From the NCBI RefSeq assembly GCF_019649055.1, contig NW_026570487.1, positions 1-64,000 on the forward strand: a stretch of 64,000 nt of DNA, in the 5' to 3' direction. The stretch's first letter is position 1; each line of letters opens with the position of its first letter. The stretch is from Paramacrobiotus metropolitanus. Its lineage: Eukaryota; Tardigrada; Eutardigrada; Parachela; Macrobiotidae. A program made the translations under genes and the position numbers. Below, piece after piece: positions 1-64,000 of the stretch. Under the pieces are notes generated by a model. It ran no database searches and was not told the DNA's origin. It saw only the letters and a list, made by a program, of their open reading frames with translations.

Positions 1-187
1 AGCCGAGGTTACTGGGCTGTCAGCCGGGTGAAAACCGTAATTGCGGTTAACTCAGCCCGTCGTTGGCCCGAGCCTCCGTTCTGGGGTTGCTGGGCTTCTT
101 TTGGAGGTTCTTTGCCGGGCAATCCACCTTTTGGGGGTTCGTACGGGGGTGTGTCGATTCCTACCCATCGAACCGAAGGGTCGAAGC

Positions 188-1735
188 CTATGTCGTTGTC
201 ATCATCATCATCATCGGATGTATCCGATTAGTTGTTGTCTGAAGGGTCGGATGGCTCATTATCGGAGTCAGTGTCCGGTGAGTCACTTGTGCTCTGTACA
301 TCCGAGGCTTCCGAGTCCCAGTCTCCAAATTCTTCGGCTTCGCCTTCTTCCGCTGTTCCGGCGGATGGTCCAAGTAGACCGTCAGTAACCCTAATTGGGG
401 TCTGCTGAGTCGGTCGTTCCCACCTTCCCGGTTCGTGAGGTCCGGGGATGGTAGTCTACCATGCTCCCCGACTTCTTCATTCCGAGTTCTGAGGGCTTGG
501 ACGATCGCTCCGTTGTTTTCGTGACAGATCGGGCATTCCAGAGCCATATATTGTCGATCCGGGGCTTGTGCCCGTGTATTAGCTAGGTGGCCCCCGTTTT
601 GCGGGTGCACAGCCTCGGCAAACCTTACTTTCTTGGCCTGGTGCCAGTTACGAGGCTCGATCGGAGGTTCGGAGTCCGGCACGACCCTAGTTATGCAGGT
701 GTCTTCGCCGTATCGACTCCAAAAAGAGGCAGTATCCAGGGTGCCGAAGTGGTAAGGGTCCCGGAAGTGCCACATAAGGCGTCGGCCCAATTCGAGGGAC
801 TGGATTTCCAGTATCGCCGGTATGGGGAGCTTGTGTTCCACGAATTGTGCGTGGAGTACTATCCGCTCTTCTTCCCACTCGATGATCTCTTCTTCTAAGG
901 CTTCGGTCAGGTTGATTACCTCTTGGCATTCCTCCCTTGCGGCTCGGATCTGATCATCCGTCCTTGCGCCGACTCGATCGAGTGCGAGTCTTATTCCGAC
1001 CGTCCGGGTTTTAAGGAGGTGTCGAATGCCGGAAAACCAAGTTCGGTACCTTTGGTTGAGTATACCAGAGGCCGATGCCTCTGGTATCGGGATAGACTTT
1101 AGTATCCCTCGGACTGGTTCCAATCGGGTCGTCCGTACTTTCGCCAAGTATTGTTCGATGGCGTTATGGATCTGCAGCTCCGTTACGAGGCTTCGTTCGG
1201 TATCCGAGCATTGCGGGCAGATCGGAGGTCCGGGGTTCATCGGGTGATCAAGCCGACTTATCCGAGCCTCATTCGCTGCCGTGCCCGATGCCTCTGGTAT
1301 CGGGATAGGCTGCACTACACCCGAAGGTGGGTTCCGCTGACCCTCATTGGGGGTCATTGGCGCCCGGGTGAAGACAAACTTGGAATGCAGGTGGTCGCAT
1401 CCGAGAAGTACGGGAACGTCCGAGTTATTGGGTTGGACGTGGAAGGTATGGGGGCTGGTGAACCCTTGCAAGGTTACCGGTACGGTACAGCAATGGGTTA
1501 CCATAAAGGCGACTTGTCCGCCAACACCGAGTATCTTGGTGAAGTACCCCAGGGATTCGAGTTTAAGGTTGTTGGCCCGGCAGAAACGCTCCTCTTTTAG
1601 GGATGTTTCGGCTCCGGTGTCCAACATGGCCGTGGTTGTTACCGGTCCAATTTGAACTTCATGTGTCCATGCCCGGACCACCTTCGGTCGTTCGGTGGAC
1701 TGTAACGGTTGGATCGTTACTTCCCGAATGGTCAC
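188..1735 (-). CDS. Retropepsin-domain ORF of the retroelement
   Basis: This 515-codon frame opens with an aspartic protease domain. The catalytic motif DTGAET is at about residues 39-44, a glycine-rich flap-like segment (GVGGQ) follows about 25 residues later, and the closing VLLGCDHL motif at about 110-117 resembles the ILGxDxL of retropepsins. The active enzyme would be a dimer that cuts the Gag-Pol polyprotein. The remaining ~390 residues match no family I know. They hold two CxxC pairs (CPQC, CPIC), a duplicated IPIPEAS segment (the DNA near 1,075 and 1,287 shares about 20 bases) and an acidic helical stretch. The listed start is only the first possible codon after a stop: the same frame continues upstream, broken by stops near 1,750, 1,874 and 2,099. 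The frame ends in a TAG just after a run of ATG codons. It is in the same frame as Gag. Confidence 0.7.
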   Translation of the reverse strand: MTIREVTIQPLQSTERPKVVRAWTHEVQIGPVTTTAMLDTGAETSLKEERFCRANNLKLESLGYFTKILGVGGQVAFMVTHCCTVPVTLQGFTSPHTFHVQPNNSDVPVLLGCDHLHSKFVFTRAPMTPNEGQRNPPSGVVQPIPIPEASGTAANEARISRLDHPMNPGPPICPQCSDTERSLVTELQIHNAIEQYLAKVRTTRLEPVRGILKSIPIPEASASGILNQRYRTWFSGIRHLLKTRTVGIRLALDRVGARTDDQIRAAREECQEVINLTEALEEEIIEWEEERIVLHAQFVEHKLPIPAILEIQSLELGRRLMWHFRDPYHFGTLDTASFWSRYGEDTCITRVVPDSEPPIEPRNWHQAKKVRFAEAVHPQNGGHLANTRAQAPDRQYMALECPICHENNGAIVQALRTRNEEVGEHGRLPSPDLTNREGGNDRLSRPQLGLLTVYLDHPPEQRKKAKPKNLETGTRKPRMYRAQVTHRTLTPIMSHPTLQTTTNRIHPMMMMMTTT

Positions 1736-1739
1736 TTCG

Positions 1740-2219
1740 ACTGGGATTTAGGTTGTCGTTGATCCACCGGGGACACTATTGGTGTCTACACGCGGCGGTG
1801 ATGAGGTTCTGTCCAGCCTCGGTAGGTCTACTTCGTCTTGTGGGTTGACCTCCGAGGGTCGGTGTGGACTTAGTCATTTTGCCGGGGCTAATGACCCTGG
1901 TAGCCCGGATGGAACTTCCATAACCGAGTGATTCGCCTCTGGCTGGTTAGCTACTCCGTCCATCAACGATTCGGCGGTTTCCACCGGGTATGTCCGGCTT
2001 GCTATCCGTTCTTCCATGGATGGTTGACCTTCTCGTAGGGTTAAGAGGTTGTATTGCATGTTGAGGAACGTACGCGATCCGGTTACAGTTCGTGCCGGTT
2101 ATCGCTGGAAGAGGTCCGCTTCCTGCTGCAGACAGTAGGGGGGTACCTGTGCCTCCAAGGGTACTGCTTCCCAGTCTTCGAAGTACTCCGTTACTTCGTC
2201 GGTCGGAGCCTCCGGCCGT
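1740..2219 (-). pseudogene. Broken linker upstream of the protease
   Basis: In the frame shared by Gag and protease, this stretch reads as plausible acidic coding sequence (for example EVTEYFEDWEAVPLEA and EERIASRTYPVETAESL). It is interrupted by a TAA near 2,099, a TGA at 1,874-1,876 and a TAA near 1,750. I recognise no domain. It most likely joined the Gag tail to the protease in the intact element. Confidence 0.45.
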
Positions 2220-2834
2220 CTACCTGGTTGGCCTTAAGGACGGTTCAGGCGTCATTCTGGCGTCCTGTGAGATTGCGGGTCGGCGTCCCGATTCTCCGCT
2301 TAGCCCGTGGCTCGTAATGCCTAGTTGGGCAATGAGCCGTCCGGGCAGCCTTGTGACGTTTCTCGTCCCGGCTGGTCGGGTCCGGTTTCTCCGGCCGACA
2401 TCCCCGACTTCACCTTCTGGGCCTGGGGGTCCGGGCACATTCTGTGTCCCGGCTGGTCGGGACACGTTTCTCCGGCCGACATCCCCGGCTTCACCTTCTG
2501 GGCCTGGGGGTCCGGGCACATTCTGTGTCCCGGCTGCCGATCGGGTCCAAATTCCTTGGCCGATCCTCCCAGGTACCGGTTCTAGTCCGGGAGCCGTATT
2601 ATCGGCATGGCGAGGTTCGGGTCGATTCTCCGAGTATCCGAACCGGGGATGTTCGGCGCCTAGTTGGGCTGCCGTCCCCGCCGCTAAGATTCTAGCGGAC
2701 TCGCTGACCGTTGCGGAGGCTAAGTCCTCGTTGAGGTTCCGAGTTGTGTCCAAAGGGTTATTCCGGCTAGTAGGGTTATCCTTATCTGGTGGTTCCGTCG
2801 GATGACAGAGGTCGAATGAGTCACCGGAGCTCAT
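2220..2834 (-). CDS. Pro/Gly-rich hypothetical ORF after Gag
   Basis: A 204-codon frame starts with ATG five bases after the TAA that ends the Gag-tail frame, in a different frame. A frameshift or reinitiation would be needed to express it. The N-terminal half is polar (ESARILAAGTAAQLG). The C-terminal half is two copies of a 27-residue unit with collagen-like PGPPGPEGE, encoded by an 81-bp tandem repeat. No enzyme domain is visible. It could instead be a frame-shifted shadow of a degraded linker, since the repeat is open in several frames. Confidence 0.35.
   Translation of the reverse strand: MSSGDSFDLCHPTEPPDKDNPTSRNNPLDTTRNLNEDLASATVSESARILAAGTAAQLGAEHPRFGYSENRPEPRHADNTAPGLEPVPGRIGQGIWTRSAAGTQNVPGPPGPEGEAGDVGRRNVSRPAGTQNVPGPPGPEGEVGDVGRRNRTRPAGTRNVTRLPGRLIAQLGITSHGLSGESGRRPAISQDARMTPEPSLRPTR
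2371..2532. repeat. 81-bp tandem repeat, 2 copies plus partial
   Basis: Two nearly identical 81-bp units lie head to tail (2,371-2,451 and 2,452-2,532), and the start of a third follows. They encode the repeated PGPPGPEGE segment on the minus strand. The period is a multiple of three, so frame is kept. Confidence 0.85.
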
Positions 2835-2839
2835 CGACC

Positions 2840-3535
2840 TTAAGCGTTTCCCTGGGATGTACCCGGGACAGGCCCGCCAACTGCCGGTTGGTATCCGCCC
2901 GGGCCCCTATTGGGGGCCGGGGACGGCGGCAGTTGCGGCCGTTGGGCTGGTGGCGGGGTTGCCAACGGGGGTCGACCACCATTCTGGGGGTTCCCTCCAT
3001 TTCCCTGGCCAGGCTGCCGGTTAGGGCTGCCTTGGCCGCTGAATCCGCCGGCATTCTGCTGACGGGGGCGCGGGGGTGGTACAATGTTCGGGTAGTTCTG
3101 ATTCGCCGAACCTAATGGCCATCCATTATCGTACCGGTACCTCCAGTCCAGGTACCATCTGCGGTTTGGGTTGTCTTCCAGCCGGAGGTTGGCATAGCCA
3201 CCACTCGCTTGGTTGTGGTTGCCCCATAGGCAATGGCCGCAGGAAAATATTCCGTCCTGGGTCCACTGGAAGAACTTGGCTTCCATCCGATCGACATAGG
3301 TTGCCTGCTGGCGAGCCTCCTGCTGTGGTGTCCGAGGCGGCCGTTGCGCATTCTGAGGCTGGCCGCCTCCGCCCGCGCGGTTGCCGAAGTTTGCGCGGCC
3401 GCGATTCCCGCCGCCACGTCTTCCGCCGGAGCCACCATATTGTGAGGCTCCACCGCGTCCGTATCCACCTCCGAAGCCATACCCCTGGTTCTGAGGTTGG
3501 CCATAGCCGGAGTTCTGGCCGTAGCCCTGTTGGGG
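2840..3535 (-). CDS. Gag tail: RGG/GYGQ region and broken zinc knuckle
   Basis: This is the same frame as the Gag capsid ORF, immediately after its TAG at 3,536-3,538, and it runs open to a TAA at 2,840. In order it holds GYGQ-type repeats, a glycine/arginine (RGG-box) stretch over about 3,360-3,480, a helical segment ending just before 3,286, then a CGHC....H motif at about 3,190-3,245. The spacing C-x2-C-x4-H-x4-X is that of the retroviral CCHC zinc knuckle, but the fourth ligand is Gly (GGT) rather than Cys. A Pro/Asn/Gly-rich tail follows. RGG boxes and zinc knuckles bind nucleic acid, so this looks like the nucleocapsid part of Gag. Confidence 0.6.
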   Translation of the reverse strand, partial: PQQGYGQNSGYGQPQNQGYGFGGGYGRGGASQYGGSGGRRGGGNRGRANFGNRAGGGGQPQNAQRPPRTPQQEARQQATYVDRMEAKFFQWTQDGIFSCGHCLWGNHNQASGGYANLRLEDNPNRRWYLDWRYRYDNGWPLGSANQNYPNIVPPPRPRQQNAGGFSGQGSPNRQPGQGNGGNPQNGGRPPLATPPPAQRPQLPPSPAPNRGPGGYQPAVGGPVPGTSQGNA

Positions 3536-4864
3536 CTAACCGTAGCCGGGGCTCCGAGGCTGGCTGTAGCCCTGTTGGGGCTGGCCATAGCCGGAGTAAC
3601 CCTGGTTCTGTGGTTGGCCGTAGCCGGGGCTCCGAGGCTGACTCGGTTGGCCGCTGTTCCCGTAGGCTGGCGGCGTGACCATGGTCCCTGTTGGGGCTCC
3701 ATTCAGGTTCATCGCCGCCATTGCCGCCCAAGTCTGTTCGATCTGACCACGGGCCTGAAGGGGTGGTGACCCCGGGGGGCTCTGTCGGTGAAGCCCCGGT
3801 TGCACGTTCTGGTAACCTGGCGAGTTGGGTTGGATGTATCCGGGAGCCGGTTGAGTCACAGGAACGGGAGTCGCCGTCCTGACGGTGATGTAGTTGGTAG
3901 AGTTGCCACCTTTAACTACCTGGTACATCGGCTTTCCCCGGGTGAAGTCCCGTACGTAGTCCCGGAACTCACGCGTCGTCTTCGGCATCCGGACATCCAG
4001 AGCTGCCCGAAGGATTGGCTCCGTGACATTCGTCCGCAGGTAGAAGACCGCTAGTTCATCCGTTAAGTTGCCCCGTTGTTTGGGGTTTAAGATAGCGTCA
4101 TAGTACTGCTCGGGGGTCTCTTGCCCCAGCATGTACTTTCTGGTAGTGATGTCCGCGACTGCCGTGACCTGTTTGTCGGGGTCCATGAACCGGGTCGCAA
4201 ATTGCTGCAGCCAGTAGTCGACGGTCCATCCGTTTTCTTCTGGTTCCAGAGTTGACTGGTTCTGGTACCATTCCAAGGCTTGTCCAGTTAGGGCGCCCTC
4301 CAGCTCCGTCATGAAGGCTACGTCCGTCATTGCGACGTCGTCGGCCTCCGAGTGATAGATTCGCCGGATCTTTGTGATCCAGCCTTCCACCTTGGCCCCG
4401 TCGCCGTTAAACTTCGGCAACTCGGCCCGATTCTTCCGAGCCAGGATCCGGTTGTTCCGCTCTTCATATCGGCGCCGGCCTTCTTCATAGCCTTCCTGTC
4501 GGGCTTGAGCACTGTCTTGCTCATCGGGTGGTGGGGTCTGGCGAGGTTGGACAACCGGCATTGCCTGTTGGGCTACCGGGGGGTTCCAAGCCACTGGGTA
4601 GGCCGCTTGCTGGTTCTGCGCAGCCGGGGCGGGTTGAGGTGGGTACGGCTGTGGTTGGGGTTGAGGGTATGGGTTACCAGGGGGTGCCGGCTGGGGCTGT
4701 CCAGGTCCGGGCGGATTGTTCTGCGCTCCATACCCCTGGTTTGGTGGCAGATTTGGTGCCACATACCCAGGCATCCTCTGAAGGACTCTGTTATGGTCGA
4801 GCCACATCCCCGGTGGTATAACCACATATTGGTCAGCCCGGGGCACCGGACCTATTGGGTCCAT
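3536..4864 (-). CDS. gag: Gag capsid-like protein of the retroelement
   Basis: A 442-codon frame begins with ATG at 4,864. Residues 1 to ~115 are Pro/Gln-rich. Residues ~120-150 are charged and helical. From about 155 comes a retrotransposon-Gag capsid fold: LPKFNGD, then VEGWITKI, a segment with LTGQALEWY, then LQQFATRFMDP and the long helix ending in TRGKPMYQV near residue 330. These are the hallmarks of Ty3/Gypsy-type Gag, which assembles the particle around the RNA. The tail becomes GYGQ-rich and ends at a TAG inside a regular GYGQPQQ repeat, where the repeat predicts a Gln codon. A 1-base nonsense change is the simplest reading; readthrough is possible. The same frame is also open upstream of the ATG to a TAG at 4,880. 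Confidence 0.75.
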   Translation of the reverse strand: MDPIGPVPRADQYVVIPPGMWLDHNRVLQRMPGYVAPNLPPNQGYGAQNNPPGPGQPQPAPPGNPYPQPQPQPYPPQPAPAAQNQQAAYPVAWNPPVAQQAMPVVQPRQTPPPDEQDSAQARQEGYEEGRRRYEERNNRILARKNRAELPKFNGDGAKVEGWITKIRRIYHSEADDVAMTDVAFMTELEGALTGQALEWYQNQSTLEPEENGWTVDYWLQQFATRFMDPDKQVTAVADITTRKYMLGQETPEQYYDAILNPKQRGNLTDELAVFYLRTNVTEPILRAALDVRMPKTTREFRDYVRDFTRGKPMYQVVKGGNSTNYITVRTATPVPVTQPAPGYIQPNSPGYQNVQPGLHRQSPPGSPPLQARGQIEQTWAAMAAMNLNGAPTGTMVTPPAYGNSGQPSQPRSPGYGQPQNQGYSGYGQPQQGYSQPRSPGYG

Positions 4865-4882
4865 GTTGCCTTGCTGAGGCTA

Positions 4883-5150
4883 GTAGGGTCCATTGCCAAC
4901 AGCGCCGGTGCCAACCAGACCTATTGGGTCACGGTTGTCTGGCCGAGTCCGTTGTGTGTTATCCGGGTATCCGGGGTGTACCGGGTCAGCCAAATTCCGC
5001 TGCCCTGCCGATACAAGTTGAACTTCGATCCTCGGCGGGTACGTGTTCTGGGAGCCCGAACGTTGTCGGTCCCGGTTGGAATTCCCCGAATTGGGTTGTG
5101 AACCTCCCGCCGAAGCGTTCGTCGGTGGTCGGAGCCCCATGCCAGATCCG
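4883..5150 (-). CDS. Open frame leading into Gag
   Basis: This frame is in phase with the Gag ORF and is separated from it only by a TAG at 4,880-4,882, six codons before the Gag ATG. It is polar and rich in Asn, Arg, Ser and Pro, with DPIG and HPGYP motifs that recur in neighbouring ORFs. It may be the N-terminus of Gag, or leader sequence. It extends back into the 15-bp repeat that ends the preceding ORF. Confidence 0.4.
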
Positions 5151-5151
5151 T

Positions 5152-6156
5152 TTACCGCGGCTCGGGGGTTCGAGCCTCGGGGGTCCGAGCCTCGGGGGTC
5201 CGAGCCTCGGGGGTCCGAGACTCGGGGGTTCGAGCCTCGGGGGTCCGAGTCTCGGGGTTCGAGCCTCGGGGGTCGTCCTGTCCGGTTGAGGTCGATGGCC
5301 CGGGCCTTGTTTCGGTTGAGAACATCGTCGTTGTGGATGTTCCTCCGTAAGCCGTAGTTGTTGTGGTAGTGGACTGGGTCGTTGCATTGGGGGTGGCCAT
5401 CGAAGTGTTTGGTTCCGGCTCCGGGGCTGTCGGTACCAACGGCGGCCTCGGCATAGGTCTAACCGAAGGTTCGTTCCGAAGCATTCCGACCTGGTAGGTT
5501 TGACTCTCGAGAGCCCCCGTTTGACCTGTTGGGTTCAGCAGGGGGTTGTCCCGGCGCAGGTAGTCATCAATTTGGTGACATTTATCCTGCTCTTGAGTGG
5601 TCCGGTAGGATGGAGGTTGCTCCGTCATGGAGTCCTCGAGGTTATTCTTTTCCTCCTTCAGGCACGCGACCTCGATGCCCAGGTCTTCTCGTTCCTGGAC
5701 CAGCTGATTGTACTTTTGGCACAGGCCGGTGTACTTTTTGGTCACGTCCGTGGTAAAGTCGTAGAGCTCTTGTTGGTACTTTAGGAGACAGTCCTTGTCT
5801 CTCTCCCATTGAGTCTTGTCCGTTTCCCATTGGGTTTTCTCGGACTCGAGCTGTGTGATCCGGGCCCGTTGAGCCTCGATGACTGCGAGGTGCTCAACGC
5901 GAACCTGTTCGAACCGGGCTGTCTCATTCTGAAGATGAGTGGTTAGGACATAGATCTGCTGACCAAGTTGGGCCTGGCATAGCCGAAGGTCTATGGCAAG
6001 ACCCTCCGGGTCGTTCTGGTTCTCCCGGAGGTTCGCGTAGGCTGTCCGGAGGAAGTCGAGTTCCGACTGAAGTTCGTCGATTTCTCCCTCCAAGCCGATG
6101 ATGCCCTGTTTGAGGTTGTTGTTCTCCTCCAGATATTCATCCGCTCGGCCTAGCAT
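5152..6156 (-). CDS. Coiled-coil ORF with EARTP repeat tail
   Basis: Residues ~1-185 are a long heptad-patterned coiled coil (for example LKQGIIGLEGEIDELQSEL, then repeated KTQWE/KDCLL segments). A Pro/Thr-rich linker with a run of Thr follows, then a tail of EARTP/ESRTP pentapeptides encoded by 15-bp tandem units. It is in frame with the preceding 6,160-7,770 ORF. The single TAG between them lies inside what looks like a continuous coiled coil, so the two were probably one protein. Function is unknown; a structural or multimerisation role in an element-specific particle protein is a guess. Confidence 0.5.
   Translation of the reverse strand: MLGRADEYLEENNNLKQGIIGLEGEIDELQSELDFLRTAYANLRENQNDPEGLAIDLRLCQAQLGQQIYVLTTHLQNETARFEQVRVEHLAVIEAQRARITQLESEKTQWETDKTQWERDKDCLLKYQQELYDFTTDVTKKYTGLCQKYNQLVQEREDLGIEVACLKEEKNNLEDSMTEQPPSYRTTQEQDKCHQIDDYLRRDNPLLNPTGQTGALESQTYQVGMLRNEPSVRPMPRPPLVPTAPEPEPNTSMATPNATTQSTTTTTTAYGGTSTTTMFSTETRPGPSTSTGQDDPRGSNPETRTPEARTPESRTPEARTPEARTPEARTPEPR
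5160..5275. repeat. 15-bp tandem repeat encoding EARTP
   Basis: About seven to eight units of the form GGGGGTCCGAGCCTC occur on the plus strand. One unit near 5,250 is a base short (four G instead of five), which changes the frame on the minus strand. The array sits exactly where the coiled-coil frame ends and the Gag frame begins. Confidence 0.85.
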
Positions 6157-6159
6157 ATT

Positions 6160-7770
6160 CTAAAGCTCAGCCGAGCAAGCCTCGGAGTCGCCGAGGGTCT
6201 GCAGCTGCTGCTCCAAGTCCCGACGCAGGGTGGCCACTTCGGCACGAGACTGCTCCAGCATGTCCTGAAGTCTATTGACTTCATTCTGGTCGTAACGGCA
6301 GCGCCCCTCAGTTACTTGCAACTGGGCCGCTAACCGTTCAATCTCCTGGGTAAGGTCATCGATGATGGTGTTCGCACGTTCAAGTTCATCAGTGAGCCTC
6401 GTGCGCTCCTGCTTGTGCGATGCTACCGTCTGGGACAAGACGTTCTCCGTCGATTCGACGATGTTTTGTCCGGCCAAGAGCTGGTTTTGCAGCTCGTATA
6501 TCCGTTGACGGAGGACCTGTGGGTTGTCGATCTTCTCCGGAGGGGTCTTTGTTAGGTACCGCCGGGGTGTATAGTCCGAGGCTCCGATGTGTGAGCCTGG
6601 ATGTTGCTTCGGTGAAGGGTACCTGAAGCCCTTTCTGCTGTCCGGACGCTCGGTCACCTTATTGGGTAACACGGTTGCGTCGAAGACGTCATATGTCGAT
6701 GATGGTGTCTTGTCAGCCCCGAGGTTCGAGAGTTCGAACATCGGTGATGTGGCCGGGAGGTCCGAGGTTGGCTTCTCGACCTTCGGTGAAGCCGATTTCG
6801 ACTTACGTGCAGCCTGTGAGGCTTCAATCTGGCTGGCTCGGGTTGGCGTAGGTTCACTGCCGGGGGCTTTGGGTTTCGGGGATGACGGTCCGCCAGCCGA
6901 GGTTAAGTTAACCTCGGTAACCGAACCCTCAACCTCGTCTACGGAGGTTGCAACCGACGAAATCCGGGATCTGACCGGGGAAACGGCTTTCTTAGCCGAG
7001 GAAGTGGGGGTTACCGGCCGGGTCTTAGGGGTTCCGACCTGTTGGGTCGGAGTCCGGGCCCCGGTGTTGGTGGTCCGAGCCTCGGTGTCTGAGGCTCTAG
7101 CCGACTGCAACCTTCCCGTTGAAGATTTCGAAGTTCCCGAGGTCGGCTTCGATGAGTTCGAAGTCCGAGTTGGAGTCCCGGTGAGGGTCCTCGGGTCCGG
7201 TATGGTCGCCTTCGGAGTCCCCGAGGGTCGCTTCGGGTCCGGCGACGTCGATTTCCGACTGTTGTCCGAAGATTTTGGGTTATTGCCCGTTGGTTTGGGG
7301 CTTTGAGCCAGGGTCAGTGGGGACTTAGTCGGTGAACCCGCCTTGTGGGTCACCCCCCGGGTCGGTGATACCGTACCCTTCATTTGGCTCGGGCTCATCT
7401 GGCCTTGCCTCGGTTTAGGTCCAGCCATGCTGCCCAGTTGGGGCTGCACAGGGTCACCCATGTCCGGTGACACCTCGGAGCTGCTTAGCACCGGGCTCGA
7501 GGCTCCATGGTCCGGGGTGATGGCCGGGAAGAAGACTGGCGAGGCACCTATTGGGTGCACAAGTCCAGCCGCAGGCTCGGAGTTCGTAGTTTGACCTTTT
7601 GGGTCATGCAGAACCTCCGACTCAGCCTGTGGTAGCTCGAGGAACGTCCGTTCGTGTGCGTCCTCGAAGCTATCCTCCGGCGATTGGGTGAAGTCATCCG
7701 CAAGGATCCGCGCATCTCGCTTCTCCTTTGCCGATATGGTCGACTGGTTAGATTTACCGGACTTACTCGA
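6160..7770 (-). CDS. Ser/Thr/Pro-rich plus coiled-coil ORF
   Basis: The open frame runs from just after a TGA at 7,771-7,773 to a TAG at 6,160-6,162. The first ~70 codons are acidic and Ser-rich. The next ~270 residues are a disordered Ser/Thr/Pro/Lys-rich region with repeated SPKP, SGTPK and TRTSNSS-like motifs. The last ~110 are a heptad coiled coil (LRQRIYELQNQLLAGQ onward). No known enzyme domain is present. ATG or GTG starts inside the frame are arbitrary; the frame very likely begins at the ATG at 7,899. It precedes Gag in the retroelement and may be an N-terminal Gag-like or accessory protein. Confidence 0.5.
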   Translation of the reverse strand, partial: SSKSGKSNQSTISAKEKRDARILADDFTQSPEDSFEDAHERTFLELPQAESEVLHDPKGQTTNSEPAAGLVHPIGASPVFFPAITPDHGASSPVLSSSEVSPDMGDPVQPQLGSMAGPKPRQGQMSPSQMKGTVSPTRGVTHKAGSPTKSPLTLAQSPKPTGNNPKSSDNSRKSTSPDPKRPSGTPKATIPDPRTLTGTPTRTSNSSKPTSGTSKSSTGRLQSARASDTEARTTNTGARTPTQQVGTPKTRPVTPTSSAKKAVSPVRSRISSVATSVDEVEGSVTEVNLTSAGGPSSPKPKAPGSEPTPTRASQIEASQAARKSKSASPKVEKPTSDLPATSPMFELSNLGADKTPSSTYDVFDATVLPNKVTERPDSRKGFRYPSPKQHPGSHIGASDYTPRRYLTKTPPEKIDNPQVLRQRIYELQNQLLAGQNIVESTENVLSQTVASHKQERTRLTDELERANTIIDDLTQEIERLAAQLQVTEGRCRYDQNEVNRLQDMLEQSRAEVATLRRDLEQQLQTLGDSEACSAEL

Positions 7771-7899
7771 TCAGTTGGAGTCCGACGAGTGAGGGTCGGT
7801 GCCCGGGCCGGCATGACGGAAGGTGTACCCGCCTGCATTGTCCCGTCGGGCTTAGCCCTGGTCGAACTTCCGTTCGTACGGGTTATCTCGACCGGCCAT
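7771..7899 (-). pseudogene. Probable N-terminus of the first ORF, two stops
   Basis: An ATG at 7,899 starts a polar, Arg/Asp/Asn-rich sequence in the same frame as the 6,160-7,770 ORF. It is cut by a TAA at 7,852-7,854 (after 15 codons) and a TGA at 7,771-7,773. The composition on both sides of each stop is continuous, which supports one disrupted frame rather than three unrelated ones. Just after the TGA the DNA reads CGAGTAAGT, which could also be a splice donor on the minus strand. Confidence 0.4.
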
Positions 7900-8180
7900 C
7901 TTCGGTGGTAGCTCTATTGGAGCGTTTGAAGTAGCCTCCGGGTTGTCCCTTCGGCCAAAAAGTCAGACTTTCCCTATTGGGGACTTGTCCGAGGCTGATG
8001 AGGCTTTTTGCCTGTTGAAGGTCCAAGGGCCCGGTGGGGGGGCTAAGGTCCGGTGGGGGGGCAGAGGTCCGGTGGGGTGAGGGGTGATGGTGTGGGTGTG
8101 ATTGTACTACTTGCAACTCAGTACTGTTGTCAATACAGGGTACAGCTTACGTACGTCCTATACTACAGCACTGACCGCTA

Positions 8181-8352
8181 TGACGTCACACACCGCTAAG
8201 TGGTCTTGCGGATTACTGCCTACGTCACGATTCTACGTGCCGCGTGCAAAATTCCAAAAAACTATGAGTCACTACGGGCCTACAGCATAGGGAATTTCCC
8301 GCTATACTGATTGGTCAGTTATTATAATGTAAAATCAGCCGTCGTGACGTCA
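8181..8352. promoter_or_regulatory. Pair of CRE palindromes (TGACGTCA)
   Basis: Perfect TGACGTCA sites lie at 8,181-8,188 and 8,345-8,352, with an inverted CCAAT box (ATTGGTC) near 8,310 between them. TGACGTCA is the consensus site for CREB/ATF-type bZIP factors. Their position upstream of the first retroelement ORF suits a promoter. Function is inferred. Confidence 0.35.
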
Positions 8353-9376
8353 CAATTATTTTAAATTTTTAATTAATTATTTTCCGCGTTAGAAAAAAAA
8401 TATCAGAAATTCAGGAAAAATTCAGGAAAAATTTTCTAGCCGACCAAAAATTAATTTCGCCGGGGGAAATTAGTTCCCTTAATTTTTTGAAGGTTCAGAA
8501 AGGTTGGTAACCGAGGCTCAGAGGGTCTACACCGAGGCTCGAGGGTCCGGCCTAGTAAGGCTAGCTAACCCTATTTTTACCCTAATTAGATGTTTTTAAG
8601 CCCCTTTTTTCGGGTAAAAATAAGTTTTAGCCGGCCAAAACTACTTTTGGTCCGGTGAAAAGGAAAGTTGCCCGCCTATATCGGGTCTTTAGAGGCTCTA
8701 CAAGGCTTACCGAGGGTCAGTCGACCCTATTTACCGGGTAAGTCCGCGTGAATCCGCCTGTCGATCCGGTGAATCCCGCGCTGTTAAAGTTGCGGGTGCC
8801 ACTTAAGGCAAAGGCGACCCCGATTGATGAGGTTGAGAGGGTCCGCGAGGGTCCGCTGGGTCCGTGCCGTCCGTTCCGTCCGGGGATCCGCGGTAACCGC
8901 TAATCAACCCGGGCAAAGTCCGTCCGAGGGTTGTCTCCGCGAGGAACGTTCCGTCCACGCGCAAGAAGAGGGTCTGCCGAGGCTTTCTGCCCGCAAGAGA
9001 GAGAAAAGAGACCAGACCGTTCTGGCTGGCGGCGATCAGATGGGGATGGGAACCTTCGGTTCTCCCCTTTCTTCACGTCGGCCGTTACGGATGTAGGTCT
9101 ACACCGTGGTCTCAAGAGGGTCCGTTGAAGGAAGACTCAGATCTGCTATCATATGACAGCAGGCGAACAAAGGCTCACGATAGTGAGAGAAGGCTTTATT
9201 GTGATAGCAATAAAGTACAGAAAACCCAAACACAAAGGCTCGGTGTGAGCAGGATCGTGAAAGTACATTGAATGATCTGCTAGTGACAAAGTGAACGGCA
9301 CATCGAGCCGAAAACATGGGAAAAAGCCTAATGCGGCACTGGGCTGATCCAACACGAGCGAACGAACGCTGATAGG

Positions 9377-9476
9377 CCGAGATGTGGAAGTGGGGCGTGG
9401 CTCCGCCTACATCGAGGCCGATGATTGGCCGAGACGTAAGGCTGGGCGGAAAGCTGCCTGAGTCGAGGCCGATCAA
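9377..9476. repeat. ~52-bp imperfect tandem duplication
   Basis: Two units start with GGCCGAGA and end with TCGAGGCCGAT, separated by GC-box-like GGGGCGTGGC and GGGCGG segments. The block lies at the GC-rich edge of the retroelement region. Confidence 0.6.
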
Positions 9477-9599
9477 GCGCTCAACAGCGAGTGCGACTCG
9501 GTGTGAGTCAGCACACCGGAAGCGGGACTGTCGCTGGCTGCCTGCTCGTAGGCTGCCATAGCGACTGGCCCAACAGCTGCTATTTTAAAAATTCATATG

Positions 9600-10185
9600 C
9601 TATCAACTTACGACTTGCGTTGAAATTTGCCTGGCTTCTGTTATGACATTAACAGTAAGTGGTGAGGACAACCATTTTAAGTTGAAAACGTGTCGTTTGA
9701 CTGTCCCAAAACAAAAAAAGCAACCGATCTGCCTACGCGGAATACTGAACTCCACGGAATTTCGCGGATATATCAAAATCGCTCCCGGACGGGCTTGCAC
9801 AGTTGCACAACAACAGAGCCGTCAAGCTTTCAATACACTACAGTTTTCAGTAAAGACGCAGGACCATGGCGCGCAGCTATTAATTTTGTTTAAGTTCTGT
9901 TTCATGATATCGCGTACTTCAGTACTGTACTTATGTTAGGCTATAGCCCTGTGGACTGTACTTATTTTACAAGCAACAGAAATTTATTCGTAGCAGATCT
10001 TCTTGTTGTACAACGCTGTTGCTAATTGCTATCAATGTCCAGTGTCATATTATTGTTCGTTGACTGGTATTGATCTTGAAATACTGTACAAAATTTGGAC
10101 GTACTTTTTTCGGAGTGCACCCGACTCCGTTCTCGTCCTAAGTAGCAAAACTCGTTTCCAATTTTGTGGGTTGAAATTGTCAACT
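9600..10185. other. 5' flank of F-box pseudogene, duplicated inverted at 52.7-53.06 kb
   Basis: No gene is visible. The part from about 9,840 to 10,185 matches the minus strand of about 52,740-53,060 (shared blocks such as GGCGCGCAG, TTTTGTT.AAGTTCTG and TACAAAATTTGGACGT-like sequence), followed in both places by the same N-terminal exon. It is therefore the upstream or promoter region of a family member that exists in two copies. Confidence 0.5.
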
Positions 10186-12126
10186 ATGTTCAGCACTACG
10201 AAGCAGGATGGCGCTGTGTACGTTCTTGGCAGCGATCAGCGGATGCGTTACGGGAAAGTAGTGGACGTGGCGAAAGATTGATCTCTTTGTCGATCTGCTG
10301 TGTCCGAACCGAGAACGTGAATTTGCGCCTTTCGGCAGCGTTTTCTCCCCGCGTCCCATAAATCGGATGGACATGATAATTTTGCATGACCTACAACATG
10401 CCATCGTCGCGGTGGAGGTTTTGGTGCGGATGGCGCAGTCCGGACACGGGAGCGTCCTGCACCGACATCATTCCTACCGAACGCATTCGACAGCCTTGTG
10501 ATGTGGCAGCTTACCTGCGGCTGGCTGAGCGGCATAAAGCGCTGGATAAAAAAACCCTGCTATGGTTATAATCCCGACGAACACCATTTACTTTGGGACC
10601 GCATCCCTCCGGGGAACTCGGTCGACGCGTTTACTGTGCGTAGTGTGGACCTAGTTGAGGAATTCCGTTCGCCCTGGGAAGAATGCGCTGCGCTCGTTAA
10701 ACGCTTGAAGGGCTACGATCTGTACTTATGCTCGCCCGTTTTCGTGGTGGACCTCCAGGACGGGAAGCTGAAATACGTTTACCAACTTTGTAGTAAATAG
10801 ATGAACGTATGATCACAGCGGCACAGTTCAGATGGTGGTAAGTGCGAGATGCTCCATCACCTGGCAAATATCTTTTATGTAGGTGTTGAACGATTTTAGA
10901 GAGATAGATTTGCTCGACATTGTCAAGTATCTTAAAGCTGAACCTGCGAGATGCTTCTTGATGGCAAATGTTTTGTTGTAAAAAGTGTCGAACCGTTTTT
11001 CGGGGACGATGTTTTCATGGGAGGTTGCTTGACATTGTCAAGTATCTTAACGGGGAATTTCCGACCACTGACGACGGGATGGTGTTACCGGCGGAACTGT
11101 GGCAGGAGGTCTTCTCAAAGTTGAACACCGTGACTCGGACGAAGCTCCGTGCGGTGTGCAAAACATGGGACCCGATCATGGCACTGTGTTCCGTGATGGT
11201 CGTCCGCAATGACAATTACACCCAAAGGGATTGCGATGATTTTCTCAGCTTGGCCACTGTGTGCAAACGCTTACGCCCTGGCACCGAACGCGTTGTCATA
11301 ACTAGCCTCAATGATCGACGTTGGACGTTAGTGGACGGCGCGATGATGGTCAGCGACATCATGCACTATGTAGCAGATCATTCCGCAATTCGCCTGCGTG
11401 CCGTTTACCTACGTCGTGTCAAACTGCAGTTGCTAATTTACGGCGGTGTCATTGGTGCCCGTTCAGGCCGCCTTCGCGATTTTACTGGTAGACAAAAGCC
11501 CAGTGGCGAGCGCAGTTCAGAATACAACTACCTTTGGATGGACAAAGTTCATTGCCGGATGCCGCAGTCTGCCGTGTGACGCCATCCACCTCGCGAATTG
11601 ACCTGTTTTACTGATTTGCAGCTTTGATCTGGTACCGAAGCACTGGCGGAAGGCGCTTCCGTCTGAACGGCTGGACGCTGAGGTAAAAATCGACGTGCAC
11701 GCCGCGCGACTGCCGCTTGACGGCGATTTCGCCTGCGCTTTGCTGGATGCGTTGGATGCGGCACTGCCGATTCCGAGCGCCCAGGAGCTCCAGAATTTAC
11801 AGCAGCGGTTGAAAGCGCGCGGGAAGGAAGAGGAGGATCTTAAAGCAGTTGTCTGTAAGGTATAGATTCCAGGTGCAAGTTGCTTGAACCCGGTCTGCTA
11901 CGACTTTGAAAGTACTAAGATCAGTAGTAAGATGACATTTTTTTGGTAGATGCTATGTGCGGTGCAGTCCTGTGATCCGCGTCCGTCAGCCCATTACCGA
12001 GGGAAGAACTGGCGCTTAAACGGCCTGGGAAACTTGCAGTTGGAGAAATTGTCGCGTGTTACCCTGCACTTTCTCGTTGAAGCGCAGAAGAAGATAGCTC
12101 AGAAGGGAAGGTGCCCTATGCGATGA
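10186..12126 (+). pseudogene. F-box family member, degenerate
   Basis: The three family modules are present in order. (1) The Tudor/SH3-like exon at 10,186-10,800 begins VYVLGSDQRMRYGKVVDVA. It shifts frame at about 10,280 (an extra base before LFVDLLCPNRERE), again near 10,430 and again near 10,560. (2) The F-box exon, about 10,900-11,859, has VLPAELWQEVFSKL...TRTKLRAVC.TW. It shifts frame before the conserved SLPCDAIHLAN motif, and the Cys codon after LAN is TGA. It then runs open to a canonical AAG|GT donor at 11,859. (3) The last exon, 11,950-12,126, has SCDPRPSAHYRGKNW and a normal stop. The family is inferred to be substrate receptors of SCF ubiquitin ligases, since F-boxes bind Skp1. 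This copy cannot make a full protein. A ~115-bp tandem duplication precedes the F-box exon. Confidence 0.8.
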
Positions 12127-13053
12127 GATGAGCAATTCTGCTCCATGGATATTTGGCATTGGATACTAGGTTCCTTTTTACCAATATTTCGCTATTTCTC
12201 CCAGTTTCTGATGATTTGGTTTTATTCTTGTATCAGTACTTATGATTAATCGCTAATCGCTGGTTAATCCGCTTATCGCTAAACAGTTGGACTGTTAGCA
12301 TTAGGAGCCACATGATGCACTTCCTGCTGGGTCTGCCTTATAAAATCTTTTATTTTAAATAACTGTAACATGTTTGACGTTTCCGTCAGCCCAAGCTTTT
12401 AAGCTGAATCAGCACCTACGAGCACATTGTTGTAGCTTCTAAACTTTCACTGAAGTTATTCTTACTTCGTTGTTTAACCTTCTGAAACTAGCAGATCCCA
12501 AAATTCCAAATAAAACGCACGGAATAAATCGACGACGGCCGCCTTGGGAAACTGCAATTAAGTATAACTGCTCGTGACGGCAAATTTTTGCCTTCAGCAA
12601 TTGGTCCCTTTGTAATTATCAGGAAGCTAAATGAAGGCCAGATAATTTTATGCCACTAACACAGAATTGTTGCTAAAAGTCAGTTTATGACCTAAATTTC
12701 GGCCCACTACATGACCTTTTTCTTCCTCTCTTAATTCGCCATATCTCAGAACTGGGTGTTGCGAGAACAAACGGTTTTCTAGTTACGTCAAATAAAGCAT
12801 TCATTCGGCTTCAGAAAATGCTGGGACGATGTAAAAACATTCCAGTTTTTGCTCTCCATAGAGTAAATTTGCTAAGGGTAAGAAGGCCGTTCCTTCTGAG
12901 TTCCAATAGTTCCTCAAGTTGGAAACCTAAGAATCTAATATTAGGGACAGCTAATTACAGTTACCTCGCCGTGGCATACGTGATATGAGTTAATCAGTGA
13001 CATAAGTACGTTACGTATGGACCTGGTTTCACAAGTCCCACGGGTATCAGGTG
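12127..13053. other. Intergenic, AT-rich
   Basis: I see no gene, repeat array or RNA gene. Short ORFs here have no recognisable domain. Confidence 0.5.
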
Positions 13054-13222
13054 AGCCACAGCAAAATTCGAAATGTTCCGGCCCGAAACAAATCCACCGT
13101 CGCACTCGTCCCCTAATGCATTCTAGCGAGCAGATGCCGAGTAATGCGCGACAGCGACACATCATCCAGCCCGCCGGCGTCCACGCTCCACTTCTTCCCG
13201 CGGTAATGCGGGAAGAAGTGGA
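13054..13222 (-). pseudogene. Relic last exon of an F-box family gene (minus)
   Basis: The minus strand reads the last-exon signature HYRGKKWSVDAGGLDD, then LSRITRHLLARMH and a stop. It is closest to the last exons of the genes at 23.6 and 33.3 kb. The motif before HYRGKKW is missing because the sequence turns into its own mirror image at about 13,207. No F-box exon is attached. Confidence 0.7.
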
Positions 13223-13229
13223 AACTTTT

Positions 13230-13392
13230 TTTGTTGCAGGCGATGTTGGCGACGAATCCGCGCGGGACCGCGCCCATCGTTGATATAACGCAGGAGGAGG
13301 TGATGTGTTAAAAGTCTGCAGGGCTTAGAATTTAGAAACTGTCGCGTGTTGCGCTGCATTTGCTCATCCAGCTGGTGGACGCCCTGCCTTAA
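13230..13392 (+). pseudogene. Relic last exon of an F-box family gene (plus)
   Basis: A typical acceptor tract (TTTTTTTGTTGCAG) is followed by a decayed version of the last exon. The end is well preserved: it aligns with KLSRVALHLLIQL (AACTGTCGCGTGTTGCGCTG, then CATTTGCTCATCCAGCTGG). Internal stops and indels remove coding capacity. Confidence 0.65.
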
Positions 13393-14123
13393 TACCGATA
13401 GTAACTCCTCGTCTCGCTCATGCGACATTCCGTGTTTTCTGATTAACCTGTGTTACTTTAGCGAGCTTTACCATGTACGAAGAAGCATGCAAAGTGACCT
13501 TGTACAGCATGAAGCACTTGTCATTAGGACATAAAATAGAATTGTTGTGATACCGGTAATTCTCGGTCTCGCCCGCCGGTAGCTGTTTTCGCTAGTACAA
13601 ATAAACCGAAACACAGTTTTTAGAAAGGCAACCTGCGACCCGATGTCACACTGGATCTCGGTTTTGACGCTGTTTGCGAATCACCCTGGCAATCAATATA
13701 GTTTTGGCTATCATGTGGAGTTCCTTCTGCAAATCGTGTAGCTATTCTAAACAGCTCGCAGGCTGCCATTGCAAAACATTATTGGAACATACGGTGTTAG
13801 CTAGTTATGCCTTTTAGGCTATTACTTTACTCAACTCGACTGTAACAACGTGGCTTGAATAGCGAGACAGTCACGATTCACGTTATTACTCGTATTACGA
13901 TTTACGATACCGTTACACACTGCGCAGACCAGACATACTGATTATTAGAAAGCCATACATACTGTATAAACATTTACGTACTGAAAAGAAATAATCGTCC
14001 AACTTCGATACCCTGTTCACTGCACACTTTGGAAAACTAAACAAGCACAAACCTCTGAAATAAACCACCACCAAGAAATTCAGACAGATAGACAGACAGT
14101 TAACGGCCAACTGTTACGTTTCT
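13393..14123. other. Intergenic
   Basis: No gene or repeat recognised. Confidence 0.5.
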
Positions 14124-14773
14124 TCATAAGATCTGGCATTTACCGCGCCGTGGTGCAGAAGCCCCCAATTGACCCCCAGCGTGGTGCGGCTCTCCGAGAT
14201 TGCCCAGCTGCTGCTGGCCTTCAGCATGGTACGGCTCTCCAAGATTGCCCGGCTGCTGCGGGCCTTCAGCGTGCTGCGGCTCTCCGAAATTGCCCGGCTG
14301 CTGCTGGCCTCCGGCGTTATCTTGTCCTTCAAGTCCTTCCGCAATTTCTTCAGCCAGCTTCAATCCCACGGCAGCTGCACAGAGTTATAATGAAATATTT
14401 TTAGCAAGCCGAAGACCTATATGATTCCTATCGATTTCGAATTGGTCAAAAAGTAATACGCTTTAGACGTCATCGGAGACCCGAAAGTGACTCCGCCTAA
14501 ACGGCACGGTTAAAGTACTTTGAGTACTGGTAGTGTCAGTAAGACTAATATCTGCACTCACTTTTCAGAAACTGCCGGAGTTCGGTAGTGGTAGACCACT
14601 TGTATCCGATTTCGCAAAGGTGAACGGCACAAGCCACGACAACAGGCGGTGAGAAGGAGTACGTTTTCAGTATTTCCGAAGCCCATGGGAAGTGCAGCAG
14701 GACTTTGTGTCCGACCATTTGATGGAAGGAATTGAAGGCTACAGGTTCCAACCATTTTCGTTTCGTTTCATCG
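14124..14773 (-). CDS. Two exons of a possible cyclin-like gene
   Basis: Exon 14,773-14,562 (acceptor CACTATAG, donor GTGAGT) and exon 14,374-14,124 (acceptor CTCTGTGCAG, ends in TGA) join in matching phase. The first encodes FSPPVVVACAVHLCEIGYKW, which resembles the start of the second cyclin fold of T-type cyclins ('PPVVAC..HLACKW'). The second begins with a helix (LKLAEEIAEGLEG) and ends with three copies of a 15-residue Gln/Pro/Gly repeat (QQQPGNLGEPHHAEG type, 45-bp DNA units). The first cyclin box and the start codon were not found upstream, so the gene is partial or its 5' exons are too short to see. T- and K-type cyclins pair with CDK9/CDK12 in transcription elongation. That function is only suggested here. 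Confidence 0.35.
14205..14320. repeat. 45-bp tandem coding repeat, about 3 units
   Basis: Three imperfect 45-bp units encode the QQQPGNLGEP-type repeat on the minus strand in the last exon of the cyclin-like gene. Frame is conserved across units. Confidence 0.7.
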
Positions 14774-15274
14774 CTATAGTGAACACAATACATAAAATAA
14801 TGAATATACCATAACTGAAATGATAGATTACACTAAAAGCTGAGAAGTGTAAGAAACTTAGCATCCGGAGTAAACGAGATTCCATAAATATAACCTTATC
14901 ACAACAAGAACCGAACGCTGTTAGCTATAAAAGCGTAATTATTGACTGAAAGAGGCAATTCGAAGATCAGATCTAATAAAACTTAATGAACCATGAAGCC
15001 TACAATGCTGTTGTGACCTGCGTACTTACGGAAACGTAAAATCCGTTCTGAAGGAGATCCACAGTTTCTGGAGATCTTTCTCTTTTCCGCGAATAACGAA
15101 CAAGCCAGGAGAGTGGTCGGTAAACTGTCCTCCCTGCTCCCGAAACTGGTTATTGTACAATGTTATTGTAGTACTATTCTTGCTGCCACTAACAGTAACT
15201 TTACCATTAAGTAGTAGCACTACTAGTACCACTATCAGTAACAGTACAATTATAACAGTAACGGTAACAACAAG

Positions 15275-15505
15275 CAGGGTCGTCGCGAGATCCGAGGGTA
15301 GGGGCTCAAAAAAGCCACTTTTCTACGCTTTTCTATTGTGATTTTCGGTGCGCCAGCGCCAAAGCGCCAGCGCCAGTTCCATTTTTTTGCGCCAGCGCCA
15401 GTCCCATTTTTTCGCGCCAGCGCCAGCTCCCGGCGCACCATTTTCCCGTTTTCTCCCTCCGGAAGTGGGGCGCGCGCCACCCCTACCCCCCTCGCGACGG
15501 CCCTG
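15275..15505. mobile_element. hAT-like miniature transposon
   Basis: This 231-bp element starts CAGGGTCGTCGCGAG and ends with the inverse (CAGGGCCGTCGCGAG), 14 of 15 bases matching. A second matching block (GGGTAGGGG) lies just inside. It is flanked by the 8-bp direct repeats ACAACAAG (15,267-15,274) and ACAACAAC (15,506-15,513), which match at 7 of 8 bases. Terminal CAGGG and an 8-bp duplication are typical of hAT elements. The interior is a GCGCCA hexamer array (about 15,350-15,435). It has no coding capacity. Confidence 0.75.
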
Positions 15506-15513
15506 ACAACAAC

Positions 15514-16219
15514 TAACAGTAACAATTATTAGTACTACGTACAATGCCATTTTAAACGGATGAAAGGTACTGTAACAAGCTATGCGGCATATCTAAAAGC
15601 GGCTTTCTGCAGGCTGGTTACTCGGAAAAGTTGTGGCAGTGGAACGGGCAATTTCAGATGTGCACTGTCGATCAGACGCAGGTGCGGGTACTCTGCACTC
15701 GTATCGAATGTTACCGTCGCCATTTGTCCAAGTATGCTGTCTGACACTGGCCGCGGGTCAACTACTCGTAGCTCACACCTGTTACGATTACGAAGGGAGA
15801 ATACAGATATCTGTACGCATCCAAACCCTACTATCGAGTTCAAAGTCGCTTTTCCAATAACTTTCAGCGTACGCGAGCACGCAAGCGCAAGCGCAGTTAT
15901 CCGCGTCAAGTTACACCGTTTATTACGTCGTCTGTCCATGTGGTTCACGAGATTATTTCGAACCACTTGTAGGGGAAATTCAGTAGTGCATTAAACAGCT
16001 CCCGTGTGCTGCTCCAGTGATCCGGCCGGTGTTTTGCGTCATGGCTGCACAAGAGTCTATGCAGCAGTACACGTAGGTGTCAGGTGTAGAGTGCGCTAGT
16101 GACTTGCCCTTGTCGAAGCAGAGGAACAGTTATGTTATTTCTGTTATTTTTACGATTGTTTGCTATTTGGCAGTTGTTGGGATAGCTGACGACTGGATAC
16201 CTATACTTACTCTACTGCG
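15514..16219. other. Unresolved region, possible exons
   Basis: A 128-codon minus frame (15,966-15,580) and overlapping plus frames are open here, but none has a domain I recognise and no splice pattern is convincing. It might contain 5' exons of the minus-strand cyclin-like gene. I do not call a gene. Confidence 0.25.
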
Positions 16220-16554
16220 ATGTCAGGTGCGGTCTGCCACACTGTCCACGTCAATATTCTGGGCGACAATGATCTGTTCCGAATTGTTTGCGTGGTGGGC
16301 GACTGGGCGTGGCTGAAGACGGGCTCACTATGGACTTCTCCTGTCTTAAGAGTCCTAACCGACGACGCTTGCAAATCTTGCTCAACCGCATTTTCCAGCC
16401 GAGGTCAATGGCAGGTAACCTTCTTGCCAGAGCGTACACTGTTACCAAACCCGATGCTGTCATGCTTATGGGCGTGCTGAATACCGAACGCCGTCATGTT
16501 GCTGTCAAGAAGCTGCCCCACTACTTGAACAACGAAGCGTGTCGTCGGACATAG
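16220..16554 (+). pseudogene. Relic N-terminal exon of the F-box family
   Basis: The first half reads VHVNILGDNDLFR and, after a frameshift near 16,290, continues VAEDGLTMDFSCLKSPNRRR..ILLNRIF. This lines up with 'VNVLGdd.l.r.GrVVDVAEDGL.vDF.C...RR.ef..FnrIF'. A three-residue insertion (LKS) separates SC from PNRRR. The frame then stays open to a TAG at 16,552. No F-box or last exon follows. It could be part of a diverged gene, but the frameshift favours a relic. Confidence 0.6.
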
Positions 16555-17089
16555 TGTGATTCATACCAATTAAGTGTAGCACATTTGGTCGCATCAAGCT
16601 AAGCATGTTTCGAAAACATTCGTTTTTGCTCTTTACCGGAACCGAATGTAACAATAAAACGCTGTCCAGCCTGCGAAATTACGTTCTTTACGAGAGTTTT
16701 TCGGTGAAGCGTTTCTGAAGAAAAAAAACGTTAGGATAAGAAAGGAGCCGTTAGGATCTGCTTTCGTTAGGGTTGTTTGCGAGTTTCTTCTCGAAAGGTG
16801 ATTAACTCAAACAATCTAGACTGGAACTACGAATATTTTTGAATTGTTTTGCCGGCTTTGCTTCTGATTGTGAATTGGGTTATTTCACTTTTGCAGCAAG
16901 AAATCCAGGAAGGCCATAACACGATGGGCTGGTGTATGCGATACTTTACTCGGTTGCTGCCCGAAGAACTGTTTTTCTATACTCGCGCTAGTGTTGATTT
17001 TTTTCTATATGCGCTAGGATCGGCGAGATAGTCATAAATCATAAAGAGGGTTTCTTATTGTAGGCATTGTGCAGGGCGCTGTCTGCTGA
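16555..17089. other. Intergenic
   Basis: No gene recognised. A 60-codon frame at 16,849-17,031 follows a plausible splice acceptor (TTTTGCAG near 16,895), but there is no domain evidence. Confidence 0.4.
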
Positions 17090-17690
17090 TTCGGCACCAC
17101 GACATTTCGCCGAGGCCAGCTAGTCGCAGGACATTTGGTCCCAGGCATTCGCCGCGCGATGCGGATATCTAATCAGCAGGACATCATGCCGCGAGACTTT
17201 TCGTCGCGAGGCCATTTCGACACCGACATTTCGCCACAAGACTGCTTCTGCGACGACACCTTGTATCTCCCAGAAATAAACATTTATTACAAAAGTCTAG
17301 AAAACGGAAGAATATAAGAAGCCTACGAAATTTAACAAATACAAAAAATCTAAGAATCCCAAGAAACCTAAGAACCTAAAAAACCTAAGGAATTTAAGAA
17401 ATCGGAGAATATTTAAGATACCACCCTACAAACTTAAAAGAACCTTATAAATAACCTGAAAACCTACGCAAACATCCTGAAATCATGTGGAAACTCAGCG
17501 TGTCGAATTCGTTTGCGGCGAACTCTCCCCTAACAGATGTCTTGAGGCAAAATGTCGCAAAGCGATGTTTCAAACTAGTAAGTGTCCCAGCGTCCCGATG
17601 TCCCGTCCGAAATGTTTTCGCGGCGAAGAATCGCGCGTAAAATTTGAGTGTGGCGAAATGTCACACCCCCAACTGTCAGTGTGCGGAGAC
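17090..17690. mobile_element. Small element with GACATTTCGCC arms and CCTAAGAAA core
   Basis: The left arm (about 17,095-17,260) carries repeated GACATTT(C/G)G motifs, with perfect GACATTTCGCC at about 17,100 and 17,223. The right arm (about 17,500-17,665) carries the inverse, GGCGAAATGTC and relatives. Between them lies a degenerate array of AAGAAACCTAAGAA (about 17,315-17,420). This is the plan of a non-autonomous DNA transposon with subterminal repeats. Exact ends and target-site duplication were not identified. Confidence 0.5.
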
Positions 17691-17699
17691 GTTCTTCGG

Positions 17700-19274
17700 C
17701 TGCCCTGCATCTACTGGTCGCGATGGTCGTTCCTGTCCGGCGTATTATCGACTTATTCGACTGGACGACGATTTCGATTTTGGGCTCGGATTAATAATTT
17801 TTTTATATGCAACGTCTGCGATAATGTTTTTTTGTAAGTTTCGATATTGCGCTCAGCATTAGCATCGTAATGGACCTACTACCTATGTATAGTGTCGTGC
17901 ATACTTGTCGGTTTTCCTTATCTGCTTATAAATTCGCTTTAATCTGGCATGAAATCGGAATAACATGGTAGATTCGACTGACAACAGCAAGAGAAACTGT
18001 TACAGGCGGATTATTATATTCGTAATAATTAAAGTAATACGGTATATTGTATTTTTTTCACTGTCATTTTAAAGATGCAGCGTCAGCTACCCAGATCTAA
18101 TACATATTATAATTTAAAAAAATTTACTAACCCCAAAGTTTTTTTGAATAAATAAGTGAATTTTACTAAATTTTCGCATTTCTGGACAAAAACAAGAGTT
18201 AAATTTCCTAATTATATTCTAATTTCAGAAATTTAGCGAACCCAAAATGTTTCTTTGAATGAATAAGTAACTTTTATTACATTTCCCTCATTTCTGGGCA
18301 AAAAAGAATGGCTAATTTCGCGCTTCACTCGAGAGGTCAGTTTGGACTCTAATGTAAGTCAGTATGAAAATTCAAAAAAATCATTAATATCTCCCTCCTA
18401 GCGAAGTTAAATGTGCTCACCTATATCTTGAAGATTTTAGGTAGAAGGTTTCCAGATCTTGAAGATTTGCAGATTTTTGGCAGCAAGAGTCCGACTCGAT
18501 GAGTTAATGATGTACCAGTGAAGGCCTTTAGTCATTGTTTGATTGCGGAGAGACATGCATTATAATTATTTGCGAAATATTAAATACAATTCAAAATATT
18601 TAGTTGGTGGTAAAATAATTTTTAAATCATTAAGACATCAGCACACGGGAAAACGGAGAAACAAATGTTTTTGACATGATAATTTTTGCTGGAATTTTCG
18701 GGATGCATAGCAAATTAACTATGCACCCGAAAATTTTGTAGCGCATAGCACTTCCGTTTTTTATTACTGTGCGAATGAACAAGTAACATGATTGTCAGCA
18801 AGTTCGGGTGCAAAACATTGAACAAATATGTAAGTGCAGAATTTACTGGCTCAGTTAAACACGGTTTCCTCATCGTTCAGTCTGCACTTTGCACGTGCCG
18901 GCAGTGTGCGACTGGTCATCACTTGAAGATATGGACGTATCGATTTCTACAACGTGCGCGAATCCATATGTACGGACCAGTGCGGTCGATATTGCATTCA
19001 CCATACCATTAAAATAGTGCTATCTAGGACAACCGAGCTCCATTAAATTTATATCTTCGATCGTCGCTATATATGTATATTCCACCCGAGCAGAAATCAT
19101 AGAAATTCTGCGCCTGGACGATTGTCTTTTGCCTCAGCGATTAAAAAGCACGATGTTTAAATGATATCGCGTAATGTTGAATTCGAAAAACATTTTTACG
19201 ACGGGGAAGATATTGTTCACCGCCTATTCTAGTAAGAATTAGTAGAGCGATATTTCGATACCAGCTTGTACACG
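17700..19274. other. AT-rich intergenic region with a tandem duplication
   Basis: No gene found. Two ~75-bp units repeat at about 18,118-18,192 and 18,229-18,305; each runs from AAATTTA...AACCC to CATTTCTGG.CAAAAA with TTTGAAT.AATAAGT inside. The last ~200 bp before 19,275 would contain the promoter of the following F-box gene. Confidence 0.5.
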
Positions 19275-21646
19275 ATGAACATGCAGCTATGCTTGTCTCT
19301 GCACCATTATCCGGCATATCTCGTGGAAATCTTGCATGATGATGGCATTGTGACCAGAGGTGGTGTTGTCGATGTTTGCGGTGATAATCTGGTGGTGGAC
19401 ACCTTCTCGGTCCGCACAGGACTACAGACTGTGCCATTGTCCCGATTACAGTTAGCAAGGTCGAGTGGCGAAGAATTCGTGGTGAACATCAGCGACACCC
19501 GTGAAATCGAGGCACTGCTGCAAGCTTCCGACGATGATCCCTGTTTGAGCCGCTGGTACCCGGCAACGCTACTACGCTTGTGGCCGCAAGCAGGCTGGCT
19601 ACCATTTTTTGAGTGGCAGTTGGCCACCGTTCGCACACCACACTGGCAGCACAGAAACGGAAGTTATTGCGTATCGATTGCGGATGGTGTACCGGCGGCT
19701 GCTCGCCGGCTGCGCTACAGGAAGCCCTTTACCTGCCTTCCGAAGGATACATTCAAGAAACTGCAACTACCCATTCCGCAGCACGATGCGTCATACGAGG
19801 CCTTATCGCACATACTGACTCGGTTTAATCGCACGGTATTGATGTTTAGCATCAACTGGTCGAACTATACGCGCAGTCGATTCATAACGGCATCTGACAA
19901 ATATGTAGTTGTTGTATGCCGACATGAGGATACTGATTTTGCAACGGAGCAGATACAGCATCTACTAACAGAATATAAGGGCGATGAAACGTATTTATGC
20001 TGTTATCCGTTTTCCCATTATTTAAACGACGCCACTGGAATCGTCCAAGGTCTTCTCCGAGGAATACAGGATTGCATTGATGCCAGCGACGAGTTTATGC
20101 GCACTCCGAACGTTCCAACCATTAGCTCGCTGTCACCGGTGCTCATAATGAATATCTTCTCCAACTTGGAGGTTTATAATCAGGGTATAGTGCAAAGGTA
20201 AAGATTATGTGCAATGTTTGGTGCGCAAACTGCTCTGCAGGTTAGAAAATATGTGCGACAGCGCACCAAATCGTTTGTAGCGATATTTACCTTGTTGCCT
20301 CTTCGACAATAATATTTTAACAAAAATGAAATTAAACGGAGCAACATGCTTACAGAAATAACAAATTTTTCAATCCAGGGAAAATTTTAGACTAATGCAG
20401 ATTTTAAGTAGTAAAAACGCACAAATAATACTTGCGAAAATAAACATTAATTATTTTAAAAAAATATTTAATGATTGTTAATTCAAAGCGCAGCCGATAG
20501 CGCACACACTAATATATGAAATACAGTAGAAGCATGTACTCGAATTTTAGAGGCAGTGACTCGCAAATCGAGCAACTGATTCGACTTTAACCACCGAGAA
20601 CGTATTTTAAAAGCAAATATTCTAGTTTTGAAATTTATTGATTCCTGCCTTTTGATAATCTGACGCCGAAAACAATAATCTTTTTACGCAGGATTTGTTG
20701 GCAGTGGCACAATTTGTGCTTATCAGCATTGGTTACGCGGGCTGTTCATTTCGCAGCGGACAACCCGCTTAAACCAGTGGGCGGAATCCAACCACTTTCG
20801 CTCATCCTGGCCGACGGGCTCAGCAAGGCGCTCACTCCCTACACGCAGGTTTTGTACCTAACGGGAAACTGGCTTCTGTGCCTGATGGCCGTCACAAAGA
20901 CGCTGGACTGTATGCAGAAACGGCTGCGCTATCTTGTTGTTCAAGACAATGGTGACCTTTGCCTGGAAGACTTTCTTGACACCTACCAAACATTTCTACT
21001 GCACGGCGAACTGATTCGCAGCGTACAGTGCATGAAAATACGACGCTGCAATATGGAATTAAATTGTGAGGCTTGGTTCAAAGCAGGATTGGGTAGCCTT
21101 CCATATCTTCCTTTTTGGGGACAGGGACAATGTGCCAAAAATCATGATTTCAACTTCCTCGTGCCTTCCGCATCGTTCAGCGTGGACAGAACTAACGCTT
21201 TAACTCTGACCAGGCAGTTCCTGGAATTACTGGAAAGCATTTGTCCGGAAATGGTTGGGGAATCAAAAGAGCGACTGTATGGCGGTCTCCGAAATTTCCA
21301 AGCATTCGATGATAAGCAATACGCTTGCTTGCAAACTCTTTTCAAAAAGTAAGTCCTGCTTCCCATTTCTGCAGATACACCGCAGCCTGTAAAAAAGCCT
21401 GTCTGTAAAAATACCTCGTAAACTGCGACAACCATCTTAAAACTCCTATTAAAGCCATTAGAGACATTTAGAGTGTCATCTGACATGACGTTGTTGTGGC
21501 ATGATTTTAGGTACCATTTAGCTGTTCCTCCTGAGAATATTTTGGCAGTTCAGAAGCTTCCCGAACGACTCGCCGGTTGTTGCTACCGAAAATTACTGGA
21601 ACATGCACTACTTGCTTGGCTGGACATGCCTTGTTTGAGGTTTTAG
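19275..21646 (+). CDS. Intact divergent F-box family protein (571 aa)
   Basis: Three exons, 19,275-20,197, 20,692-21,348 and 21,511-21,646, have GT-AG borders and matching phases. The first ATG of the frame is at 19,275, with another two codons later. Exon 1 encodes the Tudor/SH3-like domain in diverged form (ILHDDGIVTRGGVVDVCGDNLVVD near residues 22-45). The F-box spans the exon 1/2 junction (LSPVLIMNIFSNLEVYNQG, then ICWQWHNL; about residues 287-320). Exon 2 continues with the leucine-rich middle region. Exon 3 is the family tail in diverged form (YHLAVPPENILAVQKLPERL). The protein is probably an SCF-type ubiquitin ligase adaptor, in cytoplasm or nucleus. It has no stops or frameshifts, so it is one of two apparently functional members here. 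The substrate is unknown. Confidence 0.8.
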
Positions 21647-22889
21647 TTCCAGTTCAACTGACTCGCCATGCTTTGATTTTAAAATTAAAGACCTGTTCTT
21701 ATCGTTACAAGCAAAATGCAGAAAAATAAGCCACAATCTGCTTTGATCGCATGTTGTTGTAGAATACGTTTTGAGCCAAAATTGTTTCTCGACACTACTA
21801 GGGCTTACAAAGGTCTCGCAAAGGACGTTCCAAAAGTTGTCTCCTCAATTTTGACTGTTACCATTTAAAGTGACACCCAAACGATATTTTGTCTGTCACT
21901 CAACTTACTCTGTACTCACTAAGCTATAGAAGAATATAAAGCGTCATGTCTACGCGCGAGAGTGCTCTCGCGTTATGGGTTTTGAGTTCGCGCGGGAGCG
22001 TTTTGCGGCACTACCAGTAACGAAAACGCGACATTATAATGAGCCTTTGTCTTGTGCAGGCGGGCCTGCAGTTTTTTTAAGAACTCAAAAAACGTAATTT
22101 TTTTAAGTTTCGAGGGCACTTGACGGTTTTTGATTATCGTTGTCCGATCATCTTCATAACTAAATTTTGCGAGTAGTCGTGCAGCACGAGAAGCTGGGAC
22201 TTGCCACCGCCAGGACGTTCGCGGCTGCGAGTTGTCCTGGCAGACTTCCGTCGCGGTAAGCCAGCGTCGTTTCTCCTAGCAGTCTTGTCCCTTGGTTGAA
22301 ATGTCTTTGGTGATGACAGTGCCGGCTGTACCAGTTGACACAGCGTGTAACAATGACGGTACCGGCAATCATTGGCGGTAACACACACGATGGATTAACT
22401 GCTCCATGGTGTTGCGCTCCGCATCGAACAACCGTCTCCGTTCAGGAAAGTGTTGTGCTATCGCATCCGAGTTCTCAGGGTTGTGGCGTTCCAGAACCGG
22501 TAGTGAGTGACCTCCATCTTGGCATTCACCAGCTTGAGGCGGACAACCGCTTGGCGTTCCGTTTTCAGGGCGATGTTGATGCTCTTCTTTGCCGGTATTG
22601 AATTCCGCCGATGCAGACGATAACCTCCACCTTTCGGTTTTCCTATATAGAAGCTTTACTGAGCTATACGGGAAAATTGTTCTGCAAGGGATGCGATTTA
22701 GATGTTTTCGTATTTCCACCGGGGTTGACAAAGACTGAGATGATTGGGGGGGGGGGGAGGAATGATAAATCTGCTCGCTGCACTGTTCGATACCTGTAGA
22801 TAGCCCGCTGTAGTCATCGTTGTAATAATCCCCAGCTGAACTACGTTTCGCGTTTTGCACTTTTTCGCAATTTTTTGCTTACGCCCAGA
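21647..22889. other. Intergenic with unassigned minus-strand frames
   Basis: Minus frames at about 22,860-22,134 are open over ~160 and ~85 codons and change frame between them. One frame contains a plausible helical segment (LKTERQAVVRLKLVNAKMEV), but no domain is recognised and no gene is called. A run of 11 G lies at about 22,747-22,757. Confidence 0.35.
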
Positions 22890-23105
22890 CAAGGAACGCG
22901 CTGTCATCACGAGCGTCAGTGATCGAAGTTGCATGTTGGTGGACGACAGAATGATGGTGGGCGGCTGATACAGTATGTTGTGAATCAGTGATCAAACCGG
23001 AATTCGTATCCAAACCGTTTGCCTGTGGCGCGTCAAACTTAAGTTGACGATTTACGGCGATGGGCCTACGATGGTGGGGTCAAGGTTGGAAAGCGAAAGT
23101 AATGT
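22890..23105 (+). pseudogene. Relic of F-box family middle exon
   Basis: Plus-strand reading gives KERAVITSVSDRSCMLVDDRMMV, then two stops, then IRIQTVCLWRVKLKLTIYGDG. This lines up residue by residue with the middle exon of the pseudogene at 10.2-12.1 kb (ERVVITSLNDRRWTLVDGAMMV ... IRLRAVYLRRVKLQLLIYGG). Only about 200 bp remain. Confidence 0.7.
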
Positions 23106-23592
23106 TGGCTAATGGGATAATGGTTTGAAAACCACGTTATAAATGGCTCACGTTCTGACCATCTCACCATGAGCGTATCAGTGGCTGAACAAAAACATTC
23201 CCGAACGTCTCTGCTATCCATGTTTATTTAGTATATCTGCTTAGGGTAAGAAGGCCGTTCCTTCTGAGTTTCAATGGTTCTTCTAGTTTCATTCATTCGA
23301 CAGGTTGCATGACTGCTAATGCTACCGGAAAATCCTGTACTTGAACAACTATTTATGTACAGTACTTCGCTGCAGCGTACGTGATACGCTCGCACGCAAA
23401 TTCTACTACAGTTAAATTATAATAAAGTATGCATTAAAAAGTCGGTAAAATATCAGATCAAACGACACCTACCAGTGAAAAATATTCAAGTGAATCCAGT
23501 AAAAACTATTCAGTGAACTAACTGATCTCGAGAAAACAGCGCTCAGACTCTGACTACGGCTTAACGTAACTGAGGGCAATGTCCAGTAGCAA

Positions 23593-25524
23593 CTACAGGG
23601 ATTCGAAATTTTCAGGCCCGAAACAAAATCCACTATCCGTCGCACTCGTCCACTTATGCAATTTAACGAGCAGATGCCGAGTAATGCGCGACAGCTTCTC
23701 CCACTGCAGATCTTCCAGCCCGCCGGCATCCATACTCCACTTCTTCCCGTGGTAATGCGACGACGGACGCGGATCAGCCGACTGCGCCGCACAAAGTAAC
23801 TACTAACTGCAAGAGAACATCACAGGTTAAAGTTTTCCTACATCATAGAAGAGTGAATGGTTCACCTTGCAGACGGCATTCGTCACTGCGGGGTCCTCGA
23901 CTCCAGAGATATTCAAGCGCTGCTGGTCACTCGGTAGTTCCGAAAGTGCCGTCTCCAGTGCATCCCAAAATGCGCAGTCGAATTTATCGCCAACCGGCAG
24001 TTGCGCGGTGCCGATGTTTATCAAGACCGCGGTTTGAAATCGAGGTTCCCTCTAAGACCCCACGTATTCCCTAAATTCACTTCACAGTTCGTCATATGTA
24101 TGGCACGGCACGGTAGATTGCGGCATGCGGCAATGAACTCCAGATCCCTGTCATCGGGCTGCGAGTCCGGCGATGGCTCAGGAAAAAACCAGTTTACGCC
24201 AATTGAGCCTTTGTCAGTGCGAGCGAGCCAGCGGCTGATCAGATTCCCAATGCCGACGCCGCGCAGATGCAGGGTACGCAGTTGGATTCCGGTTTGTTGG
24301 GCAGCCACATAACGGATCATGCAGAGAAAATGATCCGATGATGATCGCCATGCAGAGAAAATTATCCGATTCCCATATGACGTTGCTGCTGTTCTTTTTG
24401 TTGCAGATTACTATTGTGGAATGCTGGCGCATCCAAGATCCGGTTCCACGTGGTGCACACGGCGCGCAGCTTCGTCTGCGCCACAGTGATCAAGTTTGAA
24501 AAGACCTCTTGCCACAATTCCGTCGGTAGCGCCTTCTGCGCCTAGCCTTCATAATTGGGCATACTTGCTTCATCCTGAGAATGTGTGACCAAGGTGCGTA
24601 CTTTCGCAATGAACTCGTCACTGACCCACTGAAAAGTGAAAACCGTAGCTGATTGTATCAACACGGTGTAGAGAACTAATAATCGAAATTTCCGCAGTCG
24701 ATCCGCAGCTCAAAATGTAACAACTCAAATTAAACTGTATGCAAAAAAAACGCATACAGTGCGCAAAAATTGCCAGCTCTGTTTCGAAAGCACAGTCTTG
24801 TCTGCGGAATATGAAAATTGAATTGTGCTATGGATCAGCCCATATTCATACCATGATACAGCAAAATTATTGCGTTCGGAAAACCAATTACTATCTTACC
24901 GGGCGAACGCGTTCATCGGCAATTTGGTGAATGTATTCTAATTTGCCGTCCACCATATCCACCACGAAAACGGGTGTGAAGAGAGACAGGCGGCCATTGA
25001 GTCGCTTGATGAGCGCCTGCACTTCTACGGTGGATAACGAACGAACTTCTCCGCCCAAGTCCACATTGCGCTTGATAAAGCTGCCTGTAGGGATTTTTTC
25101 GTCGTGTAAGACGTTATTGTCGACATCTTGAGCTTGACAAAGTCGATGTATGGGGATAATGTCAGTGTGCTGTTCACGAGTGTCCGGAAGGTGCCAGTGA
25201 ACAACGGCCGCGCTGCACAATGGCCTCAGCTTTCCTACCCAGTAGATTTCACCGGGAAGCCAAACTCATGGACCGGCTGGCGTCTCCGGCATCAGAACCT
25301 GACTCGGGATGGCTGACCGTTGATCGGCATACCCAAAATTGAGAAAGGTCGTAGGACAAGCAAAAAAGACGCGGCCGAACGGCGCAAAATTCACGTCGCC
25401 CATTCGGAGAGAACAGATCAACGAAGAGGCCATCTTCTGCAATGTCCACTACGCGTCCGTAGCGCATCCGCTGATCGCTGCACAGGACGTTCACGGTGGT
25501 ATCAAGCTTGCGGTAAAAATGCAT
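23593..25524 (-). pseudogene. F-box family member, degenerate
   Basis: N-terminal exon 25,524-24,900 begins LDTTVNVLCSDQRMRYGRVVDIAEDGLFVD. A one-base insertion (GAATTTTGCG) shifts frame in the REFAPF motif, and the correct frame resumes by about 25,220. F-box exon 24,628-23,866 starts after TTTTCAG and has LPTELWQEVFSNL..VAQTKLRAVCTTW. Compared with its paralogue at 33.3-35.2 kb it lacks 5 bp (CTGCG) after the F-box, and ~75 bp are replaced by a short tandem copy of ATCGGAT.ATTTTCTCTGCATG. Last exon 23,806-23,593 keeps SADPRPSSHYHGKKW and its stop. It is the tandem paralogue of the 33.3-kb gene, same strand, about 9.7 kb apart. Presumed non-functional. Confidence 0.8.
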
Positions 25525-25849
25525 GGTAATGAAAAACCTGCGAACGTGCGAAGCGTAGATCAGCAGAGGACGGCCTCAACGGACTACATTACACCAAAAA
25601 ACATTCGTACAGACCTGCAATATGCAAGTGAGAAGCGAATTGACTACTTCTGAAAAGCAAAAAGAATTCTGATTTAAAACAGAGGCATGCTATAAGTGTG
25701 TCGTGAGATCTTTCTTCATCGCACATCTGCAACGACGGATCGTCGCCTCACTCGCGCTTTATCTCTTTTCTCTCGTGACTCATGCAGCCTTTTAACCGGA
25801 TAGAAAATTGTTTAACAATTATTGCTAGAAAGCCTGCTTTACTTCAGGT

Positions 25850-26400
25850 TACTTGTATCTGTAAAAGTATCTTTGGCGGTTATTGTTATTGCTGCATCTT
25901 GATGTGCTCGGGCTCCGCACCCATGATGGAGGAAACACTGGAATATTTGGTATTTCCTCTCTTTTATAGCATGAGCGACAGCTCTGGTACGCTATGATTA
26001 GCCTGTCGAAGTCAGTGCGCTTTGCTACTAGCGCTTCGTCTGCCAATGGCGAGAATATACCGCCCATTCCTAAAGTACGTGCGCCATTAGAAGTCGGTTT
26101 CGCCCAATAAATCATATCTACATATCCGACATCGCTCGAAGATACTGAGGTAATTATTATTTGCTCATGCTAAACAGCGCAAAGCACCATAATGAACACT
26201 GACGAAATTGGTTAATCGATTCCGCGAAAAGCAAAGCGGCATAAAACAGGGAGTGGATGTAGTGTGGTGCGATTGGTGCCTTGTCTACGGTAGTTTGTCA
26301 TACAGGTTCGAAAGTTCTGGATGCCAACAACATGCCAAGAGGTTTACATACAAACAGGCGCACCAAACGTTTCTCTATGGACTGATCTTCTTTAAATTTT
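25850..26400 (+). pseudogene. Decayed exon(s) antisense to serpin 1
   Basis: Two blocks here match the minus strand downstream of the second serpin copy: about 25,880-25,960 (GATGTGCTCGGGCTCCGCACC) pairs with about 52,385-52,465, and 26,165-26,395 pairs with 52,170-51,930. At 52 kb the second block is an open exon; here it carries stops (for example TAATGA after the acceptor). It is the antisense neighbour of the serpin, carried along in the inverted duplication. Confidence 0.5.
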
Positions 26401-26555
26401 GCATAGAACGCACATTACTATAAAGACTGTTTTTTACCGACTTCCATCCATTTGTTCAAAGTGTAAAATTAATTTCAAAAGTTTTGAATGTCGTAACTAC
26501 GGAAACGCCAGTAACGCCGACAATGGTTCACATAATGTAGTCATTAACAATTTTA

Positions 26556-28215
26556 TCAATAATGTTTTGCAGAGGGGTCAACAACATGCCCGATAAACAA
26601 AATGGCGCCGGTTTTTTCGTGCCGCAGCAGAAACATAAAGGGTCGATCGGCTGCGAATTCCACTCTTGTCTGGGGTGGCAGACTGCAATTTATGTATCTT
26701 ACCATGGTCGCCGCGGACGCGACCGTTCCTCTTTCATTGACATCTGAATAAACATAATATCCAATTAATAAGCTCTTGCTTTTTTGGCGTGTTTGATTAG
26801 ACATATTCCGTCCCCCAGACTTTCTATGTAAAATCTTTCGACGTTTTTCTTCAAGCCAAACGCTTTTTTTTAGCACTTGCCTTTTTAAAAATTTAATTTA
26901 AATCATTTACATTTACGGTGCTGTTAATGACATACAGATGTCGAATTCGGTGATGTCTTCGTTCAGGACGACCTTTATAAAAATGACGAGTTCGAACTTA
27001 CGCAACAGCGCCTATGTGGCGTAGTGTTGCAAGTTTACCGACCAAGCTGGAATCGCTATGATTTTACAGGACTGGAAAGTTCACGTTTACCGTTTTCTGC
27101 TTACCGATATACACCTTCTGCTTAATCTTGTCAATGCAGAGGGAACGCGTCGATATCCCGGAGAAATCGGCGCTTTCCGAAAAAGCTGACCGCATACCCA
27201 GATCCCGCAGCGTGCTATCCAAATCGATGTTGTGTTCAATGGAAAACTTCGGTACCTGTATCGTTCCGTAAGAAATTGGCTGGAGAGAATCCAGCGCCTT
27301 TTGAACCAAAGCGGGCGTCAGGGCTCTCTGCAGGTCCGACAACGCTGAACCAGGTGTCCACGTAGCTGAGCCGACATTCTTCCCCGGGAGAATGAAACAC
27401 GCGCTGGAGAGTTCGTCACCGTACCACAACTGCAGAAAGCGCGCTTCTCCCAGTTCCTTACTCTCGTAATACCCACACCGCGTCAACACATGCATGGTAT
27501 CCACCATCACCTGGCCGCCATCGGTCAGGGTGAAAGGTTTCTTCACCGTGTGCTCCTCAAAAAATCGATGATCTCATTCCGCTTCAAAGTACACCGAACT
27601 AATCAGTATGAATGCGGTATCTTTGTCTATGTCGGAAAGAGCCAGTGTATCGCGAATATTTCCGGATGTGTGATTCTCCACAAATTCATTGATGCGTTGA
27701 ACAGCTTCAGAGGGTGCGGTGCGGAAGCGAACAGGTTGGCATACGGTGTTAAATAAAGTGCGGAGAGTGTCGGTGTAGTCGGCGTTGAGAGGACAGTCTT
27801 CTTCAATAAATCCTGCTGTGGCTAGGAACAGCCTGTAGTTTGGAACAGGAGCTGTAAAAGCATGAAAGATTCTCAAAATACGAACATTACAGTAAGCGTT
27901 TAACAACAAGACATTTCAGCGACTAATAGTTATCAGCAAAATCTGGAAAATACCATTTGGGACCGCTTAGTTTTGATCCGCATTCCTTTTCATCTCGATT
28001 AGCAACGCGCAGAAATCGTCTACAGTGTAGGCTTTGCTGAATCCCAGTAAATCCCCCATTTGTTGGCGAGTCTCTCCTTTTGCACCAACATAAGCCATGA
28101 GAACGGCGAACTCCGCACAGATCGGAGACCACAGCGAATTTCCTCCGCACGATCGCTGCCCACATAATCTTTTATAGGGAGTCACACAAAAGTCTAAACG
28201 GTACTTAGTATCCAT
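26556..28215 (-). pseudogene. Serpin, copy 1
   Basis: The N-terminal segment from ATG 28,215 contains GGNSLWSPICAEFAVLMAYV, the serpin helix A/B region (NxxxSPxSi). Exon 27,851-27,105 (747 nt, acceptor TTTTACAG, donor GTAAGC) covers the middle, with LGMRSAFSESADFSGIS near its end. Last exon 26,743-26,556 supplies hinge and reactive loop (NERGTVASAAT, then INCSLPP) and the C-terminal RPFMFLLRH..TGAILFIGHVVDP. The exon join recreates a codon for Asp at the usual place. The hinge Gly-Thr-small residues are those of inhibitory serpins. By alignment to the PP motif, P1-P1' is Cys-Ser. However, TGA at 27,576-27,574 replaces the near-invariant Trp after 'SVYFEAE', and no clear donor follows the first segment. 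No signal peptide is visible. It is an inverted duplicate of the copy at 36.9 kb. Confidence 0.85.
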
Positions 28216-28325
28216 TTCCGTCGTCGTTCTGGATTGAAGCAGTACCGTGAATTTAGGAAAAGATCAGTTTCAAGAGAGTCTTTAATAATCACGTATTGAA
28301 AAAAATTTTCCTGGCTCAAAATGTA

Positions 28326-28767
28326 TTGCAATGCCTTGCTCGCATCCCACATGCACATACGTTCTCAACTTCTCGCTCTTGTCGTGTCGCATTATCATGC
28401 GGGCAAACCGGCAAAGTATCGTGAATGGATCAGGCTGTCCTCATCGATCGATCGATTCTCTGCGCTTTGCGCAACCGGCACAACGCGCAAACAACTTTTT
28501 CCATGTGGTGAGCAATCCAAGCACTCAACAGTCAACACTCAAGTATGTAAGCTGCGGGATATATGCATAAACCGCGGACTATTTTCTCACATTACTTCTT
28601 GCCACAGTGTCTGCTTTAAAAAGCCCATGTCAATAAGATAAATAGTATTATCGAAGCTTTCTTAGGTTCATTTGCACAAGCACTAGAAACTGCAATGTTC
28701 GATTGCCAACTACAGTTTGCTACGAATGTCATTTAAAAACACGGAGCTGAGATTATGCTCGGTTAAT
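28326..28767. other. Intergenic
   Basis: No gene recognised. Homology to the other serpin's 5' flank ends at about 28,325. Confidence 0.5.
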
Positions 28768-28885
28768 ATTATGTGCGGTGTAGTCCGGCGGTCCGCGTTC
28801 GTCATTGCATTATCGAAAGAACTGGTGCGTGGACGGCCTGGGAGATTTGTAGTTAGAGAAATTGTCGCGCATTATCCAACTTAGG
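28768..28885 (+). pseudogene. Relic last exon of an F-box family gene
   Basis: The sequence reads as the family's final exon with decay: LCGV, a stop, SLHYRKNWCVDGLGDL, a stop, then LEKLSRI. It is most similar to the last exon at 11,950-12,126. No other module is nearby. Confidence 0.7.
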
Positions 28886-29759
28886 CTGGCCGAAAACCCG
28901 TTTACTGAACAAGGGGGACGGTAGCCATTGTCCAGAATCACGATATGCTGATTACGCACCTTCATGTTGTTAATAAGGGTCCGCAATAATTTTTAATCCA
29001 CGGTTAAAAAAGGGACGAAAAAATGGTTTTGGTAGCGGTAAAATTCTTAAGAAAGGAAATCTGCCTTGATGAATAGGGGAAAAAATTTTGGTTGGTGAAA
29101 CAAATTGGTGAAACAAATTTTGGTTTGAAAGTGAAACATATTCTTTTGACTAAGGAATGTCCTGCATTTATTCGTACGTACGAGTGCTAACATGCAATGT
29201 TCACCGATCAGCTTCTGCGGTTCCGTGGAGAGTCTGGAGACCATCCCGTTTAATGCTGCATACTGTACTGTTGCACATACTGTACCTATTTATTACGTAG
29301 TTGTTTGCTTCCGGTACATAACTGAGTACAATTTGAGTGGCTGTACAACCCGGCCAACGGCTGACCATGACGGTTAGCGATCACGCTAGCCAGTGGTTAA
29401 CGACAGTGTACGACTGCGCACCCTGCATTCTGTATTTTTGCTTTTGCATTTTGCTGATTTTTGTCGATTTTGAAATTATCCACTATCCAATGTTTAATTC
29501 TTATGCGAAAATGATGAAAATTTTTATGACATGCAATGCGAAAAGTAAATCTTAATTTAGCTACTACGAGGAATGGTGCATACTTTCGGTTTTCAGAACT
29601 ATGCTAACGGTTTTGAAAGTAGGCACGTTGCGCAGAACATCTGAGCGGATAGTCAACCATGCATTCATGATTTTCTTGTAGTGTGGGCGTTTTAGCGCGT
29701 CAGACCGAGTTGCATCAGGAACGATTGGCGAAGCACTTGGACATTTTTGGCTGTTGACG
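28886..29759. other. Intergenic; ~60-bp dispersed repeat at its start
   Basis: The stretch at about 28,887-28,943 (GTTTACTGAACAAGGGGG, then ACGGTAGCCATT..CCAGAAT) recurs in the same orientation at about 36,453-36,512. No gene found. The promoter of the next F-box gene should lie just before 29,760. Confidence 0.5.
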
Positions 29760-32163
29760 ATGGCCCCACGAGTTTTCCCGTGGAACAGCGTGAACGTGTT
29801 GGGCGATGACGGTCTCTTTCGTTATGGACGAGTGGTGGATGTGGCGGAGCAGGGTCTGTATATCGACTTCCTCTGAGACAATCGCCGACATGAGTTCACG
29901 CCGTTTGAGCGGATTTGTCACAATTATGACAACCGATATTTGGACCGAAACGGTATGGCCCGGATGAGTCCCATACCTAAACTACCCGCAGAAGTCCTAA
30001 TGCGTGAGAGTGTCTCCGGTGCGTGGACGTGGTTCCCCGCGGAATTGGCCATTCGGGCCAGCGAAATCAGGGACTCCAGTTACAGTGTGGTCATCATCAA
30101 CCGCGGGAAACCGGAGGAATATGCGGATGTTATTCCCATGATACGTATTCGCTGGAAGACGTCATCCACTGATCGGCGGACTCTGTTTGGATACGAGTAT
30201 CGCGAACACAGTGTAAATTCGTTCAACCGCGTGGAGAAAGGGACATTCGTCAAGGGAAGTATTACGCTGTCGGACGGGTATCCCCCGGGATTGGTTACGG
30301 CAGCGCTGCAACAACAGAAGCGACAAGTGATTTCCAGTTTCATATTCACTGGGCAAGCTGTAGGCGTGGAGATTGTGGACGGCTGTGTGGTGTACATTCT
30401 TCGCCGATCTGATGCTGGTGCGGAACCCGACAATACTCTGTTGAATTGGGAACTGGTAAGGAAGATAAGAGACTGTATATTACATGTGTGCATGTGTGCC
30501 AGTACTTCGATGTATCTTAAAACCCGAACATCTTGAGTACACTCGTACGGTTTTAACTTCAATCACAGTCCCTCCTTCAGAATTTTTGTTTAAAGATCCT
30601 GCTTCTGTGAAAAATTAGCTCTTCCGACTCACATGGTTGTGTGGCGCAGTCACCAAACAGTCCTGATTATGGAAAATTATTATTTGTAGAGTTTTGTGCA
30701 CTAAATAAATTGGAACTCGTGTGTGATCGGAGTTGTTATCCGTGTACTAACAATGTTCGTTCTTTGAGCCACACCGAGGAACCTAACGTTGAATGAGATT
30801 TTCTTTAGGAAAATCTTCACAGGCTCTACGCTGCGTTGATTGATTCCATTTCACGAATGCGAGAGCAATTAGAACAGCTATCAGGACTGAGTGAAGTTGC
30901 TGTGTTGCCGCTGGAATTGTGGACGGAAGTCTTCTCGTATCTGGACACTGGGACGCAGACTAAACTGCGCTCTGTGTGTCCAACATGGAACGCCCTCCTG
31001 GATTCAAAGTGTTTGAGAGCGAATCTTGTTCTTGATAGCAGCTCGGCATTTGCCAATTCAGATCATAAGTGTAGGCCAATGTATCTTCTGATCGCAGCTC
31101 TCTTCAAGTTTTCCTGTTCCGCGCACTACATTGCTGTAGTTGATAATCCCCGATGGCCGTGGATAGGTGACGTGGGTGCCTCGGAAGTGTTCCACGTTAT
31201 TAACTTCATTGCACGGCGCAGTAGCGCCACTGTACTGACGGCTGTTTTCTTGGTTGGACTGCATTTCTGTCTGCTGAGAAGCCGGTATAACGAACACCGG
31301 ACGCTTCATTCGTCTCTTGCTGGTCACGCCGGAAGCACTCTCCGGAAGCGCGGTATGATATGTCGCGGTCTTCCATGTGACAACGTCCATATTGCAAACT
31401 GCACTATCGCTTTGGAATGCCTGGAGTTCAGCAATCGCAATGGACGCGATCGCTTTTCGCTTTCTGCCAAGATTCTCGTGCATGAGCAACACGTCACTGG
31501 CGATTTTGCCAGCGCACTGTGGAGTGCCTTGGAAGCGGGATTGTCAGCCCCACGCCCCATGGAGCTGCATCGCTTGGCTAAATGGTTATCACTGCACGCA
31601 CACGGCGTGCAAACTTTGCATGCTCGAAGATGTGTGACCTTTGTCTGCAAGTTAAGTTTGCACGGACCAGGCATGTGTACGAACTTATTTTTTTCACTAT
31701 GCTACTCAGGGTAATCCATTTTCGAGTTACTAATGCCTTATGAAACTCTGAAGCGTTACTTGCTACACAAAACGCGTGTAACTCAGGTAACTCTTTAACA
31801 CACATGTACTGTATGTTACAACGTAGCGTAGCGCGGTATAACTTGAGACTTTGTTTTATCAATACAAGAACAGCGTAACTCGCCTGCACCCTGTAACGCT
31901 TTGCTCCAACGGTGTGTAACTCTCCATATTATAATCTGCTGATGTCTGTAACGGGCACCAAACGCAGTAACGAAAAGCTTTGCGATATCACGGTATTCTT
32001 GTTGCAGACGCTGTGTGCGACGCAGACGGCGGATCCGCGTTCAGCGCTGCATTACCGCGGGAAGGAGTGGTGTGAGGACGGTTTGAAGGGTTTGAAGGTA
32101 CAGAAGCTATCGCGTGTGGCGCAGCATTTCCTCATCCAGCTGATGGGTGCCTTGCCAACTTAG
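29760..32163 (+). pseudogene. F-box family member with one TGA and a lost donor
   Basis: Exon 1, 29,760-30,455 (232 codons), begins near-consensus: NSVNVLGDDGLFRYGRVVDVAEQGLYIDFL. It then has TGA at 29,874-29,876 exactly where relatives have Cys (FFC.GRR), and is otherwise open to a GTAAGG donor. Exon 2, 30,809-31,653 (acceptor TTCTTTAG), has the F-box LPLELWTEVFSYLDTGTQTKLRSVCPTW and the leucine-rich middle. It ends TGC AAG followed by TTAAGT, where relatives have AAG|GT. Last exon 32,008-32,163 has TADPRSALHYRGKEWCEDGL and a TAG stop. Only these two defects separate it from an intact gene, so it is a young pseudogene or a gene with unusual decoding. By family, an SCF adaptor. Confidence 0.75.
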
Positions 32164-33278
32164 CTGTTCCTGGTCTCGCAGAAGCACGCAGAAGTGCGGT
32201 TTGTTTCACGACAAATATTGGACCCCTGCACTAATAGAGTTTGTCCTTTTGCAGCGCTTCTTGACACCATTTCCGTTGTTTTGTTTTGTGAAGTGTTTCC
32301 ATTATTTCTATATAATTTGATGCGGAAGTAGATATTACCCTTTGGTACACATTTTATCGGTTGCTAATTTTTTAATAATGCTCTTAAGCTCCGTGTGCAG
32401 CCTGTTAGTGTCAGCAGGACTCAAAGACATATAATTAAAGGGATAGTGTTCGCATTAATCCTAGGTTAGTAAAAAAATTATGAAAAGGAATTGTGAAATC
32501 GATGTCGCTTTATATACCTCAATTTCATTCAACACTATACTTTTAACGCTGACACGATCTGTTGCAAGTGTTGATCGCAGTCCTATGTAGTTGATATAAC
32601 CGCCAAAATGACTTTGTAAACGCAGTTTTCTTCCATCTAACAGCTAACTTCTGCCCTCCTAGTTTTGAAATTCCAGATCTACAGCTTATTCTGCGAAAAA
32701 TTAAATACCAGGTAATTACTCAGTAGCGGTTGGGAATTTTCGAGTTAGTGACAGCACTGTCAGGTACAGGTTAAAGCATTAAGTAAAGTTTAGGGCGATG
32801 ATGAAACATACTGCGTTTGTGTCTGTTACACTTTTCTTCGCACGATGCATTATGCTAGCGTGGTCAAAATTTAAAGATGGTCAAGCAAGTTTCGTTACTG
32901 TTATTCGTTTTGTTTGCAAAATGATTGCATAACCCTAGTATTTCGGTCATAAAGTTGACGCGCGTCGATTACCGTGTCAATTTTGCTTTGATGATTTTTA
33001 TATTACAATTATCGATGAATTTCTTATAAAAGACCACGATGAATTTCTTATAAAAGCTAAGCGTCAGTTTAAGGGAAAAGACCACTGAATAGCGTCTACA
33101 TGCAGAAAATAGCAGCGTTCGCAAGGAAAGTCGGCAGTGTAGCATACCGGAAAAGGATTACAATAAAAGCCATTGAAGTGAATCAAATAAGACAGAAACC
33201 AGTAAACTGAACAAATTTAATAAAATCCCCCGAGAGCAGTTCAAAGCGTCGCCAGACAAACTGAGGGAACGTGTCGAA
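32164..33278. other. Intergenic between convergent F-box genes
   Basis: No gene, repeat array or RNA gene recognised. Confidence 0.5.
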
Positions 33279-35185
33279 CTACAGGGATTCGAAATGTTCA
33301 GGCCCCAAACACAATCTGCCATCCGTCTTACTCGTCCACGTATGCAGATTAACGAGCAGATGCCGAGTAATGCGTGACAGCTTCGCCCACTGCAGATCTT
33401 CCAGCCCGCCGCCGTCCACGCTCCACTTCTTCCCGCGGTAATGCGAGGACGGACGCGGATCAGCCGACTGCGCCGCACAAAGCATCTGCAGGAGAACTTC
33501 CCAGGTCAAAGTTTCCCAAATTCATAAAAGAATGAATGGTGATTAGTACTGATTACTGCTGTTCACCTTGTAGACGGCCATCGTCGTTATGGGATCTTCA
33601 GTTGCAGAGGCTTTCAACCGCTGCTGGTCACTCTGTTGTTCCGGAAGTGCCGCCTCTAGTGCATCCCAAAATGCGCAGTCGAAACCATCGTCAAGTTGCA
33701 GTTGCGCGGTGGCGATGCTGATCTCGACATAAATCTTGAACTGAGCTTTGTTCCCAACATACCACCACGTGTTCGCCAGATCAACTTGGCAGTTCGTCAA
33801 ATGGATGGTGCTGCATGGTAGATCGCGGCATGCCGCAGTGAACTCCAGACTGCTGTCATCGGATCTCGTGTCCACTGGTGGACCAGGAAGAAACCAGTTG
33901 AGGCCAATTTCGTCATCGTCAAACGGCACTAAGCTGCGGCCTATCAGATTACCAAGGGCAACACCGCACAAATGAATGGCACGCAATCGGATTCCGGTTT
34001 GCTGGGCAGCCAAGAAACGGATCAGGTCGAATACTTCCTTCGCGTAGTGCATGCTCCACCAACCATTAACCCCGAGGTATGTTATGACGACGCGTTGCGT
34101 GCCGGGGCATAAGAATTTATACACAGTCGCCAAGCAGAGAAAATTATCCGATTCCCATGTGAAGTTGCTGCTGTTGCTTTCGTTGCAGATCACTATTGTG
34201 GAACGCAGTGCTGACGCATCCAGGATCCGGTCCCACGTGACGCACACGGCGCGCAGCTTCGTCTGCGCCACGGTGTCCAGGTTGGAAAAGACCTCTTGCC
34301 ACAATTCCGTCGGTAGGGCTAGCTGTCCCAAACCGCCATCGATGGGCGGAACCGCTTTGGCAGGGAAACCTTTGGCAATGCTGCGTACTTTCTCAATGAA
34401 CTCGTCAATGAGCCACTAAAAACCGTAGAATACATGAGAGCGATGTAGGGGAATTGAGGATAAAAGTCTTTCCATTACGAGTTTACACTGTACCGTAGAA
34501 AAAGTCCATACAACTACAAGCAGAATATTTGCCGTGGAAAAACCGACTTCCTTCTTACCGGGCCTCTGTCTTTATCCCCGATCTGGCAAATATATTCTAA
34601 ATGGCCATCCACTATGTCCACAACAAAAACTGGTGTAAAGAGAGACAGCTGACCATTCAGCCGCTTGATGAGCGCCTGCCTGGGCTTTGCCAGTGGAGAG
34701 CGAACAAAATTCTTCGCCCACTTCCACACTGCGCCTGATAAAGCTGCCGGGAGGGATTTCTTTGTTCTGTACGACGTTGCCGTGGACATCTTCAGCTAGG
34801 CGAAAGCGCTGTACGGGGACGATGTCGGTGTGGTGCACACCCATCTCCTGCCAATGAACAATGGCCGCTCCGCACAGAGGGTTGCGTTTTGCTGCCCAGT
34901 GGATTTCCCCCGGCATCCAAATCCATGGACCCACGGGCGTTTCTGGCATCAGAATCTCCCCCGAGATGACTATCCGTTCAGCGATATAAAACTGGCCCAG
35001 ATCGTATAAGGTCGGAGGACGCGGAAAAAGATGGAGCCGAACGGCGTAAGTTCACGTCGCCGATTTGGACAGAACAGATCAACAAAGAGGCCATCTTCTG
35101 CTATGTCCACTACGCGTCCGTAGCGCATCCGCTGATCAGTGCCCAGAACATTCACAGTGGTATCAAGCTTTTCGTAGAATCCCAT
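33279..35185 (-). pseudogene. F-box family member with frameshifted first exon
   Basis: Exon 1, 35,185-34,559, begins LDTTVNVLGTDQRMRYGRVVDIAEDGLFVDLFCPNRRRE. A one-base loss in the following FFPRP region moves the frame, and the original frame meets a stop at 34,970. The correct frame (PWIWMPGEI..., HHTDIVPVQRFR) runs to about 34,690, where a 4-bp duplication (CAGG) restores the starting frame for LIKRLNGQLSLFTPVFVVDIVDG. Exon 2, 34,415-33,567 (283 codons, acceptor TTTTTAG), is fully open with LPTELWQEVFSNLDTVAQTKLRAVCVTW. Last exon 33,485-33,279 has QSADPRPSSHYRGKKW and TAG. Exons 2 and 3 are intact, so a shorter F-box protein from an internal start remains possible. Tandem paralogue of the 23.6-25.5 kb copy. 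Confidence 0.8.
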
Positions 35186-36513
35186 AGTTGACGGGACTAT
35201 GCAAAAAATGCAAAGCGTAGTTCAGCTGGGGATGGACATAACGGACTACAGTGCACCAAAAAGTATTCGTACAGACCTGCAATGTAAAGTGACAAGCGAA
35301 ATGATTATGGAAAGCAAAAAGAAATTCTGATTTAAAAGAGAGGCATGCTATATGTGTGTCGTGAAATCTTTCTTCATCAGTGCACCAAAAAACAATCGTA
35401 CAGACCTGCAATAAACAAATGCGAGGCTAAATGACCACTTCGATGGATGCTACTACTATGGAGAAGCTGAATGACTACTTCAATGCAAAACGAACTCTAA
35501 TTCAAACAATCGCATGCAGCACGCTGTGAGTTTATCGTGTGTGATCACAATCGTGAATACTTCTTCATCGCTAGTCTGTAACGAAAGCTCACGGAACGGT
35601 TATCACGTGAGTTATCCTCTCTCTCGTTTCTCTCATCATTCATGCAGCCGTTTAACCGGATATAGTCGTAAATTCGGCTAATTTGTCAAAGTAATTTTGC
35701 TCACTGTTCGTTATTGTTTCCAGTTGCAAAATATGCTCCTTTTCAGTTTATTTAAATTTCTCTGTTCTGCTTTCATCTACTTGCGAGTGACCTGACTAGT
35801 GTACCAGATTGCTGCGGAGATTTCACCGGTTTTGGCAGATTTCAGGGGAAACCCACCGAGGTCTGCATTATACCGTACGTACAATTTGTACGTAGCACTG
35901 CAATTTGTTCGGTTCTACTGCGCGCACTCGGCGCTATTGTGCACGACTGATGTTTCCTGTTAATGAGTTTCGTCGCTGCTTCGTAGGGTCCCCGGTTCGT
36001 TAAGATGAGTTATATGTAACTGACCTTTGATCGTGTTAAAATTCGAATCTTTCCACATTAGACCTCAGTCAGAGCTTCAAGCATCAGCTACGTTTTTAAA
36101 ATTTATTAAAGCAGTATCAAAGCTTTCACCGACCACAGTCCACAGGAAATGCCAACACGATAGTGACGAAACCTTTCCTTGTAGAATGATTATATACATT
36201 TCTGAGTCTCTGGTGATATCATACTAATATGTATTTAGTCCGAACTTCAGAAGGTGTGTCGCCGTCCTGGAGCTGGTTAATTACTACCGCCAACTTTTGA
36301 TGCGGATACTAAATCTGCAGTTAATAGGGTATTATTGTTCAGTGATTATAGTAAGAATTGCTGAACCGCTCTTTACAACTTAAGTACTTACAAGTACAAC
36401 TGACCACTATTCAGTGCTATCGACTGGTCACGGAACAGAATCGTGTAAAGCCTAATAGGCTACCCGAAAATCCAGTTTACTGAACAAAAGGGACGGTAGC
36501 CATTAACCAGAAT
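35186..36513. other. 5' flank of the F-box copy and intergenic DNA
   Basis: About 35,200-35,680 resembles 25,530-25,800 upstream of the paralogue (shared AGAGGCATGCTATA, GTGTCGTGA.ATCTTTCTTCATC and TTTAACCGGATA blocks), so it is duplicated promoter-side sequence. The motif GTACAGACCTGCAAT occurs twice (near 35,270 and 35,400). Nothing was recognised from 35,700 to 36,450. Confidence 0.5.
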
Positions 36514-36779
36514 GGCCTAGACTCCAATTCTGACTCTGATTCTGACTACTCAAAGTCTGACTGTGACCGCTCAAAGTCTGACTCTGAAGGTTTCTTAGGT
36601 TTCTTAATAGGTTTCTTAGGTTTCTTAGGTTTTTTAGTTTTCTTAGGTTTCTTAGGTTTCTTAAATTATTCTTTCGTTAGTCAGTCAGAGTCAGAGTTTA
36701 GACAGTCAGAGTCAGACTTTGAGTAGTCAGAGTCAGAGTTTGAGCGGTCAGAGTCTGAGTCAGAGCTTGAGCGCGGGCC
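36514..36779. mobile_element. 266-bp element: GTCAGAGTC arms, TTTCTTAGG core
   Basis: The left end GGCCTAGACTCCAATTCTGA is mirrored by the right end (GGCCCGCGCTCAAGCTCTGA). Both arms are arrays of CTGACTC/AGTCAGAG units: left about 36,525-36,590, right about 36,680-36,765. The centre (36,588-36,665) is TTTCTTAGG repeated. It lies exactly where the homology between the two serpin 5' flanks begins (36,780). It has no coding capacity. Confidence 0.6.
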
Positions 36780-38103
36780 ATTTTGAAGCAGTAAAAGTTT
36801 TTCGATATGTGATATTAAAGACTCTTGAAACTGATCTTTTGCTTAATTCACGGTACTGCTTCATTCCAGAACGAGAATCAGGCAAATAGATGGATAATAG
36901 GTACCGTTTAGACTTTTGTGTGACTGCCTATAATAGCTTATGTGGGCAGCGATCGTGCGGAGGAAATTCGCTGTGGTCTCCGATCTGTGCGGAGTTCGCC
37001 GTTCTCATGGGTTATGTTGGTGCAAAAGGAGAGACTCGCCCACAAATGGCGGATTTACTGGGATTAGGCAAAGACTACACTGTGGACGATTTTTGTGCTT
37101 TGCTGACCGAGATGAAAAGGAATGCGGATCAAAACCAAGCGCCCCCGAATTGTATTTTTCCAGATTTTCTTAATGATTTACTTCTATCAATAATTTACTT
37201 CTGTTCGTATTTTGAGAACCTTTCATGCTTTTACAGCTCCTGTTCAAAACTGCAGACTACTCCTAACCACAGCAGAATTTATTGAAGAAGATTATCCTCC
37301 CAACGCCGATTACACCGACACTCTCCGCACATTATTTAACACCGTATGCCAACCTGTTCGCTTCCGCACCGCACCCTCTGAAGCTGTTCAACGCATCAAT
37401 GAATTTGTGGAGAATCACACATCCGGAACTATTCGCGATACACTGGCTCTTTCCGACATAGACAAAGATACCGCATTCATACTGATTAGTTCGGTGTACT
37501 TTGAAGCGGAATGAGATCATCGATTTTTTGAGGAGCACACGGTGAAGAAACCTTTCACCCTGACCGATGGCGGCCAGGTGATGGTGGATACCATGCATGT
37601 GTTGACGCGGTGTGGGTATTACGAGAGTAAGGAACTGGGAGGAGCGCGCTTTCTGCAGTTGTGGTACGGTGACGAACACTCCAGCGCGTGTTTCATTCTC
37701 CCGGGAAAGAATGCCTTTTCAGCCACGTGGACACCTGGTTCAGCGCTGTCGGACCTGCAGAGAGCCTTGACGCCCTCATTGTTGCAAAGAGCTCTGGATT
37801 CTCTCCAGCCAATCTCTTACGGAACCATACAATTACCAAAGTTTTGCATTGAACACAACATCGACCTGGATAGCACACTGCAGAATCTGGGTATGCGGTC
37901 AGCTTTTTCGGAAAGAGCGGACTTCTCCGGGATATCGTCGCGTTCCCTCTGCATTGACAAGATTAAACAGAAGGTGTATATCGGTAAGCAGAAATCGGCA
38001 AACGAGAACTTTCCCCAGCCCTGTAAAATCATTGCGATTCCAGCTTGGTCGGTAAGCTCACAACGCCCGCCCCAATGGCGCCGTTGCATAAGTTCGAACT
38101 CGT

Positions 38104-38112
38104 CATTTTTAT
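38104..38112. repeat. Left target-site duplication CATTTTTAT
   Basis: The 9-bp CATTTTTAT occurs once in the empty site of serpin copy 1 (minus strand, about 26,974-26,982). Here it is followed at once by element sequence. The second copy is at 51,335-51,343. Confidence 0.85.
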
Positions 38113-38120
38113 CGCGTCCG

Positions 38121-38260
38121 ATCACTTCGGCCGCGCTACATTTCGGCCGCACAGGTTCACTTCGGCCAGCGTTCATTTCGGCCGTGGCTCACTTCGGCCA
38201 ACACTCAATTCGGCCAACGCTCATTTCGGCAACTGGATGTTTCGACCATCACAGGTTTTC
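38121..38260. repeat. Left subterminal array of TTCGGCC
   Basis: Six perfect TTCGGCC and two imperfect copies, about 16-19 bp apart, usually occur as CA(C/T)TTCGGCC. Confidence 0.85.
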
Positions 38261-38261
38261 T

Positions 38262-38500
38262 TGGGTTTCCAACGTTTTCTAGGTTTTCCTATGTTTCCTT
38301 ATGTTTTCTTAGGTTATTTAGGTTTGTTAGGGTTTCTTAGGTTTCTTAGGTTTATTTAGGTTTTTTGAGTTTCTTTCCTTTAGGTTTTTTGAGTTCTTTC
38401 CTTTCTTAGGTTTTCTTAGGTTTCTTAGGTCGTCTTAGGTTTTCTTAGATTTTCTTTTGTTTTCATAGGTATTCTCAGGTTATCCTTACTTAGGTGATTC
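38262..38500. repeat. Degenerate TTTCTTAGG array
   Basis: Repeated TTTCTTAGG/TTTTCTTAGGT units lie just inside the left terminal repeat. The same sequence, often inverted as CCTAAGAAA, occurs at 17.3, 36.6, 55.5-55.8 and 57.2-57.6 kb. Confidence 0.8.
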
Positions 38501-41115
38501 AGGATACGAAGGTTTTTTCTAATTTTTATGTTTACCCAAGTGTCGTACCGTGAAGTTTTCAGTACCCTCCCGTGACGACAGACTTCGTGAGATTCTGTCA
38601 TCCGCCTTATAGAGAGTGAGCATGAGTTGGGACAAAACTTAACGTATGTATGGTAATATGAGCAATGGTGTGCGAAGTTAAGTGGTAATTAACCAGTTTG
38701 TGGGCTGTAAGCATTGGGCTTGCAAGCATGGAGGGTAAGTGCGTGTAACTTCATGTGTGTACTTCAGCTGAAAAACAATAAATAATAATTGGAAATAACT
38801 TTCCAATTTTCCTGCTCCAGTTAATGGCTCACTTCTTAATTATCCAATGTCCATTTGGTTAATCAGCTAACTACAGTAATTAAAAATCTCACCGCGATAA
38901 AGCTTTCCGCAATATCATCCAGTCCGTTACTGATCCGACCGAGAAATAATCTCCTTGAAAACTGCAAAATCCTTGTACCGGCGGTCCACAATATGCATAA
39001 ATTAACCATTACAAATGCGTCTAATTTCGGTTCAGAAGTTCTGCGTCCTTTTTCTACTGGCTGAATTTCTTGTTATGCTCCAACGGAAATCTGTGAGATC
39101 AGTGGGATCAGTGGGATCTCGTTACTTTTGTTAGCATTTATAAGTGTTCTCATTTGAACGATTACGAAACAGATGCGCTATTTAACGAAATAAGTCCCGT
39201 ATAATTATAGGAATTCTGATCTCTTGTCAGTTCGGATCGGCAATACGGTATTGCCGATCCGACTGAGAAAAGATCAATTCCTCGATGACGCCTGATATTG
39301 TTCCCATCGCAATCTCATATGGGAGATTCCGGTGGACACTCCGCGTTTGTAGTTTTGTTGCTGTTGACTATTTGTTAATTGTTTCCGAACTCAACATTTT
39401 CCGCGAAATGATTCACTTGGTCCCCGTCTGCCAAGTTCAGATTAGCAGCTTGCCGGGGTGGCATTCACATAAAACCGCAGAAGCGCCCATAGATCGCCCG
39501 CGCGCGCAGGGAATTGGATACCAGATGCGCTCGATCGGCAGTGGTCAAATCGCTGCCTTGCGCGAGCAAGATCAAAACCTGGGAGTTTTGTTACATAGTT
39601 TTGTTACATAGTTTGACATATATTATTTTAAGATTGAGATTGATTCTGATGAAGAAAACAATTCTGCATCAAGCAATTAGCAGAACTGCAATTATTAAAG
39701 AAAATTCCGCGAATTTTCTCAGACAGTTAAAGAAGAAAATTTGATAAATATGAAACAAACTAAACCAACTTTGACAAATACTATAACTTGAATTACCTAA
39801 TTAAATTCCAAGTACTCTTTACTGCTGGTGTCGAGAACTTTAAAGATGCGTGTCGAGTTTTCGTTTTTTACAGTGTTTGGTCAACGTATCGTTTTGTGGC
39901 TTTAAGACTTTCATGCAAATAGTTAAACTTTAAGTTGTCGAAAAAATTTGCAGAATTATGCCGAATTCGTTCTTGGTGTTACTACTGACAACCTGTGCAT
40001 TGTTTGATTCGAGTTTCCTTCTGTAAATCGTATTGCATTTCCAATAAATTAATGAATCTTGCGAATGCATAAATGCACAATTTCAACGCATACATGCTAA
40101 ATCATTTCGTGATTTCTCTGCTTGCGCCATGCATTACGCACAATTTAATTTTGCTTAGATACTTGCGGTTGCAAACTGCAGTGTATTATCCTGCGACGTC
40201 CAATACCTAAAACGAACCAAACATTTGCTTATCAGAAATTTGATTTTGAGATTTCGACGGGTGTAATTTAGCTTAGCTACAAATAAGGCTTTCTTGATCT
40301 ACGTAGTGCAGTCAACATAAATACCAAAGGGCAGCAATAACAAAATCTAGTAACGATATGCAAGTTGCGGGTGTGCGTACAACATATTACCGCGTGTATG
40401 CTGAACAGCAATTTTGACTGCAGTCCGTACATCAAGTGCTAGCGCCCTACCAACTCATTCAAGATGCTCGGTACAAGCAGTGCCGGATTTTATTGATTTC
40501 TTGTACATTGTTTGAATAATTTTATATAAGTGTGACAGGAAATCAATATAAAAATCTGAACAGATTTGAGGTTAGTTCAGAGATGAGTGGAAACTACAGG
40601 TTGCGTTTGAAATTAGAGGCAGACCGTTGGATGCTAAGCTGCAGTTGTATGTATGAATATTGTTTCGATAATTTCTTGCTTATTAGCTTATTTTATAAAT
40701 CGTATGCTATTTAACAACGTGATGGTATTACGATTTCTCACACAATCCAGTTTGCGGTTTTCTGCTTGCGCTTTTCTATATATTTTTGACTTTATTCAGA
40801 ATATGAAAATTTCCACTGTCATTGCACGTACCTGCCTTATATAACCCATAACTGTGCTAGCAATCTAGTGCACTACTGCTATTGCATATTGGTTATTATT
40901 ATAGATATAGATCAGATGTCTATTAGCAGCAGTGACCTTAAAGTTGCAAAAGCTACTGATAATTACGGAACTTGAAAATTAGGTATTTGAACGAATTATA
41001 AAACAAGAAAAAGGCCTGAGAGCAAATTCTCGGAAACTTAGAAAGATTGCTTACATATGTTTTTTTTTGCAAAAGAAACCACCTAGTTTCGAAAACACTA
41101 AATTTTTGGTTGCAC
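38501..41115. other. AT-rich interior of the 13-kb element
   Basis: I see no gene and no last exon of the following F-box gene. One notable feature is the perfect hairpin at 39,233-39,261. Confidence 0.5.
39218..39277. repeat. Perfect 14-bp hairpin with imperfect extension
   Basis: CGGATCGGCAATAC (39,233-39,246), a single G, then its exact inverse (39,248-39,261). The arms continue imperfectly to about 39,218 and 39,277 (GATCTCTTGTCAGT against ACTGAGAAAAGATC). Confidence 0.8.
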
Positions 41116-42801
41116 TTAATCGTTAAAGAGTTTAATTGCCGCAATCCACCCGCAAAGGCGATGAACCTGTTCATCGCTGGGATCAGAGAGTTTCTCCTTC
41201 AAATCGCGCCCAAGGTCACATGGCATTTTGGTTGTCCCTTTATGGATTAGGCCAAGCAATTCAAGCAGTCGTGGATCAAGAACGAAAGATATCTCGCCGT
41301 CCAAAATGGCAGTACATTTATTCCAGTAAATGTCCTTGCACGGCAAAATAGCGCACGCAGATTTTAAATCTGCAACACGAATATCTCCTACATTCTCCAA
41401 AGGTGGCGTGGAAATCAGATATCCATTTTCGTCGAAAGAAAACCCGCTTTGGTGTATAAAACGGCATTCCACACCAAAAAAACGGATATTTTTCAGTCTG
41501 AGTTCTTCTTCTTGTAACATAGCGCAGCAGCAAACTGCTTCAAACGCTTGCAACAAACTGCTACCAGTCATCCAACCACCTGGATCCGTAACAATAACTT
41601 CTTGGGTTGAGGGTGAAAAGCAGTAGAATAAAGGTGCGAACAGGAAGTAGATACGAAGGGATTCCATCCTTTCGGCCTCAGCCATTGTGTATAGTTTGAT
41701 AAACCGTGTTATCAAAGGAGAAGTAAGGATTGTGTTCCATTTGAATCACACTGCACGCAGTTTTGCCTGGACAATTGTTGGCAAATGCGACAATATCTCT
41801 AGAAGCAGATCAGAAGCAATAGTGGATATTCCGTTGGATAAACAGATTGCTCCTGATGATTCTGTTTTCAGGATCGCTTGTCTTCGAGCGTGATCCAGGA
41901 GGTTTTTAGAAAATAAGTTGAAAATTTCCTGGAAATATTTAACACATTCACACATTCATGCAAGAAGGAGTAAGACACACTCTTTTCAAAATGGAAGAGA
42001 AGAAGTTTCGTGAAACGTGTCAACACATTCAAGCGAGCAAGAAAAAAATACTTGTATAATAAATAGCGTGTATGCAGCTAACTAAACACTGCCTGCAGAA
42101 ACTGCTGCCGAGCAGCACGTGTTTACCTGTTCAATCCACATATCCTGAAGGTACGAGTTCGTGTTTTTGAAACTGCGTTGAAGGTAAATCATGCACCCAT
42201 TCCTAATTTCAATGCCCGCAACGCCCGTGCTAGGTAAAGGATGGATGGTACGGTTGAATGCAGGGATAGCATCTGTGAAATACGAAGAACAGCCACCAGG
42301 CAATAAAGAAGCTCTCTTTTTAAAAGTTCCTTCCTTAACGGGATTTTGCTTCGCAGTTCTCTGGGGGTTACCGTTGTCGAAAGTAGTAGCATCAAGGTCT
42401 TGCTTCCAGCGGACGTGCGTCAAGGGCACAAGTTTCACGTTTTCCTCATTTTCTCCGCAGTATATGGCTACTAAATTGTAACTGTGGTGTTCGAAGCCGC
42501 GAGATAAATTGAACAGCTTGGCGGGACTCCATTTCAACGGGCCAGACATACTGTCGCGCACCAGTATCTCAACTGGCGGAAGTTCCTCTGATGCCGCGTA
42601 TCTCATGGCGAGGTCAACTCCATCCAGATATTTTTCGTTCAAAAAAATTCGGTTGAAATGTATAAGTTCTTGCCGGCGCCCATCACAAAAAAAGTCGATT
42701 AACAACCCGTCACGTGCGACATCCACTACGCGGCCATGGAAAACGCGACCGTCAGAATCCAAAACATTCACACTGTTCCAGTTGTATGATAGAGACTCCA
42801 T
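41116..42801 (-). pseudogene. F-box family member inside the 13-kb element, last exon missing
   Basis: Exon 1, 42,801-42,127 (225 codons, donor GTAAAC), is open and well conserved: SVNVLDSDGRVFHGRVVDVARDGLLIDFFCDGRRQELIHFNRIF, starting at MESLSYNW. Exon 2, 41,928-41,116 (acceptor TTTCCAG), carries an F-box of the form DLLLEILSHLPTIVQAKLRAV. TGA at 41,748-41,746 stands where relatives have Cys (LRAVC..W), then the frame stays open for 199 codons to a TAA. The family's last exon was not found within 1 kb downstream. Apart from the TGA both exons are uninterrupted. The gene is diverged from its neighbours outside the element. It could be captured cargo or a nested older insertion. Confidence 0.75.
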
Positions 42802-43534
42802 TTCTGTACCTGCATGAAAAACCAAAAAGCGAACCGGAGAGATTTTTCTTGAATAAACTTTATCAAGTCGCAAAGCGGGTTACAGTAGAAATTTAAATGG
42901 GGAAATTAAAATCAAGAACACATGGCGAGCCGTTGCGGTGCAGCAGATCGTATTACTTTGAAATTTTCACTTTGAATTTAAGTAAGCCTTTTTACCTTTT
43001 TTCTGCAAATTAACGCCAAATATTATTGTTATACCTGCTTTGCAGACGTATTGATAATGTTTTGCAACTGACATTCCAACGAAACGCTAATTCTTCTCAC
43101 GTATTGAAATTTATTTGCAGTTCCAACAACGAATACATTAAGGTCTCTTACTGAATCTTTTTTTTGCAGGAATCCAAGCGATGCTCCGAAGTTCTTGATC
43201 ACTTACCACAAAAAAGTATTTTAAAAAACTATATTCAACACTGTTAAATCAACGTGAGAGAAAACAACAGAAGTGTGGAATGTTTGCAAATTCCAAACCA
43301 ATGACAAAATGTTTTACGCCGCTCTGACAGACTGAAGTGTTGCACACGAAACTAAAATGCGTCACGATTTCTGAGCAGGCAGTTTTTGTACGGTGTGATA
43401 TATGAACTGAACTGATTTCACTTTTGCTCGAGTCCTCTAAACAGAAAACGTCGCGCTTCTGATTTCGAGGCTAACACATTTTTCGTTCTCGAAAAAACGA
43501 CTCGACGTTGAAACCCCTCACGTTCGACGTTTAA
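42802..43534. other. 5' flank of the F-box copy
   Basis: No gene recognised; presumed promoter side of the minus-strand F-box gene. Confidence 0.4.
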
Positions 43535-43698
43535 AGCCTCCCAGCCTCCCGGCCTCCCGGCCTCCCGGCCTCCCGGCCTCCCGGCCTCCCAGCCTCCCGG
43601 CCTCCCGGCCTCCCAGCCTCCCGGCCTCCCGGCCTCCCGGCCTCCCAGCCTCCCAGCCTCCCAGCCTCCCAGACTCCCAGCCTCCCAGTCTCCCGGCC
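43535..43698. repeat. 8-bp minisatellite (GCCTCCCG/A)
   Basis: About 20 tandem 8-bp units of GCCTCCC(G/A). The minus strand is very G-rich (GGGAGGCC), a pattern able to form G-quadruplexes. ORFs through it (Gly/Arg/Glu repeats) are artefacts of the repeat. Confidence 0.9.
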
Positions 43699-44134
43699 TT
43701 CGCCCCGATAGCGCGCCGAATTAAGCGAGCGCGCGAGCCTCGCCCGGATGTTAAGTAGGCCTGGAACTGCTCGTGGGTTAACGAGTCCAGTTCCGACGGG
43801 TCCGAGCTAAGACGCTGTTGTCTGAACAAGAACAAATTAGAATTTCATAAACACCAAATTAGAATTTCATAAACAGTTTTGCCACACAGTTGTTTACTGT
43901 AAAGCTGTACAGGTCATCGGTCACTTCTGGTTAACACAACATAACTATTGTGCTGTATAGTGACTATACAGTAAAAACAGACATGCATAAATATAAACGT
44001 TCACATAAATATGTGTATATATGTAAATTTATGTAAATAAATAAATGTATATCTATGATGTATCATAAATAAATGTACACATAAGTTTTAGTGTACACTC
44101 TATATTTATATACGTACACAGATGTACGTTACGT

Positions 44135-44710
44135 TTAAAAATTGTGCGTTAGCCAAGGCAACCTACCGTAAAAGCGCAGTCCCCCCCGCCCAGGCGCGAC
44201 CTGGGCGTCCTTTCCGAAGAAGAATTCGGTGTGGGTCATGGAGTCCAGGTCCATGGGGGCGTCGCAAGTCGCGTACACCTGCTTCTTGGGCATCTTGCTG
44301 GGCAGCGGCACAAACACGTGTTCGTTCTGGTGCGTAGCGCGCCCCGTGGGACGTCTACGTAGTGGCAGCCAGCGATAACCGGCTTACAAGTGTCGGCCGG
44401 CTTCGCGGGGAGGCCCTTCAATTTTGCACTAATGGCGGTAAAGAAATGGACTCACTAACACCGAAGATTGTTGATAGCACGAGCTGGCGTTAAGAGGCAC
44501 CGTGGGCAACCTGCGGCCGTTGAGTATTGTCAGAGGGGGGCCTGGCGACGTAATCGGGCGTTGTGGATGGTCTTCCCGGCGAAGGGGTCGGAGGAGTTGA
44601 AGACGGTGGTGGCCGGCCTGGCGCTGTCGACAGCTTCGCCCTCCGGAAAGGGCATGGAGCGCTACTGCGCGTCGCTGGTGTTGCCAAATTTGGTCGTGGG
44701 CTGAGGAACG
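44135..44710 (-). pseudogene. Left-arm gene fragment, possibly SAXO-like
   Basis: Two exon-like GC-rich blocks. About 44,704-44,490 contains MPFPEGEAVD and FNSSDPF, with frame breaks. About 44,435-44,180 contains GLPAKPADTCKPVIAGCHY, then FVPLPSKMPKKQVYA and DSMTHTEFFFGKDAQVA, also frame-broken, and ends at a GTAGGTTG donor. The short motifs (THxxDYVxKP, KPADxCKP, TxxNDF) recall the repeated microtubule-binding motifs of stabilizer-of-axonemal-microtubules (SAXO/STOP) proteins. That match is weak and from memory of the family pattern. The outer exons are missing, so this is a captured fragment. Confidence 0.35.
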
Positions 44711-45114
44711 GCCGCTGGTGTTACCACGACTTCCCGTCGCATCTCCGTTCAATGCTTAAAGTCTGCTAAAAAGCGCAAGCAGATAAATCATAAGGCAGCC
44801 AGCCAAGCATAATGTAGCAAATACAAAAACTCAATGGATATTTAGCCGAAGCACGCAATCGCGCAAGATAAAATAACAAAATTTATTTGTGCTAGCAGAA
44901 GACAGCAGAAAGGGAAAAACTGAAAATAAATGATGAGAGATTTTGTTATTTTGTCTTGCGCGATTGCGTGCTTTGGCTGAATATTTATTGAGTTTTTGTG
45001 TTTGCTAAATTATGTTTGGCTGGCTGCCTTAAGATTAAGTTGCTTGCCCATGCGCTTTGTAGCGGACTTCAAGCATTGGCCGGGGATGCGGCAGGAAGTC
45101 GGGGTGACAATCAA

Positions 45115-45660
45115 GGCCATTTCTCTCTCTGCCCACGGCCAAGTTTGGCAGCCCCATCGATGCGCAGTCGCGCTTCATGCCCTTCCCGGAGGGCGAAGCG
45201 GACGACAGGACGGCCACCGCCGTCTTCCACTCCAACGACCCCTTCGTCGTCGAGACCACCCACAAGACCCCGCTACGTCGCCAAGCCCCTCTCCGACAAG
45301 ACCCAACGGCCGCAGGTCGTTCACGAGCCACACACGGTGCCCCCTGGACGCCAGCTCGTGCTATCAATAGAACTACGGTAGCCGGCATCCTCGGTGTCAG
45401 TGAGTCCATTCCTTGACCGCCACTACTGCAAAACTGCAGGGCATCCCCGCGAAGCCGGCCGACAGTTGCAAGCCGGCTATCGCTGGCTGCCGCTACGCAG
45501 ACGTTCCCACGGGGCGCACTACGCACCAGAACGACTTCGTGATGGTGCCGCTGCCCAGTAAGGAGCCCAAGAAGGTGCAGGTGTACGCGCCCTTCCGCCC
45601 ACGCTCGGCCGGCTGGGCGGGGGGAGGGGTGCGCTTCTGCGGTAGGTTGTCTTGGCTAAC
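45115..45660 (+). pseudogene. Right-arm gene fragment, inverse copy of 44.1-44.7 kb
   Basis: The same two blocks in better condition: about 45,150-45,380 with RFMPFPEGEADDRTATAVFH and, one frame away, RYVAKPLSDKTQRPQ; and 45,413-45,645 with GIPAKPADSCKPAIAGCRY and QNDFVMVPLPSKEPKK, ending at a GTAGGTTG donor. Compared with the left arm it lacks the MDLDSMTHTEFF segment. One frameshift separates the two readable parts of the first block. Codon use is GC-rich, unlike the AT-rich surroundings. Confidence 0.4.
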
Positions 45661-46074
45661 GCACAGCTTTTGAACTTAACGTACATCTGTGTACGTATAT
45701 AAAATAGGCTATGTAATACAACTTTCTACGCTCATATAATTTTTGTGTACATATAGGATACATATATTTATGATACATATAATTATATTCTCTTATTTAC
45801 ATATATGTACAAATATTTATGTGCACGTTTATTTAAGCATATCTATTTGTACTGTATAGTGTATAGACAGATATACCATATGACTGCGTAAGCATATCTA
45901 TATATTATATAATTCTCTGTTTTGCTGCACTACTATTTTCTGACCTACATATTACTTATTCACACAACCTGCTGGCCGACAGGTAGTTAACCGACAGATC
46001 GCTTTTCGATGATTTTGCTGCCCGCCGCTTCGCTGAAACTGTTTTGTGTACCGACAGCTTATTCACCGGTCTGG

Positions 46075-46240
46075 CTTGTATTTCTCTCCTGTTCCTCCCT
46101 GGTGTTCAACCCTGGTGTTCCACCCTCCTGTTCCACCCATCTGTTCTAGCCTAGTGTTCCACCCCTCCTGATCGCCCCTTCTGTTCCACCCTGCTGTTCC
46201 ACCCTGTTGTTCCACCCTGTTGTTCCACCCTGCTGTTCCT
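46075..46240. repeat. 13-bp minisatellite (CTGTTCCACCCTG)
   Basis: About a dozen tandem, partly degenerate units of (C/T)TGTTCCACCCTG, most regular at 46,180-46,235. Confidence 0.85.
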
Positions 46241-48330
46241 GCCTAGTGTGCTAAGGGCGGTGCCATCTGCTAATAAGTTTCCAACCTAATGCGTATTGTT
46301 AGAGCTCGCCCGTTAAATATCGAGTATTTCAAAGTTCGATTTACGTTTCGTATTCTGTGTTATGAAGCTGGTCGATCAGTTGAAACTCCTTCCATTTCAG
46401 TTTGCAAAAAAACGTTTTCTTTTGTAAAAAAACATGGGAGAACGGATTCCGCAAAATTCATACAGAAAAAACGCCATCTGGATGGTTTTTGACTCGCTGA
46501 CCACTACAAAAATTTTTTACCAAACCCGCCAACGACAAATGTTCACTTTTAATGATTTTTAACAAGCTATTTTTATTTTTTAGTCAAGACAAGAAAAATT
46601 ATAAGAAAAATCAGTTACGGTCACCGATACATCAAAGATCGAGCAGTTTTCTGGAGCGTACTGCTTGCTGGAGCTACAGTGGGTTCGAAGATATTCTGTA
46701 GGCAGTCCGAAGATATTCTATTGTCAGATTTATCACAAAGTACTTGTACGACGATAAAAACTTGTATGAGTATTCTACACGTTAGATACACCTTTAAAAA
46801 TCTATGTTTCTGAAAGCCAAACACGTGAAATGAGCACTGATATATATGGGTAAGGCGGTCAGTGTTACCGACTTCGCAAAAATTCGAAACGAAGCGGAAT
46901 CTATCGAACGTGTAGGGAGAACAGAAGAAATGTTACATACCGTCCTAAACCAAATTGGTGATAAAGATTTAACGTGTTCGTTGATGTGATCGCTTCCGAC
47001 GCGGAAAAGTTCACGAAAATCACGATAATTATAGCAGAAAGCCGATGTAAGAGTGGCGGCCGAGCAAGTTCAAATCAAAATTGACACCAAGTGAAAATAA
47101 TAACTCCATTTACGGTAAATGTCATCTGATCAGTCGAAAAGAGCCATTAAGAAGTGAAAAGCATAAGTAAAATTCATGAATTGGTGCAGAACCAAAATAA
47201 AAAATATCACGCATTGTTCTAAATAAATTAAAATTATTTTAAAAAAACTTCGTGTCTGTAAAAGCCTAGAATGGGGTTGCTCTAGTTAATTAATAGCAGA
47301 AAATGGAGGCTGTAAGAAACGGGCCATCATGATTTTCTTATAGTTAACTGCCTTCTACTGTTTAATTCGAAACATGAAACGTAAACGTTACATACGAAAG
47401 GGAAATGCGGTGCCGGCTATTTCCAACAGCAGCTTTCTTATGATGTATATACGGTGTAGGTTATGGGATATTAATAATCCCGGGATGCAAAGACAGCAGC
47501 GGTCCGTGATGATACCTATCTAGCCGCATGAAGGGCATGCGGGGACAGCCGGGGATGATGCAGCGGCAACCGATGCAGCAGTTTATCCTTTTTCGGGCTA
47601 TTTCGATACCCTGGAGTCCATGCAGCCCCTGATGCGCATGATGCCCAATTAGCCGGTCGCTTTTACTTCCGCTGTGCAGCAAAACCAGCAACATCACCCT
47701 TAACCCAGCTGATCAGAATTTCCATCCGTCCCAATCCGCAGTTCCGTCCCACCTGCCCAGTGCCCAGTTTTGCGGTCAGGGAGTAAGGAAGTATTTTACA
47801 GCATTTATTTATTTCGCGAGTGACAAAGCACATGCTTGTACCAGTATAGCTGTCAAACATACTAAATATTTCAGAAATTATTATAAAACGCTAAACAAAG
47901 AGTAAAGTACATTTAACTATTTGTTATTTATACGAAAATTACTATGGCCAAGTCCTTTCACTCCCGTTTTTTATAGCCACCCTCTTCTGCTGTTAATTAA
48001 ATAGAGGAACCTTATTCTGGGTTTTTACAGGCACACAGTTTTCTTAATTTTTGATATTTTTATTTTATTTGCGACGACGCGTGATATTTTTTATGTTGAC
48101 TCTACACAATTTCATGAATTTCACTTATGTTTTCCACTAAATTAATGGGTCTGTTCGACTGCTCAGACTGCCGACCGATCATAAACCTTTTACGGGTTTA
48201 TTACTTTACTTGATGTAAATTTTAAACAGCACTTGCTCGACCGCAACTCTTACATCGACTTTCTGCTGTAATTTATGTGGCCTTTTAGTTGTTTGGAATA
48301 GCCGGCACCGCCTTTTCCCTTCGGCTTTGT
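46241..48330. other. Unassigned interior of the 13-kb element
   Basis: No gene recognised. Short minus frames near 47,460-47,860 have no domain. From about 48,330 the sequence becomes TTTC-rich and grades into the next minisatellite. Confidence 0.45.
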
Positions 48331-48589
48331 ACTATACGTTTCGTGTTTCATTTTTCGAATTTTTAGTTTCTCGTTTCTTATTTTTTAAGTTTCAGTGTTT
48401 CAATGTTTCATTGTGCCGAATTTACTGTTTCTGATTTACCATTTTGTAGGTATCCGCTTCGTGCTTCGCGTTTCGTATTCATGTGTGTTTCAATGATTCA
48501 GTTCGTAGTTCGAAGTGCATGTTTCTTGTTTCATGTATGTTTTTGTTTCAGGTTCAGTTGCGTAGTTTTAGTAATCATGTTTAGTTTCA

Positions 48590-49520
48590 GACTTTCAGTG
48601 TTCGTGTTTCACTGTTTCACTGTTTCAAAGTTATCACGTTAAGTTTCAGACTTTCATTGTTTGGTGTACACGTGTACATGTGTTTCACTGTTTCAAAGTT
48701 ATCAGGTTTAGTTTCAGACTTTCAGTGTTTGTGATTCACTGTTTCACTGTTTCAGAGTTATCATGTGGTGTACACGTGTTTCACTGTTTCACTGCTTCAA
48801 AGTTATCATGTTTAGTTTCAGACTGTCAGTGTTCGGTGTACACGTGTTTCAGTGTTTCACTGTTTCAAAGTTATCATGTTTAGTTTCAGACTGTCAGTGT
48901 TCGGTGTACCCGTGTTTCAGTGTTTCACTGTTTCAAAGTTATCATGTTTAGTTTTAGACTTTCAGTGTTCAGTGTACACGGGTACACGTGTTTCAGTGTT
49001 TCGCTGTTTCAAAGTTATCATGTTTAGTTTCAGACTTTCAGTGTTCAGTGTACACGGGTACACGTGTTTCACTGTTTCAAAGTTATCACGTTTAGTTTCA
49101 GACTTTCAGTGTTCGGTGTACACGGGTAACACGTGTTTCAGTGTTTCACTGTTTCAAAGTTATCATGTTTAGTTTCAGACTTTCAGTGTTCAGTGTACAC
49201 GGGTACACGTGTTTCAGTGTTTCACTGTTTCAAAGTTATCATGTTTAGTTTCAGACTTTCAGTGTTCAGTGTACACGGGTAAAGTGTTTCACTGTTTCAA
49301 AGTTATAATGTTTAGTTTCAGACTGTCAGTGTTCGGTGTACACGTGTTTCAGTGTTTCACCGTTTCAAAGTTATCATGTGTAGTTTCAGATTTTCGGTGT
49401 TCGGTGTACACGGGTACACGTGTTTCAGTGTTTCACTGTTCCAAAGTTATCATGTTTAGTTTCAGGCTTTCAGTGTTCGGTGCACGCGTGTACACGTGTT
49501 TCAGTGTTTCACTGTTTCAT
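48590..49520. repeat. ~68-77-bp minisatellite, about 12 copies
   Basis: The unit runs GTTTCA(C/G)TGTTTCAAAGTT, then ATCATGTTTAGTTTCAGACT, then GTCAGTGTTCGGTGTACACG. Some units have an extra GGGTACACG. Long ORFs across it (Cys/Phe/Ser-rich, 'FQSYHV') simply follow the repeat and are not genes. Confidence 0.9.
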
Positions 49521-50167
49521 AATGCTTGTTTCCTGTTTCCGAGTGTACACGCTTCTTTTCGTATTTTTCAGCTTTTTATCAGCTTCGTGCTTCGCCTTTC
49601 ATCTTTCACGTCTCGTGCATTGTTTCAGTGTTCCACTGTTTCAAAGTGCTTGTTTCCTAATTAAAATATTCACATTTGATCTTTTCGCATTTCATGCAAC
49701 ACTGCGCGGATTTTAATTTCGTAGGTTTAGTTATCAGAAGGAGCTTCAGAGTGTCGTTGTTTCAGTGTTTCAATGCACTAGTTTCTGGTTTGCGATGTTT
49801 TACCAGGTTTATGCTTCGTTGCGAAACGCAGCACATTAAGATGCTTCGCTGCACTCCGGGTGTTAATTTATGTCTATTGTTTTATCACCTTATCTTGACT
49901 GCGATGTGTGTGTAAAACGACTGGTTGTGTACAACTCTTGCTATAACGCACTAAAAAAAGTTTTGTCCCAGCTCGGGTAATCTATGGCCTTATAACGTTT
50001 GACGAGGTGTTAATCAAAGCAATCGGGAAAGTAGGACATGATGGTGATATTAACTTCAAAAATTGCTCAAACAAATTGTGCGTGCAAAACCAAATAGAAA
50101 GTTAGAAACCGATCAAAATCTTGCGTATAACGAGAACTTGCAAGGTACAGAATAAAAGTTTTGGTAA
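49521..50167. other. Spacer between minisatellite and nuclease ORF
   Basis: No gene recognised. There is no reverse-transcriptase motif upstream of the nuclease-region ORF. Confidence 0.45.
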
Positions 50168-51142
50168 ACCTTATTAGCTCTCCCAGCCTATTTGGCTTCG
50201 ATTCATTCCGCTTCCGGACTCGTGTCGCTGCTGCTTACCAATCACGCGGCCGTGGACGCCACTAACGCAAAGGAATTGTGGAAAGCGAAAAGTGGTCAGA
50301 CAGAACTCCCGGAATCGATCTGCCTGAAGTCGCAGCGCGCATGGGATGTGTCGTTCTGCACCATGTCGCTGTCGGCACTGCTGAAAGTCTTCCGGGACGA
50401 TGAAACCAACCGAGCCCGCCTCCTTGCCCAGTCGAAACCGGAAGCAGGTATGCTGCTGATAAATGCTTTGCCGTCGGCGCATATCGGAAATCTCTTAGAT
50501 GACGACACCCTCAAGATATCAGTCGGACTCAGGCTGGGCGCAGTCATATGTGAAGCACACGCATGTGCCAAATTCCGCAAGCCTGTAGATGTATACGGCC
50601 ACCATGGACTGTCATGCTCGTTTTCGGCCGGGAGGCATGCACGACACGGTGCTTTGAACAGCATCGTGTGCCGATCATTGGTTTCGGCGGGCATTCCAGC
50701 AAAACTCGAACCTCGTGGCACAACCCATACGTCCGAACGTCGCCCAGACGGATGCACGACCTTTGCCTGGAAACGTGGTATGTGTCTGGCATGGGATGTC
50801 ACCTGCGTCGACACTGTCGCCTCATCCCATACCAAGTCCACTTCCTTAGTTGCCGGATCCACCGCTGCCCAAGCCGAAGACAAGAAAGCCAAACTCTATG
50901 CGTATCTTGTAGGCAGATACATTTTTGCAGCACTAGCCTTTGAAACGTTCGGGCCCTGGGGAAAATCGGCATCTGCTTTAATAAAGGAAATCGGCAAGCG
51001 GCTACAGCAACACACCGGGGAACCTCGCTCACACGAATTCTTACGTCAACGTCTGTCGATCGAAATACAGCGAGGCAACGCGGCTTCCGTGCTGGGGACA
51101 ATGGAAGGCGCGGATAAATTAGAAGAAATTTTGTTGTTGTAG
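50168..51142 (+). CDS. Retroelement C-terminal region with PD-(D/E)xK-type nuclease motifs, 5'-truncated
   Basis: The open frame follows a TAA at 50,165-50,167 and has no start codon at its beginning. It opens with LLALPAYLASIHSASGLV, then RAWD, RARLLAQS and INALPS, then a zinc-knuckle-like region (HAC ... GHHGLSC), RHGALN, and RRPDG followed 15 residues later by the Asp of LAWDVTC. It ends with GNAAS.LGT. The PD-x15-D spacing after a CCHC-like motif is reminiscent of the R2-type restriction-like endonuclease that follows reverse transcriptase in some non-LTR elements. Proteins with this whole pattern are, to my knowledge, common in invertebrate mobile elements. One Cys of the usual CxxC/CxC pair is Phe or Lys here. 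The start matches that of the 55.97-kb copy, so the truncation point may be a domain border. Confidence 0.55.
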   Translation, partial: TLLALPAYLASIHSASGLVSLLLTNHAAVDATNAKELWKAKSGQTELPESICLKSQRAWDVSFCTMSLSALLKVFRDDETNRARLLAQSKPEAGMLLINALPSAHIGNLLDDDTLKISVGLRLGAVICEAHACAKFRKPVDVYGHHGLSCSFSAGRHARHGALNSIVCRSLVSAGIPAKLEPRGTTHTSERRPDGCTTFAWKRGMCLAWDVTCVDTVASSHTKSTSLVAGSTAAQAEDKKAKLYAYLVGRYIFAALAFETFGPWGKSASALIKEIGKRLQQHTGEPRSHEFLRQRLSIEIQRGNAASVLGTMEGADKLEEILLL

Positions 51143-51186
51143 TTCTCTATTTGTTGCCAATTCATGTATTCTAACTGGCTTGTGCT

Positions 51187-51192
51187 AATAAA
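51187..51192 (+). terminator. Poly(A) signal AATAAA
   Basis: AATAAA lies 44 bp after the stop codon of the nuclease-region ORF and just before the right terminal array, so the transcript would end inside the element. Confidence 0.5.
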
Positions 51193-51222
51193 GTGCACCC
51201 TATTTCCGCTGAAATGTACCAT

Positions 51223-51328
51223 GGCCGAACTGAATGACGGCCGAACTGAATTGCGGCCGAAGTGAGTGGCGGCCGAAAAACTTTGGCCGAAATGAGCGCG
51301 GCCGACATAAAAAAGGCCGAAGTGATCG
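51223..51328. repeat. Right subterminal array of GGCCGAA
   Basis: Six perfect GGCCGAA and one GGCCGAC, about 14-17 bp apart, are inverse to the left array. Confidence 0.85.
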
Positions 51329-51334
51329 GTAGCC

Positions 51335-51343
51335 CATTTTTAT
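51335..51343. repeat. Right target-site duplication CATTTTTAT
   Basis: This is the second copy of the 9-bp target. It is followed by AAAGTTCGTCCTGGACGAAGG, minus its last base the direct continuation of the serpin intron seen in copy 1 (AAAGGTCGTCCTGAACGAAG). Confidence 0.85.
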
Positions 51344-51919
51344 AAAGTTCGTCCTGGACGAAGGCTTAACCTAGCTCAACTTCTGTATGTCATTAAGAGC
51401 AACTTAAATGCAAATTATTTTTAAAAAAGCAAATGCTGAGAAAAACGCTTGGCTTGAAGTAAAACGTCGGAAGAATTTACATAGAAAGTCTGTAAGACGG
51501 AAAATGTCTAATCAAACACGCCAAAAAACATGAGCTTGTTTATTGAATATTATGTTTATTTCAGATGTCAATGAAAGAGGAACGGTCGCGTCCGCGGCGA
51601 CCATGGTAAGATACATAAACTGCAGTCTGCCACCCCAGACAAGAGTGGAATTCGCAGCCGATCGACCCTTTATGTTTCTGCTGCGGCACGAAAAAACCGG
51701 CGCCATTTTGTTTATCGGGCATGTTGTTGACCCCTCTGTAAAAAATTATTGATGAAATTGTTAACGACTACATCATGTGAACCATTGTCGGCGTTAATAG
51801 TGTTTCAGTAGTTACAACAGACAAAACATTTGAAATTAATTTTACACTTCGAGAAAATTGATAGAAGTGACTAAAAACAATTTTTATCGTAATGTGCGGT
51901 GTTATGCAAAAACTGAAGA

Positions 51920-52133
51920 TCAGTCCATACTCCATAGCGAAGCTTTTGGTACACCTGTTTCTAGATAAACCTCTTGGCGTCCTATTTCATCCAGAACTTT
52001 GGAATATTTATGACAAACTGCCGTGTCCGTAGCAAAGGCACCATACATCCACTCCATGTTCTCTGCCGATTTACATTTCGCGGAAACGATTGTTTCTCCA
52101 GTTTCGTCAGTGTGTAATAGGTGTTGCGCTGTT
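51920..52133 (-). pseudogene. Exon antisense to serpin 2, unknown gene
   Basis: An open exon follows an acceptor (TTATGCAG) and reads TAQHLLHTDETGETIVSAKC, then MEWMYGAF.TDTAVCHKYSKVLDE, ending in TGA. No domain is recognised. A decayed counterpart lies at 26,165-26,395 next to serpin 1, in the same relative position, so the exon belonged to the duplicated block. The rest of the gene, to the right, is interrupted by F-box family sequence. Confidence 0.4.
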
Positions 52134-52465
52134 CTGCATAAGCAAATATAATTACAGTATCTCAGTATCTCATCCACGAGCGACGTAAGATATATAAATA
52201 ATTATGACTTAATGGTCAAGTAACTGGGACTTCTAACTGCGCACGTACTTCTAAGGAAATGGGCGGGACATGCTTGCTGCCAGCAGCAATATGCAGCGCT
52301 AGACTAAAGGCCTAAAGGGATAGGAGTAGCGTACCGGAGCTTTCGTTCTTGACATAAAATAATGTCGTAGATGGGATTATGGGAACGCTGCAAGAAAGGA
52401 AATATTCCGGTGTCTCCTCCATCATGGGTGCGAAGCCCGAGCACATCAAAGATGCAGCAGCAGCA

Positions 52466-53060
52466 CTAACCGCCAAAATTACTTACCTCCACCGCGACGA
52501 TGGCATGTTGTCGGTCATGAAAAATCAACATGTCCTTCCGATTTATTGGACGCGGGCAGAAGACGTTGCCGAAAGGCGCAAATTCACTTTCTCGGTTCGG
52601 ACAGAGCAGACCGACAAAGAGATCATCGTTCGCCGCGTCCACTACTTCCCGGAACCGCATCCGCTGATCGCTGCCCAGAACGTACACAGCGTTCTCGTGT
52701 GTACGTTCTGAGCAGCGATCGTACTGCTGAACATAGTTGACAATTTCAACCCACAAACTGGAAGCGAGTTTTGCTACTTAGGACGAGGAACGAATTCGGG
52801 TGCACACTGGAGAAAAAACGTCCAGATTTTGTATTTCAAAATCAATACAAGTCTACGAACAATATTTAATTGGTAGCAGCAGCGTTGTACAACAAGGTAT
52901 GCTGCGTTTAAAGTTCAGTTGACTAATTTAAAGCAAGTACATGGCTATAGTCTAAGCTTAAGTACAGTACTGTACTGAAGCCGTATATAAAGCAGAACTT
53001 CAACAAAATCAAAATCTGCGCGCCGTGGTCGTAATACAGTGCGTCTTGACTCTTTACTGA
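52466..53060 (-). pseudogene. Relic N-terminal exon and 5' flank of an F-box gene, inverted
   Basis: The minus strand reads NAVYVLGSDQRMRFREVVDAANDDLFVGLLCPNRESEFAPFGNVF, then PRPINRKDM, a close relative of the exon at 10,186 (VYVLGSDQRMRYGKVVDVA ... CPNREREFAPFGSVF). The upstream part, 52,757-53,060, matches 9,840-10,185. It sits in opposite orientation immediately before the truncated F-box gene at 53.1 kb. Confidence 0.75.
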
Positions 53061-53104
53061 AAACTGTACTGTACTGAAAGCGTGACGAATCTGTTGTTTT
53101 TCAG

Positions 53105-54431
53105 GCCCAGCGTCCGGAAAGAGATCTTGCAGTATGTCCGCGAAATTCCGGCATTAGTTACTAAACTTATGGCAATGCTGAAGCACCATAAAATCGAAAC
53201 GAAACACCCGGCATGGTATCCCGCACAAGCTGTGGACGTTGTGGAGGGCAGTGTGGTGTACATTCATTTCCGATACAACGCTGAAGCGGAATTGGACGAG
53301 ATTTATTTGAAAAATGAACTGCTAATTATTCTTCACGCATTTTTATCATCACCACGTTTAACGATGCAGTTTTGCAGGAAAATCTGAACAGGTTCCACAG
53401 CGCGTTGATTGGTTTCGTTCTGCGGATACCAGAACCGGTAAATCAGGCTCCAGCAATGAATGACGTTGCTGTGTTGCCGACGGAATTGTGGACCGAAGTG
53501 TTCTCGAATCTGGATACTTTGACGCAAGCCCAACTGCGCCCGGTATGCGCAAAATGGAGCACCGTTTTGGAATCGGCTTACTTGAAATCAGTCATCATCC
53601 TCGACAGCGCCGCATTTACCGAGGCAGACCAGTGCAAGGATTTTGATCCAATGTATTTTATGATTTCTGCTCTCTTCCAGTATCTTAATTCATCCACGCA
53701 ATACGTTGTCGTGGCTGACCGCGGAAAGTGGATGAGTGAGAGTGGCGTTGTGAAAGTGCTGGACATTGTTATGTGGATTGCTCAGCGCAATGGCCGCATC
53801 AGACTGAAAGGCATCTTTTTGCTCGGGTTGAAATACTGTCTGCTGCAAGGCTGGAATAGCGACCTTTATGGAGTCCAGTGTACAGTCCATCAGCCTTCTT
53901 GCAACGTCCTGACAAAATCCATCCTAGCATTTCACTGTCGTTCTTGCGACAATGTCCTTTTGAGCCGATGCACTGTCACTTTGGACTGCAAGATATGCAC
54001 TAGCCCGTATTTTAAGGGAAATCGGCTGAAGCAGGCCGTCGGTATTTACGTGCACCGACATCGCCTTGCTGGCGATTTCGACGGCGCGCTGTGGAGTGCC
54101 ATGGAAGCGCAGTTGTTAGTGCCAAATGAAGCGGAAATTCGTGACAGGTCGACATGGTTAGCTGCATTGCTAGCGCCACCCGAGTTCACCAGCCTGGCGA
54201 GAGAGTATGTGGCCACGATCTGCAAGGTAAAACGGCAGCGGCACTGAGGCGGACACGTTTGTGAGTTGTGGCATGGCTTTTTTGTTGCAGGCGTTGCGTG
54301 CGACGCAGACGGCGGATCCGCGTCCATCGCTGCATTACCGCGGGAAGCAATGGTGCGTGGACGGCCCTCAGGGTTTGCAGGTGGAGAAACTGTCGCGTGT
54401 GGCGCTGCATTTTCTCATCCAACTGATATGA
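53105..54431 (+). pseudogene. F-box family member lacking its N-terminal half
   Basis: Exon remnant 53,105-53,321 (acceptor TTTTTCAG) holds only the end of the Tudor/SH3-like region (PAWYPAQAVDVVEGSVVYIH). Its donor reads CTG|CT instead of the CTG|GT seen in the 29.8-kb gene. F-box exon 53,378-54,226 (283 codons) is open with LPTELWTEVFSNLDTLTQAQLRPVCAKW and a normal AAG|GT end. Last exon 54,291-54,431 has TADPRPSLHYRGKQWCVDG and TGA. The missing N-terminus coincides with the inverted relic at 52.5-53.06 kb, which suggests a rearrangement. Exons 2 and 3 could still encode a ~330-residue F-box protein (ATG at 53,457 precedes the F-box). Confidence 0.75.
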
Positions 54432-54803
54432 GCCCGCCTCACTCACTTCCCAGCCTCAATGTCATCTGAAGAGTTCCCTGTTCATGTCATAATTATTAGG
54501 ATTGTATAATTTATTGGCTCCTTTCTAATAATGTTCAGTACAGTGATCATTTGAATGGGCTTACGTTCTGCCATCCCATTTATCGTCGCATGTGGCGCTA
54601 ACGGACAACTGGTCACTACGGATGAATGCCGGCGTAGTGATTATTGGTTGGTTTAAGTTTTTTTAATAACAAGGCGTTCCCCTTCTCGACCACGGAGATT
54701 TCCTTTTTTAAAGTTTTCTACCTTCATTATGACCGAACGCATTTCCTTCTTTTATTTCGCCTTCCCTCACTTGGCGAATTTGCCCCGTGGACCGTCAATA
54801 GGC
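54432..54803. other. Intergenic
   Basis: No gene recognised. Confidence 0.5.
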
Positions 54804-55484
54804 TAGGTATGGGTGGCCTTCGCCTTCCGCCTTCTCCTCCGCCTTCGCCTTTCGAGCCGGTACGCATTAGCCGTACCACTTGATAAACGCCGTACGATGG
54901 GTTAAGCGCCTCCCGTGGTGGCTGCCCATTACACAGAGCCTTCGTAGAGATTTAACATTGTGCTATGCAGAGTTGCGCTGCAGTCTGCAATGGTTTCTCT
55001 CTAGTAACACTGCAGTAGTGCAGTTCTTTACTCTTTTGATTTCAATTTTAAATCACTGAAATGGATTTCAATTACATTAAAATAAATTTCCTAAAAAATA
55101 AATAATCCTTCTTTGTTTCGTTTGTTAAGCTGTACAGCGCCTGTGAGTCGCTATGGACTATCGATGTACAGTACTGGAGCCTGTTGTCTCTCCGGTCTAT
55201 CCATGGCGAACTTGTGAGTAGATTTTGCTGACTTTACTTACTGTCTTTACATTCGGAACCCGGAATGCCAAATCATCCAGCAACAGAACAGCAGATCATC
55301 CAGGACAGTAAGTCAACACAGTACTGTGGCTATGTACAGCGCAAAAAGAGCAATCCTACTATGCTACTCGAGTAGCATTTTGCCCCATTCCAGAAGTTCC
55401 CTCTCTTAATAGCTTGGTGTACTGTTCTTGAATGATCTGCTATTCTGTGCTGGATGATTTGGCATTCCGGGTATATGTTGCCAG

Positions 55485-55820
55485 TTTCTTAGGTTTCTTA
55501 TGTATTTTTAGAATTCTTAGGTAATCTTATGTATTCTTAGGCTTCCTAGCCTTAATATGGTACCTGACGTTTCTTTCATTTCTTACTTGAAGCGTAAAAA
55601 AACCTAAGAAAGATCATTCTACGAAAACTTTTGAAACATAAAAAACCTGAGAAACCAAAGAACCTTATAATGAGAAACCTAAAAAATCTAAAAAACCTGA
55701 GAAACCTAAGAAACCTGAGACACCTAAGAAACCTAAGAAATCTAAGAAATCTAAGAAACCTGAAAAACCTAAAAAACCTAAGAAACCTAAGAAACTTGAG
55801 AACTTTAGAAACCTAATATT
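55485..55820. repeat. Inverted TTTCTTAGG / CCTAAGAAA arrays
   Basis: TTTCTTAGG units run to about 55,550. The inverse CCTAAGAAA/CCTGAGAAA units run from about 55,595 to 55,815. The two halves can pair. Confidence 0.8.
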
Positions 55821-55968
55821 ACATTGGACTCAGGATGAATCCAGGACAGTGATCCAGACTGACAGGACCTTGTGTAGCGTACTATGCTATACGATACGGA
55901 AAAACAAAGGCCATCAATTATTGTTACAAAAAGTGCATTCGCGTAATACTACTTAAAATGATTCAAAT

Positions 55969-56985
55969 TTAAACGTTAAAAAAACAGCCAAAGTCGTTAT
56001 TGCTATCAAAAATCCTAGGACGCATATTCAAGGTACCCAAAACAGCAGCGGCATTTCCTTTCACTACAGCTAGACTTAATCTCTGCTTCAAAAACGCAGC
56101 AGAACGGGATTCCCCTGTCACGTCGCGAATCTTTCTGCCAGCGAAACGAATGAGCTCCATAAAATCCGAACCGAAAGTGCCAAAAGTTTCGACTGCCAGG
56201 GCGTAAAACAGGTAACCCATCCTTTCCACGTAAGCGTATTTACGGCGTTTAACGTCTTCGGCCATATGCGCAACACTACCGGATGCACTCGCACTTGCCC
56301 GGACATGCGATGCGGCTACCGTGTCCCAGCATGTAGCGTCCCATACCAGCGCCTTACCATCCCGTACCGGGACGAGAGTCATGCCGTCTGGCCGCGTGTT
56401 GTTTATGCCTGACAGTCCGAGTGGCTCGCTTTGACATGGATACCCCGCATGTTCCAAAGCCCGCTTTATTTCGGCATTTAGTTCCGTATGTCTAGACCAT
56501 CTGCCTCTGCTGCTGGTACAAGAAAGACCGTGGTGGCCATTCGTCTCCACATGGCTTCCGCAGTTCACGCAATCGTGCTTTTACTACTGGAAGTCCGAAA
56601 CGAAGTGCCACACCGATTCGTACTTCTTCATCCCGCAAAAACGTACGCAAATTTGGTGCAGGCAACGCATTCAGCCATGCGCCCGAGTCACGGTGTTGCG
56701 CAGCTAACAATACCGCTCGATTCGTTTCGTCGGTAATGGCGAGCCTCATTGACACCACTGCTTTATCGATCCATGGCCGATCCCATGCAAACTGGAATTT
56801 CCTTTGCTGTGTAACAGGGGGTTCACAGCCTGTCTCTTCCATCCAGCGTTGCACAATCGGATCGAGCGATTCCTCCTAGCAGGGCGATAGATTGTTGAAA
56901 CCAAAGAGATCACCGAGTACGCCGATGCCAAAAAGGCAGGAAACACTAGCGACTTGGCACTCCGTATACGGAAAAATGTCCAACA
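55969..56985 (-). pseudogene. Second copy of the nuclease-region ORF, frameshifted
   Basis: In three frames the minus strand reads the same pattern as 50.2-51.1 kb: SLVFPAFLASAYSVISLVST (about 56,960-56,890); then FAWDRPW, NRAVLLAAQ and WLNALPAPN (to about 56,580); then CVNCGSHVETNGHHGLSC, RHTELN, TRPDG followed 15 residues later by the Asp of LVWDATC, and GNAAAVLGT. Here the CxxC pair is intact (CVNC), so the zinc-knuckle motif is complete. Two frameshifts (about 56,885 and 56,580) disable it. Beyond the first motif there is no reverse-transcriptase sequence. Same family inference as for the other copy. Confidence 0.6.
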
Positions 56986-57214
56986 CACAGCATCCGACCA
57001 GCATGAGCAAACTTTATTGGATGACGATTTACAATTCGAAGAGCCACATTCAGTGTGCTCTCGGCTGCATTAAGCGCCACCCACTCGCACATGGCGAGAG
57101 CGCCAACAATGAACGGCTTTAGCCGTCAGCCAATCAAAAGAGAGACACGTCACAGACAGCGTAGCGTAGCCGTAGCCGAACGAAGGTGAACGGTGGTGTA
57201 GCCATCGCTTACAC

Positions 57215-57600
57215 TAAGAAACCTAAGAAACCGAGAAAATGTCAATACAATCTAAGAATACTACCTAGGAATTTAACCCAAGAAACCTCAGAATAACGTA
57301 AAAAAAGCCAATTAGTAGGCTCATGTTTTGGAAGGCGAAGCGAATCCGTACCGCTCAAAAGGCGAAGGCGAAGGCTACTCATACTTAACACCAACAATAC
57401 TTTTACAAGTAAACCAATTTTCTGGCTGTATCCGGTTAAACGGCTGCGTCCGTTATGCGAGAAAAAAATACGCAATGGTAAGCTGCAATAAAGAAAGAAA
57501 ATAAGACTGATGTCGACGCAACCTAAGAAACCTAAGAAACCTAAGAACCCTAAGAAACCTGAGACACCTAAGAAACCTACTAAGGAAGTTAGCTGCCATT
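57215..57600. repeat. CCTAAGAAA clusters at the right edge of the 2.6-kb element
   Basis: Short runs of CCTAAGAAA lie at about 57,212-57,235 and 57,520-57,585, on either side of the right terminal repeat. Confidence 0.7.
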
Positions 57601-57814
57601 GCAGAAACGGGATGTAGAAAACTTTTCACAATACTATATAGCACGTTCGCGTTATAAATTCAAGTTCTTTAAACCTGAACTCGCTTTTGGTGACCGTAGT
57701 CCTTCAGCTAGCTAATTGTGTATGTACTGAAGGTCTGTACGAATGCTTTTTGGTGTGTATGTGTCCATTTTCAGCTGAACTTCGTTTCCCATTTTGTGAC
57801 AAGCATCTCCAACC

Positions 57815-58206
57815 ATGCGTTCAAACGACAAGCTCGATACAAGAGTGAGTGTTTTGGGTAGCGATCAGCGGATGCGCTTTGGACGTGTAGTGGACATTGC
57901 AGAAGATGGCCTCTTCGTTGATATGTTCTGTCCAAATCGGCGACGTGAGTTTGCGCCCTTCGGCTGTGTCTTCTTCCCGCGTCCTACGACCTTATACGAT
58001 CTGGGCCAGTTCTTGATCGCTCAACGGACTCTCATCCCGGGAGAAGTTTTTAGTTTTGATTCCGGAGACGCCAGTGGGTACTTCCTTCCACAACATTCCG
58101 TGATAAAAAGTTTTACGCAAATAAGCACTAAGCCCGTCATGGTAGAAGCGCAAACCGATCAATTGGATGCTTTGCCGCCTCCTGTACAGTGTATTCGCGT
58201 AAAATA
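57815..58206 (+). pseudogene. N-terminal fragment of an F-box family gene
   Basis: From ATG 57,815 the sequence is near consensus (SVLGSDQRMRFGRVVDIAEDGLFVDMFCPNRRREFAPFGCVFFPRP). It shows what the frameshifted copies at 25.5 and 35.2 kb should read. It is open to TAG at 58,204, but from about codon 75 the sequence leaves the family pattern by a small indel (GGAGACGCCAGTGGGTA is read out of frame) and then loses similarity. No F-box follows on this strand. It may make a 130-residue Tudor/SH3-only protein, but is more likely a relic. Confidence 0.6.
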
Positions 58207-58454
58207 GTACTGCAATAAAAGTTGAATGAAAAGTCTGTAAGGTAGCAGATGAAATAGAAGTAGCAGTAAAAGAGCTGGAATTGACGATGAGTCAAATAAA
58301 AACGATATAAAAATATACTGTATATCATAAATATCCCAAAAAAACAGCGCTCAGCACTGTTTGGCCTAACCACTGAGAGCACGTGGCATAGAAAGTCCAA
58401 GAATTCGCCGGTTCAACTTTTCAGTTCATCAGTTTTGAAAAAATGATATTGGAC

Positions 58455-58655
58455 AGGGAATTGCGGCATGCGACAATAAATTCCAGATCATTATCCAGTG
58501 CCTAGGAATTTCGTGGCTTGCGGTGGCCCAGGAAGAAGTCAGCGAAAGACGATCTCGCCTACGTCAGTGAGCATTAAACTGCGAATGCCAAGACCGGCGC
58601 CGTGTAGATGGATAGTACGCAGTCGGATTCCGCTTATCGAGTAGAATTTGGTGAC
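58455..58655 (-). pseudogene. Relic of F-box family middle exon
   Basis: This matches the minus strand of 33,815-34,020 (blocks GCGGCATGC, AATTCCAGA, CCCAGGAAGAA, CGCAGTCGGATTCCG). It corresponds to the region around the conserved ACR.LPC motif. It has several indels and no open frame. Confidence 0.65.
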
Positions 58656-59737
58656 ATTGTAAATACAGGGTAAATAGTATCAAATGCAGCGTAACGGCAT
58701 TATAATGTCCAACTCCAGGGTGACCTAAGTCCTAAAATATTAGCTTAAGTACCCTAAATGGTGTTATGATACTTTATATGAGCATCGATTACAGCGGGCG
58801 AGGTCTGCGCGCAATGAACGTCTTGAAGTCAATTTTGTTTTCCCGTCCTAGAGGATAATATACCGGTCGTTTATTGCCGACATCGACATGTGCAGTAAGT
58901 GTGTGCTTTGGAAATCATTAGCAAATTCTTCGAATTAGTACGCACATACTCGCGCTTGCCTTCACCCTCCTTTTTGCGGCCCGTAACATGACGATCGCGT
59001 GGAAAGGACGTTACGTAAAGTCGGGTAAGGGTATAAGCAAAATTAATGTAAAATTGACACTATCAACCTGCTTAGTTGTGCACGTATGTACGGCAGTGCA
59101 GTTTATACAGCAAGTTCTCAAAGGTGAATTGCTTTCCCATGATTTTTTATTATACGTATTACTCGTATTTGATTTTCTATTATCATTTCTGTGCAGACGA
59201 TCACGTTAGAAGCCATGAAATATAATTTATACAAGAAATAATGCTGGAGTACACAATCGTAAACGACTGCTTATGTTTCGTAATCCGACAGTTAAATTGT
59301 TTACAGGACAATTCATGCAATGGCAACTTTTCAGCTACTGCTAGCGGAGTGGATTACAGACTTTACTACTGATAACGAACTGCTTCAAAATCGCTCATGT
59401 GATTAAACATTAACAAAAGCTTGCCACATCGCCATCGCATACGTACAAAAAACTTTTGATTAAGAACCTAGAAAGTTCTTAGATAAAAGGTGAACCATTC
59501 GTACAACTATACATTCAGATGTTTCCGCTCCAGCTGGCATGCCAATGAAAATGTCATAATCATTACTGCAACATTGGTGGTCTTATTTGTACGGCTCCAC
59601 GAAGAATGACATGCCATAAGATGTACTCGTGCTGGTTATTGGCGAAATATGGTACTTAAAATGCACAACTAGGACACATACACCAATTCACAGCCGATAT
59701 TTTACTAGTCCTCCGAATCCGAATCAGACTTCGAGAA
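58656..59737. other. Intergenic
   Basis: No gene or array recognised. Confidence 0.5.
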
Positions 59738-61832
59738 TTACTGGTGTCCTGGCCTGACACGGATATGTTGGACGACTTCGGAGAGGAAATTGTTCTGCAT
59801 TGCGGAAATGAAACACAAAGCAACACGCGACAGGTTCTTCAGCTGCATCTCCTTCCAGCCATCAACGCACCACCGTTTCTCGCGGTAATGTAAGGAAGGA
59901 CGCGGATCTGCTGTGTGGCTGACACACAACATCTGCAAACGATTAATACTGGCTTATGGTAGTGGCCTTTCAACTTTCCAAGCGCTGATGATAATTTATA
60001 TGCAAATTAGTGAAGGATAAAAACATTGGGAGCTGCGTTTTAACGCAAATAAGTGCCTCTATGATCTGAAGGTTCGATCGGAGAAGAATAAACAGTTTGT
60101 TTTCGCTTCGAACGGAATGTTGGCAATTTATGTGCACTTGATGCGTTCTTCTTATACGCATTTTGTTGAAAAAATTCTGCATTAAATTCAGAACGTAAGT
60201 TACATAATGCTGTACTGGATCTAGCTCAGGCTCACCTTGCACATTTCCCGGTCATAAAAGTCCGTGCCGAATTTCGCTGCTAGGCCGTTGACTACAGTTA
60301 ACCACGAAGCAAGCCGGGGGGGTTCGGTGCTTGTCGACACCGGCAAACCAGCTTCCAACGCACTCCACATGGCACACCCGAAATCGCTATCCACCTTCAT
60401 GCCAGCCGTATGGATGTTGGTTTTGAGGTGCAGATATACTGTTTTATCATCGAAAAAGGTATAATCAAGATGCACAGAACAGTTCACAAAGTTGATGTAA
60501 TCACACGCAATTTGGCGGCACGATGTAATGAAGTAGTCGAGCCGGAAAAAGCTGCGGTTACCATCAACATACACCGCCGTCGGCGCTGCTGTCCCAGGCT
60601 GATGAATTTCACAGGCATCATACCGCGCTGCACCGATTCGCAGCCGGCAATGAACACCCACCAAATACAGTGCTTTCAGTCGAACGCAATTGCTGGTTTC
60701 CTGTCCGACATACTGCAACATATCCAGCACTTTAAACACATCGGTGTCCGCTAGTAACCGCCGTCGATCGCATACAATGAGGCGCTGTGAGGATGGGCGG
60801 AGACATTTGAAAATAGGCGCCGTCAAATAGTAAACGAACCGGTCGGGTTGTTTCGCATCGAATTCGGCGCTGCTGACGACAATGTTAGCAGTCAACGACG
60901 GCGAATCCACAATCAAGTCCCACGTGGCGCAGACCAGACGGAGCCGGTTTTGTGTGCAGGTCCCGAGATGGGAAAACGTCTCGCGCCACAATTCCGTCGG
61001 CAGGGCGTTTAGTTCCTCATTGACACCACAGTCGACCAACGGTGTCGTCAGCTCGCAAATCATACGCGGAACGGAATCAAGAAATTCCTTTTGCAATTTC
61101 GCCAAAGGCGGATCCTACAAACAGAATTTTTTTATGGATCCCAAACAAGAAAGAAAGGCCAATTTGAAAGTTAATTACCGCCCAACGCAAGTCTTCGAGT
61201 TGTATGTACCACACATATCCGGTGACCACTTCCACAAAGGGCACGGACGTGCTACTATTCAGAATCTTTAGCAAATGTTCCGCCGGTACAGAGCTTGTAG
61301 GCGCTTTAATACAACGTTTGGCGAACGTGCCCTTCAGAACACTCGATGGCCATGTACTTAAATGCCGCATAACTTCGTTAGAAAGCGATGCCGGACGACC
61401 ATGCTGCGCCCACCAACCGCTCCCCACTCTCCACCGCAGCCGCTCAACGGGGACAATATCCATACACTCCCCGTCCTTTCCCCCTTTAACGATGGCCACA
61501 CCGTATGCGTTGTGACGTGTACCGCCAGGCAGATTAATGATATCAGCGGGACACCATGTCCACGCACCGGAGGGAATTTTCCGTTGCAGCACTTCCACGG
61601 GAACAGATGAAGATGTTTCGGCATAGGCTGTGGCAAGATGTTCTGCGTCTAAAGGTGGTGTCGTGCTGCAGCGGAACACGCGGTGGAACGGGATGAATTC
61701 GCGGCGTTGGTCACGATGGAGAAAATCGATATGCAGCCCCTTGTCCGTCACATCCACGACGCGTCCATAGCGTAACTGGTGGTCGTCAGTGAGAACATCC
61801 ACGCTGCTGGATGAGCGGATTCCGTTATACAT
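59738..61832 (-). CDS. Intact F-box family protein (575 aa)
   Basis: Three exons in phase with GT-AG introns: 61,832-61,179, 61,114-60,236 and 59,932-59,738. Start ATG is at 61,832. Exon 1 (218 codons) has the Tudor/SH3-like core SVDVLTDDHQLRYGRVVDVTDKGLHIDF, then RREFIPFHRVF and a second conserved block with VEVLQRKIPSGAWTWCPADI and MDIVPVERLRW. Exon 2 (293 codons) has the F-box ALPTELWRETFSHLGTCTQNRLRLVCATW (about residues 253-285) and a leucine-rich middle. Exon 3 is SHTADPRPSLHYREKRWCVDG, then LSRVAL and a slightly longer tail. The F-box predicts Skp1 binding within an SCF ubiquitin ligase; the flanking domains would select the target. No stop, frameshift or splice defect was seen, so this is probably the best functional reference for the family. 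Substrate unknown. Confidence 0.85.
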
Positions 61833-62965
61833 GATCTATTTTGCGGTGAAAAGTCATCTTTTTCAATGCCGAAGTTAAATGTACAGAATAATCACATGAC
61901 ATATTGTATTAGAGCTAGACGTAGAATGTATTAGATGCCCGCCTCTAAACGATTTAAATGCCTTACAATTGTGCTAAATAAGGAGTAGTCCGCAATGGCT
62001 CACGCGCAACAGCGCCGATTCCTTCACGTCTAGCAATCGAGATTTATTATACTGATACAAACGACAATGGCAACAAACGGCAACATTCCTCGACGTTCCA
62101 TGACTTTCAACGCTTAAAGGCTGTACCACGGTACCAGCGCACGTGCGGAATGCCCAAAATAAAGTGCCACCTCTGCGATGATATCATGCATTTCTTCCGG
62201 CTGGTTTCAAAGTGTTCACTGTGCCGAAACGTGTAGTGTTTGCCAGATTATGCCGACACACGTCTGTCTACTGTATCGATCAATACGGGTGCCTAAATAA
62301 TGCTTTTCTGTTGCGCGAAATCATGCGCGACGGTTGGAACGGAAAGCACGGATGGAAAAGAATAATTCATGAACGTTAAGCGGCGCCAGGACAGTGCGAA
62401 TGGATCACCGGGATAAAAATTGTTAAGAAATATGGCAAAATTTTGCTAGCGAAATTGCTTGAATGGGATGAAAATTTTACGTATCATGTATGCCTTTGCC
62501 TACCTAAGTAATGCTAATGTTTTTACGGCAAATTTGGCTAAAATGATTTCTTAATTGCCACTCGTCAGTGCACGTAAATACGAGTACTTCGCTTTGACCG
62601 ATATTTCGTACGGTTGCACTGTTCGACTTGCTGTTGCACTGTTGCACGAATATTTCTAACACTCACCACACACTTTTGCCCGTGTTGGTCTGCGAGTCTA
62701 ACACTCGGCATTTCAGTCGGCGCATTTAGTCGGCCTTAACATGCTACACTGCGTCCTACATGCTGCAGCCTACGTAACGCATAGACATTTCAGTTATCCT
62801 GTTCAAGTAGTCGCCGGGTAAAGCGGCTGTTTACTCGGCCGAGTGTTAGAAACATTGATCCATACAGTGCAAGTGTTCGAAATAATGGTCAAAGCGAAGT
62901 ACAGATAGAGTGTGTGTATTTTACATGATTATGCAAGTATATATAAATATGTAGAACTGTACATA
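61833..62965. other. Intergenic
   Basis: Promoter side of the minus-strand F-box gene. No further gene recognised. Confidence 0.45.
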
Positions 62966-63738
62966 TAGGGGGAAATCGATAGCTTACTATACACCTTCCC
63001 TGTACTGCTCCAGTCATTCGTATGGATTTCCACGTCATGGCTAAACAGGGGTTTTTAAAAGCGCCACATTTATACCTCCACATTGATTGCTGTAAAGTCG
63101 CTTTAGCAAGCGTATCTCGAAATGCGCATGAGTGATTACCTTCAAACTGCCCTGTATTCCTGGAAAATCTCTTTCCTGTTTTTTACATGAAGATTCACAA
63201 AGACCTCAGAGTTAAACGTTAGAAAAACGAATTTTATGGACTTCAGGCGCGTGACGCAGGTGGCACCGCCCGGAGTGGCACCGTGATTTGGCTCAAATTT
63301 TGAAAGTTTTCGAAATCTTCCATCCTTTTGATTTTCGATTTTTGGGCGAAAAAGTGGCTTCTTCTGCGCAACGTTGGTTGCAAAATGAAGAATAAATGGC
63401 GGGAATCAGTTTAAGTGTTAAATGTGCCTTTTTGAACCAGATTTGTACACGTTTCCAGGATTCTGCCTGCGCGACGCACAGCAAAATGCAAATTATACTG
63501 TCACTGCACTGACTGCAGCACTTTGTTGATTATATAGATATAATATATTTATATATTTATATATATATATATATTTATCACTACCGCGGCCCGCCTTACA
63601 CGGTACATGTACCTGCATCAGTGTGCAGGTATAAATGCAGTGCTTTTAAAAATCCCTGTTCAGCCATAACGTGGAAATCCATACGGATGACTGGAGCAGT
63701 ACAGGGAAGGTGTATAGTATGCTATCGATTTCCCCCTA
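62966..63738. mobile_element. 773-bp TA-flanked element with long TIRs
   Basis: The left arm starts TAGGGGGAAATCGATAGC and runs about 120 bp. The right arm (about 63,615-63,738) is its inverse at high identity, including TGACTGGAGCAGTACAGGGA. Both ends abut TA, which fits a TA target-site duplication (Tc1/mariner type). A (TA)-rich tract (63,533-63,578) lies just inside the right arm. The similar small ORFs on the two arms are just the repeat read on opposite strands. No transposase. Confidence 0.65.
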
Positions 63739-64000
63739 TACAGACACGGAGAAGTTGTTCAGCTTTGAAAAAGAGAAGTTTAGCATACTGCAAAGGATGC
63801 CGTAATCGTGTTCGTATTAAATCATCGTAATGCACACTCAATCAGCGCATTACTGGTTACAGCGCTTTAATAATTTGGATTTACGTACACGTACATTACA
63901 TAAAGTATATAACCGGATACGAAATTAACGACCTGATACATAAACGCAAGCATTCTTTCCTGAGACGGGGATGAAATCAAAAAATTTATTAAAAATTAAC

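Follow-up and report, generated by a model that had tools for sequence, protein, structure and literature searches.

Two paralogous serpin introns in a 64,000-nucleotide stretch of the tardigrade Paramacrobiotus metropolitanus genome (hereafter, the window) measure 13.6 kb and 0.36 kb. How did they come to differ so much? We found that the difference was built by stacked insertions, in layers with empty sites. The long intron, in serpin copy 2, runs from 37983 to 51564 (13,582 bp), follows an exon matching Pfam Serpin (E 1.7e-26) and contains a 13,222-bp insert flanked by two copies of CATTTTTAT (38104..38112 and 51335..51343; unstranded, as are all the target duplications below). The intron of copy 1 (361 bp, minus strand, window 27104-26744) aligns through a single CATTTTTAT into the bases after 51343, giving an empty paralogous site and marking the two repeats as a 9-bp target duplication. 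This alignment agrees with the first-pass annotation, in which serpin copy 2 was interrupted between CATTTTTAT repeats and copy 1 retained the empty site. Removing the insert and one copy of the duplication (13,222 + 9) leaves 351 bp by our recalculation, where about 350 bp had been estimated against the 361 bp of copy 1. Precise excision from copy 1, with no gain by copy 2, would also account for the clean single CATTTTTAT in copy 1, but it is highly unlikely, as it requires footprint-free loss of the insert and one copy of the duplication, whereas a gain is one ordinary insertion.

The insert has the mirrored 20-bp ends and the TTCGGCC arrays at both edges that had been reported for it. Its left end (A) is CGCGT followed by CCGATCACTTCGGCC and its right end (B) is GGCTA followed by CCGATCACTTCGGCC, such that the inner 15 bases are identical and the outer five largely unlike, making the tips asymmetric. 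Six TTCGGCC copies lie at 38126-38215 and six reverse-complement copies at 51223-51321.

Layering of the 13.2-kb insert

The insert had been annotated as a cargo-bearing TIR element of 13.2 kb. A TIR insertion with a 9-bp duplication is indeed present; the single cargo unit fails, because the surplus 12.4 kb consists of two separate insertions, each with its own target duplication (8/8 and 7/8), that are absent from siblings in a family of mostly 0.4-1.6 kb. The outer layer is a MULE-type MITE in three plus-strand parts: the first (38113..38611) carries the A end (CGCGT-CCGATCACTTCGGCC), the TTCGGCC array and a AGGTTTTCTT tract, the second lies at 49995..50167, and the third (51205..51334) carries a GGCCGAA array and the B end (GGCTA-CCGATCACTTCGGCC, reversed). 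Between the first two parts lies element X (38612..49986, plus strand; 11,375 bp), which has imperfect TIRs, GAGAGTGAGCATGAGTTGGGACAAAACTT / CATAGATTACCCGAGCTGGGACAAAACTT, and is bracketed by an 8-bp target duplication, GCCTTATA, at 38604..38611 and 49987..49994. Between the second and third parts is an RT-bearing retrotransposon fragment (about 50176..51196, plus strand), flanked by an imperfect 8-bp duplication (7/8) whose members are ACCTTATT (50168..50175) and ACCCTATT (51197..51204). Removing X and this fragment leaves 810 bp, a size that is normal for the family.

The nuclease-like ORF noted earlier in the insert is the C-terminal ORF of the retrotransposon fragment (50168-51139, 324 aa) and is linked to reverse transcriptase: its longer homologues carry RVT_1, with scores below the cut-off in P0016 and P0012. 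It may resemble the restriction-like endonucleases of retrotransposons; a search of solved structures with this ORF returned one chance match (E 0.54).

The absence of both inner inserts from sibling MITEs led us to reject a single 13.2-kb cargo element. Among the 14 siblings supplied to our script, 6 span the empty site of X and 6 that of the retrotransposon fragment, with 8 failing to align across each join. One sibling (C332:38379-39329), itself flanked by a perfect 9/9 duplication, GGAATTCTC, has neither X nor the fragment and crosses both empty sites in a single alignment, covering the final 102 bases of MITE part one together with parts two and three. None of the 8 other matches to the left X junction extends more than 5 bases past the border, and none of the 37 other matches to the right junction extends more than 1 base. 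The insertions are layered, X and the retrotransposon fragment each lying within the MITE, and all three have a target duplication (9/9, 8/8 and 7/8) and an empty site. An assembly artefact, in which repeats led to the misjoining of MITE, X and F-box sequence belonging at separate loci, would suit a repeat-rich region, but it is barely credible: the three target duplications stand at the positions that insertions predict, and a large share of the interior occurs only once in the assembly, which misjoining would hardly yield.

We consider it very probable that a small MITE inserted first and was then inflated by nested insertions within the serpin intron. A non-autonomous Mutator-like MITE of ~810 bp would have entered the intron of copy 2 after the serpin duplication, duplicating CATTTTTAT, presumably moved by a FLYWCH-MULE transposase acting from another genomic site. 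X, an unrelated 8-bp-duplicating TIR element, would later have inserted into the MITE, as would the retrotransposon fragment; X also contains an additional ~9.6 kb, in which an F-box pseudogene lies. Alternatively, the MITE could have swollen elsewhere, its outer ends then carrying all 13.2 kb into the serpin intron as one unit. The outer ends and the CATTTTTAT duplication are intact, and the empty paralogue is compatible with one-step arrival, but we regard such a move as improbable given that the block has no second copy, that no further large member carries a duplication, that the next largest exact A-B pair (3556 bp) has a second element inside, and that neither X border recurred among the matches found. 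The single copy weighs little here, because cut-and-paste also leaves one copy, and a finished 13-kb block that jumped once could have left no trace behind. The mark of a giant cargo transposon would be identical large cargo flanked by the same ends at two or more loci, or proof that it arrived in one step; the block here is single copy, and the X borders were found nowhere else. The locus looks like a well-preserved example of a known process and not like a novel type of giant cargo transposon. It also carries a caution: joint movement of the contents does not follow from the outer TIRs being intact and a target duplication being present.

Contents and origin of element X

The left part of X (38612..38768, plus strand) is common to C116, C232 and C60, and its right part (48570..49986, plus strand) comprises a GTTTCAGT-type minisatellite and the right terminus. 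The ~9.6 kb of DNA within X (38769..48360, right border approximate; unstranded, as are the repeats inside it) is single copy as a block. It includes an F-box-like gene (41119..42879, minus strand), with an exon at 42085-42879, an F-box part at 41749-41955 and a further part at 41119-41745; it is a pseudogene, with an in-frame TGA at 41746-41748. Further along are a large inverted repeat, or palindrome (43953..45870), both arms of which match one stretch of C120, and a stretch (46735..48349) with inverted arms at 47027-47428 and 47963-48349 and relatives on C3, C75, C206 and C51. The partial F-box gene, palindrome and minisatellites listed by the first-pass annotation are all present.

The F-box part scores E 0.037 for the piece alone, which fails the cut-off; its relatives at 30809-31711 and 60224-61114 pass. 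We considered the ORF at 42085-42879 as a transposase and rejected it, since it belongs to a family (144 scored matches in the genome, of 923 first-look candidates) and the gene has an F-box part. A homologue search with the F-box-like exon retained 0 of 583 candidates at E 0.001, and as it missed even the relatives in the same genome, it says little. The pieces of the gene occupy different exon-like frames and are set apart by a gap, as they are in the relatives, suggesting that the gene probably moved as DNA. We found no close donor copy of it in the assembly.

X is at most a candidate hAT- or P-like element, 8-bp duplications being a trait of those groups. A perfect 8-bp duplication surrounds 4 of the 6 complete X copies, the window's included, and no transposase was seen. 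Complete copies at other loci span 102-1231 bp, and across copies the termini are constant and the interiors vary. The 9.6-kb block shows no target duplication of its own within X, and it lacks, on its left edge, X sequence present in siblings, so simple insertion is at most a candidate route for this layer; this continuation of X was absent elsewhere in the window at up to 4 mismatches.

X might have picked up the ~9.6 kb at another site, as host DNA comprising the F-box gene with its intron and other repeats, and delivered it to the MITE in a single jump, a doubtful though not negligible course that is compatible with our preferred account of the outer layers. The constant termini around differing interiors, the perfect duplication around the whole of X and the intron-like gap in the F-box gene, probably moved as DNA, are what such a carrier would produce; against this, the other complete copies are 102-1231 bp, no X transposase has been noticed so far, and several interior repeats may be separate later insertions. 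A bolder version, which we think unlikely, would make X a tardigrade gene-capturing, 8-bp-duplicating transposon that brought the 9.6 kb with its intron-bearing F-box gene into a MULE, the doubly nested block possibly being mobile via the outer MULE ends too. If so, X and the MULE would form a two-tier vehicle that reshuffles the genes of a local cluster.

The outer family and its known counterparts

The ends of the MITE recur throughout the assembly. At up to 1 mismatch, the 15-mer of the ends occurs 185 + 198 times, counts that take in some units within TTCGGCC arrays, versus 4 + 4 for the reversed control, which excludes a chance origin. Exact ends number 76 of type A (left) and 81 of type B (right), with 0 for the reversed controls, so other genome copies do share these termini. 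Exact A and B ends face each other within 20 kb in 36 pairs, 32 of them spanning 434-1608 bp; the other four measure 2401, 3282, 3556 and 13,222 bp, the last being that in the window. The 2401- and 3282-bp pairs both contain transposase sequence, and the 3556-bp pair has a second element of 918 bp inside. We surveyed target duplications at 18 of 20 loci fetched (L071-L088): the best direct repeat was 9/9 in 5, 8/9 in 1, 8/8 (8 bp) in 2, 7/9 in 3, 6/9 in 1 and weaker in 6, with no credible duplication at 6 of the 18. Three longer spans were dismissed as further large members: L069 (9.2 kb) and L070 (7.6 kb), whose best flanking repeat was at most 4/9, and the 6.0-kb span at L073, where one right end is repeated with its flank in an apparent tandem duplication.

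Same-ended relatives contain a decayed FLYWCH-MULE transposase, providing the transposase-bearing relative that had been sought, in the same genome. The transposase stretches on C1 and C332 lie between A and B ends; that on C80 adjoins an A end only, the 3.1 kb retrieved there lacking a B end. The search gave 43 FLYWCH matches. In family copies the FLYWCH matches exceed the cut-off and MULE matches fall below it; in the frame at L098, FLYWCH scores 8.5e-6 and MULE 6.8e-5, the best in the family (23.7 bits, below the 27.6 cut-off). The homologue P0121 is above both cut-offs. None of the 3 transposase-bearing loci examined has a good target duplication (C1 reaches 6/9, and C332 has 2/9). The family combines duplications within the 8-11 bp range of the MULE superfamily (9/9 in the window and at 5 of the 18 loci), family-wide terminal or sub-terminal inverted repeats (the 76 A and 81 B exact ends) and predicted, decayed MULE transposase in same-ended relatives on C1 and C332. 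By these sequence features it is Mutator-like, built like nematode Tm1, which upholds the Mutator-like resemblance first proposed on the basis of the 9-bp duplication.

Pack-MULEs hold host gene sequence between MULE ends. Here, by contrast, the host gene lies within X, whose own duplication is within the MULE, and not directly between the MULE TIRs. Candidate coding MULEs of maize and rice commonly contain nested TE insertions (36% and 41% of them), in the part of that study considered here (PMC3903597); those are plant coding MULEs, whereas here a MITE is enlarged ~16-fold. In domain make-up, the transposase relatives agree with Phantom (group 20), which, in the portion of its description used here, has a MULE transposase, FLYWCH in some members, 8-10 bp duplications and a minisatellite in some (PMC6446971). 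The string 'tardigrad' is absent from the main text of that paper, and we found no earlier description of such a tardigrade family in the literature, among the matches listed.

The closest counterpart is Tm1, a Mutator/Foldback family of root-knot nematodes, as far as the part of its description drawn on here extends (PMC3169594). Both families pair asymmetric outer motifs (7 bp in Tm1, 5 bp here) with TIRs of short tandem repeats (13-15 bp units versus about 16 bp here) and 9-bp duplications, and both have a MITE-like majority and few copies with a FLYWCH-MULE transposase. In each, an unrelated element is nested in one copy and an empty paralogous site is shown. Tm1, which includes a histone-hairpin class, belongs to another phylum and has other sequences, and its nested insert is 936 bp, against 11.4 kb + 1.0 kb here. 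Together, these comparisons show that a tardigrade genome contains a Mutator/Foldback family of Tm1-like architecture and relatives of it that bear transposase sequence.

Insertion site in serpin copy 2

In serpin copy 2, the 13,222-bp insert (38113–51334) occupies an intron, and the two CATTTTTAT copies, mirrored ends and TTCGGCC arrays all lie where the first-pass annotation had placed them. The empty site that it had proposed was likewise recovered, as the corresponding intron of serpin copy 1, the minus-strand paralogue, aligns through a single CATTTTTAT. Subtracting the insert and one duplication from the copy 2 intron (13,582 bp minus 13,222 + 9) leaves 351 bp, against 361 bp in copy 1.

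Both serpin copies carry an in-frame TGA in YFEAE*DHRFF (37512–37514, and 27574–27576 in copy 1, minus strand), at a position usually held by tryptophan in serpins. Both may be pseudogenes, in which case constraint on the intron would be relaxed. Compared with copy 1 (27756–26570), copy 2 is identical over 212, 97 and 118 bp (37430–37641, 37332–37428 and 51621–51738), mostly in exons, and the introns have clearly diverged, suggesting either gene conversion or strong constraint in the identical stretches. Tracts of AGGTTTTCTT / AGAAACCTA resembling those of the MITE family described below occur at 38253–38481 and, outside the insert, also at 36588–36663, 55486–55816 and 57520–57579.

Nested elements within the insert

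The 13.2 kb had been read as one cargo-bearing transposon; we find instead a stack of nested insertions, ordinary though finely preserved. Three parts of a small Mutator-like (MULE-type) MITE frame a second TIR element, X (38612–49986), and a retrotransposon fragment (about 50176–51196). X has GCCTTATA on each side, and its terminal parts recur on contigs C116, C232, C60, C35, C121, C43, C65 and others, with complete copies of 615 bp (C116), 1231 bp (C232), 782 bp (C121), 105 bp (C43) and 102 bp (C65). The window's X is bounded by a perfect 8-bp duplication, as are the copies on C232 (CATATTGG), C43 (TCAGTGAG) and C65 (GAAGAGGA); none was found on C116 and C121, where the flanks seem shifted. 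Border queries matched 8 (left) and 37 (right) other places in the assembly, which extend at most 5 bases past the left border of X and at most 1 past the right. The retrotransposon fragment (~1.02 kb) is flanked by ACCTTATT (50168) and ACCCTATT (51197), and a sibling MITE on C332 has a single ACCGTATT at its position. For its ORF, 928 homologues reach E 0.001, and some among the 120 listed have a reverse-transcriptase domain upstream.

When 14 of 20 retrieved family loci were entered into a comparison of sibling MITEs, the X join was spanned by 6/14 and the retrotransposon join by 6/14, with the remainder aligning one-sidedly or weakly. The C332 sibling (38379–39329; 951 bp, GGAATTCTC at each side) aligns unbroken through both joins to its right end, the alignment covering 407 of the 437 joined bases; of the first MITE part, this query included just the final 132 bases. 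When each duplication is counted once, the MITE comes to 810 bp, inside the usual family range. Their duplications and the empty sites demonstrate that X and the retrotransposon fragment landed in this MITE copy, and we infer that they did so while it sat in the serpin intron.

From 38769 to about 48360, the X interior is single copy as a block. Bases of X present in its siblings are missing at the left border of this interior, so either a deletion accompanied insertion or X acquired the DNA by another route. The interior includes an F-box-like gene (minus strand, in-frame TGA at 41746–41748) whose family has 144 scored genome matches; the best 10 of these 144 show 32–40% identity, leaving no recent donor visible. 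Five other matches lie on the same contig (29772, 61200, 65274, 68170 and 76612), along with further weak local pieces. A cluster of such genes surrounds the serpins (24–62 kb of the window and 65274–77256 of the same contig, C267). A protein homologue search with the gene found none, missing even its same-genome relatives. Also inside X are a 1.9-kb inverted repeat (43953–45870), whose arms match C120:275113–275940 at 83% and 75% and which has relatives on C59, a 125-bp piece (46407–46533) whose relatives form tandem arrays on C177, C48, C7 and C17, and a repeat with inverted arms, to which sequences on C3, C75, C206 and C51 are related.

The outer-end family and its transposase

The outer ends share 15 inner bases, preceded by CGCGT in the left type (A) and GGCTA in the right type (B). 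At no more than 1 mismatch, the inner bases have 383 assembly matches, against 8 for the reversed control; some are units within arrays, so 190 element equivalents is only an upper guess. The outer five bases carry real signal: exact A ends number 76 and exact B ends 81 (reversed controls, 0). One A and one B end per element is the usual arrangement. Matching each forward end to its nearest facing end, using exact ends only (many ends stay unpaired at such stringency), gave 40 facing pairs within 50 kb, two right ends being counted twice: 36 A–B pairs within 20 kb, one A–B pair at 46.8 kb and three A–A or B–B pairs. Spans of 434–1608 bp account for 32 of the 36; the other four are 2401, 3282, 3556 and 13,222 bp, the last being the insert studied here. 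The outer ends thus belong to a real repeat family.

Among 18 of the 20 retrieved loci (L071–L088), the best flanking repeat was 9/9 in 5, 8/9 in 1 and 8/8 at eight bases in 2, and weaker in the rest (7/9 in 3, 6/9 in 1, 5/9 or less in 6). The appearance of L069 and L070 spoke against their being single elements. At L073 (C7:357332–364314), the same A end and flank occur twice, 5.4 kb apart, which suggests tandem duplication.

The first-pass annotation saw no transposase, a view that needs revision for the family: relatives with the same ends hold one, though decayed in the copies examined. L071, on C1, measures 3.28 or 3.55 kb from B to A ends and contains a FLYWCH domain (2.5e-6), with weak MULE matches in separate frames (0.12 and 0.021). 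Its FLYWCH ORF has 43 assembly matches, 20 with internal stops. One, with three stops (C332:36157–36672), is enclosed by an exact A and an exact B end that together span 2401 bp; another (C80:644481–645044) has an A end nearby, and the 3.1 kb examined there contain no B end. In that stretch (L098, C80:643000–646100), a FLYWCH–MULE frame adjoining the A end is open for 329 aa (1059–2045, minus strand), matching FLYWCH at 8.5e-6 and MULE at 6.8e-5, the MULE match falling below the curated cut-off; P0121, the top-scoring homologue of the frame, comes from the same species and is above both cut-offs. Flanking repeats at the transposase loci are poor (6/9 on C1, 2/9 on C332).

Proposed assembly of the insert and known systems

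A small MULE-type MITE, mobilised in trans, would have inserted into the copy 2 intron after the serpin duplication, with X and the retrotransposon fragment later inserting into it. None of the literature matches listed, all open-licence papers, describes the tardigrade family, and its architecture is already known. Nested insertions are common in plant MULEs (PMC3903597), and Phantom has domains and duplication size in common with the tardigrade family (PMC6446971). Tm1 of root-knot nematodes combines outer motifs that differ between the two ends with TIRs built of tandem repeats; its duplications are 9 bp long, most of its copies are MITE-like, and the family includes a FLYWCH–MULE transposase (PMC3169594). 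Its plan is the same as that of the tardigrade family, down to the nested element held by one Tm1 copy.
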